Assembly (NCBI GenBank): GCA_017483805.1 | Contig: JAFUUL010000096.1 | Coordinates: 29,578 to 93,577 of the forward strand | DNA from: Prevotella sp. | Lineage (GTDB): Bacteria; Bacteroidota; Bacteroidia; Bacteroidales; Bacteroidaceae | DNA: 64,000 nt | Reading direction: 5' to 3' | Shown: positions 1 to 64,000 of the stretch, in pieces | How positions within the stretch are numbered: position 1 is the stretch's first letter | How the letters are laid out: each line of letters opens with the position of its first letter | Notes under the pieces: generated by a model | Database searches by the model: none | Told to the model about the DNA's origin: nothing | What the model saw: the letters and a program-made list of their open reading frames with translations, nothing else | Translations under genes and position numbers: made by a program

Positions 1-1003
1 AGCGCTCAGAACGGTTGCCACGGTCGTCGCCCCAGGCTTTCACCTCGCCGCGCTCAGGGATGTAGGGCTTGGTGTCCATCACGGCACCAGTCAGTCCGTT
101 GAACACCGATATATATTCTGGCCCGTCGAGAATGCGGCCGGCCTTGTTGCGATAGTCGGCGGCGCTGTCGCCAATCACCGTGCCCTGACCATCGACGGTG
201 CCGTCGGCCGTCTTGACCATCAGTTCGGCACGGCCGTCGCCATCGAAGTCGTAGGCAATGAACTGCACATAGTGGGCACCGCTGCGAATGTTGCGGCCCA
301 GGTTGATGCGCCACAGTTGTTCGCCATTCAGTCGGTAGCAATCCAGCAGGGTGGGGCCACTGTAGCCGTCGTGGGCATTGTCGTGGGCATTGGAGGGGTC
401 CCACTTCAGGATAATCTCATACTGTCCGTCGCCGTCCACATCGGCCACCGTGGCATCGTTGGCCGAATAGGTGTACTGCCCGTTGTCGCGCCAGCCGAAG
501 CCACGACCTCTGCCGCCATTGTTGCGACCATTGTTGCCGTCGCGAGGCGGACGCTGGGCGTTCTGTGGGCGTTGGGCATTCTGGGGCCTCTGGCTGTTCT
601 GGGCCATGGTAGGCACCTGGCCGCCTTCGGGCTTGTTCAGGGGTATGGGCAGATAGCCCACGGGGGCATCGCTGCACAGGGTGAACTGCCCTGCGGCCAA
701 GCCGCCTTTCACTTCGTAGGTGGCATCCTCGCTGAGCGGCTGCTCGTCGATGAACCAGGAGCCGCCATTGGTCAGCGGCTGCGGGTTCAGTTTGACGCCG
801 TTGCGATAGACGTCGAAAGGCTCGCCCTTGCGGTCGTCCCTCAGGATGCGCCACGACACGAAGACCTTGCCGTCGGCCTGACGAACGGCCACGACACCAC
901 GGTCCAATTTCTCTGTGTTCAGTTTCGAATAGTCATACTTGGCCTGTGCTGATGCCCCCAGGCACAGCATGGCGAACAGGATGCTTAGTAGAGTCTGTTT
1001 CAT
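1..1003 (-). CDS. Rhamnogalacturonan lyase, PL11 family (5' part; gene runs off the window)
   Basis: Predicted secreted or periplasmic lyase that cleaves the rhamnogalacturonan-I backbone of pectin. The start at 1003 opens a signal peptide (MKQTLLSILFAMLCLGASAQA). The PL11 N-terminal beta domain follows (KLDRGVVAVRQ, VSWRILRDD, FDVYRNG), then the calcium-binding propeller with DVDGDGQYEIILKW and YDFDGDGRAELMVKTADG, both hallmarks of YesW-like lyases. Between these lies a low-complexity insertion of about 40 residues rich in Gln, Asn, Arg and Pro (QRPQNAQRPQNAQRPP) that I do not expect in the family. About 334 residues are visible; the family is normally above 600, so the C-terminal half lies beyond base 1. 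A tandem acetylesterase for the same polysaccharide sits at 25281. Family call is from recalled motifs. Confidence 0.85.
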   Translation of the reverse strand, partial: MKQTLLSILFAMLCLGASAQAKYDYSKLNTEKLDRGVVAVRQADGKVFVSWRILRDDRKGEPFDVYRNGVKLNPQPLTNGGSWFIDEQPLSEDATYEVKGGLAAGQFTLCSDAPVGYLPIPLNKPEGGQVPTMAQNSQRPQNAQRPQNAQRPPRDGNNGRNNGGRGRGFGWRDNGQYTYSANDATVADVDGDGQYEIILKWDPSNAHDNAHDGYSGPTLLDCYRLNGEQLWRINLGRNIRSGAHYVQFIAYDFDGDGRAELMVKTADGTVDGQGTVIGDSAADYRNKAGRILDGPEYISVFNGLTGAVMDTKPYIPERGEVKAWGDDRGNRSER

Positions 1004-1025
1004 TTGTTAGGTGGTTTGTTGGGTG

Positions 1026-1033
1026 CAAAGATA
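1026..1033 (-). promoter_or_regulatory. Bacteroidota -7 box for the PL11 gene
   Basis: TATCTTTG on the minus strand, 22 bases before the start codon at 1003, giving a predicted leader of about 15 nt. Confidence 0.6.
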
Positions 1034-1107
1034 ATCAATTTTCTTTAATTTGACACCATTCGCGGCATAAAGTTTAACGAATGCTTGCATATTTCGCGCA
1101 GATTTAT

Positions 1108-1115
1108 TACTTTTG
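1108..1115 (+). promoter_or_regulatory. Bacteroidota -7 box for the hflX operon
   Basis: TACTTTTG, 28 bases ahead of the hflX start at 1144. Confidence 0.55.
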
Positions 1116-1143
1116 CTGCCGATTATCGATAATTAGTTACTGA

Positions 1144-2397
1144 ATGAAGGAATTTGTCATCTCAGAGGCGAAGGCCGAGACGGCCGTGCTGGTGGGACTG
1201 ATTACTGGTCAGCAAGACGAAGCAAAGACCAACGAATACTTAGACGAACTGGAGTTTCTGGCCACGACGGCCGGTGCCCATACCGTGAAGCGGTTCACCC
1301 AGAAGGTGAGCGGCCCCAGCAGTGTGACGTATGTGGGCAGTGGCAAACTGGAGGAGATCCGTCATTACATCAAGATGTGCGAGGATATGGACGAGCCCGT
1401 CGGCATGGTCATCTTTGACGACGAACTGACGGCCAAGCAGATCCGTAACATAGAGAAGGAACTGCAGGTGAAGATTCTCGACCGCACCTCGCTCATCCTC
1501 GATATTTTTGCCATGCGGGCCCAGACGGCTGAGGCCAAGGCTCAGGTGGAACTGGCGCAGCACCGCTATATGCTGCCCCGTCTGCAACGGTTGTGGACTC
1601 ACCTGGAGCGTCAGGGCGGCGGATCCGGCGGTGGCGGCGGCAAGGGCACCGTGGGCCTGCGCGGTCCTGGTGAGACCCAGTTGGAGATGGACCGCCGTAT
1701 CATCCTCCACCGTATCACCCTGTTGAAGCAGCGGTTGGCCGAAATCGACAAGCAGAAGACGACGCAGCGGAAGAACCGCGGCCGACTGATCCGCGTGGCC
1801 CTGGTGGGCTATACCAACGTGGGCAAGTCGACGCTGATGAACCTGCTCTCGAAGAGCGAGGTCTTCGCCGAGAACAAACTCTTCGCCACGCTCGACACCA
1901 CGGTGCGCAAGGTGACGATAGAGAACCTGCCCTTCCTGCTGGCCGATACCGTGGGCTTCATCCGCAAACTGCCCAGCGACCTGGTGGAGTCGTTCAAGAG
2001 CACCCTCGACGAGGTGCGCGAGGCCGACCTGCTGGTGCATGTGGTGGACATCTCGCATCCTGACTTCGAGGAGCAGATCCGCGTGGTGGAGCAGACGCTC
2101 AGTGAACTGGGCTGTGCCGAGACCCCGTCGATGGTGGTCTTCAACAAGATTGATGCCTACACCTGGACGCCGCAGGACGAAGACGACCTGACGGAGCCGA
2201 CGAAGGAAAACATATCGCTGGACGACCTGAAGCGCACGTGGATGGCGAAGATGCAGGGCGACTGCCTTTTCATCTCGGCCAAGCAGAAAGAGAACATTGA
2301 GGAACTGCGAACCGTGCTATATAGTAAGGTACGCGAGTTGCACGTACAGAAGTATCCCTACAACGACTTCCTGTATTCGATTGAAGAGGAATATTGA
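1144..2397 (+). CDS. hflX: Ribosome-associated GTPase HflX
   Basis: GTPase that binds the 50S subunit and helps split or rescue stalled ribosomes under stress. The 417-residue protein has the HflX N-terminal domain (ETAVLVGL... YVGSGKLEEI, VIFDDELTAKQIRNIEK), a Gly-rich linker (GGGSGGGGGKGTVGLRGPGETQLEMDRR) and the G domain with P-loop GYTNVGKSTL near residue 221, switch region DTVGFIRKLP and NKID-type base recognition (VFNKIDAY). Length and domain order are normal. It opens an operon: the next gene starts 22 bases downstream, and the third follows that after 6 bases. The first ATG is close behind the promoter, so the start is well placed. Confidence 0.95.
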   Translation: MKEFVISEAKAETAVLVGLITGQQDEAKTNEYLDELEFLATTAGAHTVKRFTQKVSGPSSVTYVGSGKLEEIRHYIKMCEDMDEPVGMVIFDDELTAKQIRNIEKELQVKILDRTSLILDIFAMRAQTAEAKAQVELAQHRYMLPRLQRLWTHLERQGGGSGGGGGKGTVGLRGPGETQLEMDRRIILHRITLLKQRLAEIDKQKTTQRKNRGRLIRVALVGYTNVGKSTLMNLLSKSEVFAENKLFATLDTTVRKVTIENLPFLLADTVGFIRKLPSDLVESFKSTLDEVREADLLVHVVDISHPDFEEQIRVVEQTLSELGCAETPSMVVFNKIDAYTWTPQDEDDLTEPTKENISLDDLKRTWMAKMQGDCLFISAKQKENIEELRTVLYSKVRELHVQKYPYNDFLYSIEEEY

Positions 2398-2419
2398 ACC
2401 AAACACAAAATAGAAGATT

Positions 2420-4273
2420 ATGAGAGAATACAGACAACTGACACAAGAGGAGATCCAGGTGCTCGAGAACAATGTGTGCTGGGCAGAGGACTGGAACAAG
2501 GTGCTGGTGGACCCAGACTTTCGTCCCTACAACTTCCATCGCGTGATGTTCTATGGCGACATCCGCCTGGGTAAGTTCGAGAAGAAAGTGGAGGTGGCCA
2601 AGGGCTTTGTGAAGCACTCAGGCATCAACGATGCCACGCTGCGCAATGTCTCCGTGGGCGATGACTGCCTGATAGAGAAGGTGGGCAACTTCATCAACAA
2701 CTACACCATCGGCGACGACTGCTACATCTCCAATATCTCGACGCTGGAGACCCGCGAGGGTGCCAGTTACGGTGCCGGCTCTACCATCTCCGTGCTCAAC
2801 GAGATGGGCGACGGCAATGTGGTGCTCTTCCGCGAACTCAACTCGCAACTGGCCGCCTTTATGGTGAAGCACCACAACGACAAGGCCCTGATGAACACCC
2901 TGCGCCAACTCATCGACGACGAGGTGCGCATCTCCACGCCGGAGCGCGGCATCATAGGCAATAACGTGAAGATTATCAACACCAAGGACATCGTCAACAC
3001 GGTGATCAAGGGCGACTGCGAGGTGAGCGGTGCTGCCCGTCTGAACGAGTGCACCATACTGAGCAGCGAGGACGCATCGGTGTTTATCGGCACAGGCGTC
3101 ATCTGCGAGAATAGCATCATCTGCGACGGCTGCTCGATTAACAACAGCGTGAAGATGCAGGACTGCTTCGTGGGCGAAGCCTGCCAGATCACCAATGGAT
3201 TTACGGCTGAGGCCAGCCTCTTCTTTGCCAATTCGTTTATGGCCAACGGCGAGGCCTGCGCAGCCTTCTGCGGCCCCTTCTCGGCCAGCCACCACAAGTC
3301 GAGCCTGCTCATTGGCGGACAGTTCTCGTTCTACAATGCCGGCTCCAACACCAACTTCTCCAACCACGCTTACAAGATGGGCCCCATGCACTGGGGCACA
3401 CTGGAGCGCGGCACGAAGACGGCCAGCGGTTCCTATATCCTGATGCCTGCCACCATCGGAGCCTTCTCGGTCTGCTTTGGCAAACTGATGCACCACCCCG
3501 ATACGCGCAATCTGCCGTTCTCCTATCTGATAGCCTACGGCGAGACGATGTATTTGGTGCCAGGTCGCAACATCACCACCGTGGGCCTGTATCGCGACAT
3601 CAAGAAGTGGCCCAAGCGCGACAAGCGCTCTAAGCAGTCGAAGAAGTCGATCATCAACTTCGACTGGCTGTCGCCCTTCACCGTGGGTGAGATCCTGCAG
3701 GGCATCGAGATACTGAAGGCCCTGCGCTCTGCCTCTGGCGAGAACGTGACCACCTATAATTTCCACGAGTATGTCATCAACGCCTCGTCGCTGAAGAAGG
3801 GCCTGAAGTACTACGACATAGCCCTGCGCATCTACATGGGAGCCGTGCTGAAGCGTGCCGTCAAGGAGGGCTTCTTCGGCTATCCGAAGTCGAATGTGGG
3901 CAAAGGCCCCTGGACTGACCTCAGTGGCCTGCTGCTGCCAGAGAGTGAGGAGCAGCGGCTCATTGACGACATCAAGAGTGGCACCATAGAGAACATCAGT
4001 CAGGTGCTTTCCCGCTTCGATGAGATCAACAATGCCTATAGCGACTACCGCTGGGCATGGTCCTACCAACTCATCCTGGACTACTATCATCTGGCGGAAC
4101 TGGACGAGCAGGCCTGCGACCGTATTCGCGAGGACTATGTCAAGGCCCGTCGTGCCTGGATTGCCGAGATCCGCAAGGATGCCCAGAAGGAGTACGCCAT
4201 GGGCGACGTCGATCAGGATGTCTATGAGGATTTCCTCTCGAAACTCGACCACGAGATAGATTATGAAAACTAA
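2420..4273 (+). CDS. DUF4954 family left-handed beta-helix protein
   Basis: A 617-residue protein whose first 400 residues are made of irregular hexapeptide-like repeats (VSVGDDCLIEKVGNFINNYTIGDDCYISNIS, CTILSSEDASVFIGTGVICENSIICDGCSINNSVKMQD), typical of left-handed parallel beta-helix acyl- or nucleotidyl-transferase-like folds. The C-terminal third is helical and charged. I recognise it as the Bacteroidota family DUF4954; its reaction is not known to me and no catalytic residue is claimed. There is no signal peptide, so it is probably cytoplasmic. It is co-transcribed with hflX upstream and the M16 peptidase downstream, but the context does not fix a role. Confidence 0.8.
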   Translation: MREYRQLTQEEIQVLENNVCWAEDWNKVLVDPDFRPYNFHRVMFYGDIRLGKFEKKVEVAKGFVKHSGINDATLRNVSVGDDCLIEKVGNFINNYTIGDDCYISNISTLETREGASYGAGSTISVLNEMGDGNVVLFRELNSQLAAFMVKHHNDKALMNTLRQLIDDEVRISTPERGIIGNNVKIINTKDIVNTVIKGDCEVSGAARLNECTILSSEDASVFIGTGVICENSIICDGCSINNSVKMQDCFVGEACQITNGFTAEASLFFANSFMANGEACAAFCGPFSASHHKSSLLIGGQFSFYNAGSNTNFSNHAYKMGPMHWGTLERGTKTASGSYILMPATIGAFSVCFGKLMHHPDTRNLPFSYLIAYGETMYLVPGRNITTVGLYRDIKKWPKRDKRSKQSKKSIINFDWLSPFTVGEILQGIEILKALRSASGENVTTYNFHEYVINASSLKKGLKYYDIALRIYMGAVLKRAVKEGFFGYPKSNVGKGPWTDLSGLLLPESEEQRLIDDIKSGTIENISQVLSRFDEINNAYSDYRWAWSYQLILDYYHLAELDEQACDRIREDYVKARRAWIAEIRKDAQKEYAMGDVDQDVYEDFLSKLDHEIDYEN

Positions 4274-4279
4274 ATACGT

Positions 4280-7186
4280 ATGAGACTAAGTAACTTGACA
4301 AAAGCATTTGCCCTGATGCTGGGCCTTGCAGCACTGACTGCTTGCGAGAAGTACAAGTATGAGACGGTGGACAACGACCCGTCGAAGACGCGTATCTATA
4401 CGCTCGACAACGGCCTGAAGGTCTATCTGAGTGTGAACAAGGAAGAACCGCGCATCCAGACCTTCATCGCCGTGCGCACCGGTTCTAAGAACGACCCCGC
4501 TGAGACCACCGGCCTGGCCCACTATCTGGAGCACCTGATGTTCAAGGGTACGGATAAGATTGGCGTCAGCGACCCTGAGGCTGAGGCTCCCTATCTCGAC
4601 GAGATAGAGCAGCGCTACGAGGCCTATCGCCAACTCACCGATCCTGAGGAGCGTCGCCAGGCCTACCACGAGATCGACTCCGTCAGCCAGTTGGCAGCGC
4701 AGTACAACATCCCCAACGAGTACGACAAACTGATGTCGGCCATCGGCGCAGAGGGCACCAATGCCTACACCAGCGAGGACGTGACCTGCTACACTGAGGA
4801 CATCCCCTCGAACGAGGTGGACAACTGGGCCAAGATTCAGGCCGACCGCTTCATGAACATGACCATCCGCGGCTTCCACACCGAACTGGAGGCTGTCTAT
4901 GAGGAGTACAACATCAGCCTGACCAGCGATATGCGCAAACTCTATCAGGCTATGGCAACCAAGTTGTTCCCCACTCACCCCTATGGCACGCAGACCACCA
5001 TCGGCACGCAGGAACACCTGAAGAACCCCTCGATTACGAACATCAAGGCTTACTTCAAGAAGTGGTATGTGCCCAATAATGTGGCTATCTGCATGGCTGG
5101 CGACTTTGATCCTGATGAGGTCATCGCCATCATCGACAAGTACTTCGGGCAGTGGCAGCCTGGTGAAGATGTTGCGCAGCCCGTCTATCCTGAGCAGCCC
5201 GAACTGACCGCCCCTGTCGACACGACCGTCGTCGGTCTGGAGGCAGAGACCATCTGGCTGGGCTATCGCTTCGACAAGGCCTCGTCACTGCAGGCCGACA
5301 CGCTGCAGGTCATTGGGTCGATGCTGAGCAACGGCACCGCCGGCCTGATAGACCTGGACATCAACCAGCAGATGAAGATGCTGCAGGCATGGGCTGGCGC
5401 AGAGTGCAACATGGACTACTCTTGCTTCATCCTGGCCGGCACGCCTAAGGAGGGACAGACGCTCGACGAGGTGCGCCAGTTGCTGCTGGGCGAGATGGAC
5501 AAACTGAAGGCTGGCGACTTCTCCGACGACCTGTTGCCCTCGGTGGTCAACAATATGAAGTTGCAGTACTACAACGCCCTGGAGTCGAATCGTGCCCGTG
5601 CCAATATGTTTGTTGGGGCCTTCATCAATGGCACGCCCTGGGAGCAGGAGGTGCAGTCGCTCGACCGCATAGCCGGCATCACCAAGGAGCAGATTGTCGA
5701 CTTTGCCCGCCGCCATTTCGCCGATAACTACGTGGCTGTCTATAAGCGTCAGGGCGTCGACCCCACGCAGAAGAAGATTGACAAGCCTGAGATTACGCCC
5801 ATCCCCACCAACCGCGACATGGTGAGCGACTTCGTCAAGGAGATTCAGCAGACCGAGGTGAAGCCCATCGAGCCCCGCTTCGTCGACTTCCAGCGAGACC
5901 TGACCTTCGGCAACACTGGTCAACTGCCCTACATCTACGTGAAGAACACGGAGAACGGCCGCTTCCAGATGGCCTTCCGCTATGAGTTTGGCAACGATGC
6001 CGACCTGCGCTACAACTATGCTGCCCAGTATCTCGACTTCCTGGGTACCGACTCGCTGAGCAACGAGCAGATCAAGCAGCAGTTCTACAAACTGGCCTGC
6101 CGCTACAACATCCAGGTGGGCCAGCGTGCCATCTCTGTCAGCCTGAACGGTCTGAGCGAGAACATGCCAGAGGCCCTGCGCCTGCTGGAGCACCTGATGC
6201 AGTGTGCCAGGGTAGACCAGGAGGCCTATGCCCAGTTCGTAATGCTCGAGGCTAAGTCGCGTCTTGACAGCAAGCAAGACCAGCGCACCAACTTCAACTT
6301 CCTGGTCGACTACGGCCTCTATGGCCCCTACAACCCCTCGCGCAATGACCTGAGCATCGCCCAGTTGCAGCAGACCGACCCGCAGGAACTGCTGGACCTG
6401 CTGAAGGATCTCTCGCAGTATGAGCATACCGTGCTGTATTATGGTCCTATGAGTGAGAGCGAGTTGGCCGAGGCCCTTGACGCCCACACCTCGCTGCTTG
6501 CTGCCCTGCAGCCCGTGCCCGAGGGCAAGCACTATGAGATGCAGCCCACACCTGAGAACGAGGTCATCCTGGCTCCCTATGATGCCAAGAACATCTACAT
6601 GCGCATGATTCACAACGAGCAGCGCCAGTGGAATGCCGACCAGGCTCCCGTCATCGCCCTCTTCAACGAGTACTATGGCGGTGGCATGAACACCATCGTG
6701 TTCCAGGAACTGCGCGAGGCCCGCGGACTGGCCTACAACGCCTATGCCGCCTACATGCAGCCCGCCTACAAGGAGAATCCTGAGTATTTCTTCACCCACA
6801 TCATCACCCAGAACGACAAGATGATGGACTGTGTGCGCCAGTTCCATAACATCCTCGATACCATTCCTGAGAGCGAAGGCTCGTTCCAGATTGCCAAGGA
6901 GGCCCTGACGAAGCGCCTGGCCAGCCAGCGCACCACCAAGTTCGGACTCATCAACGCCTGGCTGACGGCTCAGCAGCGCGGCATCGACTACGACCTGAAC
7001 GAGCGCATCTACAAGGCTATCCCCGACCTGACGCTTCAGGACGTGGTGAAGTTTGAGCAGGAGCAGGTGGCCCACAAGACCTACCGCTATGTCATCCTCG
7101 GCGACGAGAAGGAACTCGACCTCGCGTCACTCCTGCAGTACGGCACCATCAAGCGTGTCTCTACAGAGGAAATCTTCGGCTATTAG
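4280..7186 (+). CDS. M16 family zinc metallopeptidase, lipoprotein
   Basis: Predicted envelope-anchored pitrilysin/insulinase-type peptidase. The N-terminus carries a lipoprotein signal ending LAALTACEK, so a lipidated Cys near residue 22 is likely. The inverted zinc motif HxxEH is present (HYLEHLMFKGT, around residues 81-85), and the distal Glu of the motif is supplied by the downstream TELEAVYEEYN segment. At 968 residues it is a two-lobe enzyme: the second lobe contains the non-catalytic homologous half (GGGMNTIVFQELREARGLAYNAYA). Last gene of the hflX operon, followed at once by a strong terminator. Substrate unknown. Confidence 0.92.
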   Translation: MRLSNLTKAFALMLGLAALTACEKYKYETVDNDPSKTRIYTLDNGLKVYLSVNKEEPRIQTFIAVRTGSKNDPAETTGLAHYLEHLMFKGTDKIGVSDPEAEAPYLDEIEQRYEAYRQLTDPEERRQAYHEIDSVSQLAAQYNIPNEYDKLMSAIGAEGTNAYTSEDVTCYTEDIPSNEVDNWAKIQADRFMNMTIRGFHTELEAVYEEYNISLTSDMRKLYQAMATKLFPTHPYGTQTTIGTQEHLKNPSITNIKAYFKKWYVPNNVAICMAGDFDPDEVIAIIDKYFGQWQPGEDVAQPVYPEQPELTAPVDTTVVGLEAETIWLGYRFDKASSLQADTLQVIGSMLSNGTAGLIDLDINQQMKMLQAWAGAECNMDYSCFILAGTPKEGQTLDEVRQLLLGEMDKLKAGDFSDDLLPSVVNNMKLQYYNALESNRARANMFVGAFINGTPWEQEVQSLDRIAGITKEQIVDFARRHFADNYVAVYKRQGVDPTQKKIDKPEITPIPTNRDMVSDFVKEIQQTEVKPIEPRFVDFQRDLTFGNTGQLPYIYVKNTENGRFQMAFRYEFGNDADLRYNYAAQYLDFLGTDSLSNEQIKQQFYKLACRYNIQVGQRAISVSLNGLSENMPEALRLLEHLMQCARVDQEAYAQFVMLEAKSRLDSKQDQRTNFNFLVDYGLYGPYNPSRNDLSIAQLQQTDPQELLDLLKDLSQYEHTVLYYGPMSESELAEALDAHTSLLAALQPVPEGKHYEMQPTPENEVILAPYDAKNIYMRMIHNEQRQWNADQAPVIALFNEYYGGGMNTIVFQELREARGLAYNAYAAYMQPAYKENPEYFFTHIITQNDKMMDCVRQFHNILDTIPESEGSFQIAKEALTKRLASQRTTKFGLINAWLTAQQRGIDYDLNERIYKAIPDLTLQDVVKFEQEQVAHKTYRYVILGDEKELDLASLLQYGTIKRVSTEEIFGY

Positions 7187-7210
7187 TCAGCCGCCGACAC
7201 CCCATCATGA

Positions 7211-7239
7211 AGCATCCTCACAGCGAGGATGCTTTTTTT
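7211..7239 (+). terminator. Rho-independent terminator of the hflX operon
   Basis: Perfect 9-bp stem AGCATCCTC/GAGGATGCT with a 5-nt loop followed by seven T. Confidence 0.9.
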
Positions 7240-7274
7240 GTGCAGTTTTTGATGGCGTTCTCAAATATTTTTCT

Positions 7275-7282
7275 TACCTTTG
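7275..7282 (+). promoter_or_regulatory. -7 box for the fumarase gene
   Basis: TACCTTTG, 34 bases before the ATG at 7317, directly after the preceding terminator. Confidence 0.6.
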
Positions 7283-7316
7283 TGGCCAAATAGACTAATC
7301 ATTAAAGAATAAAACT

Positions 7317-8963
7317 ATGGCAACACCAGCATTCAAGTACGCCCCTATGTTCCAGTTGGGCGAGGACAAGACAGAGTATAGACTGCTTTCTAAGGAAGGC
7401 GTAACGGTCTCAGAGTTTGAGGGTAAACAGATTGTGAAGGTCTCGCCCGAGGCCCTCACGCTGCTGGCTCAGCAGGCATTCCACGACGTGGAGTTCATGC
7501 TGCGCCGTGAGCACAACCTGCAGGTGGCCAAGATCCTGCAAGACCCCGATGCCTCTGAGAACGACAAGTACGTGGCCCTGCAGTTCCTGCGCAACGCCGA
7601 GGTGGCTGCTCGCGGCATCCTGCCCTTCTGTCAGGACACGGGCACGGCCATCATCCACGGCGAGAAGGGACAGCAGGTGTGGACGGGCTTCGAGGACGAA
7701 GAGGCCCTGTCGCTGGGTGTCTTCAATACCTTCACGCAGGACAACCTGCGCTATTCGCAGAACGCACCGCTCAATATGTACGACGAGGTGAACACGCGCT
7801 GCAACCTGCCTGCCCAGATCGACATCGAGGCTACTGAGGGTGCCGAGTACCGCTTCGTCTTCGTGGCCAAGGGTGGCGGCTCAGCCAACAAGACCTACTT
7901 CTACCCCATGACCAAGGCCACCATCCAGAACGAGGGCACGCTCATCCCCTTCCTCGTGGAGAAGATGAAGAGCCTCGGCACGGCAGCCTGTCCGCCTTAC
8001 CACATCGCCTTCGTCATCGGCGGCACCAGCGCAGAGAAGAACCTGCTGACGGTGAAACTGGCCTCCATCAAGTACTACGACTCGCTGCCCACCACTGGCG
8101 ACGAGACGGGCCGCGCCTTCCGCGACGTAGACCTGGAGCAGAAACTGCTGGACGAGGCCCACAAGATCGGACTGGGCGCCCAGTTTGGCGGCAAGTATCT
8201 GGCTCACGACATCCGCGTCGTGCGTCTGCCCCGTCATGGTGCCTCTTGCCCCATCGGCATGGGCGTCTCGTGCTCGGCCGACCGCAACATCAAGGCCAAG
8301 ATCAACGCTCAGGGCATCTGGCTGGAGAAGATGGACGCCAACCCCTCTGAACTCATTCCTGCCGAGTATGCCAAGGCTGGCGAGGGTCAGAACACCATTG
8401 AGATAGACCTGAACCAGGGCATCGACGCCGTGCGCAAGGAACTGACCAAGTATCCCGTATCCACCCGCGTCAACCTGAAGGGCACCATCATCGTGGCCCG
8501 CGACATTGCCCACGCCAAACTGAAGGCCCGCATAGATGCTGGCGAGCCGATGCCTGAATACTTCAAGAAGTATCCTGTGCTATATGCCGGCCCTGCCAAG
8601 ACGCCAGAGGGCTACCCCTGCGGCTCGATGGGCCCCACCACGGCCAACCGCATGGACCCCTACGTGGACGAGTTCCAGTCGCTGGGCGCCTCGCTGGTGA
8701 TGATAGCCAAGGGCAACCGCTCGCAGGTGGTCACCGATGCCTGCCAGAAGCATGGCGGCTTCTATCTGGGCTCCATCGGCGGCGTGGCTGCCGTGCTGTC
8801 GCAGTCGAGCATCAAGTCGATAGAGTGCGTGGAGTATCCTGAACTGGGCATGGAGGCCATCTGGAAGATCGATGTAGAGGACTTCCCCGCCTTCATCCTC
8901 GTCGATGACAAGGGCAACGACTTCTTCAAGCAACTGAAACCGTGGGCTCCATGCGGAAAGTAA
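7317..8963 (+). CDS. Fumarate hydratase, class I (iron-sulfur)
   Basis: Interconverts fumarate and malate; in this group it works in the reductive branch that leads to succinate. The 548-residue chain is the long fused form: an N-terminal domain with [12 protein letters not shown] around residues 102-113 (a cluster-ligand Cys) and a C-terminal swivel domain with [15 protein letters not shown]. Other cluster-region sequences visible are [19 protein letters not shown]. Single-gene length and order match FumA/FumB-type enzymes. It is cytoplasmic. The 3' end overlaps the next gene by 13 bases, an unusual pairing with a secreted peptidase. Confidence 0.93.
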
Positions 8964-10513
8964 GAGGATTCTTGCTGCTGAGCCTTCTAACCTTTTGGCC
9001 TGTCTTTGCGTTTGCACAGACACTGAGTGTAGTGAGGGGCGACTGCACGCCGTTGCCAGCCGGCGACGGCGGGGCAGACTCCCGTGGGGTCTCGCGGCCC
9101 GCACGCCTCACCCCAATGACTCACTGGGACCCCAGCAAGACCTACCGTCAGATGGTCATCCTGATTGAGTTCAAGGGAGACTCCACCTATTTCAGCATGG
9201 AAGACCCTCATACGTTCTACGACAATCTATTCAATACTCCTGGCTTCCACCAGCGGGAGGGCAAAGGCTGTGTGGCCGACTACTTCCGCGACCAGTCGCT
9301 GGGCATGTTCAATCTCCAGTGCGACGTCTACGGCCCCTATCAGTTGGACAGGAAGGCCCAGCCAAACGCCAGCCCCACGTCGAGCACGCGCAACTATGGT
9401 CGCGAGGCCATGAGTGACGCCATCCGCCTGTTGCTCGAGCAGAATCCCACCGTGGACTACAGTCAGTACGACTGGGACGGCAATGGCTCCGTGGAGCAGG
9501 TCATCTTCGTCTTTGCAGGCATGGGCGGCAATGCCAGCGGCCAGGACTGCTACGGCTACCTATGGCCCAACACCAGTTCGTTTTCAACCATCACCACTCC
9601 CGATGGCATCCGCATCAGCAACTATTCGGCCAGTGCCGAGCGATGGAACAAGACGCTGCTCTGCGGCATAGGCACCATCTGCCACGAGTACACCCACAGC
9701 CTTGGCCTGCCCGACATCTATCCCACCTCCAGTTCTGGCGGCTATTCCGTCGCTGACGAATGGGACCTGATGGATGGGGGCAACTTCACCAACTACGGCT
9801 GGTGTCCGCCCAACTACACCGTGCTGGAGCGTATGCTCATGGGATGGCTGACGCCTACTGAGTTGACAGAGCCCGCCACCATCGTCGACCTGAAGCCGCT
9901 GGAGGCTGGCGGCCAGGCCTACATCATCAGGCATACCGACACAGAGTATCTGCTGTTGGAGAACCGCCAGTGGAGCGGATGGGATGCAGGTCTGCCTGGA
10001 CGGGGGCTCGTGGTCTATCATGTGGACTATCTGCAGTCGGCCTGGACGGGAAACACCGTGAACAACGTCAAGAGCCGGCGCCGCTTCGCCCTCGTCAATG
10101 CCGACAATAGGGACTACGACGCATGGGATGCCTACATCCAGAAAGCCTCGCTGGGGACCTATGCCGCTAGTGGGCACATGAACAACCGCCACCTGAGCAC
10201 CTCGGCCTATCCGTGGGTGGAGGGCGAGCAGACGCTGGACAGCCTGACCGACCACTCCGTGCCTGCCACGGCGATGCACGCCAAGAATGCGGCTGACACC
10301 ACGCTGCTGTCGAAGCCCATCACCCGCATCCGCGTCAGCGACGACGGTCTCGTCTCGTTCGACTTCATGGGGGGCGACCCAACGGGCATCCGCACGGTCA
10401 ACCGCTGGCCTGCGGCAGGTGAAGGCTGCATCTACGACCTGCAGGGCCGTCGTGTCTTGAAGCCGCGACGTGGCTTGTATATCGTCGGTGGAAAGAAAAT
10501 CGTTATACAATAG
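8951..10513 (+). CDS. Secreted M6-type metallopeptidase with C-terminal surface tail
   Basis: Predicted secreted zinc peptidase of the immune inhibitor A (M6) type. I choose the ATG at 8951, which gives a clean signal peptide ([23 protein letters not shown]); a GTG at 8942 is the alternative. The HExxH motif appears as [17 protein letters not shown] (residues 245-249). Flanking sequences [14 protein letters not shown] and [11 protein letters not shown] are typical of the family. The last 30 residues ([27 protein letters not shown]) form the short beta tail shared by many Prevotella surface proteins and by the protein at 32096. The start overlaps the fumarase stop. Confidence 0.85.
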
Positions 10514-10544
10514 TTTATCATACTACAAAACAAACACAACTATT

Positions 10545-11339
10545 ATGAGAGTCATTATTGAACCGAACTATGATTTGATGTCCCAGTGGGCAGCAAATTA
10601 CGTGGTGGCCAAGATCAATGCCGCCAATCCCACACCCGAAAAACCCTTCGTGCTGGGCCTGCCCACCGGCTCCAGCCCCATCGGCATGTATCAGGGCCTG
10701 GTGAAGGCCTACAAGGAGGGCCGCGTGTCGTTTAAGAATGTGGTCACCTTCAATATGGACGAGTATGTAGGCCTGCCCGTGGAGCATCCTGAGAGTTACC
10801 ACTCGTTTATGTTCACCAATCTGTTCAACCACATCGACTGCCCCAAGGAGAACATCCATATCCTCAACGGCAATGCCGAAGACCTGGCTGCCGAGTGCGC
10901 CAACTATGAGAAGGAAATCGAGAAGTTCGGCGGCATCGACCTCTTCCTGGGCGGCATCGGCCCTGATGGCCACATCGCCTTCAACGAGCCCGGCTCCAGC
11001 CTCTGCAGCCGCACCCGTCAGAAGACCCTGACCACTGACACCATCATTGCCAACAGCCGCTTCTTCGAGGGCGACATCAACAAGGTGCCCAAGACGGCTC
11101 TGACCGTTGGCGTGGGCACGGTGATGGCTGCCCGCGAGGTGATGATCCTGGTCAACGGCCACGCCAAGTGCCGCGCGCTGCAGGCCGCCGTCGAGGGTAG
11201 CGTCAACCACATGTGGACCATCTCTGCCCTGCAGATGCACCCCCACGGTATCATCGTGGCTGACGATGCCGCCTGCGAGGAACTGAAGGTAGGCACCTAC
11301 CGCTACTTCAAGGACATAGAGCGCAACAATCTGATCTAA
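10545..11339 (+). CDS. nagB: Glucosamine-6-phosphate deaminase
   Basis: Converts glucosamine 6-phosphate to fructose 6-phosphate and ammonia, feeding amino sugars into glycolysis. The ATG at 10545 starts [21 protein letters not shown], the expected N-terminus; an upstream in-frame start at 10470 would lie inside the previous gene. Family motifs are [28 protein letters not shown] and the active-site stretch [17 protein letters not shown]. At 264 residues it is normal length. It stands alone behind the M6 gene and ends in a bidirectional terminator. Confidence 0.96.
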
Positions 11340-11341
11340 AT

Positions 11342-11377
11342 AAAAAAAAGGCGACCTAGATAGGTCGCCTTTTTTTT
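11342..11377. terminator. Bidirectional terminator between nagB and the MBL-fold gene
   Basis: A run of A, an 8-bp stem (AGGCGACC/GGTCGCCT) with a 6-nt loop, and a run of T. It reads as an intrinsic terminator on both strands, serving the convergent genes; the stop codon of the minus-strand gene lies inside the T run. Confidence 0.9.
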
Positions 11378-12110
11378 ATTTATAGTCCCTGATCTTCACG
11401 TTGATCCCGCTGCCGTTTAGCCGGATGCGCACCTGGTTGACGGGCGTCTCGCTGTAGTGGTAGGGGAAGAGCACCTTGGGCTGTATCACCTTGGCCGCCC
11501 TGACCAGTTGGTCGATGGTCATCGTGTAGGGCTGGTTGCAGGGCAGGAAGGCGATGTCGATGTCCTTCAGGTCGTCCATCTCGGGTATGTCCTCCGTGTC
11601 GCCGGCAATGTAGATGCGCAGCCCGTCCAGCGACAGCACGTAGCCGTTGTCGCGGCCCTTGGGGTGAAACTGCTCCCGCCCCTCAGTGGTGTTGTAGGCA
11701 GGCACGGCCCATATCTTGATGTCCTGGGCGTAGACGATGCTGTCGCCGTTGCTCAGTGCGATGCCGCGGTGAATCTTCCCGTTTACGGACTTGTTGGTAT
11801 AGACGGCTGTGGCCGGTGTGCACAGTTGGGGGATGGTCAACTGGTCGTAGTGGTCGAAGTGCTCGTGGGTGATCAGCAGGATGTTGGCCTTGGGGTACAG
11901 CGAGAAGTCGGTCCTCGGCTCCAGGTTGCCCACGGGGTCGATGTAGATGTTGCGGCCCTCATACTCTATGTGTATGCTGGCATGCTTGATGTGGTTGATG
12001 GTCACCGTCTTGCCGCCTGGCGTGGTGAACGTGTCCTGTTTCTGTGCGGCCTGTGCCCATGCCGTCATGCAGAGCAGCAGTGCCATGAGGAGTGTCTTTG
12101 TCTTCATCAT
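11376..12110 (-). CDS. Exported metallo-beta-lactamase-fold hydrolase (UlaG-like)
   Basis: Predicted metal-dependent hydrolase exported to the periplasm. Start at 12110 gives MMKTKTLLMALLLCMTAWAQA, a clear signal peptide; longer in-frame extension would run through the promoter. The metal motif is ITHEHFDHYDQL near residue 80, followed by GDTEDIPEMDDL (metal Asp) and FPYHYSETP (His). The arrangement, with VNHIKHASIHIEYEGRNIYIDP at the N-terminus, resembles UlaG/YtnP-type enzymes, but the signal peptide makes a cytoplasmic ascorbate-6-phosphate lactonase role unlikely. Substrate unknown. Monocistronic. Confidence 0.85.
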   Translation of the reverse strand: MMKTKTLLMALLLCMTAWAQAAQKQDTFTTPGGKTVTINHIKHASIHIEYEGRNIYIDPVGNLEPRTDFSLYPKANILLITHEHFDHYDQLTIPQLCTPATAVYTNKSVNGKIHRGIALSNGDSIVYAQDIKIWAVPAYNTTEGREQFHPKGRDNGYVLSLDGLRIYIAGDTEDIPEMDDLKDIDIAFLPCNQPYTMTIDQLVRAAKVIQPKVLFPYHYSETPVNQVRIRLNGSGINVKIRDYK

Positions 12111-12142
12111 AATAAGGTGTCGTTTGTTGTTCTTTCTGCGTG

Positions 12143-12150
12143 CAAAGGTA
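12143..12150 (-). promoter_or_regulatory. -7 box for the MBL-fold gene
   Basis: TACCTTTG on the minus strand, 32 bases ahead of the start at 12110; it forms a divergent pair with the trmO promoter. Confidence 0.6.
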
Positions 12151-12193
12151 CGAAAAACTCTTAACTTATGCACATTTCCTTCGATTTTTTTTG

Positions 12194-12201
12194 TACCTTT
12201 G
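12194..12201 (+). promoter_or_regulatory. -7 box for trmO, implying an almost leaderless mRNA
   Basis: TACCTTTG ends only 7 bases before the trmO ATG at 12209, so the transcript is expected to begin at or just before the start codon. Confidence 0.6.
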
Positions 12202-12208
12202 CCGCGTT

Positions 12209-12910
12209 ATGGAGATAAAACCGATTGCATTTTACCGTTCTGCGCTGACGTCGAAGTTTGGCATCCCGCGCCAGAGCGGACTGGCCGACAACCTGCGGGG
12301 ACGCATCGTGCTGGAGCCGGAATACCGCAGGGAGGAGGCCGTGAGGGGGCTGGAGGAGTTTGACTACCTGTGGCTCATCTGGGAGTTCAGCGCCAACCCG
12401 CACGAACAGCAGGGGCTGACGGTGCGCCCGCCGCGACTGGGGGGCAACGAGCGGGTGGGGGTGTTTGCCTCGCGCTCACCGTTCCGTCCGAACCGCCTGG
12501 GGCTCTCGTGCGCGTATATAGATAAGGTGGAGATGACGCAGGACTTGGGACCCGTGATCCACGTCCGTGGGGCCGACCTGATGGACGGCACGCCGATATA
12601 CGACATCAAGCCCTACGTGGCCTACGCCGACAGCCACCCTGAGGCGCGCAGCGGGTTTGTGGACGGCCGTGCGTGGAGCCCGCTCAGGGTGGAGATGGGC
12701 GATGAGTGGCTGCGTTGCTTCGAGCCGGAGGAGCGCGAGGGGCTGCTGCAGGTGCTGGCTCAGGATCCCAGGCCGCGCTATCACGACGATGGCGAACGCG
12801 TCTACGGCATGCCCTTCGGCGGGCGCGACGTGAGGTTCAGGGTCAGCGACGGGGTGCTGACGGTGGTCGAGGTGGTGGTCAGTGCTGCTGGAGATAGTTG
12901 TCGAAGGTGA
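12209..12910 (+). CDS. trmO: tRNA (N6-threonylcarbamoyladenosine-37) methyltransferase TrmO
   Basis: Methylates t6A37 of ANN-decoding tRNAs with S-adenosylmethionine. The ATG at 12209 starts MEIKPIAFYRSALTSKFGIPRQSG; the in-frame extension upstream passes through the promoter and is rejected. Motifs of the TsaA/YaeB family: LEEFDYLWLIWEF, GVFASRSPFRPNRLGLSCA and LMDGTPIYDIKPYVAYAD. Length 233 residues matches the family. The 3' end overlaps the convergent DUF4230 gene by 32 bases. Predicted to be translated from a leaderless or nearly leaderless message. Confidence 0.93.
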   Translation: MEIKPIAFYRSALTSKFGIPRQSGLADNLRGRIVLEPEYRREEAVRGLEEFDYLWLIWEFSANPHEQQGLTVRPPRLGGNERVGVFASRSPFRPNRLGLSCAYIDKVEMTQDLGPVIHVRGADLMDGTPIYDIKPYVAYADSHPEARSGFVDGRAWSPLRVEMGDEWLRCFEPEEREGLLQVLAQDPRPRYHDDGERVYGMPFGGRDVRFRVSDGVLTVVEVVVSAAGDSCRR

Positions 12911-13514
12911 TGCTGACGTGGGCGAAGCCCAGGGCCTGGAATAACTGGCGCATCTGCGTCTCGGCCATCTGCTGGGCCAGGCGGATGTTGTCGGCAGTCA
13001 TGGCCCGCATCTTCATCTGCTCTCTGGCGCGACGGTAGAGGTCGTCGCGGGCATAGGATGACCACTCGCCCTCTTCGTGGAAGATCTCCGTGCGGGCATC
13101 GTCGATGAAGTACTCGTCCAGCAGTTCTATCTGCGGCAGCAGGACGCTGATGCTGTCGCCCTGTGTCTGGAGGCTGGCGTCGCTCAGTTCCTGCATATCG
13201 AGGCCCAGCCGCAGGGTGCCGCGGTAGATGCACACCAGGTGGTCGTCGAAGAGGATGCCTGGGCGCATGGTGTCTACCAGTTCCTCGTCGTCGACGGACA
13301 GGAACTCCCACTGTCCTATGTCGCGTATGCTCTGTATCTGTGTGGGCGTGAGGGTCACTTCGCGCCTGTTGGTGATGGTGATGGCAGGTGCGGCCTGCTC
13401 CATCTTGCGCCAGAGCCACGAGCCGGCCAGGAGGGCGGCTGCGACGGCCACGGCGATGATGGCGGCGGCAATGGAGCCACAGGTGATGAGGGTGGTGCGG
13501 GTGTTCTTGTCCAT
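12879..13514 (-). CDS. DUF4230 membrane-anchored protein (second of a tandem pair)
   Basis: A 211-residue protein with an N-terminal membrane anchor (TLITCGSIAAAIIAVAVAAALLAGSWLW) followed by an exported DUF4230 domain (AITITNRREVTLTPTQIQSIRDIGQWEFL, GTLRLGLDM). I use the ATG at 13514; an upstream TTG at 13523 is possible. It follows a paralogous lipoprotein gene after 18 bases and its 3' end overlaps trmO by 32 bases. Function of the family is not known to me. The two DUF4230 copies differ in how they are attached to the envelope. Confidence 0.75.
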   Translation of the reverse strand: MDKNTRTTLITCGSIAAAIIAVAVAAALLAGSWLWRKMEQAAPAITITNRREVTLTPTQIQSIRDIGQWEFLSVDDEELVDTMRPGILFDDHLVCIYRGTLRLGLDMQELSDASLQTQGDSISVLLPQIELLDEYFIDDARTEIFHEEGEWSSYARDDLYRRAREQMKMRAMTADNIRLAQQMAETQMRQLFQALGFAHVSITFDNYLQQH

Positions 13515-13532
13515 AGGTGTCAATGCGGGTGT

Positions 13533-14201
13533 TTAGTCAAGATGGCGGATCAGTTGGTCGCTGCTGAAGTCGCTGCGGAACTGTATGGTGATGTCCTGCT
13601 CGTGGAATCCCAGCGTGGTGAGTATGGGCATCAGCAGGCGGACGGCAGCCGAGCGGGCACTGCGGTCGATGCCCAGGCGGGGTATCTCGTCGACGATGGC
13701 CTGGCGGCCCAGGGCGATGAGTTCGTTTTTCTCCTCGTTGCTGAAGCGGTCGCGATAGGGCGACACAAACTCCTGCAGGTGCTCATGGTCCACGCGGCTG
13801 CTAGTGAGCATGACCTCAGGGTCGGGCAGCGTGATGACGAGTCGGCTGTCGGCCTGCCGCTCGATGTTGGCCTCGCTGAAGCGGCCGAAGTCGATGTAGC
13901 CCTTCAGCGTGGCATCGATGGGCACCACCATCTTGCGGTGGCCGGGCTTGTCCAGTTCCAGGTTGAGCCCCAATCCGCTGGCATCGATGGTGGAGCGGTC
14001 GTTGCAGGTGATGATCTTGTGCACGCGGTATTCGGTGGTGTAGAGCCGCGAGCACTGCTGTATCTGCCTGACCGCTGTGGCGGTGGCGTCGGCCTGTGCT
14101 TCTGTCGAAGGCTCTTCGTGGCCTGAGCCGCAGGCGACGGAAAGCGTCAGTGTAGCAAGGACGAAAAGTGCATAAAAAGTGTATCTAAACGTCATAATCA
14201 T
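13533..14201 (-). CDS. DUF4230 lipoprotein (first of a tandem pair)
   Basis: A 222-residue protein with a lipoprotein signal peptide (FVLATLTLSVACGSG). The mature part matches its downstream neighbour: both have a tyrosine or tryptophan-containing first strand, a basic stretch before a DLEL/LGLNLEL-type strand, and a C-terminal helix ending in a predicted amphipathic strand (GFHEQDITIQF here, GFAHVSITF there). This supports a tandem duplication. The promoter box lies 11 bases ahead of the first ATG (14201) and 17 ahead of a second (14195), so the leader is very short. No known activity. Confidence 0.75.
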   Translation of the reverse strand: MIMTFRYTFYALFVLATLTLSVACGSGHEEPSTEAQADATATAVRQIQQCSRLYTTEYRVHKIITCNDRSTIDASGLGLNLELDKPGHRKMVVPIDATLKGYIDFGRFSEANIERQADSRLVITLPDPEVMLTSSRVDHEHLQEFVSPYRDRFSNEEKNELIALGRQAIVDEIPRLGIDRSARSAAVRLLMPILTTLGFHEQDITIQFRSDFSSDQLIRHLD

Positions 14202-14212
14202 GCTATTTTCTG

Positions 14213-14220
14213 CAAAAATA
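14213..14220 (-). promoter_or_regulatory. -7 box for the DUF4230 pair
   Basis: TATTTTTG on the minus strand, 11 bases from the first ATG. Confidence 0.5.
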
Positions 14221-14285
14221 AGAAAAAAAGCCCATATAAGTGCAAAAAAGACGAACTTTTTTCTCGTAGGATTAAACTTTTTGAT

Positions 14286-14293
14286 TATCTTTG
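14286..14293 (+). promoter_or_regulatory. -7 box for the DUF4890-like gene
   Basis: TATCTTTG, about 70 bases before the ATG at 14364; one of the longer leaders among the simple promoters here. Confidence 0.6.
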
Positions 14294-14363
14294 CATCAGA
14301 TTATTAGTTGCAACTCAAGAGAACCGTTAAACTGAAAGTTAATGCTCAAATAAAGTAACTAAT

Positions 14364-14894
14364 ATGAAGAAGATAGTTTTGGCCCTCGTGGCCGCCATCA
14401 CAATGAGTGCTACAGCAGTGGCACAGGACGAGAACAAACAGAAACGCGACCGCCAGCAGCCCGATAGGACAGAGATGGTGAAGCAGCGCACCGCCGAGAC
14501 GGTGAAGACATACGGACTTAACGACACGCAAGCAGCACAGTTGTTGGAATTGAACCTGCAGTATGCCGACAAGATGGGCCCCATGGGCGGCCCGCAGCGC
14601 GGAGGCCGTGACGGCCGCCGTCCGCAGATGAACCGCGGCGACCGCCAGCAGGGCGACACGCTCAGGGCCGGAGGTCAACAGGAGCGCCAGCGTCCCTCGA
14701 GAGAGGACATGGAGAAGCGCCGCGAGGAGATGAAGAAGCAGATGGAGGCCTACAACGCCGAACTGCAGAAGATCTTGACCGAGGATCAGTACAAGGCTTA
14801 TCAGGCCGATGCCCAGAAGCGGATGCAGCAAGGTCCGCGTGGAGGCCGACAGGGCCAGCGTCAGGGTCAGCGTCCGAACAGGAACAACGATTAG
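14364..14894 (+). CDS. Small exported Arg/Gln-rich protein, DUF4890/Spy-like
   Basis: A 176-residue exported protein: signal peptide MKKIVLALVAAITMSATAVAQ, then a very basic helical domain. The repeated pattern (LNDTQAAQLLELNLQYADKM ... MEAYNAELQKILTEDQYKAYQADAQKRM) resembles the LTxxQ repeats of Spy/CpxP periplasmic proteins; I believe the Bacteroidota family is DUF4890. Between the helices is a Gly/Arg/Gln linker, and the C-terminus is GGRQGQRQGQRPNRN. A periplasmic chaperone or stress role is an inference only. It has its own promoter and terminator. Confidence 0.7.
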   Translation: MKKIVLALVAAITMSATAVAQDENKQKRDRQQPDRTEMVKQRTAETVKTYGLNDTQAAQLLELNLQYADKMGPMGGPQRGGRDGRRPQMNRGDRQQGDTLRAGGQQERQRPSREDMEKRREEMKKQMEAYNAELQKILTEDQYKAYQADAQKRMQQGPRGGRQGQRQGQRPNRNND

Positions 14895-15017
14895 AAAAGT
14901 AAATATTAGTAAATTTTTCATAGTGATTTAGGTTAACATAGTGTTTTTTAGAGGCAAGCGTGCCTACTTAATGGGATTCAAATCTTATTTTAGAAAGAAT
15001 TTGGTTAATATGGTAAC

Positions 15018-15050
15018 AGCGTCCACCCTAAAAAGTGGGCGCTTTTCTTT
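15018..15050 (+). terminator. Terminator after the DUF4890-like gene
   Basis: 9-bp stem AGCGTCCAC/GTGGGCGCT (one G-T pair), 8-nt loop, then TTTTCTTT. It lies 120 bases past the stop; I see nothing else in that spacer. Confidence 0.8.
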
Positions 15051-15070
15051 GTGCTTATCAAAAAAATTCG

Positions 15071-15078
15071 TAACTTTG
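15071..15078 (+). promoter_or_regulatory. -7 box for the DUF4738-like lipoprotein gene
   Basis: TAACTTTG ends 10 bases before the ATG at 15089, implying a leader of only a few nucleotides. Confidence 0.6.
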
Positions 15079-15088
15079 CAAATAAATT

Positions 15089-15676
15089 ATGAAACAGATA
15101 CTTATATGTGTGTCGCTGGTGGCCGGCATGATGATGCTGGGTGCCTGCAAGGAGAAGAAACAGACGGATGACATCATCACGTCGAAGTATGTGCCCAAGG
15201 CCCTCGTAGACCCTATCAGGATGGGCGAAGACCGCCAGACGAATACCGTCGTATGGCAGGGCAGCCCCTATCGGGTGGACATCCTGCGACTGCCGGCAGA
15301 CAGCCTGCCCAAGTTGACGGATGACAACGGTCAGCAGTACGTGGACAACCTGGTAGACGTGAAAATCAGCCGCCAGGACGGCTCAGTGTTCTTCCACCGC
15401 TCGTTTATCAAGGCAGCATTCAGTGGTCATCTCGACGAGCCCTTCAGGCGCAACGGCCAGTTGGTGGGCATCCGCTTCCACGAGGTGGACAACTCGGCAC
15501 TGGAGTTCAAGGTGGTGATAGGCATGCCCGATGCCCCCGATGACCTGTTTGTGCCCCTGGAGATGGTTGTCGATCGTCAGGGAGCCATCAGGGTGGAGAA
15601 GGATGACGACATGGATATGCTCGACTACAGCGATGACTTCGACGGTGACGATGATGATGATGACGACGACGAATAG
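15089..15676 (+). CDS. Lipoprotein, DUF4738-like, with poly-Asp tail
   Basis: A 195-residue protein with lipoprotein signal (LVAGMMMLGACKEKK). The body is a beta-rich domain (VVWQGSPYRVDILRLPADSLPKLTDDNGQQYVDNLVDVKISRQDGSVFFHRSFIKAAF), which I associate with DUF4738, a Bacteroidota lipoprotein family without known function. The last 25 residues are nearly all acidic (DDDMDMLDY...DDDDDDDDE). This tail is encoded by a GAT/GAC repeat that also encodes the C-terminus of the convergent HAD gene; the two genes overlap by 52 bases. Confidence 0.75.
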   Translation: MKQILICVSLVAGMMMLGACKEKKQTDDIITSKYVPKALVDPIRMGEDRQTNTVVWQGSPYRVDILRLPADSLPKLTDDNGQQYVDNLVDVKISRQDGSVFFHRSFIKAAFSGHLDEPFRRNGQLVGIRFHEVDNSALEFKVVIGMPDAPDDLFVPLEMVVDRQGAIRVEKDDDMDMLDYSDDFDGDDDDDDDDE

Positions 15677-16386
15677 ATGTCGGACCATGCTTGGCTGAGG
15701 TCGGTCATCTGCGCATAGATCAGGTTGGCCCCTTCCTGCAGCAGCGCTTCGTCGGGCAGGGGACCTGTGTTGACGGCGATGGTGAATACCTGTGCTGCCA
15801 CGCCGGCCCTGACCCCCAGAGGGGCATTCTCTACGATGAAGGCCTGCCAGGGCTGCAGTCCTCCCACTTTGCTGAGTCCCGCCAGATAGGGGTCTGGATT
15901 GGGCTTCCCACGTTTGACGTCGTAGGCCGTGATAATGTGGCTTGGGTCGAGATAGTCGCCAAAGTCCTGCAGCAGGCGGTTGATGAGCGGCCGCTGTCCG
16001 CTGCCCGTCACCACGCCGATGGTCAGTCCGTCGGCATGGATTTGTGACATCAGTTCTAGTATGCCTGGCATGACGGGTGCCTCGGGCAGGGCATGAAACT
16101 GGCGCGTCTTCTCGTCGTACATCCGCTGGGCCTCTGCCTCGTCGATGTCGCACCCCTGTTGCATCTTGACCATCCTGCGAATGGTGTCAACGCCGCGTGC
16201 CCCCTCAGTGGCATAGGCGTCGGCCTTTGTCATGCTGATGCCGAAGGTCTGCATGGAGCGCTGCCAGGCAATGGCGTGGTTGGGCATCGAGTCGTAGAGC
16301 ACGCCGTCCATATCGAAGAGCACGGCCTTGGGGCGCAGTGCCTCAAAGCCGTGTTTCTCCAGATATTGCTCAATGGCTTTATTCAT
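15625..16386 (-). CDS. HAD-family phosphatase (beta-phosphoglucomutase-like)
   Basis: A 253-residue cytoplasmic HAD-superfamily hydrolase. I choose the ATG at 16386 ([20 protein letters not shown]), which overlaps the pgi stop by 8 bases; an in-frame extension to 16611 lies within pgi. The nucleophile motif is [12 protein letters not shown] (Asp25, Asp27), motif II GVVTGSG, motif [19 protein letters not shown] and [11 protein letters not shown]. It most resembles phosphatases and phosphomutases acting on sugar phosphates, and sits downstream of pgi. The C-terminal tail is a run of nine Ser encoded by the same repeat that gives the neighbour its poly-Asp tail. Confidence 0.88.
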
Positions 16387-17731
16387 TTGCCAGCCTTGCC
16401 TTGATGGCCTTGCTGTCTTCCTCGTAGCCGGGCTTGTCGAGCAGGGCAAACATATTCTTCTTGTAGGCCTCCACACCAGGCTGGTTGAAGGGGTTGACAC
16501 CCAGCACGTTGCCGCTGATGCCGCAGCCGATCTCGAAGAAATAGATGAGTTGGCCGATGTAGAACTCGTTGAGTTTGGGCACAGAGATGCGGATGTTGGG
16601 CACGCCACCATCTACGTGGGCCAGGCGAGTGCCCAGTTCTGCCATCTTGTTCACCTCGTCCACACGCTTGCCGGCCAGGAAGTTCAGGCCGTCCAGGTTC
16701 TCCTCGTCGCTGGGGAAGAGCAGTTTCTTCTCAGGCTCCTCGATGCTGATGACCGTCTCGAAGATGGTGCGCTCGCCGTCCTGAATCCACTGGCCCATCG
16801 AGTGCAGGTCGGTGGTGAAGTCGACGCTGGCGGGGAAGATGCCCTTCTTGTCCTTACCCTCCGACTCGCCGTAGAGTTGCTTCCACCACTCGCTGACGAA
16901 GTGCAGTTTGGGCTGATAGTTCACCATGATCTCAATCTTCTTGCCGCTCTGGTAGAGGCCGTTGCGCACGGCAGCATACTGGGCAGCCAGGTTGTCGGCG
17001 AAGGGCACGTCCTTGCCACAGGCCTTCTCCATGGTCTGGGCACCCTCGACGAGGGCCTTGATGTCGAAGCCGGCGCAGGCAATGGGCAGCAGGCCGACGG
17101 GCGTCAGCACTGAGAAGCGGCCACCCACGTTGTCAGGAATGATGAACGAGGTGTAGCCCTCCTTGTCGGCACAGGTGCGGGCAGCGCCGCGCTTGGCGTC
17201 AGTGACGGCCACGATGACCTTGCGGGCCTCGTCCTTGCCGCGCTGGGCCTCGCACTGCTTCTTCAGCAGACGGAAGGTGAGGGCGGTCTCAGTGGTGGTG
17301 CCCGACTTGGAAATGTTGATGACACCAAACTTCTTGTCCTTCAGATACTCGGTCATCTCGAAGAGGTAGTCCTCGCCGATGTTGTTGCCAGCGAAGAGGA
17401 TGGTGGGGTTCTTCTTGTCCTGGATGAGCCAGCCGAACGAATTGCTCAGGGCTTCGATGACGGCACGGGCTCCCAGATAGGAACCGCCGATGCCAGCCAC
17501 CACCACCACCTCGCAGTTCTGGCGAAGCACGTTGGCGCAGGCCTGTATCTCGTCGAGGAAGGCGGGCGTGATGGAGGAGGGCAGATGCAGCCATCCAAGG
17601 AAATCGTTACCAGGGCAAGTGCCGTTCTCAAGGGCTTCCTGGGCGGCCTTCACCTGAGGCTCGAAGGCTGCCACAGCGCCTTCTGCCAGGAAGCAGGAGG
17701 CTTTCGTGATGTCAAGACTAATGTTCTTCAT
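16379..17731 (-). CDS. pgi: Glucose-6-phosphate isomerase
   Basis: Interconverts glucose 6-phosphate and fructose 6-phosphate in glycolysis. The 450-residue protein is the short bacterial type (like Bacillus Pgi). Motifs seen: [39 protein letters not shown] (sugar phosphate loop), and [11 protein letters not shown]. Start at 17731 ([15 protein letters not shown]). The downstream HAD phosphatase overlaps its stop by 8 bases (ATGAATAA), suggesting translational coupling. Confidence 0.96.
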
Positions 17732-17780
17732 TGTTTCGCAAAAATATTGTTTGTTAGGTTTGTTTTCGTTAAAGACCCTG

Positions 17781-17788
17781 CAAAGTTA
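17781..17788 (-). promoter_or_regulatory. -7 box for pgi
   Basis: TAACTTTG on the minus strand, 49 bases before the pgi start; divergent with the purN promoter. Confidence 0.6.
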
Positions 17789-17832
17789 CGAAATATTCTC
17801 AAAGTCAGCAAGGATAAATCGAAAAAAATGAT

Positions 17833-17840
17833 TATCTTTG
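17833..17840 (+). promoter_or_regulatory. -7 box for purN and the four-gene cassette behind it
   Basis: TATCTTTG, 26 bases before the purN ATG. I see no other -7 box before 21359, so all five genes may be read from here. Confidence 0.6.
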
Positions 17841-17866
17841 CAAGCGATAAGATACGAATTTGTAAG

Positions 17867-18442
17867 ATGAAGAAGGTAAACATAGCCATTTTTGTGTCAG
17901 GAAGCGGCACAAACTGTGAGAATATCATCCGCTACTTCGCCCCGTCGGAGCAGGTGGCGACGGCACTGGTGGTCAGCAACAAGCCCGATGCTCCTGCCCT
18001 GGAGAAGGCAGCGCGGCTACACGTGCCGACGGCAGTGGTCAGCAAGGCCGAGTTGAACGATGCCCAGGTGATGCTGCCCCTGATGAAGCAGTATGCCATC
18101 GACTTCATCGTGCTGGCCGGCTTCCTGCCGCTGATACCCGACTTCCTGATAGCGGCCTATCCGCACCGCATGGTCAACATCCACCCCTCGCTGCTGCCCA
18201 AGTATGGCGGCAAGGGTATGTGGGGGCACCATGTGCATGAGGCGGTGAAGGCGGCTGGCGAGATGGAGACCGGCATGACGGTGCACTGGGTGACGCCTGT
18301 CTGCGACGGTGGCGACATCATCGTGCAGTATCGGGTGGCCCTGTCGCCCAGCGACACGCCTGACGACATCGCCGAGAAGGAGCACCAACTGGAGATGGTG
18401 TATTTCCCAAAGGTCATCGAGCAGTTGCTGAACGACTTGTAA
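17867..18442 (+). CDS. purN: Phosphoribosylglycinamide formyltransferase
   Basis: Third step of purine synthesis: formyl transfer from 10-formyltetrahydrofolate to GAR. I use the ATG at 17867 (MKKVNIAIFVSGSGTNCENII); longer in-frame reading runs back through the promoter. Motifs: SGSGTN phosphate loop, VLAGFLPLIPDFLI, MVNIHPSLLPKYGG with catalytic Asn/His, and VTPVCDGGDIIVQ. Length 191 residues is normal. The first gene of the unrecognised cassette begins 28 bases after its stop, so purN appears to head a five-gene unit. Confidence 0.95.
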   Translation: MKKVNIAIFVSGSGTNCENIIRYFAPSEQVATALVVSNKPDAPALEKAARLHVPTAVVSKAELNDAQVMLPLMKQYAIDFIVLAGFLPLIPDFLIAAYPHRMVNIHPSLLPKYGGKGMWGHHVHEAVKAAGEMETGMTVHWVTPVCDGGDIIVQYRVALSPSDTPDDIAEKEHQLEMVYFPKVIEQLLNDL

Positions 18443-18470
18443 TGAAATATAAAAGAAAGGAGGAACGGAT

Positions 18471-19349
18471 ATGGCAGACGACGATGTGCTGATACCGTGG
18501 TATACGCCAGGGGAACACTTTGAGGACATTCATGGCACGCACAGATACTCAGAGCGTTACTATCAGATGTATGCCGAGGAACATGATCCCAACCGCAAAC
18601 CGAAGGAAAGGCCGAAACCGCCTGTGGTCAAGGCACCTGAGAAGGAACTGCGGCGCATTGTGGACAGGCATGTGCCTGACTTCGGATGGGCTGCCAATGT
18701 GTTCCCCAAGATGGAGCATGCCGAGATTGCCGCTACGGCTCGTCTGGCCTTGCGTGGCGAGAGGGATTTCGTGCTGAGCGACCCTGGGGCAACGGACGTG
18801 CTGCGGCCCTGGTTCGTCAGGAGCCGTCAGCAGGGGCTCGCCAGTGTGGCTTTCGTCATGAAGTATCGACTGGATGTGAGGGGCTTGTGGGCCGACGGTG
18901 ATGAGTCGGCCGTGCTGTGCTGGTACAAGTCGGGCGGCGTCAGCAAACTCACCATCCAGGCCGCTGGCGGAAAACTGCAGTATCAGGAGCAACCGCTGGC
19001 CGTGACGGCCCTGAAGGAACCTGTGTTTCAGGACAACCTGCAGGCTTTCCGCGAGGCGCTGCTCGACATCGCGACGGTGGCTTACGGCGATTGGTGGCAT
19101 CAACTCTTTATGGATGCCCTGCAGATCCTGGACTCCAAGCATTGCACCTACGATGAAGCGCATGAGGGCTTCTTCCTGCCAGAGCCTTACTATAAGTATC
19201 TGCTGGCTGTGCGCAAGACGCGGCTGGGAGCCGGCATGGGCTCGTGGCACGACCTGCCTGTCAGTGGTTCGACTGAATTTCGCATCGCCACCCATCAGTT
19301 GGAATACGAGAAGTGTCAGGCGCTGCTCTATGCTGTGAATAACTGTTAG
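18471..19349 (+). CDS. Unrecognised cytoplasmic protein (first of a four-gene cassette)
   Basis: A 292-residue protein without signal peptide or membrane segment; I do not recognise its family. The first 60 residues are polar and Pro/Lys rich (DPNRKPKERPKPPVVKAPEKE), followed by a mixed alpha/beta body (ALRGERDFVLSDPGATDVLRPWFVRSRQQG, VMKYRLDVRGLWADGDESAVLCWYKSGG) and a helical C-terminus (LQAFREALLDIATVAYGDWWHQLFMDALQIL). The last section shows the same helix, Trp, helix layout as the proteins at 19355 and 20616 and may be a remote relative. It is 28 bases from purN and 5 from the next gene. Confidence 0.6.
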   Translation: MADDDVLIPWYTPGEHFEDIHGTHRYSERYYQMYAEEHDPNRKPKERPKPPVVKAPEKELRRIVDRHVPDFGWAANVFPKMEHAEIAATARLALRGERDFVLSDPGATDVLRPWFVRSRQQGLASVAFVMKYRLDVRGLWADGDESAVLCWYKSGGVSKLTIQAAGGKLQYQEQPLAVTALKEPVFQDNLQAFREALLDIATVAYGDWWHQLFMDALQILDSKHCTYDEAHEGFFLPEPYYKYLLAVRKTRLGAGMGSWHDLPVSGSTEFRIATHQLEYEKCQALLYAVNNC

Positions 19350-19354
19350 TATCA

Positions 19355-20065
19355 ATGACGCCTATGGACTATCAACTCTTCCCTATCAGGAAATCTGACC
19401 TGGACAAGACGGTCTACCTGCTGGTAAAGGCGGCCGTGCTGACTCACTCCGTCGAAGTGGCGTCGGCCTATTACCCTGAGTTTCCTGAGGAGGCGGCACT
19501 CGGACTGAAGCAACTGTTCTTCAACCATGTCGACCAGCGTTGCTACCTTGTCTTCCCCTCGCAGCACAGGCAGTTCAGGCTCTTTCCGTCGGAGGTCACT
19601 CTGCATCGCGCCTTGATAGCCGTCTATCAGAAGAATGGGCACGGGTTGTCTGGCTTCTACACGCTGGACATTCTCCAAGATGGTTTGTGCTGGCACGATT
19701 GGAGGTCGGCCGATGTTCCTGCGCCAGTGTATCACAATAACACCTATGAACTGCACCAGGCCATACGGCAGGTGACACAGATGCTGGAGGCGCGTGGGGT
19801 GGCTTCAAGCGAATGGTATGGCCGTCTGCTCTCTGCGGAGCATATCCTGGAAAGCGGAGGCGACAAGATGCATATCCTCCACAATGGTGGCCTCTATGAC
19901 CACGCTTCTCTTCGGCAGTTCCTGCAGCAACGGGGACTTGCCGATGCTCAGGTGGAAGAGGTTCTCGACGAATGGCTGTCGCAGTTGGAGCAGTATGCCA
20001 TGTATGCCGTCAGCGTCTCCCGCCTGATAGACAGAAGAGCAAACTATATTTATCGGAAAGAATGA
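19355..20065 (+). CDS. Unrecognised protein, paralogue of the protein at 20616
   Basis: A 236-residue cytoplasmic protein of unknown family. It shares with the gene at 20616 an N-terminal LFPIRKSDLDKTVYLLVK block (there LFPIRRADADMLLFNCVW), a central hydrophobic Tyr/Trp-rich section, a helix (ELHQAIRQVTQML; there ELQQAIRRLLDFL) and a conserved HILHNGGLYD motif (there HILHNAGLYD), ending in a similar helix with Arg/Tyr-rich tail. The shared motif points to a common domain of unknown function. Its stop overlaps the start of the membrane protein gene by four bases (ATGA). Confidence 0.65.
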   Translation: MTPMDYQLFPIRKSDLDKTVYLLVKAAVLTHSVEVASAYYPEFPEEAALGLKQLFFNHVDQRCYLVFPSQHRQFRLFPSEVTLHRALIAVYQKNGHGLSGFYTLDILQDGLCWHDWRSADVPAPVYHNNTYELHQAIRQVTQMLEARGVASSEWYGRLLSAEHILESGGDKMHILHNGGLYDHASLRQFLQQRGLADAQVEEVLDEWLSQLEQYAMYAVSVSRLIDRRANYIYRKE

Positions 20066-20619
20066 ATCGAACAGACAACAACTGGCCCGTCATTCGGCGT
20101 GTCGCCCTCTATACCTTGAGTATCCTGGCAATCGTGCTGATAGGCGCCTGGCTCGTATATCTCTACAAGGGGACGGCGGTCTTCATCGGTGGTGGCGTCA
20201 TCGGCGTGATCACCTATCAGGTGATGCGCCTGTCTGCCGACTATGAGCATCTGCATCCTGACTGGTTTCGGCGTTGCCTGCTGTTCTTCGCCATTTTCGC
20301 CATCTGGGGCTTCCTGTTTCTGGGGCGGTGGCTGGTAAAGGTTGTCTATAGCCTGACCGATGGCGTCATAGGGGCTGGCTATATGTTCCTGATAGTGACC
20401 GTGCTGATGGCTGCCCTCTTCTTCTGGGCATTGCGAGGAAGGCGCAGGGCTGACAGCGAGAAGGCGGCACGCCCGTATTCGTTCTTGATCGTGTTGTCGA
20501 TTGTCATCTTGCTCGGCCAGGCATTGGGCTCCATTGTCGCTGGCAGGGACATTGACAATCAAATCTGGCAGCAGAGTCTGCAATCGTCCATTGTTTCACA
20601 TCATCCGTTATCGCTATGA
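20062..20619 (+). CDS. Small multi-pass membrane protein of the cassette
   Basis: A 185-residue integral membrane protein, unrecognised. The ATG at 20062 overlaps the previous stop (ATGA). Predicted membrane segments: YTLSILAIVLIGAWLVYLY, TAVFIGGGVIGVITYQV (possibly re-entrant), CLLFFAIFAIWGFLFLGRWLV, AGYMFLIVTVLMAALFFWAL and YSFLIVLSIVILLGQALGSIVA. Basic residues lie between segments (RGRRRADSEKAAR). It is held between two paralogous soluble proteins by ATGA overlaps on both sides, so the three proteins are probably made in fixed ratio. No transporter motif seen. Confidence 0.65.
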   Translation: MNRTDNNWPVIRRVALYTLSILAIVLIGAWLVYLYKGTAVFIGGGVIGVITYQVMRLSADYEHLHPDWFRRCLLFFAIFAIWGFLFLGRWLVKVVYSLTDGVIGAGYMFLIVTVLMAALFFWALRGRRRADSEKAARPYSFLIVLSIVILLGQALGSIVAGRDIDNQIWQQSLQSSIVSHHPLSL

Positions 20620-21359
20620 GTCAAATAGACAATGATCTCCTGCCACTGTGGTACAAGGAAGAAGAGTACCCGCTGTTTCCCATCCGTCGCGCCGATGCGG
20701 ATATGCTGCTGTTTAACTGCGTGTGGGATGTGGCAATCGCTTATGATTATGGTAACTTCTTCAGTTCTGTCACCACTCCCAATTTTCGTTTAAAGGATAT
20801 TAAACTGGAAGACATCAGCCTCCTGCTGGTATTCCCTGGTGACGATCCTACGAACAGTTATGTGCCGCCCATACTGGGGATGCCCTATTTTGTGGGCGTC
20901 TATGGGGTGGACTATGGCCCTTTTGATCTTGAGGAAGACGATCTCCCCAGCCTCTATTATTGTTTCCGTCCTGAATGGGCACTCGATGGCAGTGGGGACA
21001 TCATCTATAACAATATTGGAGGCAGCGACAATGGCTTACCCTCCAATCCGGATAATTCTGCAGAACTGCAGCAGGCCATCCGTCGGCTCCTGGATTTCCT
21101 CCGCGAGCATCCTGCTGACACTGGCTCTTGGGTGGAGCGCCTGAACCTGACGCTCCAGATGTTGGCGAAACAGGCCAATCCGTTTCACATCTTGCACAAT
21201 GCCGGTCTCTATGACATCGACGCGCTGTGGACGCTTCTGCTGCAGGCAGGACTGGCTGGGAAAGAGTTGCTGACGGTGAGTACCCTCATGACCAGGCAAC
21301 TCCATCGCTATGCGATGCGGGTGGTGAATGTTGACAATCCGTATAGAAGGAAAAGATGA
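20616..21359 (+). CDS. Unrecognised protein, paralogue of the protein at 19355
   Basis: A 247-residue soluble protein of unknown family that closes the cassette. Conserved blocks shared with the protein at 19355 are PLFPIRRAD near residue 20, ELQQAIRRLLDFL, HILHNAGLYD, and a C-terminal QLHRYAMRVVNVDNPY (there QLEQYAMYAVSVSRL). The middle is acidic and aromatic (VYGVDYGPFDLEEDDLPSLYYCFRPEW). Starts on the ATGA that ends the membrane protein gene. A strong terminator follows within 10 bases. Confidence 0.65.
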   Translation: MSQIDNDLLPLWYKEEEYPLFPIRRADADMLLFNCVWDVAIAYDYGNFFSSVTTPNFRLKDIKLEDISLLLVFPGDDPTNSYVPPILGMPYFVGVYGVDYGPFDLEEDDLPSLYYCFRPEWALDGSGDIIYNNIGGSDNGLPSNPDNSAELQQAIRRLLDFLREHPADTGSWVERLNLTLQMLAKQANPFHILHNAGLYDIDALWTLLLQAGLAGKELLTVSTLMTRQLHRYAMRVVNVDNPYRRKR

Positions 21360-21368
21360 ACAAAAATA

Positions 21369-21404
21369 GACTCCGATGAACCAGTGCCCATCGGAGTCTT
21401 TCTT
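21369..21404 (+). terminator. Terminator of the purN/cassette operon
   Basis: 10-bp perfect stem GACTCCGATG/CATCGGAGTC, 10-nt loop, then TTTCTT. Confidence 0.9.
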
Positions 21405-21426
21405 ATCTGATAAGTGGTGTGCTTGC

Positions 21427-23157
21427 TTATGCTTCTGCTTCAGGCTCTGCAGCACGGAAGTTCGCCAAGTCCTCTGCTTTGAAGGCTTTGATGTAGGCCG
21501 ACTTGCCGATGATGTCCTCAGCAGCCATGCGGACATATACGTTAGCAGACTTCTCGAAGAGATCGGGGGCCTTAGTGGCGTCGCGAAGAATCAGAAGCGA
21601 CATCACAATCTCTGCTGTCATATCGTAGAGACGACGTGCCAGGAAGTCCTGGGCATCCTGATTTTCGAGAGCCTTCACATTGGCTATAGCCTCCTCATAG
21701 ACGGGGACAAACTCCCCAACGCAAGCCTTCAAATTCTTCAAACTGTCGCTGACCTCAAGCCCTGCGAGCATCTCCTTGATGTTGCTGAGCATCGTGCCAT
21801 TGCTGATGTAGCGGATGGCAGCAACGACCTGCAACTGGGTGGTACCCTCGTAGATAGAGAAGATACGGGCGTCGCGATAGAGACGCTGACTCTTGTACTC
21901 CATGATGAAGCCGCTGCCACCGTGAATAGAGATGGCGTCGTAGGCGTTCTGGTTGGCATATTCTGAGTTCATACCCTTGGCCAGCGGCGTGAAGGCATCG
22001 GCCAGACGCTGGTACTTCTTCAGTTCCTGCTTCTCCTCGGGCGTCAGTTTGCGGTCGCGCTCGATGTCCTCCAGGCACTTGTACACATCGACGTAGGCGG
22101 CTGTCTGGTAGAGCAGCGAACGGCCAGCGTCCAGTTTGGCCTTCATGCGGGCCAGCATATCGTAGACAGCGGGGAAGTTGATGATCTTCTCGCCAAACTG
22201 TGCACGCTCCTTGGCGTAGGCCAGTCCCTCGTTGTAAGCCTCCTGGCTGAGACCCACGCTCTGTGCGGCGATGCCCAGACGGGCACCGTTCATCAGGGCC
22301 ATCACATACTTGATCAGTCCCAGACGGGTCGAGCCGCAGAGTTCTGCCTTGGCGTTCTTGTAGGTCAACTCGCAGGTGGGTGAGCCGTGGATACCCAGTT
22401 TGTGCTCGATGTGGCGCACGTCCACACCGCCGTTGCGCTTGTCGTAGATGAACATCGACAGGCCGCGGCCGTCCTTCGTGCCTTCCTCACTGCGGGCCAG
22501 CACGAGGTGGATGTCGCTATCGCCATTGGTGATGAAACGCTTCACACCGTTCAGGCGCCAGCACTGCTCCTTCTCGTCGTAAGTGGCCTTCAGCATCACG
22601 CGCTGCAGGTCAGAACCGGCATCGGGCTCCGTCAGGTCCATCGACATACCCTCACCAGCGCAGACACGGGGGATGTACTTCTGGCGCTGCTCCTCAGAGC
22701 CGAACTCATAGAGCGTGTCGATGCACGACTGCAACGACCAGATGTTCTGGAAACCGGCATCGGCAGCCGAGATAATCTCTGAGAGCATCGAGAACACAGC
22801 GTTGGGCAGGTTCAGACCGCCGTAGCGACGGGGCATCGAGACACCCCAGAGGCCAGCCTTGCGGGTGGCGTCGATGTTCTCGAAGGTCTTGCTGGCGTAG
22901 ATCATGCGGCCGTTCTCGAGGTGCGGGCCTTCCAGGTCGACGCTCTCCGAGTTGGGGGCAATGATGTTGGCAGCCACATCGCCCGTGATGTCGAGAATCT
23001 GCTTGTAGTTCTCGATGGCATCGCCCAGGTCAACAGGGGCGTAGTCAAATTTCTTGGCATCTTCGAAGTTGCGCTCCTTGAGTTCGACGATGCGCTTCAT
23101 CAGAGGATGGTTCAGATAGAAACCAATCTCTGGGTGGTCACTATAATAGTTTGCCAT
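21427..23157 (-). CDS. Acyl-CoA dehydrogenase (long form)
   Basis: FAD enzyme predicted to oxidise an acyl-CoA and pass electrons to the electron-transfer flavoprotein encoded just upstream. The 576 residues exceed the usual 380; the extra part is a helical C-terminal extension found in long-chain and Bacteroidota forms. Motifs: CAGEGMSMDLTEPDAGSDLQRV, KRFITNGDSDIHLVLARS, HKLGIHGSPTCELTYKN, and DAISIHGGSGFIMEYKSQRLYRDARIFSIYEGTTQLQ; the general base Glu is likely the IYEGT residue. Third gene of the etfB-etfA-acd operon, 3 bases from etfA. Substrate chain length cannot be read from sequence. Confidence 0.92.
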   Translation of the reverse strand: MANYYSDHPEIGFYLNHPLMKRIVELKERNFEDAKKFDYAPVDLGDAIENYKQILDITGDVAANIIAPNSESVDLEGPHLENGRMIYASKTFENIDATRKAGLWGVSMPRRYGGLNLPNAVFSMLSEIISAADAGFQNIWSLQSCIDTLYEFGSEEQRQKYIPRVCAGEGMSMDLTEPDAGSDLQRVMLKATYDEKEQCWRLNGVKRFITNGDSDIHLVLARSEEGTKDGRGLSMFIYDKRNGGVDVRHIEHKLGIHGSPTCELTYKNAKAELCGSTRLGLIKYVMALMNGARLGIAAQSVGLSQEAYNEGLAYAKERAQFGEKIINFPAVYDMLARMKAKLDAGRSLLYQTAAYVDVYKCLEDIERDRKLTPEEKQELKKYQRLADAFTPLAKGMNSEYANQNAYDAISIHGGSGFIMEYKSQRLYRDARIFSIYEGTTQLQVVAAIRYISNGTMLSNIKEMLAGLEVSDSLKNLKACVGEFVPVYEEAIANVKALENQDAQDFLARRLYDMTAEIVMSLLILRDATKAPDLFEKSANVYVRMAAEDIIGKSAYIKAFKAEDLANFRAAEPEAEA

Positions 23158-23160
23158 TGC

Positions 23161-24183
23161 TTATTTCGAGTTTTGCTTGTAATACTTAATGAGTTTGGGT
23201 ACAACCTCTTCAACGGTGCCAACAATCACATAGTCGGCGATGCGATTGATGGGGGCATCTGGGTCGCTGTTGATGCTGATGATGATGCCAGAATCCTGCA
23301 TACCAGCAATGTGCTGAATCTGTCCAGAGATACCGCAGGCGATGTACACCTTCGGATGGACGGTAACGCCCGTTTGACCAATCTGACGATCGTGGTCGAG
23401 CCAGCCAGCATCTACAGCGGCACGGCTTCCGCCCACCTCGCCATGCAGCACCTTGGCCAACTGGAAGAGTTGGTCGAAGCCTTCCTTCGAGCCGACACCA
23501 TAGCCGCCAGCCACCACGATGGGTGCACCCTTCAGGTTGTGCTTGGCAGCCTCCACATGGTGGTCGAGCACCTTCACGACGTAAGCCTCGGCAGAGACAT
23601 ACTTGGATACCTCAGGATAAACCACTTCCTTCTTGTAGTCACCCTCGTAGAGTGCCTTCTGCATCACGCCAGAGCGCACGGTAGCCATCTGGGGACGGTG
23701 GTCAGGGTTCACGATGGTAGCCACGATGTTGCCACCGAAGGCAGGACGAATCTGATAGAGCAGGTTGTCGTAGTGCTTGCCGCTCTTGGCATCGTCATAC
23801 GGGCCAATCTCCAGTTCTGTGCAGTCAGCAGTCAGACCACTGGTCAGCGACGACGACACACGGGGACCCAGGTCGCGGCCGATGACGGTAGCACCCATCA
23901 GGCAAATCTGCGGCTGCTCCTCCTTGAAGAGGTTCACCAGAATATCCGTGTGGGGAGCCGAGGTGTAGGGGAACAATCCCTCGCCGTCAAATACAAAGAG
24001 TTTGTCGACGCCGTAGGGCAGTATCTGATCCTCCACCTTGCCCTTGATGCCCGTTCCGGCCACCACGGCGTGGAGTTCCACTCCCAGTTCATTGGCAAGT
24101 TTGCGACCCTTGGTCAGCAACTCCTGAGATACTTCCTGTACTTGAGTACCTTCTATCTCGCAATATACAAATACATTATTCAT
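23161..24183 (-). CDS. etfA: Electron-transfer flavoprotein alpha subunit
   Basis: FAD-binding subunit of ETF, carrying electrons between the acyl-CoA dehydrogenase and the respiratory chain. The 340-residue chain has the alpha-specific C-terminal FAD domain: GGSRAAVDAGWLDHDRQIGQTGVTVHPKVYIACGISGQIQHIAGM and SINSDPDAPINRIADYVIVG. The N-terminal domain starts MNNVFVYCEIEGTQVQEVS. It is 7 bases from etfB and 3 from the dehydrogenase. Whether this is a bifurcating type is not shown. Confidence 0.95.
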   Translation of the reverse strand: MNNVFVYCEIEGTQVQEVSQELLTKGRKLANELGVELHAVVAGTGIKGKVEDQILPYGVDKLFVFDGEGLFPYTSAPHTDILVNLFKEEQPQICLMGATVIGRDLGPRVSSSLTSGLTADCTELEIGPYDDAKSGKHYDNLLYQIRPAFGGNIVATIVNPDHRPQMATVRSGVMQKALYEGDYKKEVVYPEVSKYVSAEAYVVKVLDHHVEAAKHNLKGAPIVVAGGYGVGSKEGFDQLFQLAKVLHGEVGGSRAAVDAGWLDHDRQIGQTGVTVHPKVYIACGISGQIQHIAGMQDSGIIISINSDPDAPINRIADYVIVGTVEEVVPKLIKYYKQNSK

Positions 24184-24190
24184 ATCTCAA

Positions 24191-25078
24191 TTAACCAATA
24201 ATTTTCTCTTCCAACAATTCTTTGATCATTCCCTCGACATCAGCATCAGAAGCCGTCAAAGTTTTCGACTCCTTAGCCTGGAACACGATGTTCTTGATAG
24301 CCTTCACCTTGGTGGGCGAGCCGGAGAGACCGCACTGCTGCACGTCACCATTCACATCGGCCACGCTCCACTGGTTCAGTGTCAGATATGGACGCTCTTC
24401 ATAGAGGTAGTCGTAGTTGGACTCCCCTCCTTTGGAGGGGTTGGGGGAGGCCTCTAATGGGCACATTGCCCTCTTGTATTTCATCACCAGTTTGGCGTTC
24501 TGCGGGCGGCAGGGGGCAGCGCTTCCGTTCACCGTGATGACCACGGGCAGCGGAGCCTCAACGGTCTCCACACCACCATCGATCACACGCTTGATGGTAG
24601 CCTTGCCATCCTTCACGCTGAGCACTTCCTCAGCGTAGGTCACCTGGTTGAGACCCAGTTTCTGGGCTACCTGCGGGCCTACCTGGGCCGTATCGCCGTC
24701 GATAGCCTGACGACCACCGATGACGATGTCCACGTCGCCAATCTTCTTGATGGCCGTAGCCAGGGCGTAAGAAGTGGCCAGCGTATCGGCACCTGCAAAC
24801 AGGCGGTCGGTCAGCAACCAACCGGTATCGGCACCACGATAAAGACCTTGACGAATAATCTCACCTGCACGTGGAGGACCCATCGTGAGGATTCCTACTG
24901 TAGAGCCTGGGTTCTGCTCCTTCAGGCGAAGGGCCTGCTCCAGGGCGTTCAAATCTTCGGGGTTGAAGATGGCGGGTAGGGCAGCGCGGTTCACCGTACC
25001 TTCGGCAGTCATCGCATCCTTACCCACGTTTCGGGTGTCTGGCACTTGCTTGGCCAGCACAACAATCTTTAAAGCCAT
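24191..25078 (-). CDS. etfB: Electron-transfer flavoprotein beta subunit with inserted repeat peptide
   Basis: AMP-binding ETF beta subunit and first gene of the operon. Motifs: KIVVLAKQVPDTRNVGK, NPEDLNALEQALRLKE, GRQAIDGDTAQVGPQVAQKLG. At 295 residues it is somewhat longer than the usual 250-260. Residues 208-219 (ASPNPSKGG) are encoded by an imperfect inverted repeat CCCCTCC...GGAGGGG plus GTTGGGGGAG (24421-24455) that also occurs twice in dnaG of this window, so this loop is probably a later insertion. It falls between core strands, so the fold should tolerate it. Confidence 0.94.
   Translation of the reverse strand: MALKIVVLAKQVPDTRNVGKDAMTAEGTVNRAALPAIFNPEDLNALEQALRLKEQNPGSTVGILTMGPPRAGEIIRQGLYRGADTGWLLTDRLFAGADTLATSYALATAIKKIGDVDIVIGGRQAIDGDTAQVGPQVAQKLGLNQVTYAEEVLSVKDGKATIKRVIDGGVETVEAPLPVVITVNGSAAPCRPQNAKLVMKYKRAMCPLEASPNPSKGGESNYDYLYEERPYLTLNQWSVADVNGDVQQCGLSGSPTKVKAIKNIVFQAKESKTLTASDADVEGMIKELLEEKIIG
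24421..24455. repeat. GC-rich palindromic repeat inside etfB
   Basis: CCCCTCC/GGAGGGG stem with a 3-nt loop, continued by TTGGGGGAG. The same unit occurs at 28357-28391 (inverse orientation) and 28421-28456. Confidence 0.7.
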
Positions 25079-25128
25079 ATTATTATAATAATGTATGTAA
25101 ATGTTTGCTTAGTAAAAAAAGCGGTGCA

Positions 25129-25136
25129 AAGGTACG
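25129..25136 (-). promoter_or_regulatory. -7 box for the etfB-etfA-acd operon
   Basis: TACCTTTG on the minus strand, 50 bases ahead of the etfB start. Confidence 0.6.
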
Positions 25137-25250
25137 GCTTTTTGTTCGATTGACAAAAGAAAACGTGTAAAAAATGCACAAAAGGCCTCCAAACGTGCAC
25201 AAAATTGGAGATTTGTGTAATAATCCTTTCGCGTTTCGAGTATTTTTTTG

Positions 25251-25258
25251 TACTTTTG
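25251..25258 (+). promoter_or_regulatory. -7 box for the tandem esterase gene
   Basis: TACTTTTG, 22 bases before the ATG at 25281. Confidence 0.6.
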
Positions 25259-25280
25259 CAAACCATATCCTAACTTAATT

Positions 25281-26975
25281 ATGATTATGAAACGACTACT
25301 CTCTACTTTAACGATGGCGGCACTGGTGCTTGGGGCGTGGGCACAGGGCTTCGACAACCTGCCCGATCCCATAGAGGACGTGAACAAGGTGGTGGACAAT
25401 ACGCCCGACTCGATAGCCAAGGCGCTGATGTCGCGGCCTAAGCCGGGCTCTACCCGCAAGGGCAACCAGCCGGTGCTGTTCCTGGTGGGCAATAGCACCA
25501 TGCGCAACGGCACCAAGGGCAACGGCAGCAACGGCCAGTGGGGCTGGGGCTACTTTGCCAATAAGTATTTCGACGAGTCGAAGATTGCCGTAGAGAATCA
25601 GGCTCTGGGCGGCATGTCGACACGTACGTTCTACACCGACCTTTGGCCGGCTGTCCGCGAGGCTTTGCTGCCTGGCGACTGGGTCATCGTCTCCATCGGT
25701 CACAACGACAATGGTGAGTTCTTCGACCAGCGACGGGCTCGTGCCGTGATTCCAGGCGTCGACCCTGATACCTGTTATGTGGGCTTCAACCAGCGTACCC
25801 AGAAACAGGACACCGTCTATAGTTATGGTACGTATCTGCGCAAATATATCAGTGAGATACGGGCCAAGGGTGCCAACCCCATCCTGATGTCACTCACGCC
25901 TCGCGATGCCTACGATGACAAGGGGAAGATTGTGCGCAAGCCCCAGACGGAGTGGGCGGCCTATGTTGCTGCCGTGGAGGGCGTGCCTTTCGTCGACCTG
26001 AACGAGCGCAGTGGACAGAAACTGGACTCCTACAGTCATTGGAAGGAGCAGTACCACTTCCTGGGCGACAAGATCCACACCTCGAAGTTTGGTGCCGAGA
26101 TGAATGCCCAGAGTGCAGCCGAAGGGCTCTGGGAGAGCACCAACCCTCAACTGAAGCCCTTGCAGGCGATGATGAAGGGCGTGCCTGCCGACTGCTGGAA
26201 CGTGAAGCGGGAAGAGGGCAAACCGGTTGTCTTCTTCACAGGCGACTCCACAGTGAAAAATGCCGATAAGGAGGACGACGGTATGTGGGGCTGGGCCTCG
26301 CAGGCATCCACGGTCTTCGATGAGTCGAAGATCACGCTGGTCAATGCCGCCCGCGCCGGCCGTTCCACTCGCAGTTTCGTTCGCGAGGGCCTTTGGGACA
26401 AGGTCTACAACTCGCTGCAGCCTGGCGACTTCGTCACTATCCAGTTTGGCCACAATGACATCTGTCCCATCACCGACCAGAAGGCTCGTGGCGTCATCCC
26501 TGGTACGAAGGACACGCTGCATGTCTATCATCTGGATAACGATACCTACGAGGTGGTCTACTCCTTCGGTTGGTATCTGAAGAAGATGATTGATGACGTG
26601 CGTGAAAAAGGGGCCACACCCATCCTTGTCTCGCTGACGCCTCGCAACGAGTGGCCTGGCGGCAAGGTGGAGCGTCGCGACAACTCTTACGGCAAGTGGT
26701 ATCGCGAAGTGGTCGAGGAGACGGGCGTGGAGTTCATCGATATGCATAACATCTCTGCCGACTTCCTCGACAAGAAGTTTGCTGTCAAGAAACTGCCGGA
26801 GGACAAGGAGAAGGCAAAGGCCAAGGTGGCAGAGATCAAGCAGAAGGCCGGTGACATCTATTTCAAGAAAGACCACACCCACGCCTCGAAGGCCGGTGCC
26901 CAGATGAATGCCCAGTCGTTTGCCAAGGGTTTGCGTCAGAACAACAGCGAACTGGCTAAATACTTGAAAAAGTAA
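25281..26975 (+). CDS. Tandem SGNH esterase, rhamnogalacturonan acetylesterase-like (CE12)
   Basis: Predicted secreted enzyme removing acetyl groups from pectin rhamnogalacturonan. The ATG at 25281 (or 25287) gives a signal peptide (KRLLSTLTMAALVLGAWAQG); the in-frame stretch upstream overlaps the promoter. Two SGNH domains follow. Domain 1: VLFLVGNSTMRNG (nucleophile Ser, but Asn instead of the usual Asp), VIVSIGHNDNGEFF, HTSKFGAEMNAQS. Domain 2: VVFFTGDSTVKNADKE, VTIQFGHNDICPIT, DHTHASKAGAQMNAQS. Both keep Ser, Gly, Asn and the Asp/His or His pair. 564 residues. The PL11 lyase gene at the window start acts on the same polymer. Confidence 0.85.
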   Translation: MIMKRLLSTLTMAALVLGAWAQGFDNLPDPIEDVNKVVDNTPDSIAKALMSRPKPGSTRKGNQPVLFLVGNSTMRNGTKGNGSNGQWGWGYFANKYFDESKIAVENQALGGMSTRTFYTDLWPAVREALLPGDWVIVSIGHNDNGEFFDQRRARAVIPGVDPDTCYVGFNQRTQKQDTVYSYGTYLRKYISEIRAKGANPILMSLTPRDAYDDKGKIVRKPQTEWAAYVAAVEGVPFVDLNERSGQKLDSYSHWKEQYHFLGDKIHTSKFGAEMNAQSAAEGLWESTNPQLKPLQAMMKGVPADCWNVKREEGKPVVFFTGDSTVKNADKEDDGMWGWASQASTVFDESKITLVNAARAGRSTRSFVREGLWDKVYNSLQPGDFVTIQFGHNDICPITDQKARGVIPGTKDTLHVYHLDNDTYEVVYSFGWYLKKMIDDVREKGATPILVSLTPRNEWPGGKVERRDNSYGKWYREVVEETGVEFIDMHNISADFLDKKFAVKKLPEDKEKAKAKVAEIKQKAGDIYFKKDHTHASKAGAQMNAQSFAKGLRQNNSELAKYLKK

Positions 26976-27002
26976 AAAGGTAAAAAAGTAAAAAGATAGA
27001 AA
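26967..27002 (+). repeat. AAAAAGTAAAAAGG-type low-complexity repeat
   Basis: The 28-base gap between the esterase stop and the dnaG start consists of AAAAAGTAAAAAGGT-like units. A similar run lies at 38127-38172 before the RecD-like gene. Confidence 0.6.
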
Positions 27003-27003
27003 G

Positions 27004-29004
27004 GTGATAGACAGGGCGACAGTAGATAAAATCATGGACGCGGCACGCATCGTCGATGTCGTGGGAGAGTTCGTCACGCTGAAGAAGAGCGGGGTGAACT
27101 ACAAGGGCCTGTGCCCCTTCCACGATGACCGTAATCCGTCGTTCATGGTGTCGCCGTCTAAGAATATCTGCCACTGCTTCGTCTGCGGCAAGGGTGGTAC
27201 GCCAGCCAGTTTCCTGATGGAGCACGAACAGATCACCTATCCTGAGGCCCTGCGCTGGCTGGCGCGGAAATACAACATTGAGATTGTAGAGAAGGAGATG
27301 ACCGACGAGGAGCGCGCCCAGCAGAGTGAACGCGAGTCGATGTTCATCGTCAACGAGTGGGCCAAGGACTGGTTCCACAAGATTCTGCTCGAAGATCCTG
27401 ACGGCATCGCCATCGGCAAGCAGTATTTTCGCAGTCGCGGCATCCGCGATGACATCATCGAGAAGTTCCAGTTGGGCTATGCGCCGCAGAAGCGTGACGC
27501 TCTGTCCTCTGCCGCACTCTCCAAAGGCTACAAGGCGGAGTTCCTGGTGAAGACGGGACTGTGCATTGAAAATGAACGTGGGCTGTACGATCGCTATTCC
27601 GGTCGCGCTATCTTCCCCTGGTTCAATGTCAGCGGCAAGGTGGTGGCCTTTGGCGGACGTGTGCTCGACAGCCGCACCAAGGGCGTGGCGCAGAAGTATG
27701 TCAACTCGCCCGACTCCGACATCTACCACAAGGAGCGTGAACTCTATGGCATCTATCAGGCCAAGAAGGCCATCGTCAAGGAAGACCGCGTGTTTATGGT
27801 CGAAGGCTATACCGACGTCATCGCCATGCACCAGGCCGGCATCGAGAATGTGGTGGCCAACAGCGGCACGGCCCTAAGCCTCTATCAGATCCGTATGCTG
27901 CACCGCTTCACCAACAATATCACCTTGCTCTACGACGGCGACGAGGCCGGCATCCATGCTGCCATGCGAGGCACCGATATGCTGCTCGAGGAGGGCATGA
28001 ACATCAAGGTGCTGCTCCTGCCCGATGGCGACGACCCCGACTCGTTTGCCCGCAAGCACTCCACAGAGGAACTGCGCAAGTACATTGAGGACCACCAGAC
28101 CGACTTCATCACCTTCAAGAGCCGGCTGACGGTGGAGAACGTCACCGACCCCGTGAAGCGCTCTGAGGCCATTGGCGGCATTGTGAAGAGCATTTCCGTC
28201 ATCCCCGACCAGATTCTGCGCTCCACCTATCTGGCTGACTTTGCCCATCGAGTCAACATGAAGGAGCAGACCCTCATTGCCGAGATGAACAAATACATCC
28301 GTCAGGGCATTGAGGACAAGGAGAAAGACAGGGAACGCGAGCAGCGAACTCAGCAGACTCTCCCCCAACCCCTCCCTGAAGGGAGGGGAGTGGATAGTAC
28401 CGTTGTCACTGAAGGTAATTACTCCCCTCCCTCACAGGGAGGGGTTGGGGGAGAGTCTGTTGGGGGAGGGTCTTCCTCAGTGGAACTGATGCTCGTCCGC
28501 GAAATAATCCGCAACGGCGAGAAGATCATCTTCGACAATGTGGAGACCGAGGACGGGCAGACCATCTCGCTCACGGTGGCCGAATACATCCAGTTCGACC
28601 TGTCGCAGGACGGACTGGCCTTCGCTGTCCCTCTGCACAACGAGATACTCGCTGAGGCAGTGGCCCATGTCCACGACGAGGGCTTCATGGCCACCACCTA
28701 CTTCTGTGCCCATCCCGACTTGCAGGTCAGCCAGTTGGCCACCCGTCTGGCCATCGACCGCCACCAACTGGGCGGCCGCTTCGTCGTCGAGGATACGGAG
28801 AGCACGCTCCGCCAGCGGGTGCTCCATCTGGTCATGGACTACCGCCTCGACATCGTGGAGGCCCGACTGAAAGAGATACAGCGTATGCTGCAGCAGGTGG
28901 GCGGCGACCATCTGCGCATGATGGAACTATTGAAAGAACATAAGGAGACCAAGGAACTTCGCGACGCCCTGGCCAAACGGCTGGGCAGCGACCTCCTTGT
29001 TTAA
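27004..29004 (+). CDS. dnaG: DNA primase with repeat-derived insertion
   Basis: Synthesises RNA primers at the replication fork. GTG start at 27004 gives the normal N-terminus. Zinc-binding CHC2 finger: Cys37, His40, Cys58, Cys61. TOPRIM core: VEGYTDVIAMHQAGIENVVANSGTAL and LLYDGDEAGIHAAMRG. Residues 452-485 (LPEGRG...SPPSQGGVGGESVGGGSSS) are encoded by two inverted copies of a GC-rich palindromic repeat and lie in the linker between the catalytic core and the C-terminal helicase-binding domain. Total length 666 residues. It is only 28 bases behind the esterase gene but has no clear box of its own. Confidence 0.95.
   Translation: MIDRATVDKIMDAARIVDVVGEFVTLKKSGVNYKGLCPFHDDRNPSFMVSPSKNICHCFVCGKGGTPASFLMEHEQITYPEALRWLARKYNIEIVEKEMTDEERAQQSERESMFIVNEWAKDWFHKILLEDPDGIAIGKQYFRSRGIRDDIIEKFQLGYAPQKRDALSSAALSKGYKAEFLVKTGLCIENERGLYDRYSGRAIFPWFNVSGKVVAFGGRVLDSRTKGVAQKYVNSPDSDIYHKERELYGIYQAKKAIVKEDRVFMVEGYTDVIAMHQAGIENVVANSGTALSLYQIRMLHRFTNNITLLYDGDEAGIHAAMRGTDMLLEEGMNIKVLLLPDGDDPDSFARKHSTEELRKYIEDHQTDFITFKSRLTVENVTDPVKRSEAIGGIVKSISVIPDQILRSTYLADFAHRVNMKEQTLIAEMNKYIRQGIEDKEKDREREQRTQQTLPQPLPEGRGVDSTVVTEGNYSPPSQGGVGGESVGGGSSSVELMLVREIIRNGEKIIFDNVETEDGQTISLTVAEYIQFDLSQDGLAFAVPLHNEILAEAVAHVHDEGFMATTYFCAHPDLQVSQLATRLAIDRHQLGGRFVVEDTESTLRQRVLHLVMDYRLDIVEARLKEIQRMLQQVGGDHLRMMELLKEHKETKELRDALAKRLGSDLLV
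28357..28456. repeat. Inverted pair of GC-rich palindromic repeats inside dnaG
   Basis: Copy A, 28357-28391, reads ACTCTCCCCCAACCCCTCCC and then its arm; copy B, 28421-28456, is its reverse complement apart from the loop. They enclose 29 bases. Downstream 28460-28470 adds another GGGGG/GGG pair, giving several closely spaced G runs. Confidence 0.75.
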
Positions 29005-29013
29005 AACGGAAAT

Positions 29014-29343
29014 ATGTATTACATTCAGAAAAAACTAGAGATTTCTGCCAGCCACCATCTGGTGCTGGACTATGAGAGTAAGTGTTCGCAACTGCACGGC
29101 CACAACTGGGTGATTACCATCTATTGCAAGGCCGCGACGCTGAACCAGAACGGTATGGTGGTCGACTTCACCGAGATCAAACATAAGATCAAGGACGCTC
29201 TTGACCATCAGGACCTGAACGACGTGCTGCCCTTCAACCCGACGGCCGAGAACATCGCCCGTTGGTGTGTGGAGCAGATTCCCACCTGCTATAAGGCGAC
29301 GGTGCAGGAGAGCGAAGGAAACATCGCTACTTTTGAAAAGTAG
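29014..29343 (+). CDS. queD: 6-carboxytetrahydropterin synthase
   Basis: Second step of queuosine/7-deazaguanine synthesis: converts 7,8-dihydroneopterin triphosphate to 6-carboxy-5,6,7,8-tetrahydropterin. Zinc ligands are in SASHHLVLDYESKCSQLHGHNW (His near 15, HGH near 29-31) with the catalytic Cys (SKCSQ); VVDFTEIKHKI and DHQDLNDV are family motifs. Length 109 residues is short but complete. It lies 9 bases after dnaG and 15 before queE. Confidence 0.95.
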   Translation: MYYIQKKLEISASHHLVLDYESKCSQLHGHNWVITIYCKAATLNQNGMVVDFTEIKHKIKDALDHQDLNDVLPFNPTAENIARWCVEQIPTCYKATVQESEGNIATFEK

Positions 29344-29358
29344 CAATTAAGAGTTAAG

Positions 29359-29964
29359 ATGTTTAGGGTAAACGACATATTCTATTCGCTGCAGGGCGAG
29401 GGGCGCAACACGGGGCGTGCGGCGGTGTTTATCCGTTTCGCAGGCTGCAACCTGCGCTGCCCGTTCTGCGACACTGATTTCGACGCCTATCGTGAGATGA
29501 CCGATGCCGACATTCTCTCCGCCATTGCCGCTTATCCCTCCCGCTTTGTCGTGCTCACCGGTGGCGAGCCGACGTTGCAGGTGGATGAGGCCTTTGTCGA
29601 CCTGCTGCACAGTCGCGGCTACGAGGTGGCTATGGAGAGCAACGGCACCCGTCCCGCTCCCCGCAACCTCGACTGGCTGACGGTGTCGCCGAAAAGAAGT
29701 GATGAGCGAAAATTGATAAGTGATAAGTGGCGTCAGCCTGATGAACTCAAGGTCGTTTTCGACGAGAATACTGTCCCAGAGGCACTCATCACTCAGCACT
29801 CATCACTCATCACTCATCGGTCATCACTTCTCTATCTCCAACCCTGCGACACTGGCGACCCTCAGCGCAATGCCCGCATCGTGGCGGCCTGCGTGGCGTA
29901 TATCAAGCAGCATCCCCAGTGGCGGCTCTCACTGCAAACCCATAAACTCATCGACATCCCATGA
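29359..29964 (+). CDS. queE: 7-carboxy-7-deazaguanine synthase with two repeat-derived loops
   Basis: Radical SAM enzyme forming 7-carboxy-7-deazaguanine from the product of QueD. The SAM cluster motif is CNLRCPFCDTDF near residue 31, preceded by the substrate loop FYSLQGEGRNTGRAAVFIRFAG. Other family motifs: VLTGGEPTLQVDE, SNGTRPAP, LQPCDTGDP. Two loops are encoded by low-complexity ACTCATC-type repeats, in opposite orientation: residues 112-124 (SDERKLISDKW) and 143-156 (ITQHSSLITHRSSLL). They flank the conserved PDELKVVFDE segment. Start ATG at 29359; the stop overlaps cls by four bases (ATGA). Confidence 0.93.
   Translation: MFRVNDIFYSLQGEGRNTGRAAVFIRFAGCNLRCPFCDTDFDAYREMTDADILSAIAAYPSRFVVLTGGEPTLQVDEAFVDLLHSRGYEVAMESNGTRPAPRNLDWLTVSPKRSDERKLISDKWRQPDELKVVFDENTVPEALITQHSSLITHRSSLLYLQPCDTGDPQRNARIVAACVAYIKQHPQWRLSLQTHKLIDIP
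29692..29731 (+). repeat. ACTCATC-type repeat in queE, inverted orientation
   Basis: Units AGTGATGAG, TTGATAAGTGATAAGTG. It is the reverse complement form of the repeat at 29785-29826. Confidence 0.6.
29785..29826 (+). repeat. ACTCATC-type repeat in queE
   Basis: About five units of CACTCATCA with one variant. Also seen in frame at 52607-52643 and between genes at 37239-37277. Confidence 0.7.
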
Positions 29965-31382
29965 ACTGGCAGACCATCGTCATCATCATCAACCAGGTGA
30001 TAGTCATTGCGGCTATCATCCATGTGGTGATGGACAATCGCCAGCCCGCCAAGACGCTGGCCTGGGCGATGGTCATCTATTTCTTCCCCGTGGTGGGCAT
30101 CGTGGCCTACCTCGTGCTGGGCGTCAACACCCGTCGCGAGCGGATGGTCAGCCAGCGCTCCATGGACCAACTCACCAAGCGCTCCATGCTGGAGTTCGTC
30201 GAACAGCGCGACCTGCTGCTCCCTGAGGCTCACAAGCCCGTCATCGACCTCTTCGTCAACCAGAGTTTCTCGCTCCCCTTTAATAATAATAAGGTGGACG
30301 TGCTCTGCGACGGCTATGCTTTCTTCCCCTCGCTGTTGCGCGACATTGCCTCGGCCCGCAGCCATATCCACATCGACATCTACATCTTCGAGGACGATGC
30401 CGTGGGCCGGCTGGTGTCCGATGCGCTCATTGCCAAGGCCCGCCAGGGTGTGGAAGTACGTGTGGTCTACGACGATGTGGGCTGCTGGGGTGTGAAGAAC
30501 CGCTTCTTCGAGCGGATGCGTGTCGAGGGTATCGAGGTGGTGCCCTTCCTGCCGGTGCGCTTCCCCACGTTTGCCCGCAAGGTCAACTATCGCAACCACC
30601 GCAAGATCATCGTCATCGACGGTCGGGTGGGCTATATCGGCGGCATGAACATCGCCCTGCGCTATGTGAAGGGCCGCGGTGGCCGAGGCTGGCGCGACAC
30701 GATGATGCGCATCGAGGGCCTGGGCGTCTACTCCCTGCAGCGCGCCTTCCTCATCGACTGGTACTTCGTCGACCGCACCCTCCTCAGCGACCGCAAGTAC
30801 TATCCACCATTGTCAATCTTCGATCTTCAATCTTCAATCCTCCAAACCGTCACCAGCGCCCCGCTGGCTGTCTATCCGGAGATCATGCAGGGCTATGTGC
30901 GCATCATCCTTTCGGCCAAGCGCTATGTCTACATAGAGACCCCCTATTTCCTGCCCACCGATGCCGTCTTCTTCGCCTTGAAGACGGCCGCCGCCTCGGG
31001 GGTCGATGTACGGGTGCTGGTGCCCCGCCGGACCGACGGCTGGTTTGTGGAGTGGGGCAGCCGATCCTATCTGCGTGAAGCCTATGCCGCCGGCATCACC
31101 ATCAGCCTCTACGAGGCCGCCTTCCTGCATTCCAAGTTGCTGGTCTGCGATGACAGCATCTGCACCTGCGGCTCCACCAACATCGACTTCCGTTCGTTTG
31201 AGAACAACTTCGAGGCCAATGTCTTCTGCTACGACGAAGCCCTGGCTGTGCAGATGAAGGAGGTCTTCTTGCGCGATGAGCAGTCGTCAGTGCCCCTCAG
31301 TTCGCTGCCCGAACGGATTCATCCCCGCTTCTTCCCCCGTCTGGGCGAGTCGCTCACCCGCCTGCTCTCACCGCTTCTGTAG
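29961..31382 (+). CDS. cls: Cardiolipin synthase (phospholipase D family)
   Basis: Condenses phosphatidylglycerol to cardiolipin at the inner membrane. Two N-terminal membrane helices (IVIIINQVIVIAAIIHVVM; LAWAMVIYFFPVVGIVAYLVLG), then two PLD domains with HKD motifs: NYRNHRKIIVIDGRVGYIGGMN and AFLHSKLLVCDDSICTCGSTNID. At 473 residues it is normal length. A short repeat (30814-30843, CAATCTTC units) adds about ten residues (SIFDLQSSILQ) between the domains. The start sits on the queE stop (ATGA). Confidence 0.94.
   Translation: MNWQTIVIIINQVIVIAAIIHVVMDNRQPAKTLAWAMVIYFFPVVGIVAYLVLGVNTRRERMVSQRSMDQLTKRSMLEFVEQRDLLLPEAHKPVIDLFVNQSFSLPFNNNKVDVLCDGYAFFPSLLRDIASARSHIHIDIYIFEDDAVGRLVSDALIAKARQGVEVRVVYDDVGCWGVKNRFFERMRVEGIEVVPFLPVRFPTFARKVNYRNHRKIIVIDGRVGYIGGMNIALRYVKGRGGRGWRDTMMRIEGLGVYSLQRAFLIDWYFVDRTLLSDRKYYPPLSIFDLQSSILQTVTSAPLAVYPEIMQGYVRIILSAKRYVYIETPYFLPTDAVFFALKTAAASGVDVRVLVPRRTDGWFVEWGSRSYLREAYAAGITISLYEAAFLHSKLLVCDDSICTCGSTNIDFRSFENNFEANVFCYDEALAVQMKEVFLRDEQSSVPLSSLPERIHPRFFPRLGESLTRLLSPLL
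30814..30843 (+). repeat. CAATCTTC-type repeat in cls
   Basis: Repeating CAATCTTCGATCTTCAATC units, in frame within the linker between the two PLD domains. Confidence 0.6.
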
Positions 31383-31478
31383 GGCCTTCCGCAGAAAGAA
31401 ATTCGCACTAATTGGCGCAAATTTCTTTCCGAATCCAAATTTTTTCTTAAAATTCTTTGCTGTTTCAGAATTAATGTT

Positions 31479-31486
31479 TATCTTTG
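31479..31486 (+). promoter_or_regulatory. -7 box for the structured leader upstream of the MBG-like gene
   Basis: TATCTTTG with a TTTG-containing stretch about 20 bases upstream. There is no comparable box closer to the gene at 32096, so the transcript probably carries a 600-nt leader, unless the box serves a separate small RNA. Confidence 0.6.
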
Positions 31487-31492
31487 CACCCG

Positions 31493-32095
31493 AAATGGCC
31501 CGCTCTTGCGTGGGTGGGTGACAAAAAACAATTTTGTGGAACGAGACCTCAGGCCAGTTGTACGGCCAGTCTCGAAAGGACGTTTTCAACACGTTACCTG
31601 TCTGTGTCTTCAAACTTAGCAAACTTGAATCTACATACAGCGGTAATGCAACAGAGACGTCTACGTATGGGTTGATGATTATATCACACCCTGCGCCTGA
31701 TTTATTCCCCTTATATATATAATAAGGTGTACCCTCCGAGAGGTGGCGTACCATCTTAGCGTATATGTAGACAGAGGGCGAATTGCGTCAGGTGGTAGTG
31801 TGTATATGTATATATCACCTGACGTGGGCAGGCTTTACGTTGCTTATCCTTATGTAGGGGCAATGCTAAGGCCTGAAGACTGGGATAGGCGCGGAGAGAT
31901 ACATACTCCCACGTCTTTTTTTGTTTCCATAGGTTTTGGGCAAATGGCCAATAGCCAGCAGCCAGCGGATAATCGGCAGGGGGAGTGCCGGTCGGCACAT
32001 GCTATGTGTCCTCTCAAAACAATTTAAAACGAAAAAAGACGAAGATATCATTTTTATTATTATTCTTTTATTAACAAATTAAAACATTACTGATT
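31493..32095 (+). ncRNA. Long structured 5' leader or independent noncoding RNA
   Basis: No convincing protein gene is seen between cls and 32096; the open frames here read across the promoter or have no ribosome site. The stretch is rich in inverted repeats: ACAAAA/TTTTGT (31521-31537); CGAGAC/GTCTCG (31542-31547, 31569-31574) enclosing GGCC/GGCC; CCTTAT/ATAAGG (31709-31727); CGTCAGGTG/CACCTGACG (31786-31794, 31816-31824); GACGTGGG/CCCACGTC (31821-31828, 31908-31915) followed by seven T. The last two share bases 31821-31824 and cannot both form, as in attenuators. The final 120 bases are AT-rich and lead to the ATG at 32096. Function is an inference. Confidence 0.5.
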
Positions 32096-34999
32096 ATGAG
32101 AAAAAATTTTCTTATTCTGATGTTGCTGTCTCTCTTGCCGTTGGCAGGATGGGCTGCTGACGGTGACATTCTTACGGAGCCGACAGCGAAAACAAGCCTG
32201 ACTTACTCTGGAAGTGCTCAGGAATTGGTTAATGCTGGTACCGTTGATGGCTCCAATTACAGCATATTCTATGCTGTGGTAGCCTCTACAGAGGATGCAC
32301 CTGCTTGGAGTATTGGCGAAGGTGGCAAATTCTCTAAGACCCTTCCTAAGGCTACTGATGCTGGTACTTACCATGTGTATTTTGTGGCTTATGAGGATGG
32401 TGTTGCTAGCCCTTCAACGCCTACGGTTGAGAAGCGTGTGACTGTTACCATCGATAAAAAGGAATTGACTGTAAGTACGGACTATACTGCTCCTACTAAG
32501 ATTTCCTCTTTGACCTATTCAGGTGCTGCACAGCAACTGATAAATGCTGGTACCGTTACGAATGCAGCCAATAGTGGTAACTTTACCTACACGCTGGATG
32601 AGACTAACTATACTAATGCCACTGAGGTAAAGGGTACTGATGCTAAGACATACACCATTAAGTGGTCTCTGCCTGGTAGCAAGAACTACAAGCCTGCTCA
32701 AGGTACAATCAGTGATGCTGCTATCGCTAAGAAGAGCATTGAAGACATGACCTTCAATTTTGTTCTAGGTGCTGCTACCCGTACCTATGGTGACGAATGG
32801 GCTGCTCCAACTTTCACCGTTGCTAAGTTGAATAATGTTGACGTGACTTATGATGTGAAGTGGTACACCAATACTGATTGCACAGAGGGTGAGACCGCTG
32901 CACCTGCCAAGGCCAATACTGTTGGTTACTATGCAAAGGTTACAGGTAATGGCAACTTCGAGGGCTCTTTGGCCTATGCTGCAAGTACACGTGATTGGAC
33001 TTTCACTGTTGCAAAGAGACAACTGCGCATCTTGGTGAATCCGCAGGAGAAAGCATACAATGGCCAGGAACAGACGGCTGATGCTGACTTCACTATCATC
33101 GGTTGGAGCGATGAGGATGAGGCCAAGGAATACACTGGCATTACTACCACAAAGGTGAACGATTCTGAGACGGTTAAGACTGTTGGTACCTATAAAATGA
33201 AGGCTGCTACATTGACTGATGCTGCTAAGATTGGTACTGATAAGATTACAGACAACTACACTCCCGTCTACATGGAGCAGGGTTATCTGAAAATTACTCC
33301 GTTGACTCTTACTGTTGCTGTTAATGCAGACAAGCACATTACTTTTGGTGGAACGCTTCCTTCTGATGCCACTTTGAGCAGCGCTGCCAATTTAGCAACC
33401 GTTACAGGTGTCCTTGTGGACACTGAAAATTCAATTGATGAGACCAGTTCTGTAAAGGAAGCTCTGAAGGTTGGTCTGAAAGCACAGGAAACTGCTAATG
33501 CAGACTTCTACAAGGATCGTGATAAGTATACGGGCTGCTGGGCTGTCAAATATAATGCCGACGATGCTACTCTGAAGAACTATAATGTTGTAACAACAGA
33601 TAAGGACTTCTATATTGATGGCGCTGGCTTCACTATTATGGCTATCGGCGCCAGCAAGACTTACGATGGCAATGATATTTCGAATGCAGGTCTGAGTTAT
33701 ATCGCATTTGATGATAATGACGATGTGGTAGAGCTGCCCTCGTCTGCTACTGTGACCTATGAGGTATATGATGCTGAAAACGATACATGGTCAGCAACTC
33801 TCCCCTCAAGCGTAGGTAACTACAAGTATCGTGTTGCTGCCAGCGAAGGCTATGCTTCTGGTAACTATGATGCCAGCCTGATTAAGTATGAGTCTGCCAG
33901 CGTGAAGATCAAGGCTAAGAAGATTAATATCACTGTGAAGCCCATCACTCTGCATGTTGGTGACGATGCTGACATTCTGAACAAGTATGCAACGTATGAA
34001 GTTGCCGAGACTACTCCGTTGGTTGGCAGTGAGAAACTGAATGTCATCTTCACCTTCGAGAGCGCATTAACGAGCGATGGTGACCACTGGGATGCTACTG
34101 CGAAGGCTTTGAAGGCTGCAACGGAGACTCCTATTGCAAGTGCTATCAGCGCACATCTGGCAACTGCTTCCGACTATGAAGCAGAGGAAAAATATGATTT
34201 GCTGAACAACGGCAACTATGAGTTGGAAGTTGTTACTCCAGCAGCACTGACCATTGCCGCAGGTACGAGTTTCGTATTTGATGTAAACGATCGCATTCTG
34301 GAGAAGATTGAGGATGCTGATGGTACGGAGGAGGCCGCAGTGAAGTTCGCAAACACTAAGTACAAGCTGCCTGCTGGCAAGTGGCGCACTCTGGTCCTGC
34401 CGTTCGACATTACTCCTCTGGAGTTCAGCAACGCTATCAGCAAGTACGCTCTGTTCAACACGCTGGAGTCTGCCAACATCGAGACCAACCAAATTGTATT
34501 CACACTTGAGCAGAAGAATCTGCCTGCCAACAAGCCGTTCCTTGTGAAGGTTCCTGAGGCTGTGAATCTGGATGAAGTTACATTCACTGGTCGTACAATC
34601 GCTTACGAGGAGATTCCTACACACGCTATTACTTCTGACAAGGTTAAGTTCATCGGTTCTTATGTGGACGAGACCATCACTGGCGGTGAGAAGATTATGT
34701 GGATGAGTACTAAGACTGGTTCCTTCGTAAAGGCTCTTGATGACAACAACGTTGCTAAGGACTTCACCAACTACTGCTTCCACGCTTACTTCGACCTGAC
34801 TGGCGCTGGCTTCGTTTCTGCTCCCCAGATTATTGTCGAGGAGGCTGACGGCAGCACTACTGCTATCAGCAGCATCAATGCCGACGGTATTGCTGTTGAG
34901 GCTGAAGGCTGGTACACGCTGAACGGTGTGAAGTTGCAGGCTGCTCCTACCACCAAGGGTATTTACATCCGCAATGGTAAGAAGGTTGTTGTTAAGTAA
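32096..34999 (+). CDS. Large secreted MBG-like repeat protein
   Basis: A 967-residue exported protein: signal peptide MRKNFLILMLLSLLPLAGWA, then seven or more Ig-like modules with the MBG signature (LTYSGSAQELVNAG, LTYSGAAQQLINAG, KAYNGQEQTAD, KTYDGNDIS), linkers such as VTIDKKELTV and a C-terminal module (KLPAGKWRTLVLPFDITPLEF, LPANKPFLVKVPEAVN). The tail IYIRNGKKVVVK with YTLNGVKLQ matches the M6 protein. Probably a cell-surface or outer-membrane-associated adhesin-like protein; exact role unknown. Codons end mostly in T or A, unlike neighbours rich in C/G, which suggests high expression or acquisition. Confidence 0.8.
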   Translation: MRKNFLILMLLSLLPLAGWAADGDILTEPTAKTSLTYSGSAQELVNAGTVDGSNYSIFYAVVASTEDAPAWSIGEGGKFSKTLPKATDAGTYHVYFVAYEDGVASPSTPTVEKRVTVTIDKKELTVSTDYTAPTKISSLTYSGAAQQLINAGTVTNAANSGNFTYTLDETNYTNATEVKGTDAKTYTIKWSLPGSKNYKPAQGTISDAAIAKKSIEDMTFNFVLGAATRTYGDEWAAPTFTVAKLNNVDVTYDVKWYTNTDCTEGETAAPAKANTVGYYAKVTGNGNFEGSLAYAASTRDWTFTVAKRQLRILVNPQEKAYNGQEQTADADFTIIGWSDEDEAKEYTGITTTKVNDSETVKTVGTYKMKAATLTDAAKIGTDKITDNYTPVYMEQGYLKITPLTLTVAVNADKHITFGGTLPSDATLSSAANLATVTGVLVDTENSIDETSSVKEALKVGLKAQETANADFYKDRDKYTGCWAVKYNADDATLKNYNVVTTDKDFYIDGAGFTIMAIGASKTYDGNDISNAGLSYIAFDDNDDVVELPSSATVTYEVYDAENDTWSATLPSSVGNYKYRVAASEGYASGNYDASLIKYESASVKIKAKKINITVKPITLHVGDDADILNKYATYEVAETTPLVGSEKLNVIFTFESALTSDGDHWDATAKALKAATETPIASAISAHLATASDYEAEEKYDLLNNGNYELEVVTPAALTIAAGTSFVFDVNDRILEKIEDADGTEEAAVKFANTKYKLPAGKWRTLVLPFDITPLEFSNAISKYALFNTLESANIETNQIVFTLEQKNLPANKPFLVKVPEAVNLDEVTFTGRTIAYEEIPTHAITSDKVKFIGSYVDETITGGEKIMWMSTKTGSFVKALDDNNVAKDFTNYCFHAYFDLTGAGFVSAPQIIVEEADGSTTAISSINADGIAVEAEGWYTLNGVKLQAAPTTKGIYIRNGKKVVVK

Positions 35000-35016
35000 T
35001 TGATCATCCCTATCAA

Positions 35017-35052
35017 GAGTTCGCTCACTCCTTGAAGAGCGTGAGCGAACTC
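35017..35052 (+). terminator. Strong hairpin between the MBG-like gene and the 46-aa gene
   Basis: Perfect 12-bp stem GAGTTCGCTCAC/GTGAGCGAACTC with a 12-nt loop. It is followed by TTCTATAATT rather than a T run, so it may stabilise the 3' end or only partly terminate, leaving some readthrough to 35086. Confidence 0.65.
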
Positions 35053-35085
35053 TTCTATAATTAATCGAACAATAAAGAAACTGAA

Positions 35086-35226
35086 ATGAAAAAGACAGTA
35101 TATCAAGCCCCTGATACAGAGGTTGTAAAGTTGGCTTACGAGTCTGCTTTGCTGGACGCAAGTTATAACGACACGACAGTTATCACAATAGATGATAACG
35201 CAGGCGATGATGAGCCTGAACGCTAA
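35086..35226 (+). CDS. Small 46-residue peptide of the MKKxYxxPxxEVxxL type
   Basis: Peptide reads MKKTVYQAPDTEVVKLAYES then ALLDASYNDTTVITIDDNAGDDEPER. It has a good ribosome site context (AACTGAAATG) and follows the hairpin after the MBG-like gene by 33 bases. Many Bacteroidales genomes carry similar short peptides with a Tyr/Pro N-terminus and a Leu-Leu-Ala-Ser core followed by an acidic tail, often near surface protein genes; their job is not known to me. No signal peptide. Its short length and low complexity limit confidence. Confidence 0.6.
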   Translation: MKKTVYQAPDTEVVKLAYESALLDASYNDTTVITIDDNAGDDEPER

Positions 35227-35285
35227 GAGTAGCATTTAGTCTTAGGTACAGGGCTGTGTGCTTTGCACCTTAGATAGGCAAAGTT

Positions 35286-35372
35286 CTAGAAGTGGCGGAA
35301 TTGGTAGACGCGCTTGATTTGGAATCAGGTGTCTCGTTAAGAGACGTGCGGGTTCGAGTCCCGTCTTTTATT
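35286..35372 (+). tRNA. Type II tRNA-like gene: Leu-type scaffold, UGG anticodon, weak acceptor
   Basis: The D arm GCGGAATTGGTAGACGC, the long variable arm GTCTC/GAGAC with a GTTAA loop, and the T arm GCGGG-TTCGAGT-CCCGT are those of a bacterial leucine tRNA. The anticodon stem CTTGA/TCAGG holds the loop TTTGGAA, giving UGG, a proline anticodon. The acceptor CTAGAAG/CTTTTAT pairs at six of seven positions (one G-T pair, end mismatched), the discriminator is T instead of A, and no CCA is encoded. It could be a tRNA gene with changed identity, a tRNA-derived regulatory RNA, or a decaying pseudogene. Confidence 0.6.
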
Positions 35373-35463
35373 ACTATTCAAGAAGAAAGATTCTTGATTC
35401 CTTAATCTGCAAGGACAGACCTTTGCAATCCAAAGGGTTAAGAAACTTCTCCTTGACATAACA

Positions 35464-35509
35464 GAAGGTGGGCGCAGGCCCGAGTGTTTGCTGCCCACCT
35501 TTTCTCTTA
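35464..35509 (+). terminator. Terminator hairpin following the tRNA-like gene
   Basis: Stem AAGGTGGGC/GCCCACCTT with a 19-nt loop, then TTCTCTT. Between 35373 and 35464 several short hairpins (CAAGAA/TTCTTG; CCTTTG/CAAAGG) are found but no gene. Confidence 0.75.
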
Positions 35510-35515
35510 AAGAGA

Positions 35516-35565
35516 CGCAAAGCCATCATGGGATGATGCAAGGATGAGCGAAACATCGCTTTGCG
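35516..35565 (+). ncRNA. Predicted three-way-junction RNA element
   Basis: Closing helix CGCAAAGC/GCTTTGCG (8 bp, perfect) encloses two hairpins: CATCAT-GGG-ATGATG and GATG-AGCGAAA-CATC, with a 4-nt linker. It ends just ahead of the first 123-bp repeat copy. Whether it is transcribed is not shown. Confidence 0.5.
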
Positions 35566-35573
35566 ACGAACAA

Positions 35574-35696
35574 TTCCGAAAGGAATGTTTTGTTTATTAA
35601 ATTGTTAATAAAGACACATTCGGCCCGCCGGCTCGTGAGAGTAGGCAGAGCCAACAAAAAGAAAACGAAAGTCGCCGGCCCGTGATGGGTCGGCGG
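35574..35696 (+). repeat. 123-bp direct repeat, copy 1
   Basis: Differs from copy 2 at one position (GGCAGAGCC versus GGCAAAGCC). Contains TTTATTAA/TTAATAAA and GCCGGCCC/GGGTCGGC inverted repeats. Upstream 8 bases also resemble copy 2 with two transitions. Confidence 0.9.
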
Positions 35697-35759
35697 CTTG
35701 TTTTCGGGGAAAGATATTGGTATGTCTTCCAATTGAGATCGGTCAGCGTGATCGCTACG

Positions 35760-36176
35760 TTATTGCTTCTTATATTTCGATTTCTGAGCCCAGTCCTCAA
35801 GTTGAATGTCTGGGATATGGTCAAAATGCTTGAGATTCGAGGTGACCATAATGAGATCATGATAGACAGCACAGGAACCTATCAGCAGGTCGAACTCCCC
35901 AATCATACGCCCTTGCTCCTCAAGCAGTGCTTTGTTCTCCCCATATAGGCGGAGCGAAGGCAGTAATGGCATAAGATCGAATGACTGTAGAATCTTGTCT
36001 ACATCTCCGAAGTGGTCTGAATTCCCTGATTTGGCGGCACCAAAGAATAATTCTGCAATAGTGATGTCTGTCACGAAGCAATTCTCTTCACCTGCGGCTT
36101 CCACTTTGTCAAGCACTCGAGTGTTGTGCTTGATAACTTCAATACAGATATCTGTATCAAGTAGATATTGTTTCAT
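35760..36176 (-). CDS. PIN-domain toxin, VapC-like
   Basis: Predicted RNase toxin. I use the ATG at 36176 (MKQYLLDTDICIEVIK); 138 residues. PIN acidic residues are seen: the first Asp in LLDTDICIE, Glu in DITIAELFFGAAK, and Asp in GEFDLLIGSCAV, followed by MVTSNLKHFDHIPDIQLEDW, a typical end of the family. The antitoxin gene lies upstream, separated by four bases. Members usually cut tRNA or rRNA; the target here is unknown. The module is bracketed by 123-bp direct repeats. Confidence 0.88.
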   Translation of the reverse strand: MKQYLLDTDICIEVIKHNTRVLDKVEAAGEENCFVTDITIAELFFGAAKSGNSDHFGDVDKILQSFDLMPLLPSLRLYGENKALLEEQGRMIGEFDLLIGSCAVYHDLIMVTSNLKHFDHIPDIQLEDWAQKSKYKKQ

Positions 36177-36180
36177 GGTC

Positions 36181-36411
36181 TTACCAACTTTCAACAGTTC
36201 TTCCATGATACTCATGGTCTCTGAGACTGTCAGCATCCACTTCAGTCCAATCACCTTTGAAACAATTCCGCAGGTTGGGGCGCACACGCTTCTTGTCTGC
36301 ACCGACGCGCATTGAGTTTGACAATTTGGATATCAAATCAAGTTTGTCGCTATTACTGAGTGATGCCAGCACAACCATATACATATCTGTTATGTTTCGT
36401 GTACCTATCAT
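36181..36411 (-). CDS. Antitoxin of the VapBC-like pair
   Basis: A 76-residue basic protein (ISKLSNSMRVGADKKRVRPNLRNCFKGDW) immediately upstream of the PIN toxin. Position, size and spacing are those of an antitoxin; the sequence contains no VapB/AbrB or RHH motif that I recognise with confidence. It probably binds the promoter just upstream and neutralises the toxin through its C-terminus. Assigned mainly on context. Confidence 0.7.
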   Translation of the reverse strand: MIGTRNITDMYMVVLASLSNSDKLDLISKLSNSMRVGADKKRVRPNLRNCFKGDWTEVDADSLRDHEYHGRTVESW

Positions 36412-36477
36412 ATTAAACTCCTTATAATTAGGTGATACCGCATAATTTATTCTCTATTGTGTGTGATAAACACGCTG

Positions 36478-36485
36478 CAAAGATA
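36478..36485 (-). promoter_or_regulatory. -7 box for the toxin-antitoxin pair
   Basis: TATCTTTG on the minus strand, 66 bases upstream of the antitoxin start, located inside the unit bounded by the direct repeats. Confidence 0.6.
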
Positions 36486-36539
36486 CGAAAAAAAAATTAA
36501 GAACAAAAATAATACGAGTATTTTTGTTGTGATGAACAC

Positions 36540-36662
36540 TTCCGAAAGGAATGTTTTGTTTATTAAATTGTTAATAAAGACACATTCGGCCCGCCGGCTC
36601 GTGAGAGTAGGCAAAGCCAACAAAAAGAAAACGAAAGTCGCCGGCCCGTGATGGGTCGGCGG
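36540..36662 (+). repeat. 123-bp direct repeat, copy 2
   Basis: 122 of 123 positions identical to copy 1, starting 966 bases later. Between 36412 and 36689 I see only the antitoxin promoter and this repeat. Confidence 0.9.
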
Positions 36663-36689
36663 GTTATATACTCAACCTGTGATAGTCAA

Positions 36690-37241
36690 TTAAGAAATGT
36701 CGCCTGATGGGGCGAACAGCGAGAAGTTCACGCTGCCGTACTGGCGATGCTCGATGAAATGGGGATGGGCGGAGAAGTCGTGATCCTTGCCGTGCTCGAA
36801 GACGAAGATGCCGCCCTCCCGGAGGATGCCTTTTTCGAAGATGAGGTCGGGAATCTGGGGTAGTTCCTTTAGGGCGTATGGCGGGTCGGCAAAGATGAAG
36901 TCGAACTGCTGGTGGCAGGACTTGAGGAAACGGAACACGTCGCCGCGGAGGGGGAGGGCCTGGCCGTCGGCTTCCAGTCTCTTCAGGCAGTCGCAGATGA
37001 AGCGGTGGTGGTCGCGGTCCTGCTCGATGCTGATCACCTGGCTGCAGCCGCGGGAGAGGAGTTCGAGCGTGATGCTGCCCGTGCCGGAGAAGAGGTCGAG
37101 GGCGGTGGCTCCGTCGAAGTCGATGTAGCGGGTGAGCACGTTGAAGATGTTCTCCTTGGCAAAGTCGGTGGTAGGCCGTGCCTTGAACGAGCGCGGAATC
37201 TCAAAATGGCGTCCCTTGTATTTCCCAGTTATAATCCTCAT
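36690..37241 (-). CDS. rsmD: 16S rRNA (guanine-966-N2)-methyltransferase
   Basis: Methylates G966 of 16S rRNA in the assembled 30S subunit. The 183-residue protein begins MRIITGKYKGRHFEIP and shows FDGATALDLFSGTGSITLELLSRG (SAM loop) and the catalytic FIFADPPYALKEL. Downstream of the DUF3822 gene in the same direction, 26 bases apart, with an ACTCATC-type repeat in the gap. Confidence 0.95.
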   Translation of the reverse strand: MRIITGKYKGRHFEIPRSFKARPTTDFAKENIFNVLTRYIDFDGATALDLFSGTGSITLELLSRGCSQVISIEQDRDHHRFICDCLKRLEADGQALPLRGDVFRFLKSCHQQFDFIFADPPYALKELPQIPDLIFEKGILREGGIFVFEHGKDHDFSAHPHFIEHRQYGSVNFSLFAPSGDIS

Positions 37242-37277
37242 TCTTCACTCATCACTTATCACTTCTTTCATCTTCCT
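37239..37277. repeat. ACTCATC-type repeat between DUF3822 and rsmD genes
   Basis: Units TTCACTCATCACTTATCACTTC, same family as those in queE and in the BASS transporter gene. Confidence 0.6.
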
Positions 37278-38092
37278 TTCACAAACAGCGTCTGCAGGTC
37301 GTAGGGCATTCCCTTGATCTGCGTCACGGGATGGTTGTTGAAGTCGGCAGCGGGGTTGATCACGTAGACCTTCTCCACGTAGTGCTTCAGTTCATCCAGC
37401 AACTGTTCCTGTTCGGGAATCTCGCCCACCAGATGCAACTCGTCGTGCTTGGCATCCAGTTGCAGTTGGTTCCAGATGTAGAGCAGATAGTAGATGGAAT
37501 CCTTGGTGCGGACGGCATCGAAGGAGTTGCTGAACCGGAAGCGGTTCTGCTGGAAACCGAACACCTCGAGGCGATTCTCGTGGAAATAGCCGTAGAGTTT
37601 CTGGCGGGAGCCGGTGAAACTGCGCTGGTGCAGATGGCGCCAGACGGGCGAGATGGCCGTGATGAGGCGTACGTCCTGGAAATGGTCGTCGACGACGAGC
37701 CGCAGGTCACGGTTCATAGAGAATACGGCCACAGCGTTCAGGTCGGGCAGCACGTTGTAGTACATAGCGTCTTGCTCCTGACGGGGGAAGGCGTGGTTGT
37801 GCAGCGTCTCGATGTCGTTCTCGTTGAAGGTCTCGATGGGCACGAGCAGCACGTCGGAGTCGATGGACACGCGCACCCTGGGCGGTGCCTGTAGCAGGAG
37901 GTCGGCCTGGCGGAAGGCTTCGCGCAGATTGGCGGCCATCGAGACGCCGCTCTTCACGACGAAAGGCTCGTAGACGATGTCTTTCCCCTGCTCCTGGGGC
38001 ATGGCGAACGACAGGGTGCCCCGCCCGATGCGGATGGTGAGGCGCTGTTTAATTGCTAAATTCACGTTAATAGTGCTGTCAGAGTTTTGCAT
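37268..38092 (-). CDS. DUF3822 family protein
   Basis: A 274-residue cytoplasmic protein I recognise as DUF3822, conserved in Bacteroidota and usually found near rsmD or coaD. I use the ATG at 38092 (MQNSDSTINVNLAIKQRLTIRIGRGTLSFAM); extending further upstream enters the bidirectional promoter. Two internal halves look related (LVPIETFNENDIETLHNH..., and KLYGYFHENRLEVFGFQQNRFRFSNSF). No catalytic motif is visible; an actin-like fold has been proposed for such families, which I cannot confirm here. Confidence 0.8.
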   Translation of the reverse strand: MQNSDSTINVNLAIKQRLTIRIGRGTLSFAMPQEQGKDIVYEPFVVKSGVSMAANLREAFRQADLLLQAPPRVRVSIDSDVLLVPIETFNENDIETLHNHAFPRQEQDAMYYNVLPDLNAVAVFSMNRDLRLVVDDHFQDVRLITAISPVWRHLHQRSFTGSRQKLYGYFHENRLEVFGFQQNRFRFSNSFDAVRTKDSIYYLLYIWNQLQLDAKHDELHLVGEIPEQEQLLDELKHYVEKVYVINPAADFNNHPVTQIKGMPYDLQTLFVKGR

Positions 38093-38106
38093 TCCGATTT
38101 TTTTGT

Positions 38107-38124
38107 TTACCTTTGCAAAGGTAA
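38107..38124. promoter_or_regulatory. Palindromic bidirectional promoter
   Basis: TTACCTTTGCAAAGGTAA is an 18-bp perfect palindrome holding a -7 box TACCTTTG on each strand: 38108-38115 for the helicase gene and 38116-38123 on the minus strand for the DUF3822 gene. Confidence 0.65.
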
Positions 38125-38126
38125 TA

Positions 38127-38172
38127 CAAAAAGTGAAAAGGTTGAAAAGTAAAAAGGTAAAAAAGGTTAAAG
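38127..38172 (+). repeat. AAAAGGT-type low-complexity repeat before the helicase gene
   Basis: Units AAAGTGAAAAGG, TTGAAAAGTAAAAAGG, TAAAAAAGG. This forms almost all of the predicted leader. Confidence 0.6.
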
Positions 38173-38173
38173 T

Positions 38174-39619
38174 ATGATAACCGATGAACTGAAAGGCAGA
38201 ATCAGGCAGGCTTTTGGCTTCGTGCCGACGGCAGAGCAGGAACGCGCGATGGGGGTGTTTTCCGATTTCCTGACGGCTCGCTCCGACAGTGCCGTGATGG
38301 TGCTGCGCGGATCGGCCGGCACGGGCAAGACCACGCTGGCGGCAGCCATCGTGCGGGCACTGCTGGGCCTGAAGCAGAAACTGCTGCTGATGGCACCGAC
38401 GGGGCGGGCGGCCAAGGTCTTCTCGCTCTATGCTGACCATCCGGCCTACACCATCCACCGGCGCATCTACCGGCAGAAGACGGCGGGCGACCTCTCGGCT
38501 TTCAACCTGAACGACAACCTGCATGCCGACACCTTATTTATAATAGACGAGGCCTCGATGATTTCCTATGGGGGCAATACGCTCAACGCCCAGTTCGGTT
38601 CAGGCTCGCTGCTCGACGATCTGGTGCGGTATGTCTACAACGGGCGTAACTGCCGGATGCTCCTCATCGGCGACAAGGCCCAGTTGCCGCCAGTGGGCGA
38701 GGAGGAGAGCCCGGCCCTGATGGGCGGCGTGCTGCGTGGCTACGGGCTGGATGTCTATGAGACTGATCTGAACGAGGTGCTCCGTCAAAGGCAACGGGTA
38801 GGCGGGCAAAGCCCGGGAATGGGGCTACATTCGGGCATCCTGTGGAACGCCACGCAGATCAGAAGCCTGGTGGACGACCTGGTGCTGCCGAAACTCCGCA
38901 TCAAAGGCTTCGCCGACATCAGCATCGTGCCGGGCGATGAACTCATCGAGTCGCTGGCCACGAGTTACAGCCGTGCCGGCATCGACGAGACCATCGTCAT
39001 CACCCGCAGCAACAAGCGGGCCAACATCTACAACCAGGGCATCCGCCGCACCATCCTCGACCGTGAGGATGAACTCTGTCGCGGCGACCAACTCATGATT
39101 GTGAAGAACAACTATTTCTGGGCTAAGGGCGAGGAGGCACCGCCGTTCCTGGCCAATGGCGATCTGTGTGTGGTGCAGCGCGTCCGTCATCACCAGGAAC
39201 TCTACGGTTTCCGCTTTGCCGAGGTGACGTTGCAGTTCCCCGACTACGATGACTACGAACTGACGGCCACCGTCCTGCTGGATACCCTCACAAGCGAGGC
39301 GCCGGCGCTGACCCACGAGCAGCAGGAAGCACTCTACGAGCAGGTGATGGCCGACTATGCCGACATCCCCCTGAAGGCCGACCGTATCAGCAAGATAAAG
39401 GCCGATGCCTACTACAACGCCCTGCAGGTGAAGTACGGCTATGCCGTCACCTGCCACAAGGCGCAAGGCGGACAGTGGGCGCATGTCTACATCGACCAGG
39501 GCTACATGACCGACGATATGCTCACCCCTGACTATATCCACTGGCTCTACACGGCCCTGACCCGTGCCACCGAGAAGGTCTTTCTGGTCAACTGGCCGAA
39601 GACGCAGATAGAAGAATAA
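38174..39619 (+). CDS. RecD-like ATP-dependent DNA helicase
   Basis: Superfamily 1 helicase of the RecD/RecD2 type, 481 residues. Walker A: VLRGSAGTGKTTLAAAIV; Walker B: LFIIDEASMIS; motif III GDKAQLPPVGEEESP; motifs near the C-terminus GYAVTCHKAQGGQWAHVYID and YTALTRATEKVFLVNWP. It lacks the long N-terminal domain of RecD2, so it may be a shorter Bacteroidota variant with a role in repair. No recB or recC partner is present in the window. ATG start at 38174 directly after the repeat-rich leader. Confidence 0.88.
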   Translation: MITDELKGRIRQAFGFVPTAEQERAMGVFSDFLTARSDSAVMVLRGSAGTGKTTLAAAIVRALLGLKQKLLLMAPTGRAAKVFSLYADHPAYTIHRRIYRQKTAGDLSAFNLNDNLHADTLFIIDEASMISYGGNTLNAQFGSGSLLDDLVRYVYNGRNCRMLLIGDKAQLPPVGEEESPALMGGVLRGYGLDVYETDLNEVLRQRQRVGGQSPGMGLHSGILWNATQIRSLVDDLVLPKLRIKGFADISIVPGDELIESLATSYSRAGIDETIVITRSNKRANIYNQGIRRTILDREDELCRGDQLMIVKNNYFWAKGEEAPPFLANGDLCVVQRVRHHQELYGFRFAEVTLQFPDYDDYELTATVLLDTLTSEAPALTHEQQEALYEQVMADYADIPLKADRISKIKADAYYNALQVKYGYAVTCHKAQGGQWAHVYIDQGYMTDDMLTPDYIHWLYTALTRATEKVFLVNWPKTQIEE

Positions 39620-39620
39620 A

Positions 39621-39650
39621 AAGAGGGAAGCCGCGCTCCCCTCTTAATTC
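39621..39650 (+). terminator. Terminator of the helicase gene
   Basis: AAGAGGG/CCCTCTT stem with 11-nt loop, followed by AATTCTTAAC. Confidence 0.65.
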
Positions 39651-39720
39651 TTAACTCATAATTCTTAATCGCCAAAGGCGATAACTCTTAACTCTTAATT
39701 CTAAATTCTTAATTCTCAAT
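39639..39720. repeat. CTTAATTCTTAACTC-type repeat
   Basis: Tandem units of CTTAATTCTTAACTC with an embedded hairpin ATCGCC-AAA-GGCGAT (39668-39682). It fills the spacer between the convergent helicase and DUF4332 genes. Confidence 0.65.
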
Positions 39721-40123
39721 ACGTCACCTTCGGCTCCAGTTCCTTAGCCTGGTCAATCATCTTCTGAACCTCGCTGACGGCGGGAACGCGGCCGCAGATG
39801 TGGAACTGAGCGTTGCACTCTTCCAACTTGGGCTGCAGGTTCTCGGCCACACGATGACGGAACTCCTTCACGGTGTCTACACCGGCCTTCTCAAGCAGTT
39901 CGGCAAACTGAGGGCCAACGCCGTTGATGCGGAACAGGTCAGCATGGTTGGTCCAGCGCAGGATGAGTTTGTCGCTGATGCCAGTGGCCTCGGCCAGTTC
40001 CTTGCGGCCCTTGGGGGCAGCGCATTTCTCGAGCAGTTCGCTCACCTTATTAATACCGGCAGCCTGCAGTTTCTCTGCATAAACGTCGCCTACACCCTCG
40101 ATGTCAATAATCTTGTAATCCAT
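39716..40123 (-). CDS. DUF4332 helix-hairpin-helix protein
   Basis: A 135-residue protein of DUF4332: tandem helix-hairpin-helix motifs (IEGVGDVYAEKLQAAGINKVSELLEKC; INGVGPQFAELLEKAGVDTVKEFRHRV), as found in DNA-binding and ribosome-associated proteins. Two Cys near residues 105 and 109. Cytoplasmic, no signal peptide. Function unknown; possibly nucleic acid binding. It stands alone with its own promoter. Confidence 0.8.
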   Translation of the reverse strand: MDYKIIDIEGVGDVYAEKLQAAGINKVSELLEKCAAPKGRKELAEATGISDKLILRWTNHADLFRINGVGPQFAELLEKAGVDTVKEFRHRVAENLQPKLEECNAQFHICGRVPAVSEVQKMIDQAKELEPKVTY

Positions 40124-40175
40124 AATCTCTTTTGGTTTTTAGTTAATAATGAAGTATTGTTAGGTTTTCTGACGG

Positions 40176-40183
40176 CAAATATA
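40176..40183 (-). promoter_or_regulatory. -7 box for the DUF4332 gene
   Basis: TATATTTG on the minus strand, 52 bases ahead of the start. Confidence 0.5.
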
Positions 40184-40251
40184 CACAATTTGCCTATAAA
40201 ACATTCATTTGCATGGGCTTTTTTATGGAATATTAACAGGGTGTCGCAGGT

Positions 40252-40626
40252 TTACCACACCGGCACGGTATCTCGGTCTTGTGTGTAGCCAACAGGCCAG
40301 GCTGCATCGGTCTGTTCGTAGGTTGAGGGGCTGACGGCAATGCCGCCCTGCCCGTTGCCGGAGTCGCCGCCATTGGTGCGTATCATGCCGTTGCAGACGG
40401 CCATGTCCCAGTCATTGCGCTGGCTCCACTGTCGCTGTGCAGTGGTGTCGCTGATACTGCAGGTGCCAACCACGCGTCCCTGTGTCAGCGACACATAAGT
40501 CCACTGGTTGGCCACGTTGGCTATGGTCAGGCTGCCTTGGCTGATGATGGGGCTGGCCTCGTCGCTGCTGCAGCCAGTGCCGAGCAGCGACAGGAGTAAA
40601 AGTAGGATGGCGGATGCTTGTTTCAT
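40252..40626 (-). CDS. HmuY-like lipoprotein (short form)
   Basis: A 124-residue lipoprotein (LLLLLSLLGTGCSSD, Cys19). The mature part has WTYVSLTQGRVVGTCS, a WDMAVCNGMIRTNGGDSGNGQGG block and QTDAAWPVGY, the arrangement of the first part of HmuY, the haem-capturing surface lipoprotein of Porphyromonas; at 124 residues only about the first half of a HmuY is present. Haem-ligand residues cannot be assigned from this. Last gene of the 12-kb operon, overlapping the papain-like gene by four bases (ATGA). HmuY-like identity is a pattern match and needs a profile search. Confidence 0.65.
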   Translation of the reverse strand: MKQASAILLLLLSLLGTGCSSDEASPIISQGSLTIANVANQWTYVSLTQGRVVGTCSISDTTAQRQWSQRNDWDMAVCNGMIRTNGGDSGNGQGGIAVSPSTYEQTDAAWPVGYTQDRDTVPVW

Positions 40627-42047
40627 TCTTTCACTTCGTATCTGATGGTGATGGTCTGATTCTGTTCGTTGACATTCTCAAACTGCACCTTCGACGGATG
40701 GCCGTCGGTAGTGCGCAGCAGGAATGTGTCATCGCCCTGGTCGTAGCGGTAAGGGGAGGCCGGGAGCGTGTAGCGCGGCTGGAGAGGGATGCGGAAATAG
40801 TTGTCTCCGTCGGTCAGAGCCTGTGGTAACGCGTTGCGGCAGGGATATTCCTTAGCCACGGGAGTGCGCAGGTCAACGACGGAGAGCGACACTAGCCGGC
40901 CCTCTCCCTTCTGCTTGCCCCGGTAGCCGCGTACGATGTCGAGCCAGTACTGGGCGTAGTCCTTGGTGGAGTCCATCTGTTCGGTCAGGTCGATAGCCAG
41001 CTCGATTTCTCCCGGCAACATGTAGCCCTGCATGGGAAGGTCGCCGCCCTGATTGCGAAAGGCGTTGCTGGTGCGCATCTGCAGTGGGCGGTTGGTGGTG
41101 ACCTGTGTGCTGAGGCCCGTGCTGAAACTGAGGTCGTCGCGTGAGGAATAGTCGATGGTCAGTCGGAGAACCACCTGAGGTTCGTGGATGCGCACGGTGC
41201 ATCCCTCTACCGTGTTGCTCAGCACCAGCGAACTGACAGTAGGGTCGCGGAAGAAGTCGTAGGGTAGGTAGAAATGCCCCCGGTCCTGCCAGTCATCCCC
41301 CCACGAGTTGACCACGATGAAGGCCCCGTCGTGGCGTTGCCCATGATGGTCGGTGTAGGTGACTCGGTCATCGTAGCCCACGATGGTCATGGCGTGGGAG
41401 CCGCCAGTGGCCAACGAGGTGAGCAGGGCGTGGTAGCCCGTTTCAGACGGCCCTTGATAGTTCTCTATGTCCCAGCCTTGGCTCTGGCCGGAGAAGGTCA
41501 GCACGCCGCCGGTGGCACTGCCGTCACCCTTGTCGTAGAGATAGCGCTTCATGAGGGAGACGCTGTCATCGTAGGTGTAGATGGTCGCCACGCGGTGGCG
41601 CATGGCTCTGACATATTTTTCGTATCCGTTCACCCACTTGAACATGCGGAGATAGCCATAGTCCTGCTCAGTCATGATGCCATATTGGCGTGCCAGTTGC
41701 AGTCCTTGACTGACAAAGCCGCCCTGGTCCTCGCCGTCGTTCAGCATATTCCAGGCAAACATATAACTTAGCCTGTTATCTGCCGAGGCCGATGCGTCGC
41801 GATCCAGCAGGCGGTTCACCTCATAGGTGAGCATATAGGCAATGCCGGCAGCCTGTGCACAGGATCCGCCGGATTGGTTGATGATAGGTGGGAAATACTT
41901 CAGTGTGGAGTTGTCCACTGAGGCCGGTAGTTCGATGTCAGTCTTGATGGTAGTCCTGAATGGCACTTTACTGACCGGCTGTGCCCCTGCTGTCATGCAG
42001 CAGAGGAGCGTGCACAGCAGCAGGGGGAATGACAGGTTATTTCGCAT
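40623..42047 (-). CDS. Exported papain-family cysteine peptidase (C1-like)
   Basis: Predicted secreted peptidase of 474 residues: signal peptide MRNNLSFPLLLCTLLCCMTAGAQ, then a papain-like domain with the active Cys in NQSGGSCAQAAGIAYM (Cys63), His in GGSHAMTIVGYDD (His218) and Asn in FIVVNSWGDDW (Asn247). The C-terminal 200 residues are beta-rich and of unknown fold. It belongs to a cluster of two C25-like peptidases and overlaps the first of these by 11 bases. Confidence 0.88.
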   Translation of the reverse strand: MRNNLSFPLLLCTLLCCMTAGAQPVSKVPFRTTIKTDIELPASVDNSTLKYFPPIINQSGGSCAQAAGIAYMLTYEVNRLLDRDASASADNRLSYMFAWNMLNDGEDQGGFVSQGLQLARQYGIMTEQDYGYLRMFKWVNGYEKYVRAMRHRVATIYTYDDSVSLMKRYLYDKGDGSATGGVLTFSGQSQGWDIENYQGPSETGYHALLTSLATGGSHAMTIVGYDDRVTYTDHHGQRHDGAFIVVNSWGDDWQDRGHFYLPYDFFRDPTVSSLVLSNTVEGCTVRIHEPQVVLRLTIDYSSRDDLSFSTGLSTQVTTNRPLQMRTSNAFRNQGGDLPMQGYMLPGEIELAIDLTEQMDSTKDYAQYWLDIVRGYRGKQKGEGRLVSLSVVDLRTPVAKEYPCRNALPQALTDGDNYFRIPLQPRYTLPASPYRYDQGDDTFLLRTTDGHPSKVQFENVNEQNQTITIRYEVKE

Positions 42048-44208
42048 GGATACGATTCTGTGTCTTTAGGGCCTCGTCGCGTACAGCCTGGCTATACTTC
42101 GGGTCCTGCTGAATCTTTTGCATGGCCTCGCTGATGAGCGATGCCTGATAACTGAGGGGATGCCACCCCAGGGCCTCGATGATGAGCAGTTTGGTATCCT
42201 CGTCGGCAGCGCTCTGGGCGAAGTCGAGCATCTGGGGAATCAAGTGGTGGACGGCCGTGTTGCGTGTGGCCCGGATGGCGAAGCGGCGCTCCTTGGCATC
42301 GGCATCGGCCTTGAGCGTGGCCTCCAGGTCTTTAGCGGTCTTGTCTGCATTGTAGGCGATGGCCTTCTCGATGACATGATGCACAGAGTCCTTGCGGATA
42401 TAGCGCACCGTGGGGGCATTGAACTGGCGTTCGAACTCGGCCAGCAGTTTCTCCTTGGGGAATGAGGGGATGGCCTGCGTCACGTCGAACGTGACACGGT
42501 CGCTGGTGTTGTTGGCAATGGCCAGCGTGATGAGTTGGGGAATCAGCCGGTCGTCGCCGCTCTCTCCGTAGTAGCGGACGGCCAGACGCTGTAGCAGTTC
42601 GAAGGAATCCTGCGAGGCAAGTTGCAGCAGGGTGATGGTGTTGTCATCGGCAAAGTCTACGATCGAGCGCAGCGTCTGCAGGCGGACTATGCCGTAAGGC
42701 GAAGACTTGAAGATGCCGAGCAGTTCGCTGCTGCTGATGGCCTCGTGCTGGTGGAGCATCTCGATGGCCAGGGCCTGCTGCTCGGGCGTGCCCTTCTTCA
42801 GCACTTTCTTCCAGTCGGCCACTTTGCCGAAAGAGATGAGGTGGTCAATGTCAGCAGCGTTGGCCACACTGGCAAAGCGATAAGTGGGGTCGCCGATGAC
42901 ATGCGATTCCAGATACGTGCTGAAGCGGGCCATGTCGCCAATGCAGCCGCCCTCGTCGAGCAGGCCGATGAAGCGGTCGCTCCACTTGTCTTGCAGCGAG
43001 TTGACGCTGTTGGCCAGCACTGCAACGGTCTGTCCGGGCTGGAAGATATATTCGTTGGCGATGCAATCGTCGCGATGGAATGAGCCGTTGAAGCAGGCGT
43101 CGAGGATGATGACAGGCGTGTTGGGCTGATAGCCGTAGATGGCAAAGTCTTCTAGATGCATGTCGCTGACGGCATCGTAGATGGAGTCTTCGCGGGCCAG
43201 ACTGTCGCTCAGTGCATCCTTGGCCCATGACTCGGGCACGTCGAATCGCTTCAGGAGTACGGCCATCACCGAGTCTACGTTGCGGCCACGCTCGTGGGCC
43301 GAATAGATGTGTTGACGGATGTTACGCTCGATATAGGTCTTGGCATCCTTGACCATATAGGGGCGACGCACTTCGCTCAGGTATTCTGTGTCCCAACTGC
43401 CGTGGTGGTGCAGCACTGCCACGTCGAGGTCGGTGCGCATCAGTTCATTCATCAGGTGCTCCTTGATAGGGTTGTGGTCGGAGTGATCCATGAAACTGAA
43501 GTGGTTGGTATTGCCCAGCAGCGAGGGGAAGTGCTCTGTGAAGGCAGGCTTCTCGTCTTGGCGGGCCACTTTCGACTCAGAGATGTAGCCATGGCCGCTG
43601 AAGAAGAACAGTTGGTTCACGCTGCGGGCCTGGCGCTTGGCTGCCGTGGCCTTGTTCAGGTAGGCACGCAGTTTCTCGTAGCGTGTGGTGCCGCCGATGT
43701 CAGTGGGGCGAATGCGGCCGCTGTAGATGTCGGGGTGGGTGCGCTGTGAACCCTCGGGGGCGATGCTGTAGTAGAAGTAGGGTGCGTCAGCGTCTTTGTC
43801 CAGATAGCGGAACTGGAGGCCGAAGTCATCATAGAAACGATCTGACGGCACCGATGACTCCTTGCGGGGCTGCGTCTGATTCATCTTGAAGGCCGAGGTC
43901 ATGTGCTGGCCGTCGCGCACCATTGGCACGGGAATGTCGCCAATGAACACGGCTCCTACAATGGGGTCTTGCTTCTGCTGGTGGAGCCGCTGCAGTTCCT
44001 GACGGATACTATCGGGTACTCCCCAGCGGTCAATCACGGTGAAGACCTTCAGCCCGTGCACCTCTTCTATCGCCCTGGCATAGGCGTCAACCTCGGTGCG
44101 GGCCTGGTCGTAACTCTTCGGGTCGATGACAATGGCAAACCCGTCGCGCGCCATCGTGACGGCGGCCACGGCAAAGAGTGCCAGTGTGGTAAGCATCATT
44201 TTCTTCAT
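42037..44208 (-). CDS. C25 (gingipain)-like exported cysteine peptidase, copy 1
   Basis: A 723-residue protein with signal peptide MKKMMLTTLALFAVAAVTMA. The caspase-like fold is shown by VGAVFIGDIPVPM, the His motif VLHHHGSWDTEYL (267-270) and the Cys motif VIILDACFNGSFHRDDCIANEYIF (Cys372), matching the gingipain catalytic dyad pattern. About 200 C-terminal residues form HEAT-like helical repeats. It is 4 bases after its paralogue at 44213 and overlaps the papain-like gene. Substrate unknown. Confidence 0.85.
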   Translation of the reverse strand: MKKMMLTTLALFAVAAVTMARDGFAIVIDPKSYDQARTEVDAYARAIEEVHGLKVFTVIDRWGVPDSIRQELQRLHQQKQDPIVGAVFIGDIPVPMVRDGQHMTSAFKMNQTQPRKESSVPSDRFYDDFGLQFRYLDKDADAPYFYYSIAPEGSQRTHPDIYSGRIRPTDIGGTTRYEKLRAYLNKATAAKRQARSVNQLFFFSGHGYISESKVARQDEKPAFTEHFPSLLGNTNHFSFMDHSDHNPIKEHLMNELMRTDLDVAVLHHHGSWDTEYLSEVRRPYMVKDAKTYIERNIRQHIYSAHERGRNVDSVMAVLLKRFDVPESWAKDALSDSLAREDSIYDAVSDMHLEDFAIYGYQPNTPVIILDACFNGSFHRDDCIANEYIFQPGQTVAVLANSVNSLQDKWSDRFIGLLDEGGCIGDMARFSTYLESHVIGDPTYRFASVANAADIDHLISFGKVADWKKVLKKGTPEQQALAIEMLHQHEAISSSELLGIFKSSPYGIVRLQTLRSIVDFADDNTITLLQLASQDSFELLQRLAVRYYGESGDDRLIPQLITLAIANNTSDRVTFDVTQAIPSFPKEKLLAEFERQFNAPTVRYIRKDSVHHVIEKAIAYNADKTAKDLEATLKADADAKERRFAIRATRNTAVHHLIPQMLDFAQSAADEDTKLLIIEALGWHPLSYQASLISEAMQKIQQDPKYSQAVRDEALKTQNRIHAK

Positions 44209-44212
44209 AATG

Positions 44213-46321
44213 TCAGTATTTTAGTCGTTTTAATGTCTTGATGGCTTCGTGCCTGACTTCTGGGGGCAGGCTGCCATTGGTGGTCATGCGTTCCACGATG
44301 GCAATCACCTCCTTGTGGGTGTAGGCCAGCCGGTGCCAGCCCAGGGTGCTCAGCAGTTCCACCTGCAGTGTGGGGTCTGTGGTCTTCTCCGTGAAAGCAG
44401 CCACATCGGCAGCCAGATAGGGCGGGAGGTATATCTTCATGCGGTCAGCCTGAATGTGCATACGGCGTTCAGACATCTGGCCGCTGACCATGCTGCGGAT
44501 GTCCGCTTCCCACCTTTTGGCATAGTGGCTCGCCTCTGTTGCTCGCTTTTGCCGGTATTCATCGGGCCAGGTCACGTATGGGGCGATGCTGTCCAGTGCC
44601 TTGTTGATGGCGGGCATGATGGCCTCTTCAGGGAAGAACTGGATGGCCTGCTGGGCATTGAATGCTACGCGTGCCGAGGTGTTGTTGCTCACGATGATGC
44701 GAGCCAGCGACGGAGCCAGCCGCGGGTCGCCGCACTTCTGCATGGCGTTCACAGCAAAGCGCTGTAACAGTTCGAAATTATCGAGGGAGGCCGCTTCGAT
44801 GGCTGCTGTCAGCAGGTCGCTGTTGCGGTCTTGCAGCAGCATGAAGGCTTGCAGTCGGACCAGTCCGAGAGGCGACGTGCGCAGGGTGTGCAGCAGTTGG
44901 CTGTCGCTCAGCCTGTTGCCCTGCTCTATCATGGTCAGGCTCTGTTCATCGGCAGACTGCCCGTTGCCTTTGTCTGCCAGAAACACATACGTGGGGTCGC
45001 CCACCACGTGCATCTCCAGTTCCGGGCACAACTGATTGATACGTCCCACCGTCAGCCCTTGCCCGAGGAGTCCGATGAGGTGGTCGGGCCACTTGTCTTG
45101 CAGCACGTTGACCGTGCCGCCCAGCCCGGCGATGGTCTTGCCCCCGCTGAAGATATATTCGTTGGCAATGCAGTCATCATTCTGGAAGGCTGCGTTGTAG
45201 CAGGCGTCATAGATGGCCACGCGGCAGTTGGGCCTGTAGCCGTAGTTGAGGAAGTCCTTCAGCGTTAGGTTTAGCGAGTCCTCCATCAGCGAGTCCAGAT
45301 GCTGATGCTCGGCTGTCGGCTCGCCCTTGAGCCATTCTTCGGGCAAGTGGTCACGCTCTGTCAGCAGGTGTCGCACGCTGTCTACGTTCTCACCGTAGCG
45401 CCTGGCCCGCTGTAGGCGGACACGATAACTGTAGAGCAGGTAGTCCAGTGCCTGCTGTGTGCCTGACGGCTTAGGGTAGGAGGTCAGATACTGTGTGTCG
45501 AAGTCACCATGGTGGTGCATCAGGGCGATGCCCAGGTCGGGGCGCATCATCTCGTTCATCAGGCGGCGCTTGATGAAGCGCTCATCGCCGAAGTCCATAT
45601 AACTGAATGCTCCGGGCTGCATGGCCAAAGTGGGAAAGTGCTCGCGCATGGCCATCTGTTCGCCGATGTGAGCCACTCGTGACTCGGTCAGCGATCCGCT
45701 GCCCGTATAGACAAAGGTGGACTGTAGTTTCTCGGGATGGCGCTTGGCGTCGGTGGCCTTGCGCAGATAGACACGCAGTTTCTCATAGCGCGACGTGCCG
45801 CCGGCATCGGTGGGGCGCAGACGGCCTGTGAAGAGGTCGGGGTGCAAACGCTGGTTGCCTTCGTGGCTGAGGCTGTAGTAGAAGAGATGTGGTGAAACGG
45901 AGTCGCGCTTCAGGAACTTAAACTGCAGGCCGAAGTCATCATAGAAGCGGTCGGAAGGCACGCTACTGTCGGGCCACGGCTGCTTCTGGCTCATCTTGAA
46001 GGCAGAGGTCAGAAACTGGGCATCACGAATCATCGGCACGGGAATGTCGCCGATAAAGACGGCCCCGACAATGGGGGATTTCTTCTGCCGGTGGAGTCGT
46101 TGCAGTTCCTGCCGGATGCTGTCAGGCACGCCCCAGCGGTCTTCCACGATATAGACATGGAACCCCTGCATCTCTTCCAGGGCCTGGATGTATCCCTGTA
46201 GTTCTGTGGCTGCCTGACGGTGGCTCTCAGGGTCTATCACGATGGCAAAGCCTGCGCTCTGCCGGGCAAAGCCTGTGGCTACGGCCAACAATGCTGTGAT
46301 GGATAATAGAAGTTTCTTCAT
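44213..46321 (-). CDS. C25 (gingipain)-like exported cysteine peptidase, copy 2
   Basis: A 702-residue paralogue of the protein at 42037: signal peptide KLLLSITALLAVATGFA, VGAVFIGDIPVPM, His motif LMHHHGDFDTQYL (269-272), Cys motif IYDACYNAAFQNDDCIANEYIF (Cys374), and a helical C-terminal half (LLQRFAVNAMQKCGDPRLAPSLARI). The conserved blocks align end to end with copy 1, indicating a tandem duplication. Residue changes around the Cys (FNGSFH versus YNAAFQ) suggest different specificity. Followed by copy 1 after 4 bases. Confidence 0.85.
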   Translation of the reverse strand: MKKLLLSITALLAVATGFARQSAGFAIVIDPESHRQAATELQGYIQALEEMQGFHVYIVEDRWGVPDSIRQELQRLHRQKKSPIVGAVFIGDIPVPMIRDAQFLTSAFKMSQKQPWPDSSVPSDRFYDDFGLQFKFLKRDSVSPHLFYYSLSHEGNQRLHPDLFTGRLRPTDAGGTSRYEKLRVYLRKATDAKRHPEKLQSTFVYTGSGSLTESRVAHIGEQMAMREHFPTLAMQPGAFSYMDFGDERFIKRRLMNEMMRPDLGIALMHHHGDFDTQYLTSYPKPSGTQQALDYLLYSYRVRLQRARRYGENVDSVRHLLTERDHLPEEWLKGEPTAEHQHLDSLMEDSLNLTLKDFLNYGYRPNCRVAIYDACYNAAFQNDDCIANEYIFSGGKTIAGLGGTVNVLQDKWPDHLIGLLGQGLTVGRINQLCPELEMHVVGDPTYVFLADKGNGQSADEQSLTMIEQGNRLSDSQLLHTLRTSPLGLVRLQAFMLLQDRNSDLLTAAIEAASLDNFELLQRFAVNAMQKCGDPRLAPSLARIIVSNNTSARVAFNAQQAIQFFPEEAIMPAINKALDSIAPYVTWPDEYRQKRATEASHYAKRWEADIRSMVSGQMSERRMHIQADRMKIYLPPYLAADVAAFTEKTTDPTLQVELLSTLGWHRLAYTHKEVIAIVERMTTNGSLPPEVRHEAIKTLKRLKY

Positions 46322-46327
46322 AGGCAG

Positions 46328-47902
46328 TTAGAACTTGAGGTAGAAGCCCGCTTCAACCGTTGTGAGCGATGTGCCGTCGTATCCTGTCCAGTACTCCTGA
46401 TTGTCGGTATAGAGGTGCAGGCGGCCATTGATATATGCTCCGGCGGTGAGCCGTTCGGTGGCCGGCAGTGAGACATCGGCCAATGCATGGATGCCCAGCC
46501 GGCTGGCTGATTCGTATTCAAAGATGCGGCGAGTGTAGGGACGGGAGATGTCGTCCTCGCCTGTAAAAGCAGAGCCGTTGGCATACTCCTTGGTGCCAGG
46601 TAGCCGATAGGTGCCGCCCAGTGCGGTCTGCAAAACTACCTTACTTATATATATAGACTTGCCAGCCTCCAGTGAGAGGTCGATGGTCTGGATTTTCTGT
46701 GTAGGAGTGGAAGAACCTTGGAAGTGCTTCTGGGTGAAATAGTTCAGGCGGGCACCGGCGTCAACAAAGATGTTGCGTTGTCCGCCCTTGAGCAAGTCCA
46801 GCCGATAGCCTAATCCGGCACTTAGCCGCTGAGTCTTCTGGATGGTGCTCTCGTTGAGTATGCGATAGAAAATGGCACTGTTGAGTTCGGTGTCCAGTTC
46901 TCGTTTCTGGTCGTACCAGTTACCCTTTCCGCTGGTGTAGGCGGCTGAGAGCGAAAAGTTGTGGCGGGTGTTCTCGTTGGCTCTCCACAGGAAGCGGTCG
47001 GTCAGCGCGATGAGGGTCTCCTTGTAATCTCCTCCGTGGAAGGAGTAGGATTCTCCACCGTCTATTGCATCCTCATTCTCCAATTTGACGGATATCTCTG
47101 TGAAGTTTTCCGTCTGTCCATCGCGGGGATGCCACACGGCTTGGAGGGCAGCAGAAAGGGCGTGTCCACTGAAATCGCGCTTGTAGCCAGACTCGTCGCC
47201 CGATGAGCGCTTTGCATAGTCCCCCATGCCTTTCATGAGGAAGTAGCGATGGGAGTGGAGTGTAGAGTTGACGTTGGTGTATTCGACGAGAGAACTGAAG
47301 AAGCGCACGCCAGCAGAGACTCCTGCGCTCCAGTTGTCTGTGAGTCGGTAGTCTGCTCCCAGCGTGATAGGGAGAATGGAGGTGACCGTTCGAGGGCGGG
47401 GGTCGGTTTGGTCAGCCTTGTTGCCCGTGCGGAGACCAATTTCGACGGCTCCTTTCAGGCGGTCGGAGAAAGAATAGGTTGCAGATGCCTGCATGTCGTA
47501 AGACTCTGTAGTGGCATCGCCAGGCACAGAGTCGCAAATGGCGAAGGGGTTGTCAGGGTTGTTCCATGGCATGGCACTCCATGCCAGGTCGTTGTCCTTT
47601 TGGTTCCGGTAACTGATATGGCCTTGCACATCAAACTTCCCTATGTGTCGCAGTCCACCGATATACGCCTCTATGGCATGGGCATCGCCAGAGGCATCGA
47701 CGGCATGGAAGTCACCCTTGCTGAGGCTGTAGTTGACGTTGGCCACGGCAAAGTCTCGCTGCACGTTGTAGGCAATCCGGGTAGGGTTGTGGCTGGCGTA
47801 GCGGATATTGGCGGGTTGGTTGATATATCCTTCATTCCACGTTTGTGCCTGAGTGGTCAGGCAGGTGACAATGGAGAGAAGTACCAGAACGGTTTGTTTC
47901 AT
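46328..47902 (-). CDS. Outer-membrane beta-barrel protein (DUF6850-like)
   Basis: A 524-residue exported protein with signal peptide MKQTVLVLLSIVTCLTTQAQ and alternating aromatic/polar strands throughout (YKRDFSGHALSAALQAVW, TQKHFQGSSTPTQKIQTIDLSLEAG), ending in a Phe-terminated strand (EAGFYLKF), as expected of an outer membrane barrel. I assign it to the family I know as DUF6850. It probably forms a channel or scaffold for the products of the operon. 6 bases before the C25-like gene; 71 bases after the DUF4876 gene. Confidence 0.75.
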   Translation of the reverse strand: MKQTVLVLLSIVTCLTTQAQTWNEGYINQPANIRYASHNPTRIAYNVQRDFAVANVNYSLSKGDFHAVDASGDAHAIEAYIGGLRHIGKFDVQGHISYRNQKDNDLAWSAMPWNNPDNPFAICDSVPGDATTESYDMQASATYSFSDRLKGAVEIGLRTGNKADQTDPRPRTVTSILPITLGADYRLTDNWSAGVSAGVRFFSSLVEYTNVNSTLHSHRYFLMKGMGDYAKRSSGDESGYKRDFSGHALSAALQAVWHPRDGQTENFTEISVKLENEDAIDGGESYSFHGGDYKETLIALTDRFLWRANENTRHNFSLSAAYTSGKGNWYDQKRELDTELNSAIFYRILNESTIQKTQRLSAGLGYRLDLLKGGQRNIFVDAGARLNYFTQKHFQGSSTPTQKIQTIDLSLEAGKSIYISKVVLQTALGGTYRLPGTKEYANGSAFTGEDDISRPYTRRIFEYESASRLGIHALADVSLPATERLTAGAYINGRLHLYTDNQEYWTGYDGTSLTTVEAGFYLKF

Positions 47903-47973
47903 GTTGATGTTCTATTGTTGAAAGTGTGCCGGTGGTCAGAACCACCGACACACGTAATGGTTAAGATGTTGGT

Positions 47974-49188
47974 TTAGTCGACTGCTGTCGGAGTCCAGCC
48001 AGGAGTGTTGTCCTCGCTGACATAGAAGTCATCGGCCGAGTTGTTGGTGTCCTTGTAGTATACACGACCATTCTCAATCTTGCTGACCTTGCGGCGAACA
48101 GGCTGTGAAGAGTACATGGCACCGCCGGGAATGCCCGTAGCATCGTCCTTAGCAGCGAAGAAGGGATAGTGGTCGGCGGGATCGACAGTGCTCTGGTAGA
48201 CATCGACGGCATCCAGCACATACTTCGAAGGAATCTTCATGTAGAGTGTCGAAGAGGTGGTGCCGGGATAGGTGGTGAAGTTGCTTTCGTCAGCCACAAA
48301 CTGCTGGGGTGTGGTGCCCTCGGGCAACTTGATGAGCATATAGGCGCGACCGGCAACACCGAAGGCCCACTGCTTCATTGTGGAACCGCTACGCATAGAC
48401 ACGGTCACCATGTTAGGAACTGATTCGTTGTCGATGTCACCCGTGCCAAAATACTTCTCAAAGTCGGCATTCGACAGGTCGGGAGCCTTCGAGTAGGCCT
48501 CCTTCTTCGACTCGTCAGTGCCATAAGACAATTTGTGGTTCTGAGCCTCGTCGGCCACGGTGACGGCCTGTCCGGGCTGGAGGGGATAGTCGGTGCCATT
48601 GCCGGGGAAGGCGATGACAATACCATTCAGAGCACCACCCTCGTTGTAGAAGTCGGGATACTCCTGCTGCCAGGCGTTCTGGGCTTTCAGGTTGGCCAGC
48701 GGGCAGGCCAGCATCAGGCCGTCCAGATACTGCACCTCGTCGGAGTTGTTGGCAACCTCCACGTAGCAGTCAAGCACGTAGCCCATCACAGTGCCCACGT
48801 TGTAGATGGTCTTAAACACCAGGGGGCTCTGGTTGTACTTGGTCAGATTCACGGTAGCGGTCTGCTCCTGATAGAGTTCAACGCTGGCAGAGCCTGTGAC
48901 ATAGGCCGTTGCCTCGTCCTTTACCTTGCCGCTGACGGTAATCTGATAGACACCCTGGGTCAGCGTGACGGTGGTCGGCTGGACTGCATTCAGGAGAATG
49001 GTGTCGTTGTCAACGCCATTGATAATCACTTTCACGTTGCCGATGTTGCTAGCATCCACATCCGTGGGATTCAGTGAGATGGTGAGGTCGTAACTCTTCA
49101 CCTTGTCGTCATCGTCTGAACAAGCGACAAACGTGGTCACGGCGAAGGCAGCAAAAAGTGCCAAACCGTAATTCAGAAATTTTTTCAT
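47974..49188 (-). CDS. DUF4876 lipoprotein
   Basis: A 404-residue lipoprotein: MKKFLNYGLALFAAFAVTTFVACSDDDDK, with lipidated Cys after the ATG at 49188; an in-frame start at 49242 would place 18 unlikely residues in front. The mature protein is beta-rich (DLTISLNPTDVDASNIGNVKVIINGV, VYQITVSGKVKDEATAYVTGSASVELYQEQTATVNL) and continues with a beta-helix-like domain (GALNGIVIAFPGNGTDYPLQPGQAV), typical of DUF4876. Its position between the TonB-dependent receptor and the barrel gene resembles that of a surface partner of the receptor. Confidence 0.78.
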   Translation of the reverse strand: MKKFLNYGLALFAAFAVTTFVACSDDDDKVKSYDLTISLNPTDVDASNIGNVKVIINGVDNDTILLNAVQPTTVTLTQGVYQITVSGKVKDEATAYVTGSASVELYQEQTATVNLTKYNQSPLVFKTIYNVGTVMGYVLDCYVEVANNSDEVQYLDGLMLACPLANLKAQNAWQQEYPDFYNEGGALNGIVIAFPGNGTDYPLQPGQAVTVADEAQNHKLSYGTDESKKEAYSKAPDLSNADFEKYFGTGDIDNESVPNMVTVSMRSGSTMKQWAFGVAGRAYMLIKLPEGTTPQQFVADESNFTTYPGTTSSTLYMKIPSKYVLDAVDVYQSTVDPADHYPFFAAKDDATGIPGGAMYSSQPVRRKVSKIENGRVYYKDTNNSADDFYVSEDNTPGWTPTAVD

Positions 49189-49245
49189 GCTTTCTTTTTT
49201 TTTTGTTAATGGATATAATGAATAATAAATAAATGGTAGCAAGGG

Positions 49246-52119
49246 TCAGAACTTCAGTTTCACTTCACCGCCAAAGTACATGGCAGGGTAGGACTGATAT
49301 TGGCCGTTGTTGTTGCTGAAGCGACGGTACTTGTGGGTGTTGGTCAGGTTGTTGGCGATGAATGACAATTCTGCCGTCTTGCCAATCTCCTTGGTCAAGC
49401 GCATACTGAGCATAGCCCACGGCTTTTCCACCTCTGGCTCAAGGTTGAAGAGTTGTCGGCGGTTCATATAGCCGTTGAGCAGTGAGTTCTCTGCATCTGC
49501 TGCAGTCCAGTCGTGCCAGTTGGCCTGCATATCGTAATAGCCCAGCGGGTCTACTACCATATAGTCTCTGTCGGAATAGTTCTTCAGGTAGTAGCGGCTG
49601 TGGCCGTTCTCATCCTCATAGATGCCCTTCTCGCTCTTCCGCCATACAACCTGCACATTGGTGGTGAAGATCATTTTCACCGCAGGTATATGGGTAATAA
49701 ATGCAAAGTTGGTACTGAAACGGTCTGTAATGGAACCAATGCCACTAGGGCTGACCACGCAATACTGGTTGGCAGTCGAGATGCGGTTGTTGACACTGAC
49801 GTTCTCGTAACTGATAGTCTCCCTCACGCGTTTAATCCACAGCCAGGCACCAGAGATGTTGAGGCTTGTGCGCAGGGGCTTCCATTCGCCTAAGTTGAGG
49901 GTGTATTCTATGCCGTGTTTCTCCGAGCGGGTAGTGTTGTCGGCCATTCCCCATGAGGCACGTTCGGTATAGATGGTCTTGGTGGCAGTGCCTGTTGTGC
50001 CGTTCAGTGTGTAGTTCACATTGTTGGTGGCAGGGTCGAAGACAGGCTTCGTGGCTCCTTCTGGTAAGGTGAAGTAGGGGTAGTCAATCCATAGCAGTTG
50101 TGTGGAGAACCCATATTCATCGTTGTGTCGCTCGTTGAAATAGGTGACAGAACCTTCCACCTGCCCCTTCTGTAACTGCAGGCCAATCTCCCATTTGCGG
50201 CTGCGTGTGGGCTTGAGGTCGGGGTTCTGTGTGTTTTGCACGATGGTGGTCTGTATGAGTCCGAGTCGTTCTGTGGGGTCATCGCTCCACCGGCCTAAAG
50301 CCACGTTGTCATAGTAGGCGGCATCGGGGTAGAGGTAGAGCAGTGACGGCATCTTGTTCGACAGGCCAAAGCCTCCGGTCAGTGTCAAGTCATCAAGCAT
50401 GGTGTTGTTCTTCCTGTTGAGCAAGTTGAGCGACAGATTGATGCGTGGCTCCAGTACGAGATAGCCGCTGTTCCCACCGCTCTTCTCTTTGTTGAGAAAC
50501 AGGTTCGACAGGCGGAGGCCTGCTTCCACCTGCGCCCTTATGGTTCCAAACGACAGGTCGGCGCGATCGCTCACAAATGCCGAAAGATTACTGATGGCTG
50601 GAATGTCATCGTAGGCTCTGGGGCGTAGTGTGTGGATGCTCATCATCTGGGGCTGCTTGTCATCATCATACGTCAGGCCTTTGCCGATGTTCCCATCGTA
50701 GGAATACTCGGCTCCCAGTTTGATGGTCGTATGATTATTTTCGCTCAGTTGGATATACTTGTTGGCCACGGCTTGTGCATAGAAATTCAAGGGAACGCTC
50801 TCTATGGTGTATTCCGACTGGTAGCCGTAGCGGCGCATTGCGGCCTGATGCAGACCCTCTTCGCGGCTGTTGGTGGAGACACCATCGGGATTGGACACCC
50901 AGGTGCTCTGCCAGTCATGCTGTCGGCTCAGTTGTCCGCTCAGTTTATAGTCCAGGCTGGTGATGAAAGTGTTGTCACCCGTGTAGCGACCATTGATGGC
51001 CAATCGCCCACCCGTGTTGTTGTTTTTCCACTCCGAGTAGGTTTCGGTCATCTGGGGGTCTCGCTTAGTGTTGTTGATGCTGGTGTGGAAAGCCCCGCGC
51101 ACATTGAACGTGGTGCGGCCGAACTTGTTACTATAGCCAGCCGAGGCTGTCACGCGGTCATAGCCCTTGTAGTGCAGACGGGTGTCGGCCCACGACTGCG
51201 CCCAGTCGACAGAGAAGTTCACGGCTCCGCCGCCGTTCAGGTTGAATCCCTTGCCCACGAAAGCCAGTTTTGAGTTGGGGTCTGCCGACACTTTGACTTC
51301 CCATGGCGTGAGGCCCGACTTGGTGTTGACGATGACTACGCCTGAAGTGAGGTTGCCGTATTCCACTGACGGGATGCCACGAATGACTTCCATCGACTCT
51401 ACTGTGCCGGCACTTACTGTGCGGAGGTCGACGCCGCGGCCTGCCGTGGCGTTCTCGCCGACCATCATGCCATTGTTGTCGGCGGTAGAGCCATAGCGGT
51501 TGGTGTTGAGCACTTCAAGGTTGGCGTTGTTTGACAGTGGCGTGCCGTCAACGAAGACCGCCACGCCTGCTGCGTTGTTGGCATTGTAGACAATCTTTCC
51601 TCCCGACTGTACATCTTCTATTTCGCGTATGTGCGCCTGCGATAGTTGATTAAGGTTAGGGTTCTCTATCAAGTTGCCGGGTACTAGTTGCAGCAGGTCG
51701 CCGATGCTTTTTGGCTGGATGTGGCGGATGGCATCTTGGTCGATGACCGACTTTGACCCCATCTGCACCTGCTTGGCTGTTACGGTGACATTGCTTAGTT
51801 GGAGTCCCAGGTCGTTGAGTCTTACCTGGAGGGCCTCGCGGCCTGTCTTGACATGAAATTCACCTGTAGCCGTCTCATAGCCTACGAAAGAAACCCGATA
51901 GGTGTATGTTCCGGCAGGAACATTCTTAATTTCAAAGTTGCCCTCCCCACCGGAGGTCGTCACCAGGTCTTGGTTCAGACTGATAGTAGCCAGTTCGATG
52001 CCCTGTCCCTTGGTGTCGGTCACAGTGCCATGAATGGTGAAATGGACATTTTGTCCACAGACGATTCCCGAAAAGGCATGGATAAGGATGAGTAGAAAGA
52101 ATTTCCTGAAATCTGTCAT
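49246..52119 (-). CDS. TonB-dependent outer-membrane receptor with CnaB domain
   Basis: First gene of the 12-kb operon; imports a ligand across the outer membrane using TonB energy. The ATG at 52119 (preceded by AAAA) gives the signal peptide MTDFRKFFLLILIHAFSGIVCGQ; 52137 is an alternative. Domains: CnaB/carboxypeptidase-like repeat (GTVTDTKGQGIELATISLN, GNFEIKNVPAGTYTYRVSFVGYE), plug (SVIDQDAIRHIQPKSIGDLLQLVPG; VFVDGTPLSNNAN; GTVESMEVIRGIPSVEYGNLTSGVVIVNTK), and a 22-strand barrel ending AMYFGGEVKLKF. 957 residues. No SusD-like gene is adjacent. Ligand not known; a HmuY-like protein at the operon end raises haem as one option. Confidence 0.92.
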   Translation of the reverse strand: MTDFRKFFLLILIHAFSGIVCGQNVHFTIHGTVTDTKGQGIELATISLNQDLVTTSGGEGNFEIKNVPAGTYTYRVSFVGYETATGEFHVKTGREALQVRLNDLGLQLSNVTVTAKQVQMGSKSVIDQDAIRHIQPKSIGDLLQLVPGNLIENPNLNQLSQAHIREIEDVQSGGKIVYNANNAAGVAVFVDGTPLSNNANLEVLNTNRYGSTADNNGMMVGENATAGRGVDLRTVSAGTVESMEVIRGIPSVEYGNLTSGVVIVNTKSGLTPWEVKVSADPNSKLAFVGKGFNLNGGGAVNFSVDWAQSWADTRLHYKGYDRVTASAGYSNKFGRTTFNVRGAFHTSINNTKRDPQMTETYSEWKNNNTGGRLAINGRYTGDNTFITSLDYKLSGQLSRQHDWQSTWVSNPDGVSTNSREEGLHQAAMRRYGYQSEYTIESVPLNFYAQAVANKYIQLSENNHTTIKLGAEYSYDGNIGKGLTYDDDKQPQMMSIHTLRPRAYDDIPAISNLSAFVSDRADLSFGTIRAQVEAGLRLSNLFLNKEKSGGNSGYLVLEPRINLSLNLLNRKNNTMLDDLTLTGGFGLSNKMPSLLYLYPDAAYYDNVALGRWSDDPTERLGLIQTTIVQNTQNPDLKPTRSRKWEIGLQLQKGQVEGSVTYFNERHNDEYGFSTQLLWIDYPYFTLPEGATKPVFDPATNNVNYTLNGTTGTATKTIYTERASWGMADNTTRSEKHGIEYTLNLGEWKPLRTSLNISGAWLWIKRVRETISYENVSVNNRISTANQYCVVSPSGIGSITDRFSTNFAFITHIPAVKMIFTTNVQVVWRKSEKGIYEDENGHSRYYLKNYSDRDYMVVDPLGYYDMQANWHDWTAADAENSLLNGYMNRRQLFNLEPEVEKPWAMLSMRLTKEIGKTAELSFIANNLTNTHKYRRFSNNNGQYQSYPAMYFGGEVKLKF

Positions 52120-52170
52120 TTTTATACTATTATTCATTGCCAAGTTGCAAAATTGTAAGGAATTTGGCCG

Positions 52171-52178
52171 CAAAAGTA
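52171..52178 (-). promoter_or_regulatory. -7 box for the 12-kb receptor/protease operon
   Basis: TACTTTTG on the minus strand; the only such box seen before 40252 on this strand. No Fur-like operator was recognised. Confidence 0.6.
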
Positions 52179-52288
52179 CGAAGAAAATCTGATATGCACA
52201 ATACCTAATTTTGGTGATTTTCCCCCCTTTTTCACTATTGCAAAGGAGAAAAGTGGGCCTGTCGCTTGCTTTTTTGAGATAAAGTTAG

Positions 52289-52296
52289 TACTTTTG
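52289..52296 (+). promoter_or_regulatory. -7 box for the BASS transporter gene
   Basis: TACTTTTG, 19 bases before the ATG at 52316; divergent to the operon promoter. Confidence 0.55.
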
Positions 52297-52315
52297 CACG
52301 CAAATTGCAAGAGTA

Positions 52316-53305
52316 ATGATGGGTGTTGTGAGGTTTGTAAAAGACTGGACACTGCCCGTGGCAATGGGGCTTGGAGCAGTGCTTTACCTGGTGTTTGCCT
52401 TCGTGCCGGCGTTGGACGGGGCGGCCCTCTTCTTCGCTCCTATCATGGAGGCCATCTTGCCCCTGTTCATGTTTTTGGTGCTCTTTGTCACCTTCTGCAA
52501 GGTGGACTTCCACAAGATGCGTCCCGTGTGGTGGCATCTGTGGATCACCGTCTTCAATCTCCTCTTCGTCGCCATCGTCATGACCATCATCCTTCTGTTG
52601 CCAAATAGGAACTCATCACTTTTCACTCATCACTCATCACTGATCTTGTTAGAGGCCCTGCTGATGTGCATCATCGCCCCCTGTGCGACGGCGGCCGCGG
52701 TGGTGACGCAGAAACTGGGCGGTTCGCTGGAGGAGATGACCACCTTCACGTTTCTGTCCAACTTCATCACCGTGCTGATGGTGCCCCTGTGCTTCCCGAT
52801 GATTGAGAAGTCGGCCGACATCACCTTCATGGCAGCCTTTTGGAAGATACTCTATCAGGTGGTGACGCTGTTGGTGGTGCCCATGCTGCTGGCCTACATC
52901 GTGAAGCACTATATGCACCGTCTGCACAGGAAAATCATCTCCGTGCGCGACCTGTCGTTCTACCTCTGGGGCTGTTCGCTGATGATTGTGACTGGCACCA
53001 CGGTGAAGAACATCGTGCACGCCGAGGCCTCCATCTGGCTGCTCACGGCCATCGCCCTGCTGGGACTGGTGCTCTGCGTCATCCAGTTTGCCGTAGGCCG
53101 CTTCATCGGTCACTATTTCAACCGCACCCAGGAGGCCGGTCAGGCGCTGGGGCAGAAGAATACCGCCTTTGCCATCTGGCTTGGCGTCACCTATCTGAAT
53201 CCCCTCTCGAGTGTGGGGCCGGGATGTTACATTTTGTGGCAAAATATCATCAATTCGGTAGAGATTTGGCAAGAACGTAAAAATAAATTAGCAAAAAACG
53301 ATTGA
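52316..53305 (+). CDS. BASS-family transporter (bile acid:sodium symporter-like)
   Basis: A 329-residue integral membrane protein with about nine or ten membrane segments (LPVAMGLGAVLYLVFAFVPAL, LWITVFNLLFVAIVMTIILLL, LEALLMCIIAPCATAAAVVT, LTAIALLGLVLCVIQFAVG) and the family end motif LGQKNTAFAIWLGVTYLNPLSSVGPGCYILWQNIINS. Probably a sodium-coupled transporter of an organic anion; substrate unknown. Residues 97-109 (NRNSSLFTHHSSLI) come from an ACTCATC-type repeat placed in a loop between two membrane helices. Confidence 0.85.
   Translation: MMGVVRFVKDWTLPVAMGLGAVLYLVFAFVPALDGAALFFAPIMEAILPLFMFLVLFVTFCKVDFHKMRPVWWHLWITVFNLLFVAIVMTIILLLPNRNSSLFTHHSSLILLEALLMCIIAPCATAAAVVTQKLGGSLEEMTTFTFLSNFITVLMVPLCFPMIEKSADITFMAAFWKILYQVVTLLVVPMLLAYIVKHYMHRLHRKIISVRDLSFYLWGCSLMIVTGTTVKNIVHAEASIWLLTAIALLGLVLCVIQFAVGRFIGHYFNRTQEAGQALGQKNTAFAIWLGVTYLNPLSSVGPGCYILWQNIINSVEIWQERKNKLAKND
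52607..52643 (+). repeat. ACTCATC-type repeat in the BASS gene
   Basis: AACTCATCACTTTTCACTCA, TCACTCATCACTGATC units; in frame within a loop-coding region. Confidence 0.65.
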
Positions 53306-53322
53306 GTTTCGTGAAAAATGCT

Positions 53323-53330
53323 TATCTTTG
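53323..53330 (+). promoter_or_regulatory. -7 box for the SpoIIE-type phosphatase gene
   Basis: TATCTTTG, 23 bases before the ATG at 53354. Confidence 0.6.
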
Positions 53331-53353
53331 CAGGCGATAATATTAATTAAGGT

Positions 53354-55459
53354 ATGAAGAGACTGGCAAGATTTCTGACGGGCATGATGGCTGCTGCACT
53401 GCTGATGGCAGGCATCGTCTCGTGTGATGACGCCAAGACGCCGGTCACTAAACTTCGCTCCACCCACGCTGACAGTTTGATCTTCGATGCAGGCACCATG
53501 AAGGACTATGCCCGTATGCTGGAACTGACCGACAGTTTCGAGCAGGTGGGCAGCATCACAACGCTCGACGCCAACCGCTGGCGCGGCGTGGCCTACTATC
53601 GTCAGAACCAGTATCGCACGGCAGAGTTCTACTACAAGAAGGCTCTGGAGTGCGAGGTGAACACTGAGGCCGACCAGTTGAGTTATACCAAGGCTGCCCG
53701 GCGCCTGTCGGAACTGCTGCTCATCAAGGGCGACTACGAGGGATCGCTGCAGGTGGCCATGCCTGCCGTCGCCAAGATGGAAGCGGGCGGCTATGGTTCC
53801 GACATCGACTTTGCCATCCTGCTCAACAACATCGGCTGCTGCCAGTTGAACCTGGGGCGCGGCGCCGAGGCTCAGGAGAGTTTCTACACTGCCCGTCAGC
53901 ACTACATCAACCGCTGGTCGACCGACTCGACCGGCCGCGGCTTCCAGGAGGCCGTCATCGGTACTGTCTACACCAGTCAGGCCTACATCAACACCCGTCG
54001 GCTGGACGAGTCGCTCTATTGGATTGACCGCACGGAGATGCTGCTGGGCAAGTATGCCGAAAAGCCCGACGCCCGCACCGAATACTTCGATGAGTATCAG
54101 GCCCGCATCGAGATTATGCGTGCCGTGGCCATGCAGGGACTGGACAGCGTGGACAAGGCGGCTCAGGCCTACCAGCGCTTCATGAAGTCCGACTATGCCA
54201 AGACGAGTGCCGGCCGCATCTATGCCAACGACTATCTGCTGGCTGCCCATCGCTACAGCGAGGCGGCAGACAACTACCGCTATCTGGACCAGATGCTCGA
54301 CGAGTGGGGCATGGACCTCACGCTCGATAATGTTCAACTCTATCTCGTTCCGAAACTGCGTGCCAACATCGGGGCTCAGCGCCGCGACTCGGCTTTGGCC
54401 TTCGGCCTTCGCCTTTGCGACGTCCTCGACAGTGCCATCGTGAAAAACAAGAATGACGATACGGCCGAACTGGCCACCATCTACGAGACCCAGCAGAAGG
54501 AAGCGCAGATAGCCCAGCAGCAGGCTGGACTGGCCCGTCAGCGGCTTGTCAGTTCGCTGATAGCCCTGGCTCTGGTCATCGTGTTCTTCTCTGTCTTCAT
54601 CTACTTCCGCCACCGTTCGGCCCAGCGCTTGCGCCATGCCCACGGTCGACTGGAGGATGCCCACAACCAACTGCAGGCGGCCTACGACGAATTGGAGCGC
54701 ACGACGGCTGTGAAGGAGCGCATTGAGAGCGAACTGCGCATCGCCCGCGACATCCAGATGTCTATGGTGCCCCATCTCTTCCCGGAGCGTGAGGGCCTGG
54801 ATATCCATGCTTCGATGACGACGGCCAAGGAGGTGGGCGGCGACCTGTATGGTTATCTGCTGGAGGGCGACCTGCTCTATGTCTGCGTGGGCGACGTCAG
54901 CGGCAAGGGTGTGCCGGCCTCACTCTTCATGGCTCAGGCCACTCGCTTGTTCCGCACGCTTGCCGCCCAGCGTATGATGCCGGCAGAAATCATCACCCGC
55001 ATGAATACGGCCCTGACCGAGGACAACGAGCAGGGTATGTTTGTCACCATGTTCCTCGGCATGGTCGACTTGAAGACGGACCATCTCAATTTCTGCAATG
55101 CCGGCCACAACCCGCCCGTGCTGCTGGATCGATTTGAGTCGGATGACAAGAAGGCCGCCCGGTTCCTCGAGATGGAGCCGAATGCGCCCATCGGTCTGTG
55201 GCCCGGTCTGGATTTTGTCGGTGAGGAGATAGAGAGCATCAAGAACCATCCGCTGGTGATTTACTCCGATGGACTGACTGAAGCCGAGAACCCGCATCAG
55301 GAGCAGTTCGGTGAGGAGCGTTTGTTGGACATTCTTCGTAACAACCGCTTTGCCAGTGCCAAGCAGGTGGATGACTTCCTGATGAAAGAGGTGGAAACCT
55401 TTCGCAACGGCGCAGAGCCCAACGACGACTTGACGCTGCTCTGCATGAAGGTGGGCTGA
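53354..55459 (+). CDS. TPR lipoprotein with SpoIIE/RsbU-type PP2C phosphatase domain
   Basis: A 701-residue sensor-type protein: lipoprotein signal (LLMAGIVSCDD, Cys24), a periplasmic tetratricopeptide region (YRQNQYRTAEFYYKKALECE, ILLNNIGCCQLNLGRGAEAQESFYTARQHYIN), one membrane helix near residue 396 (LIALALVIVFFSVFIYF), a coiled coil and a cytoplasmic PP2C/SpoIIE domain (SELRIARDIQMSMVPHLFPE, AKEVGGDLYGYLL, VCVGDVSGKGVPASLFMA, FCNAGHNPPVLL, LVIYSDGLTEAENP). Such enzymes dephosphorylate anti-sigma antagonists; partners are unidentified. Ends base to base with lpxB: the two stop codons form TGATCA. Confidence 0.9.
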   Translation: MKRLARFLTGMMAAALLMAGIVSCDDAKTPVTKLRSTHADSLIFDAGTMKDYARMLELTDSFEQVGSITTLDANRWRGVAYYRQNQYRTAEFYYKKALECEVNTEADQLSYTKAARRLSELLLIKGDYEGSLQVAMPAVAKMEAGGYGSDIDFAILLNNIGCCQLNLGRGAEAQESFYTARQHYINRWSTDSTGRGFQEAVIGTVYTSQAYINTRRLDESLYWIDRTEMLLGKYAEKPDARTEYFDEYQARIEIMRAVAMQGLDSVDKAAQAYQRFMKSDYAKTSAGRIYANDYLLAAHRYSEAADNYRYLDQMLDEWGMDLTLDNVQLYLVPKLRANIGAQRRDSALAFGLRLCDVLDSAIVKNKNDDTAELATIYETQQKEAQIAQQQAGLARQRLVSSLIALALVIVFFSVFIYFRHRSAQRLRHAHGRLEDAHNQLQAAYDELERTTAVKERIESELRIARDIQMSMVPHLFPEREGLDIHASMTTAKEVGGDLYGYLLEGDLLYVCVGDVSGKGVPASLFMAQATRLFRTLAAQRMMPAEIITRMNTALTEDNEQGMFVTMFLGMVDLKTDHLNFCNAGHNPPVLLDRFESDDKKAARFLEMEPNAPIGLWPGLDFVGEEIESIKNHPLVIYSDGLTEAENPHQEQFGEERLLDILRNNRFASAKQVDDFLMKEVETFRNGAEPNDDLTLLCMKVG

Positions 55460-56602
55460 TCAGTGCTGCCTCAGAAGTTTTGTCATGATGCGGGCGGCGT
55501 TCCTCGGCGCCTTCTCTTTTCCCAGACGCCTTTCTACTTCTTCGTAGCCTTCCAGCATCTGCTGGCGGGCAGGGCCAGATAGGATAGCCTCCAGTTCGCG
55601 GCGGATGTTCTCTGGCGTGAATGTGTCGGCCACCAATTCCCTTACCACTTCGCGGTCGGCAATCAGGTTGACCAGCGAGATATACTTCACACTCAGCACT
55701 TTCTTGCGCAGCCAACCGATAAGGCGGGGCAGGGGCGTCTCATAGCACACCACCTGGGGCACGCCGAAGAGGGCCGTCTCCAGTGTGGCCGTTCCGCTGG
55801 TGACCAGGGCGGCACGGGCCTCGCACAGCAGTCCGTAGGTCTGGCCGTGAATGAGTTGAGCCTGATGGCCGGCGAGGAAGGGCTGATAGTAGTCGCGGTC
55901 GATGGCTGGCGCACCGGCCACCACGATGGTGTACTGCTCGTGATACCGGTCGGCCACCTCGAGCATGGTGGGCAGGTTGTCCTTAATCTCCTGCTTGCGG
56001 CTGCCGCAGAGCAGTGCCAGGATAGGTTTCTCTTCTGAGATACAGTTGTGGTGGTAGAACAGGTCGCGCTCCATATGCCATGTATCCTTGAAGGCATCCA
56101 CCTCTTCCACCGTGGGATTGCCCACATAGTGGATGGGGTAGTGGTGCTTCTGTTCGAAGAAGGGCACTTCGAAGGGCAGGATGGAGAAAAGTTCGTCCAC
56201 GTCGCGCTTGATGCGCTTGATGCGGTACTCCTTCCATGCCCATATCTTCGGCGAGATGTAGTAGTAGACGGGACAGATGCCCTGCTTGTGCACGAACTTT
56301 GCAATATCGAGATTGAAGCCGGGATAATCCACCAGAATGACCACGTCGGGTCGCCACTGCAGGATGTCCTGCTTGGCTCGCTTCATGTTCTTGAGAATAG
56401 TAGGCAGGTGCAGCAATACAGGGATGAAGCCCATATAGGCCAGTTCACGATAGTGCTTCACCAGCGTACCGCCGGTAGCCGCCATCAGGTCGCCGCCGTA
56501 GAAGCGGAACTCAGCCTCTGTGTCGGCCTCCTTCAGGGCATGCATCAGTCTCGATGCGTGCAGGTCGCCGCTGGCCTCGCCGGCTATGAGATAGTACTTC
56601 AT
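55460..56602 (-). CDS. lpxB: Lipid-A-disaccharide synthase
   Basis: Glycosyltransferase (GT19) joining UDP-2,3-diacylglucosamine and lipid X in lipid A synthesis. The ATG at 56602 gives [20 protein letters not shown] (a TTG at 56608 is an alternative). Family motifs: [52 protein letters not shown], and [22 protein letters not shown]. 380 residues. It follows surE by 12 bases and is convergent with the phosphatase gene, with no spacer. Confidence 0.95.
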   Translation of the reverse strand: [380 protein letters not shown]

Positions 56603-56614
56603 CGTCAATGATAA

Positions 56615-57385
56615 TTATTGCTCCCAGTCTGCCTTCTGGTTCATAAACTCGTGGGCAGTCACATCGGCCAGGGTGGGGGTGATGGCCACGTAGCCGTGGG
56701 TCAGTGCCCAGTTGTCGGTGTCGGTCTGTTCCGGCTCGTCGTTCTGGTAGTGCCCCACCATCCAGAAGTAGTCGTAGCCGCGTGGATGATGGCAGCGGGT
56801 GACCTCGTTCGACCAGGTGCCCTGAGCCATGCGGCACACCTTGACGCCAGCGAACGTCGGGGCCAGCGGGAAGTTGATGTTCAGACAGACGCCCAGGGGC
56901 AGTCCCTCGCGCAGCACTTTCTCCGTGTACCTCTTTATATAAGGGCGGAGTGGCTCGAAGTCGGCATCCTCGTGGTGGTCGCACAGCGAGTAGGCCACCG
57001 AGGGGATGTACTTCATGCAGCCCTCCATCACCACGCCCATCGTGCCGCTGTAGTGGGTGTTCACCGAACCGTTGTCGCCGTGGTTGATACCGCCCAGCAC
57101 CAAGTCGGGCTTGCGGTCGAGGATTTGCGACAGCGCCAGTTTGACGCAGTCGACAGGCGTGCCGTTCGACGACCATATCTCCACGCCTTCGCGCTTTTCT
57201 CTCAGTGTCAGTGTCAGCGGTGTGGTGGCCGAGAAGGCGCACGAAAAGCCGGAGCGCGGTCCCTCTGGGGCGCACACCACGACGTCGCCCAGATATTTCA
57301 CCATCTCCACCAGACAGTTGATGCCCTTCGCCTGGTAGCCGTCGTCATTCGAAATCAGTATCAGTGGTCTTTCGTTTGTAATCAT
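56615..57385 (-). CDS. surE: 5'/3'-nucleotidase SurE
   Basis: Metal-dependent survival nucleotidase acting on nucleoside monophosphates. The ATG at 57385 (MITNERPLILISNDDGYQAKG) gives the normal start; a longer in-frame reading (to 57436) runs through the promoter. Motifs: LISNDDGYQAKGI (metal Asp-Asp), VVCAPEGPRSGFSCAFSA, SSNGTPVDCVKLAL, GGINHGDNGSV. 256 residues. The -7 box ends only six bases before the ATG, so a leaderless mRNA is predicted. Operon with lpxB. Confidence 0.94.
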   Translation of the reverse strand: MITNERPLILISNDDGYQAKGINCLVEMVKYLGDVVVCAPEGPRSGFSCAFSATTPLTLTLREKREGVEIWSSNGTPVDCVKLALSQILDRKPDLVLGGINHGDNGSVNTHYSGTMGVVMEGCMKYIPSVAYSLCDHHEDADFEPLRPYIKRYTEKVLREGLPLGVCLNINFPLAPTFAGVKVCRMAQGTWSNEVTRCHHPRGYDYFWMVGHYQNDEPEQTDTDNWALTHGYVAITPTLADVTAHEFMNQKADWEQ

Positions 57386-57391
57386 ATTGTG

Positions 57392-57399
57392 CAAAGGTA
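57392..57399 (-). promoter_or_regulatory. -7 box for surE, implying a leaderless mRNA
   Basis: TACCTTTG ends six bases before the surE ATG on the minus strand. Confidence 0.6.
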
Positions 57400-57484
57400 C
57401 GAAGAAACGGGCACAACACAAAACTTTTTTATTCAAAAATACTTAAATATTGGTAGGAATGCTATTGGTTTCACGGAAATTTTG

Positions 57485-57492
57485 TATCTTTG
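57485..57492 (+). promoter_or_regulatory. -7 box for parA-parB
   Basis: TATCTTTG, with a clear ribosome site (AAGGAG at 57511-57516) 10 bases before the parA ATG; one of the few strong Shine-Dalgarno sequences in the window. Confidence 0.65.
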
Positions 57493-57526
57493 CACCCTAT
57501 TATCATTATTAAGGAGAAAGATTGAA

Positions 57527-58297
57527 ATGGGAAAGATTATTGCATTAGCAAATCAAAAGGGTGGTGTGGGCAAGACCACGACGACCATCAATCTGGCTGC
57601 CTCGCTGGCTACGCTGGAGAAAACTGTGCTGGTGGTCGATGCCGACCCGCAGGCCAATGCCTCGAGTGGATTGGGCGTGGACATCCAGGAGGTGGACTGC
57701 TCGCTCTATGAGTGCATCATCAACCATACCGATGTGCGTGAAGCCATCTATACAACCGATATTGACGGGCTGGACATCATTCCGAGCCACATCGACCTGG
57801 TGGGCGCCGAGATAGAGATGCTCAACCTGGACAACCGCGAAAGGGTGATCAAGCGACTGCTGGACCCCATCCGCGACGATTACGACTACATCCTGATCGA
57901 CTGCTCGCCCTCGCTGGGCCTCATTACGGTGAACTCGCTGACAGCAGCCGACTCGGTGATCATCCCCGTGCAGTGTGAGTATTTCGCTCTGGAGGGTATC
58001 TCGAAGTTGCTGAATACCATCAAGATCATCAAGTCGAAACTCAATCCGAAACTGGAGATAGAGGGCTTCCTGCTGACGATGTACGACTCGCGTCTCCGTC
58101 TGGCCAACCAGATCTACGACGAGGTGAAGCGCCACTTCCAGGAACTGGTGTTCAAGACCGTCATCCAGCGCAACGTGAAACTCTCCGAGAGCCCGTCGCA
58201 CGGCCTGCCCGTCATCCTCTACGATGCCGACTCGACAGGCTCGAAGAACCACCTGGCCCTGGCCAAGGAGATTATCAACAAGAACAAAGAGAATTGA
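57527..58297 (+). CDS. parA: Chromosome partitioning ATPase ParA
   Basis: Deviant Walker ATPase that moves ParB-bound origins. The ATG at 57527 starts MGKIIALANQKGGVGKTTTTINLAASLA with the deviant Walker A motif; VLVVDADPQANASSGLG and YDYILIDCSPSLGLITVNSL follow. Length 256 residues is the chromosomal Soj type. The upstream in-frame stretch overlaps surE on the other strand and is rejected. parB starts 5 bases downstream. Confidence 0.96.
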   Translation: MGKIIALANQKGGVGKTTTTINLAASLATLEKTVLVVDADPQANASSGLGVDIQEVDCSLYECIINHTDVREAIYTTDIDGLDIIPSHIDLVGAEIEMLNLDNRERVIKRLLDPIRDDYDYILIDCSPSLGLITVNSLTAADSVIIPVQCEYFALEGISKLLNTIKIIKSKLNPKLEIEGFLLTMYDSRLRLANQIYDEVKRHFQELVFKTVIQRNVKLSESPSHGLPVILYDADSTGSKNHLALAKEIINKNKEN

Positions 58298-58302
58298 GAT
58301 CT

Positions 58303-59226
58303 ATGGCTGTTAGAAAGAAATATGATAAGAGCGTCCTGGGCCGCGGCCTGGACGAGATAGGCAGCGGTCGCGGACTGGATGCGCTCATCGATACCAGTGA
58401 TGTGAAGACGCAAGGCTCGTCGAACCTCAACGAGATACCCATCGACCAGATTGAGCCGAATCCCGACCAGCCACGTCGCGAGTTCGACCAGACAGCAATG
58501 GAGGAACTGGCCTCCAGCATACAGAATATGGGCATCATCGCCCCCATCACCCTGCGCCAGGTGGCCCCCGACCACTATCAGATCATTGCCGGCGAGCGTC
58601 GTTGGCGGGCCTCGCAGATGGCAGGTCTGACCACCATTCCCGCCTATATCCGCACGGCCGATGACGAGAGCGTGATGGAACTGGCCCTGGTGGAAAACAT
58701 CCAGCGCGAGGACCTGAATGCCATCGAGATAGCCCTGGCCTACGAGCATCTGGCCGAGACCAGCGGTATGACGCAGGAGAAGATCTCGGAGCGTGTGGGC
58801 AAGAGCCGCACTGCCGTGACCAACTATATGCGTCTGCTGAAGTTGCCCGCCCAGATTCAGATGGCACTGAAGAACCGCGAGATCGACATGGGTCACGCCC
58901 GTGCCCTGCTGTCGCTCGACTCGCCCTCGATGCAACTCAAGTTGTTTAAGGAGGTGCAGAAGAATCAGTACTCGGTGCGCAAGGTCGAGGAGATGGTGCA
59001 GATGCTGAAAAACGGCGAGAATGTGCAGTCGGCCAACAAGACCATCGCATCGAAGACGCAGGTGCCGAAGGAGTTCAACGAGGCAAAGCAGCGTCTGGCC
59101 GCTCGTCTGCAGGCCAAGGTGCAGTTGACCTGCACGGCCAATGGCAAGGGCAGGATCAGCATCCCCTTCACCAGCGGTGAGGACCTGAAGCGTATCATGA
59201 ACCTGATAGAAGGCACGGGTGAGTAG
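58303..59226 (+). CDS. parB: Chromosome partitioning protein ParB
   Basis: CTPase and parS-binding partner of ParA. The ATG at 58303 (MAVRKKYDKSVLGRGLDE) is preceded by the parA stop. Motifs: IDQIEPNPDQPRREFD, box ITLRQVAPDHYQIIAGERRWRASQMAG (GERRWRA CTP/parS box), VMELALVENIQREDLNAIEIA, and helix-turn-helix MTQEKISERVGKSRTAVTNYMRLLKLP. 307 residues. The next gene starts two bases after its stop. Confidence 0.96.
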   Translation: MAVRKKYDKSVLGRGLDEIGSGRGLDALIDTSDVKTQGSSNLNEIPIDQIEPNPDQPRREFDQTAMEELASSIQNMGIIAPITLRQVAPDHYQIIAGERRWRASQMAGLTTIPAYIRTADDESVMELALVENIQREDLNAIEIALAYEHLAETSGMTQEKISERVGKSRTAVTNYMRLLKLPAQIQMALKNREIDMGHARALLSLDSPSMQLKLFKEVQKNQYSVRKVEEMVQMLKNGENVQSANKTIASKTQVPKEFNEAKQRLAARLQAKVQLTCTANGKGRISIPFTSGEDLKRIMNLIEGTGE

Positions 59227-59227
59227 G

Positions 59228-59959
59228 ATGATGCGACTATGGGCTGTCTTGGCGTCGGTGATGATGCTGGGGTGGGGCAGTGCCTCGGCCCAGACGGAGA
59301 AGTCTGACTCGATCGTTCAGGCCATCGACTCGCTGTACAACCAACTGATCACCGACAGTGCCAGGGTGGACATCGGGCTGGATACGCTGAATGAGGTGCC
59401 GTTTCTGTCAGAGCAGACCGCGCTGCCTGCAAAGGAGGCACGCGACTGGGATACCTGGCGCCCCGATCCGCAGAAGGCCCTCTGGCTGGCACTGGTGATT
59501 CCAGGCGGCGGACAGATCTATAACCGCAAATACTGGAAACTGCCCATCGTCTATGGCGGATTCCTGGGATGTGTCTACGCCATGCGCTGGAATAACATGA
59601 TGTATAAGGACTATGCCCAGGCCTATCTCGACCTGATGGACGACGACCCGGGTACGGCCAGTTACAACCAGTTCCTGCATCTGGGACGCCAGATCACACC
59701 GGCCAACGAGGAGCGCTATAAGACCCTCTTCAAGAAGCGTAAGGACAAATACCGCCGATGGCGCGACCTGAGTTTCTTTGTGATGGTGGGCGTCTATGCC
59801 ATATCGGTGGTTGATGCCTACGTGGATGCCGAACTCTCGGAGTTCGACATCTCCAAGGACCTCAGTATGAAGGTGCGCCCCACGGTGATGGGCAACGGCA
59901 GTTCGGCCAATCCCATCTATGCGGCTTCGCTGGGTGTGAATTGTAGTATTAACTTTTAA
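59228..59959 (+). CDS. DUF5683 exported/membrane protein
   Basis: A 243-residue protein: the ATG at 59228 gives MMRLWAVLASVMMLGWGSASAQ; GTG at 59219 is an alternative that overlaps the parB stop. The mature domain carries WRPDPQKALWLALVIPGGGQIYNRKYWKLPIVYGGFLGCVYAM, the DUF5683 hallmark, with two predicted hydrophobic helices (ALWLALVIPGGG; LSFFVMVGVYAISVVDA). Function unknown. Downstream of parAB and upstream of a lytic transglycosylase. Confidence 0.82.
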   Translation: MMRLWAVLASVMMLGWGSASAQTEKSDSIVQAIDSLYNQLITDSARVDIGLDTLNEVPFLSEQTALPAKEARDWDTWRPDPQKALWLALVIPGGGQIYNRKYWKLPIVYGGFLGCVYAMRWNNMMYKDYAQAYLDLMDDDPGTASYNQFLHLGRQITPANEERYKTLFKKRKDKYRRWRDLSFFVMVGVYAISVVDAYVDAELSEFDISKDLSMKVRPTVMGNGSSANPIYAASLGVNCSINF

Positions 59960-59976
59960 GTGAATTGAGCATTTTT

Positions 59977-61266
59977 ATGATGAAAAAGATATTTTGCCTG
60001 CTTGCCTTCCTGCCTCTGGCCGCCTTTGGTCAGATAGAGGTGGTGGATGAGAACGACCAGGACGATGAGATTAATGTCGTCGACGCGCAGGGCAACCACG
60101 AGGAGATTGATTTCCCCGAGGCGATGTCGTATAACCTCGACAGCCTGATGGGCCAGTATATGTCGAAGACCTATATGACCTACGATGACAACTGCCAGAT
60201 GCGTGACGAGAATCCCACCTTCCCCCGTGAGGTCTACATCGAACGCCTGCATCGTCTGCCCACGGTGATGGAGATGCCCTACAACGAGGTGGTGCAGACC
60301 TGCATCGACCGCTATACGGTGAGGCTGCGCCGGCAGGTCAGTTGGATGCTGGGCGCTTCCAATTTCTATATGCCCATCTTCGAGGAGGCGCTCGATGCCT
60401 ATCAGTTGCCCCTCGAACTGAAGTATCTGCCCATCATCGAGTCGGCCCTCAATCCTGTGGCTGTCTCGCGGGCCGGTGCCACCGGTCTCTGGCAGTTCAT
60501 GCTGCCCACGGGCAAGGCCTACGGGCTCGACGTCAACTCGCTGGTCGATGAGCGTCGCGACCCCGTAAAAGCATCCTATGCCGCTGCCCACTATCTGAGC
60601 GACCTGTATAAACTCTTCGGCGACTGGAACCTGGTGATTGCCGCCTACAACTGTGGGCCGGAGAATATCAACAAGGCCATTCGTCGTGCAGGCGGCGAGA
60701 CCGACTATTGGAAGATTTATCCCTATCTGCCCCGTGAGACCCGCGGCTATGTGCCTGCCTTCATTGCTGCCAACTATGTGATGAACTATTACTGCGAGCA
60801 CAACATCTGTCCGATGCGCTCGGAACTGCCGGCCAAGACCGACACCGTGATGGTCGACCGCAACGTCAGTTTCAGTCAGGTGACAGCCGTCTGCGGTCTT
60901 GACCTGCAGATGCTCCGTGCGCTGAACCCCTCTTACCGTCGCGATGTGGTGCCCGGCAATACGGCCCTTTCGCCCTTGCGACTGCCGGTGACCGATGTGG
61001 CCCGCTTCATCGACTTGCAGGATTCGGTCTATGCCGCCAACGGCAGCGTGCAGAAACGCACCGTTGTCGACATTCCGCAGGACGAGGTGGCTTCGGCCAA
61101 GGGAAAGAAGCGCGAACGCGACAAGGCCAAGTGGGTCACGGTGCGTCGTGGCGATACGCTCTCTGCCATCGCCCGTCGTAACGGTACCACCGTCAATAAT
61201 ATCCGTCGCCTGAACGGTCTGCGTGGCAACAGCATCCGTGCCGGCAAAAAACTCAGGGTGCGCTAA
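59977..61266 (+). CDS. Membrane-bound lytic murein transglycosylase D-like with LysM
   Basis: Cuts peptidoglycan glycan strands, forming anhydromuramoyl ends. I choose the ATG at 59977 (MMKKIFCLLAFLPLAAFGQ), a clear signal peptide; a TTG at 59965 is possible. The SLT domain is LPLELKYLPIIESALNPVAVSRAGATGLWQFML (catalytic Glu) and YNCGPENINKAIRRAG; the C-terminus holds one LysM (WVTVRRGDTLSAIARRNGTTVNNIRRLNGL). 429 residues. It is 17 bases after the DUF5683 gene and 31 before the Rel gene. Confidence 0.92.
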   Translation: MMKKIFCLLAFLPLAAFGQIEVVDENDQDDEINVVDAQGNHEEIDFPEAMSYNLDSLMGQYMSKTYMTYDDNCQMRDENPTFPREVYIERLHRLPTVMEMPYNEVVQTCIDRYTVRLRRQVSWMLGASNFYMPIFEEALDAYQLPLELKYLPIIESALNPVAVSRAGATGLWQFMLPTGKAYGLDVNSLVDERRDPVKASYAAAHYLSDLYKLFGDWNLVIAAYNCGPENINKAIRRAGGETDYWKIYPYLPRETRGYVPAFIAANYVMNYYCEHNICPMRSELPAKTDTVMVDRNVSFSQVTAVCGLDLQMLRALNPSYRRDVVPGNTALSPLRLPVTDVARFIDLQDSVYAANGSVQKRTVVDIPQDEVASAKGKKRERDKAKWVTVRRGDTLSAIARRNGTTVNNIRRLNGLRGNSIRAGKKLRVR

Positions 61267-61297
61267 TATATATAATAAGGTATAGGGAGGACACTAT

Positions 61298-63556
61298 ATG
61301 GAGGAAGAGTTGAGATTGCGTGAAGAGGCTGATGAGAGAATGATCAGTGCGGCCTATGACAAGTTGATTGCCGACTATCTGGCCTCGCGTCATCGTAAGA
61401 AGGTGGACCTGATTGCCAAGGCGTTCAATTTTGCAAGGCAGGCCCACAAAGGCGTGCGCCGTCTGTCGGGCGAGCCTTACATCATGCACCCCATCGCTGT
61501 GGCGCAGATTGTCTGCGAAGATATCGGCCTGGGGTCTACCAGCATCTGTTCGGCCCTGCTCCACGATGTGGTGGAGGACACCGACTACACTGTCGAGGAT
61601 ATCGAGAATATGTTCGGCCCCAAGATCGCGCAGATTGTCGACGGCCTGACCAAGATCAGCGGCGGCATCTTCGGCGAGCAGGCTTCGGCGCAGGCTGAGA
61701 ACTTCAAGAAACTGCTGCTCACGATGAGCGAGGACATCCGTGTCATCCTCATCAAGATTGCCGACCGTCTGCACAATATGCGCACCCTCGACTCCCAGCC
61801 CGCCAACAAGCAGTACAAGATTGCCGGCGAGACGCTCTACCTCTATGCTCCGCTGGCTCACCGACTGGGTCTCTACAAGATCAAGTCGGAACTGGAGAAC
61901 CTCAGTTTCAAGTTCGAGCATCCTGAGGAGTATGCCGCTATCGACAAGAAACTGGAGGCCACGAATGCCTCGCGTCAGCAGTCGTTCGCCCAGTTTACGA
62001 AACCCATTCGTGAGGCGCTCGACAAGATGGGCTTCAAATACGACATCAAGGCGAGGGTGAAGACACCTTACTCCATCTGGAGCAAGATGCAGAATAAGCA
62101 CGTCACCTTCGACGAGATCTACGACATCCTGGCCGTCCGCATCATTTTTACGCCCAAGGTGCGGGAGGAGGAAGTCAACGAGTGCTTCAACATCTACGTG
62201 GCGCTGGCAAAGATATACAAGACCCATCCCGACCGTACCCGCGACTGGCTGAACCATCCCAAGGCCAACGGCTATCAGGCCCTGCACGTCACCCTGATGT
62301 CGAAACAGGGCCAATGGATTGAGGTGCAGATACGCTCCGACCGCATGAACGAGATTGCCGAGCAGGGTCTGGCTGCCCACTGGAGATACAAGGACGGTGA
62401 CTATACCGAGGACGAGGGCGAACTGAACCAGTGGCTGCGCACCATCAAGGAGATTCTCGACGATCCGCAGCCCGACGCGATGGACTTCCTCGATGCCATC
62501 AAACTCAACCTCTTTGCCAGCGAGATATTTGTGTTTACGCCGAAGGGCGAGATCAAGACGATGCCGGCCGACTGTACGGTGCTCGACTTCGCCTTCTCCA
62601 TCCACACCTTCCTGGGCTCCCACTGCATCGGCGCCAAGGTCAACCACAAGTTGGTGCCCCTCAGCCACCGTCTGCAGAGTGGCGACCAGGTGGAGATTCT
62701 CACCTCTAAGTCGCACCACGTGCAGCCCTCGTGGATCAACTTTGTATGCACGGCCAAGGCCAAGGCCAAGATTCAGGCCATCCTGCGCCGCCTCAGCCGC
62801 GACCAGCAGAAGGCTGGCGAGGAGTTGCTGGCGGCTTGGCTTCAGAAGAACGGCTTCGAGCAGACACCGGCCATTGTTGACCAACTGGCCAAATTCCATG
62901 ATGTGAGCCGTCGTGAGGAGTTCTATCAGTCGTTAGGTGAGAAGCATATCATCTTGGGCGAGAAGGATGTCGACGAACTGAAGGGAAAGAACAAGAAAAA
63001 GAGCGAAAACAGTGGCGGCTGGCGCAAGTTCGTGCCCTTCGTCAAGGCCAAGAAAGAAGAGAAACCCGAGCAGGCCGACCTCTTCATCGTGCCGGAGAAG
63101 TTCAACCGCAAGAAGCCCATCTATATCAATGAGGACAACATCCACCAGTACCTATTCCCCTCATGCTGCCACCCCATCCCCGGTGACGACACACTGGGCT
63201 ATATCGACAACTACAACCGCATAGAGATCCACAAGCGCACCTGTCCTGTGGCCAACAAACTGAAGGCCAGTTATGGCAATCGCATCCTCGACGTGAAGTG
63301 GGACATGCACAAGAAACTCTTCTTCGATGCAACCATCCGTCTGGGAGGCATCGACCGCCGCGGCATGGTGAACGATGTGACGCGAGTCATCTCCAACCAG
63401 ATGAGCGTCGACATCCGCAAACTAACCTTCACCACTGAGGACGGCATCTTCGACGGCTCCATCGAACTGCGTGTTCACGACCGCGACGACGTGAAGGCCA
63501 TCATCGACAGCCTGAAGGAGGTGGACGACCTGAAGGAAATCTCGCAAATCATGTAG
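61298..63556 (+). CDS. Bifunctional (p)ppGpp synthetase/hydrolase, RelA/SpoT family
   Basis: Controls the stringent alarmone (p)ppGpp. The HD hydrolase part keeps its metal residues (FARQAHKGVRR, MHPIAVAQI, SALLHDVVEDTDYT, RLHNMRTL). The synthetase part has VKTPYSIWSKMQNKHVTFDEIYDILAVRIIF, DWLNHPKANGYQALHVTLM and IEVQIRSDRMNEIAEQGLAAHWRYK. These are followed by TGS (IFVFTPKGEIKTMPADCTVLDFAFSIHT), a helical/zinc-finger-like section and a C-terminal ACT domain (DATIRLGGIDRRGMVNDVTRVIS). 752 residues, normal for the long Rel type. As the window's only family member it may be bifunctional. Confidence 0.95.
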   Translation: MEEELRLREEADERMISAAYDKLIADYLASRHRKKVDLIAKAFNFARQAHKGVRRLSGEPYIMHPIAVAQIVCEDIGLGSTSICSALLHDVVEDTDYTVEDIENMFGPKIAQIVDGLTKISGGIFGEQASAQAENFKKLLLTMSEDIRVILIKIADRLHNMRTLDSQPANKQYKIAGETLYLYAPLAHRLGLYKIKSELENLSFKFEHPEEYAAIDKKLEATNASRQQSFAQFTKPIREALDKMGFKYDIKARVKTPYSIWSKMQNKHVTFDEIYDILAVRIIFTPKVREEEVNECFNIYVALAKIYKTHPDRTRDWLNHPKANGYQALHVTLMSKQGQWIEVQIRSDRMNEIAEQGLAAHWRYKDGDYTEDEGELNQWLRTIKEILDDPQPDAMDFLDAIKLNLFASEIFVFTPKGEIKTMPADCTVLDFAFSIHTFLGSHCIGAKVNHKLVPLSHRLQSGDQVEILTSKSHHVQPSWINFVCTAKAKAKIQAILRRLSRDQQKAGEELLAAWLQKNGFEQTPAIVDQLAKFHDVSRREEFYQSLGEKHIILGEKDVDELKGKNKKKSENSGGWRKFVPFVKAKKEEKPEQADLFIVPEKFNRKKPIYINEDNIHQYLFPSCCHPIPGDDTLGYIDNYNRIEIHKRTCPVANKLKASYGNRILDVKWDMHKKLFFDATIRLGGIDRRGMVNDVTRVISNQMSVDIRKLTFTTEDGIFDGSIELRVHDRDDVKAIIDSLKEVDDLKEISQIM

Positions 63557-63579
63557 TTCGTTTTAGGCAATTCCAGACG

Positions 63580-63611
63580 GGGGAAAATTGCGTTTATGTA
63601 TGATTTTCCCC
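63580..63611 (+). terminator. Hairpin after the Rel gene
   Basis: 9-bp stem GGGGAAAAT/ATTTTCCCC with 14-nt loop, without a T run; probable transcript end. Confidence 0.6.
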
Positions 63612-63654
63612 ATTCAAATGTACGAATTTGCCCTCCTTGCAGACTTATTTGCCA

Positions 63655-63662
63655 TACCTTTG
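63655..63662 (+). promoter_or_regulatory. -7 box for the last gene
   Basis: TACCTTTG, 20 bases before the ATG at 63683. Confidence 0.55.
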
Positions 63663-63682
63663 CAGCGCAAAACTGTAAAGAT

Positions 63683-64000
63683 ATGAAGCAAAGAAACATG
63701 ACAAGAATGAAGAAAGCGGTGTTGGCCATACTGACACTGCTCTTGTGTGCAATGACGGCCACTGCTGCTCAGACGGAGGTGGCCAAGTGGGTGTTCTCTA
63801 CGGGTTACGACGTAGAAAAGAGTGGCACCACTGCCGTCTACACCCCCAACACATTAGGTTGGTCGCAGATAGCCAACACAAAGTGGTCTCAACTGCAACC
63901 GTATTTCCGGCCTAACGAGTGTGCATTGGTACCCGACGATTGCTATATTACCGTGCACACCAGCGACGGCAAGTGGCAAGTGACCTCGAGCGGCTCTGCA
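63683..64000 (+). CDS. Secreted protein, N-terminal fragment (runs off the window)
   Basis: Partial gene of at least 106 residues. Start at 63683 gives MKQRNMTRMKKAVLAILTLLLCAMTATAAQ, a signal peptide; ATGs at 63698 or 63707 could also serve. The visible mature part (EVAKWVFSTGYDVEKSGTTAVYTPNTLGWSQIANTKW, FRPNECALVPDDCYITVHTSDGKWQVTSSGS) is Trp/Thr-rich and looks like a surface or carbohydrate-active protein; such N-termini occur in Prevotella polysaccharide lyases, but no catalytic motif lies in the window. Family not assigned. Confidence 0.75.
   Translation, partial: MKQRNMTRMKKAVLAILTLLLCAMTATAAQTEVAKWVFSTGYDVEKSGTTAVYTPNTLGWSQIANTKWSQLQPYFRPNECALVPDDCYITVHTSDGKWQVTSSGSA

Follow-up and report, generated by a model that had tools for sequence, protein, structure and literature searches.

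A HmuY domain split between two adjacent genes of a conserved, peptidase-encoding predicted operon in Prevotella

The last two genes of a seven-gene predicted operon from Prevotella sp. encode different halves of one HmuY domain, and this splitting of the domain over adjacent genes, as predicted by profile comparison, is our main new finding. The operon was studied in a 64,000-nucleotide stretch of DNA (the window), where all seven open reading frames are present on the minus strand (40252..52119): a TonB-dependent receptor, a DUF4876 lipoprotein, a DUF6850 beta-barrel, two C25-like cysteine peptidases, a papain-like peptidase and a short HmuY-like lipoprotein. In this gut-type bacterium, the set probably takes a protein-bound nutrient, probably iron, at the outer membrane and cuts its carrier.

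An earlier interpretation made from the letters alone (the sequence-only reading) had described these genes as a series behind one promoter, and the spacings computed from the coordinates reproduced it, with gaps of 57, 71, 6 and 4 bases followed by overlaps of 11 and 4. A survey of gene order bore out its operon and showed it to be conserved: receptor, DUF4876, DUF6850 and C25-like genes kept this order in 63 out of 78 loci, which came from the best 80 of 532 retrieved with a C25-like query, so that such shares are not population frequencies. Thirteen of the 15 loci without the full order end at a contig end or at the edge of the fetched stretch. Genomes from across Bacteroidales repeat this gene order, as do a few Bacteroidota outside that group. 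The last C25-like gene overlaps the papain-like gene by 4 or 11 bases in 34 of 54 pairs, and the latter overlaps the HmuY gene by 4 bases in 25 of 47. The seven genes thus form, as predicted from these data, a real and conserved operon. Some relatives carry four or five C25-like genes. Comparison of the neighbours of the 78 loci revealed no flanking genes tied to the operon; the largest flanking cluster, an ABC-type ATPase by its letters, was common to nine loci and occurred on both sides and both strands.

Neither of the last two proteins contains a whole HmuY domain. The short lipoprotein (40252..40626, minus strand) matched the HmuY profile (1.3e-9) at positions 3-60 of 157 only, and positions 110-157 aligned with residues 429-470 of the papain-like peptidase, at an E-value of 0.12 for this single protein. 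Among the tails of 31 family members, 11 matched HmuY at E≤0.1 (best 4.8e-5), while the other 20, the window's included, were above this value. Seven out of ten peptidases hand-picked for HmuY-like tails matched between positions 94 and 157, and an eighth, L062, matched 64-153. Likewise, PDB HmuY chains were matched by the lipoprotein at the N-terminal half only and by the tail profile at the C-terminus only, although the best-ranked PDB match of the latter was not a HmuY. Alignment to HmuY with hhalign gave probabilities of 99 for the lipoprotein and 94 for the tail, compared to 14 or less in five unrelated comparisons. The half-HmuY gene follows the papain-like gene in 51 out of 51 loci and is absent where there is no papain-like gene, as judged on 70 loci uncut at the 3' end. 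The short form, of 112-155 amino acids, recurs in 47 loci and in four more read by eye, which rules out a truncation artefact.

The peptidase that carries the second half (40623..42047, minus strand; Pfam Peptidase_C1, 1.1e-7) has its catalytic domain at about residues 40-275, followed by a beta-sandwich at about 279-421 and the first part of a linker, all encoded in 40764..42047, and ends in the HmuY-like tail (residues 429-474; 40623..40763). Residues Q58, C63, H218 and N247 are present in 53 out of 53 relatives. Its structure model (mean pLDDT 88.8) has three strands in the tail, and the 50 best Foldseek matches listed were all papain-family structures, indicating a C1 fold. The half-HmuY is fairly acidic after its lipoprotein cysteine (mean 1.73), which points to the surface, while its papain-like partner has a Sec-type signal only; this counts against the import reading preferred below.

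Excerpts of PMC2671838 describe the HmuY palm as beta1, beta6 and beta13-15 over beta2-5, with a haem-binding thumb (beta7-8) and fingers (beta9-12) between the palm strands, and name His134 and His166 as the axial haem ligands in Porphyromonas gingivalis. The HmuY structure 3h8t was aligned at chain positions 6-94 (lipoprotein) and 149-188 (tail) only, and these ligands fall at about 109 and 141, outside both halves, under a numbering offset of 25 taken from the chain length and last residue. A canonical haemophore was rejected on these grounds, the domain being split over two genes and its ligand region unmatched. Because the halves co-occur in all 51 loci and neither matches the part of HmuY that holds the haem ligands, the short protein is probably a dock for the peptidase rather than a haemophore. 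Other HmuY relatives bind haem through other residues. The sequence-only reading had proposed a HmuY-like catcher of haem; the kinship with HmuY stood, whereas the catching role found no support in a half domain without the ligand region. Short HmuY annotations, then, need not mean haemophores, and the two halves would be a co-encoded, ready-made strand-complementation pair.

The first three genes were assigned as that reading had them, with Pfam placing the barrel in DUF6850. The receptor (49246..52119, minus strand) has an N-terminal carboxypeptidase-regulatory-like domain (CarbopepD_reg_2, 6.1e-15), a plug (4.4e-9) and a barrel (1.3e-10); a search of solved structures for its family gave no match at 0.001. 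An alternative start, an ATG at 52137, is possible. DUF4876 (47974..49188, minus strand; 1.1e-38), whose start ATG lies inside the listed reading frame, has a lipoprotein cysteine followed by SDDDD. By a crude rule for lipoproteins and surface signals, 56 of its 65 relatives have a lipobox, with a mean of 2.7 acidic residues at +2 to +6, and the family is predicted to be surface-exposed. DUF6850 (46328..47902, minus strand; 2.3e-83) has a Sec signal and a structure model (mean pLDDT 93) with about 18 long strands, counted by eye. Its 50 best Foldseek matches listed were TonB receptors, FadL, AlgE and other barrels at TM≤0.44, and no barrel type was assigned. No SusD-family match, as in SusCD-type uptake, was obtained among the seven proteins, the lipoprotein being DUF4876 by Pfam. 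Receptor, DUF4876 and DUF6850 are adjacent and co-directional in the window and in all eight other DUF6850 loci opened, which were picked among the best of the matches that 37 genomes gave out of 296 searched in the phylum and include two copies from the window's own genome. Some of the eight carry PepSY/ABC/DUF4857 genes and some di-haem peroxidase genes, and the core also occurs without an adjoining peptidase. By gene order, these three genes are an exchangeable and widespread core.

Upstream of the receptor lies a promoter (52171..52201, minus strand), with TTG at 52201-52199 and TACTTTTG at 52178-52171, a TTG/TAnnTTTG pair that we take to be the Bacteroidota consensus. Such a pair was present within 260 bases upstream in 35 out of 57 receptor genes, compared to 0.8 expected. 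By contrast with shuffled sequences, sigma-70-like sites numbered 10 versus 6.0 (sd 2.3) and terminator-like sites 12 versus 10.5 (sd 3.3), two of the latter being on the operon strand, inside genes. The -33 element is overlapped by a degenerate copy, with two arm mismatches, of a palindrome, AATACC-N8-GGTATT (52200..52219, minus strand). At up to two mismatches, this palindrome is found upstream of the receptor in 33 out of 56 operons, the window's included, compared to 0.96 expected; it was discovered in the same upstream set, and independent support comes from other genes only. In same-genus genomes, it also precedes FeoAB (L200, L209) and TonB receptors (L197, L203, L211), and FeoAB, a TonB receptor or an ABC transporter was just downstream in 7 of 19 site regions opened; many same-genus sites adjoin unrelated genes. 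Among the eight other core loci, a copy with at most one mismatch precedes the first gene in two (L218, L219) and in neither of the two own-genome copies. These eight loci match by layout those whose induction in low iron is reported in excerpts of PMC10434189: in B. thetaiotaomicron, BT_1933-39, which lists a HEAT-repeat protein, DUF4876 and a receptor, rose 3.5-7.4 fold and BT_3625-33 rose 38-128 fold, both likened here by annotation order and not by sequence. The sequence-only reading had named haem or a peptide as the imported product; haem was not singled out, and the evidence points to iron regulation generally.

We give roughly even credence to an iron-responsive, peptidase-armed outer-membrane import system built on the receptor/DUF4876/DUF6850 core. 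By analogy, we infer that it works like Fus ferredoxin import, with a protein or peptide as cargo. When iron is low, a repressor would come off the promoter palindrome. At the surface, DUF4876 would bind a protein that carries iron, or a peptide derived from such a protein, and the receptor would bring this cargo, intact or as fragments, into the periplasm, where the two C25-like peptidases, with their signal peptides and HEAT-repeat scaffolds, would cut it and release its metal. The papain-like peptidase would be tethered to the outer or inner face of the outer membrane, its last three strands completing the palm of the neighbouring half-HmuY lipoprotein, and DUF6850 may be a second channel for small products, out or in. 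Such a system would give a testable function to DUF4876 and DUF6850, two uncharacterised families spread across Bacteroidota, and the palindrome would be an entry point to the study of iron regulation in Prevotella-like bacteria.

That the palindrome is purely an iron box is nevertheless unproven, given the unrelated genes at many same-genus sites and the sulfur genes in the window's own genome. There, 106 matches at up to two mismatches were found (69 in the control), and the strict palindrome has four sites (none in the control), three of them within 10 kb of one contig: one just precedes cysK, one precedes MoeB/ThiF and one is where a response-regulator gene begins. Also encoded in these 10 kb are JAMM, SLC1 transporter, encapsulin, cysteine desulfurase and OAH sulfhydrylase proteins. 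Strict sites numbered 11 versus 6 in the control in 12 genomes, and 24 versus 4 in a further scan. Because the own-genome strict sites are mostly at this cysteine/sulfur cluster, the regulator may sense something other than iron. These three sites, together with one before MoeB in a same-genus genome (L206), favour a reading that we consider unlikely, namely that peptides or amino acids, notably cysteine or sulfur, are scavenged, that digestion serves nutrition and that the regulator behind the palindrome is one of sulfur or redox state instead of iron. Three peptidases also exceed the need for freeing iron, and some relatives encode four or five C25-like enzymes. Against scavenging stand the occurrence of this palindrome before FeoAB and TonB receptors, the PepSY/ABC/DUF4857 or di-haem peroxidase genes that accompany the peptidase-free core, and the strong low-iron induction of a locus with the former layout (excerpts of PMC10434189).

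The preferred import reading places much of the digestion with the C25-like pair: copy a (44213..46321, minus strand; HEAT_2 2.7e-6) and copy b (42037..44208, minus strand; HEAT_2 1.4e-7). The sequence-only reading's three cysteine peptidases proved to have intact active sites: besides the papain-like residues, His269, Gly270 and Cys372 of the C25-like family, in the His-Gly and Asp-Ala-Cys region and presumably equivalent to the gingipain active site, are invariant (132/132). Profile searches upheld Peptidase_C1 and HmuY, whereas C25 scored below the PF01364 cut-off of 23 bits in both window copies (17.8 bits in a, 17.9 in b), with HEAT above its cut-off in both. Peptidase_C25 reached E≤0.01 in 13 out of 29 alignment members, copy b among them (best 7.6e-9), and a six-frame search found two operon C25-like copies above the cut-off (36.9 and 24.1 bits). 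Alignment of the family with hhalign to 20 long C25 proteins (18 domain-trimmed), taken as PorU-like by their length, gave no significant match; gingipain homology was thus not adopted by this route, and the name C25-like was kept on Pfam scores and active-site residues. The catalytic domain directly follows the signal peptide and the C-terminus consists of HEAT repeats. No T9SS sorting domain was matched with NCBIfam (window copies at E≤1, 29 members at E≤0.001), and the few members that look lipoprotein-like are without the acidic surface-export signal seen in DUF4876. Because of this lack of a matched T9SS domain and of an acidic signal, this pair more likely digests its substrate in the periplasm than on the cell surface. 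The surface digestion module of the sequence-only reading is thus weakened in its location, while nutrient import remains likely.

The model of that reading, in which haemoproteins are digested at the surface and the haem is caught by the HmuY-like lipoprotein and imported, appears doubtful. Its composition recalls the HmuY-gingipain partnership (excerpts of PMC3040768), and the half-HmuY and DUF4876 are both lipoprotein-like with acidic residues after the cysteine. However, the HmuY halves lack the region holding His134 and His166, and the C25-like enzymes lack a matched T9SS domain and a surface signal. Very improbable is a maturation or secretion module, in which the peptidases would process a protein of the cell's own, as PorU with PorV does in the T9SS, and DUF6850 would be the export channel: a C25-like peptidase adjoins DUF6850 in all 63 full-order loci and a papain-like enzyme at a dock would fit a processing role, yet there is no substrate gene among the operon's genes, no flanking family is common to more than nine of the 78 loci, the receptor gene heads the operon and the core also occurs without an adjoining peptidase.

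Among the closest parallels to the iron import reading is Fus and protease-associated import, in which, according to excerpts of PMC6793856 and PMC6071955, a TonB-dependent transporter and a peptidase for the imported iron protein share one cluster. The window likewise joins a TonB-dependent receptor and peptidases; Fus, however, uses an M16 peptidase and the TonB-like FusB, instead of cysteine peptidases, DUF4876, DUF6850 and a half-HmuY, and neither an M16 peptidase nor a dedicated TonB homologue was matched among the seven proteins with Pfam and NCBIfam. A more specific proposal, which we hold tentatively, is that Bacteroidota own an iron-from-protein import unrelated to Fus, with the receptor and DUF4876 as catcher, C25-like digestion and a papain-like peptidase docked on the outer membrane through its tail, whose strands would complement the HmuY palm; the haem-binding fingers would have been lost and a haemophore fold would now be a split docking module. 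This would predict that protein import with digestion for iron arose more than once.

With the HmuY haemophore of the hmu operon, the window has in common a HmuY domain, recognisable in both halves, and a lipoprotein; it differs in that the domain is spread over two genes, its ligand region is unmatched and none of the seven genes is of the hmuRSTUV type. The window's C25-like copies resemble gingipains and PorU in the His-Gly and Asp-Ala-Cys region and by a weak Pfam C25 match, and differ in scoring below the cut-off, in the catalytic domain directly after the signal peptide and in HEAT repeats, with no T9SS domain matched. As the sequence-only reading had supposed, the seven-gene order was not found in the literature searched; receptor and DUF4876 loci are, however, in print as iron-regulated. 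These loci (BT_1933-39, BT_3625-33 and P. gingivalis PG1019-22; excerpts of PMC10434189), likened by annotation order, have a TonB receptor with DUF4876, as here, and the HEAT-repeat protein of BT_1933-39 is as expected of a short four-gene form; the excerpts list no papain-like peptidase or HmuY fragment and assign these loci no function. In the same source, BT_3625-33 was also induced in colitis.

The operon at 40252..52119 of the window is genuine and conserved, and represents a variant of iron-linked TonB-dependent uptake that carries its own peptidases and a split HmuY. Its seven minus-strand genes were confirmed from the window sequence, with the positions and gaps assigned by the sequence-only reading. 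By profile search they encode, in order, a TonB-dependent receptor, a DUF4876 protein, a DUF6850 protein, a pair of HEAT-repeat proteins that match C25 weakly, a peptidase of the papain family and a fragment of HmuY; an NCBIfam search of the seven proteins added nothing further above its cut-offs.

A named-genome scan retrieved 532 relatives of the C25-like protein, and the best 78 loci were read. The gene-order survey proposed with the sequence-only reading bore out the arrangement: receptor, DUF4876, DUF6850 and C25-like genes are kept in 63 out of 78 loci, with one to four C25-like copies each (broken pieces counted), and the full gene order was already visible in neighbouring loci. Among the other 15 loci, 13 are incomplete at the 5' side, where a contig end (12 loci) or the flank limit (L095) cuts them off; L055 has no recognised DUF4876 and L086 carries an insertion. 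L095 encodes five full C25-like copies; in L087, L093, L095, L098, L106 and L107, four or five C25-like genes stand in tandem, and each array has one shorter member (about 660 aa). Going by record titles, carriers include Paraprevotella, Prevotella, Segatella, Hoylesella, Alistipes, Odoribacter, Coprobacter, Bacteroides, Muribaculaceae, Marinilabiliaceae, Prolixibacteraceae, one Flavobacteriaceae bin and one bin labelled Pseudoflavonifractor. Among flanking genes, no family is common to more than nine of the 78 loci, so the ends of the unit are marked by conservation itself. The operon is patchy: a search of 151 family genomes found the C25-like protein in 17 (own genome included; one match is weak, at E 3.7e-4), spread over 12 of 30 genera, and did not find it in any of the nine same-genus genomes listed. 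The receptor of such an operon was found in a same-genus genome (L213), where the stretch examined covers the receptor alone.

Active-site residues are invariant in both peptidase families: His269, Gly270 and Cys372 in all 132 C25-like copies that reach 600 aa (out of 141), and Q58, C63, H218 and N247 in all 53 papain-like copies that reach 400 aa (out of 56). The C25 label of the HEAT-repeat pair is weak: both window copies score under the Pfam C25 cut-off, E<=0.01 is attained by 13 of the 29 proteins in the alignment, and a profile–profile comparison with 20 long C25 proteins gave no significant match. Two copies of related operons do score above the cut-off.

The last gene matches the HmuY profile at positions 3-60 of 157 only, and HmuY-family structures over their N-terminal half only (e.g. 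8b61 1-119 of 238; 3h8t 6-94 of 191). For the papain-like peptidase encoded just before it, the model (mean pLDDT 88.8) shows a papain domain, then a beta-sandwich, a linker of low confidence and, at the C-terminus, three strands (residues 441-445, 451-460 and 465-472; tail blocks at pLDDT about 73-82). This tail matches HmuY profile positions 110-157 at E 0.12 in the window. HmuY matches at E<=0.1 come from 11 of the 31 members of the papain alignment, the best at 4.8e-5. Of ten peptidases hand-picked for HmuY-like tails, eight match, seven within profile positions 94-157 and one at 64-153. A tail profile retrieved the C-termini of four HmuY-family chains, two at E <0.001 (8b6a 166-194 of 214; 3h8t 149-188 of 191; 6eu8 153-192 of 196; 8b61 192-214 of 238); its top-ranked match was a flagellin-motif repeat protein, with a score summed from weak repeats. 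In profile–profile comparison with eight full-length HmuY relatives, the lipoprotein reached a probability of 99 and the tail one of 94; five control comparisons with unrelated alignments gave at most 14. The two genes also travel together: among 70 loci uncut at the 3' side, 51 carry the papain gene, all 51 with the short HmuY directly after it (47 by profile, four read in frame), and none has the short HmuY without it.

The sections of PMC2671838 on HmuY describe a palm of beta1, beta6 and beta13-15 over beta2-5, with a thumb (beta7-8) and fingers (beta9-12) between the palm parts, His134 on beta8 and His166 on beta11. The simplest reading is that the first six HmuY strands come from the lipoprotein and the last three from the peptidase tail, the haem-binding insert being gone. 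We infer that the two halves assemble with each other, and the split HmuY is most likely a dock. The sequence-only reading had drawn on the HmuY–gingipain partnership, which PMC3040768 describes, and proposed a surface module that digests host or dietary protein and imports a released product, haem or peptide. In the own genome (assembly about 92% complete), the half domain of the operon is the sole HmuY match at E<=0.01.

The receptor, DUF4876 and DUF6850 genes also form a core outside the operon. A DUF6850 search of 296 phylum genomes gave matches in 37 (29 above the cut-off), and the trio is adjacent in all eight regions opened, which were chosen from the better matches and include two from the own genome. 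The core is accompanied by PepSY, ABC transporter and DUF4857 genes in L218, by ABC and DUF4857 genes in L219 and by a PepSY gene in opposite orientation in L221; a di-haem cytochrome c peroxidase gene follows it where the peptidases would stand in L220 (7902-14647) and L223 (5242-11948). The own-genome sets lie on contigs C28 (L216, 5768-11245), with no peptidase seen beside it, and C112 (L217, 4541-10507), with none seen before the contig end just past DUF6850. L218 shares its layout with BT_3625-33 of Bacteroides thetaiotaomicron; matches of this species to the operon or core rest on annotation order, not on sequence. In the portions of PMC10434189 concerned with low iron, BT_3625-33 rise 38-128 fold, BT_1933-39 (HEAT-repeat protein, DUF4876, receptor) 3.5-7.4 fold and PG1019-22 20.8-214.5 fold. 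A DUF4876 gene is also included in a table of haemin-responsive Porphyromonas gingivalis genes (PMC10470040, in part) and in a transcriptome table for a PG_0686 mutant (PMC10101095, in part).

A palindrome, AATACC-N8-GGTATT, lies 5' of the receptor gene in 33 of 56 operons, the window included, with at most two mismatches (0.96 expected), and perfectly in 12 (0.00 expected); alternative spacers of 4 to 12 occur in 0-4 upstream regions each. In the window copy (52219-52200), which overlaps the -33 element, two positions are mismatched. The palindrome also precedes the first gene in two of eight other core loci. Its strict form gave 24 sites in 12 same-genus genomes (control 4) and 11 in another set of 12 (control 6), both including the own genome. 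Of 19 same-genus site regions opened, two have sites before FeoAB, three lie before TonB receptors and one each before an operon-type receptor, an ABC transporter and MoeB. The remaining 11 lie beside genes that show no obvious connection to iron; two of these genes look sdhC-like by their letters but have no Pfam match. We favour an iron-responsive regulator; its rival would be a sulfur or redox regulator. In the own genome, three of the four strict sites lie at one sulfur/cysteine gene cluster (L165, contig C6, 12000-31900), which encodes MoeB/ThiF, JAMM, an SLC1 transporter, cysK, a family-2 encapsulin shell, the encapsulin cargo cysteine desulfurase and an OAH sulfhydrylase.

In Bacteroidota lipoproteins, acidic residues after the Cys are a surface-export signal. 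By a crude rule, a lipobox was called in 56 of 65 DUF4876 proteins (mean of 2.7 acidic residues at +2 to +6), 17 of 141 C25-like proteins (0.53), 25 of 47 half-HmuY proteins (1.76) and no papain-like, DUF6850 or receptor protein; a looser, purpose-made rule placed a lipobox Cys in all 48 half-HmuY proteins, the window included (mean 1.73). From these counts and the export signal, DUF4876 is predicted to be probably outside and the C25-like pair probably inside, with the papain-like protein probably wherever the half-HmuY is.

The nearest concept is Fus ferredoxin uptake, in which an M16 peptidase processes the imported protein (PMC6793856 and PMC6071955, each in part). The main text of PMC6793856 does not mention gingipain, cysteine, C25 or HmuY, and Bacteroides appears once, in a supplementary figure legend. 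Within the open-licence literature searched, DUF4876 is mentioned in three papers, HmuY and papain are co-mentioned in two with unrelated titles, and we found neither DUF6850, the phrase 'split HmuY' nor a description of the operon variant. In the window, a divergent SBF-family transporter and a TPR/SpoIIE phosphatase gene adjoin the operon (52316-55459, plus strand), and a minus-strand ORF at 35760-36302, read by eye, resembles a VapC-type PIN-domain protein.
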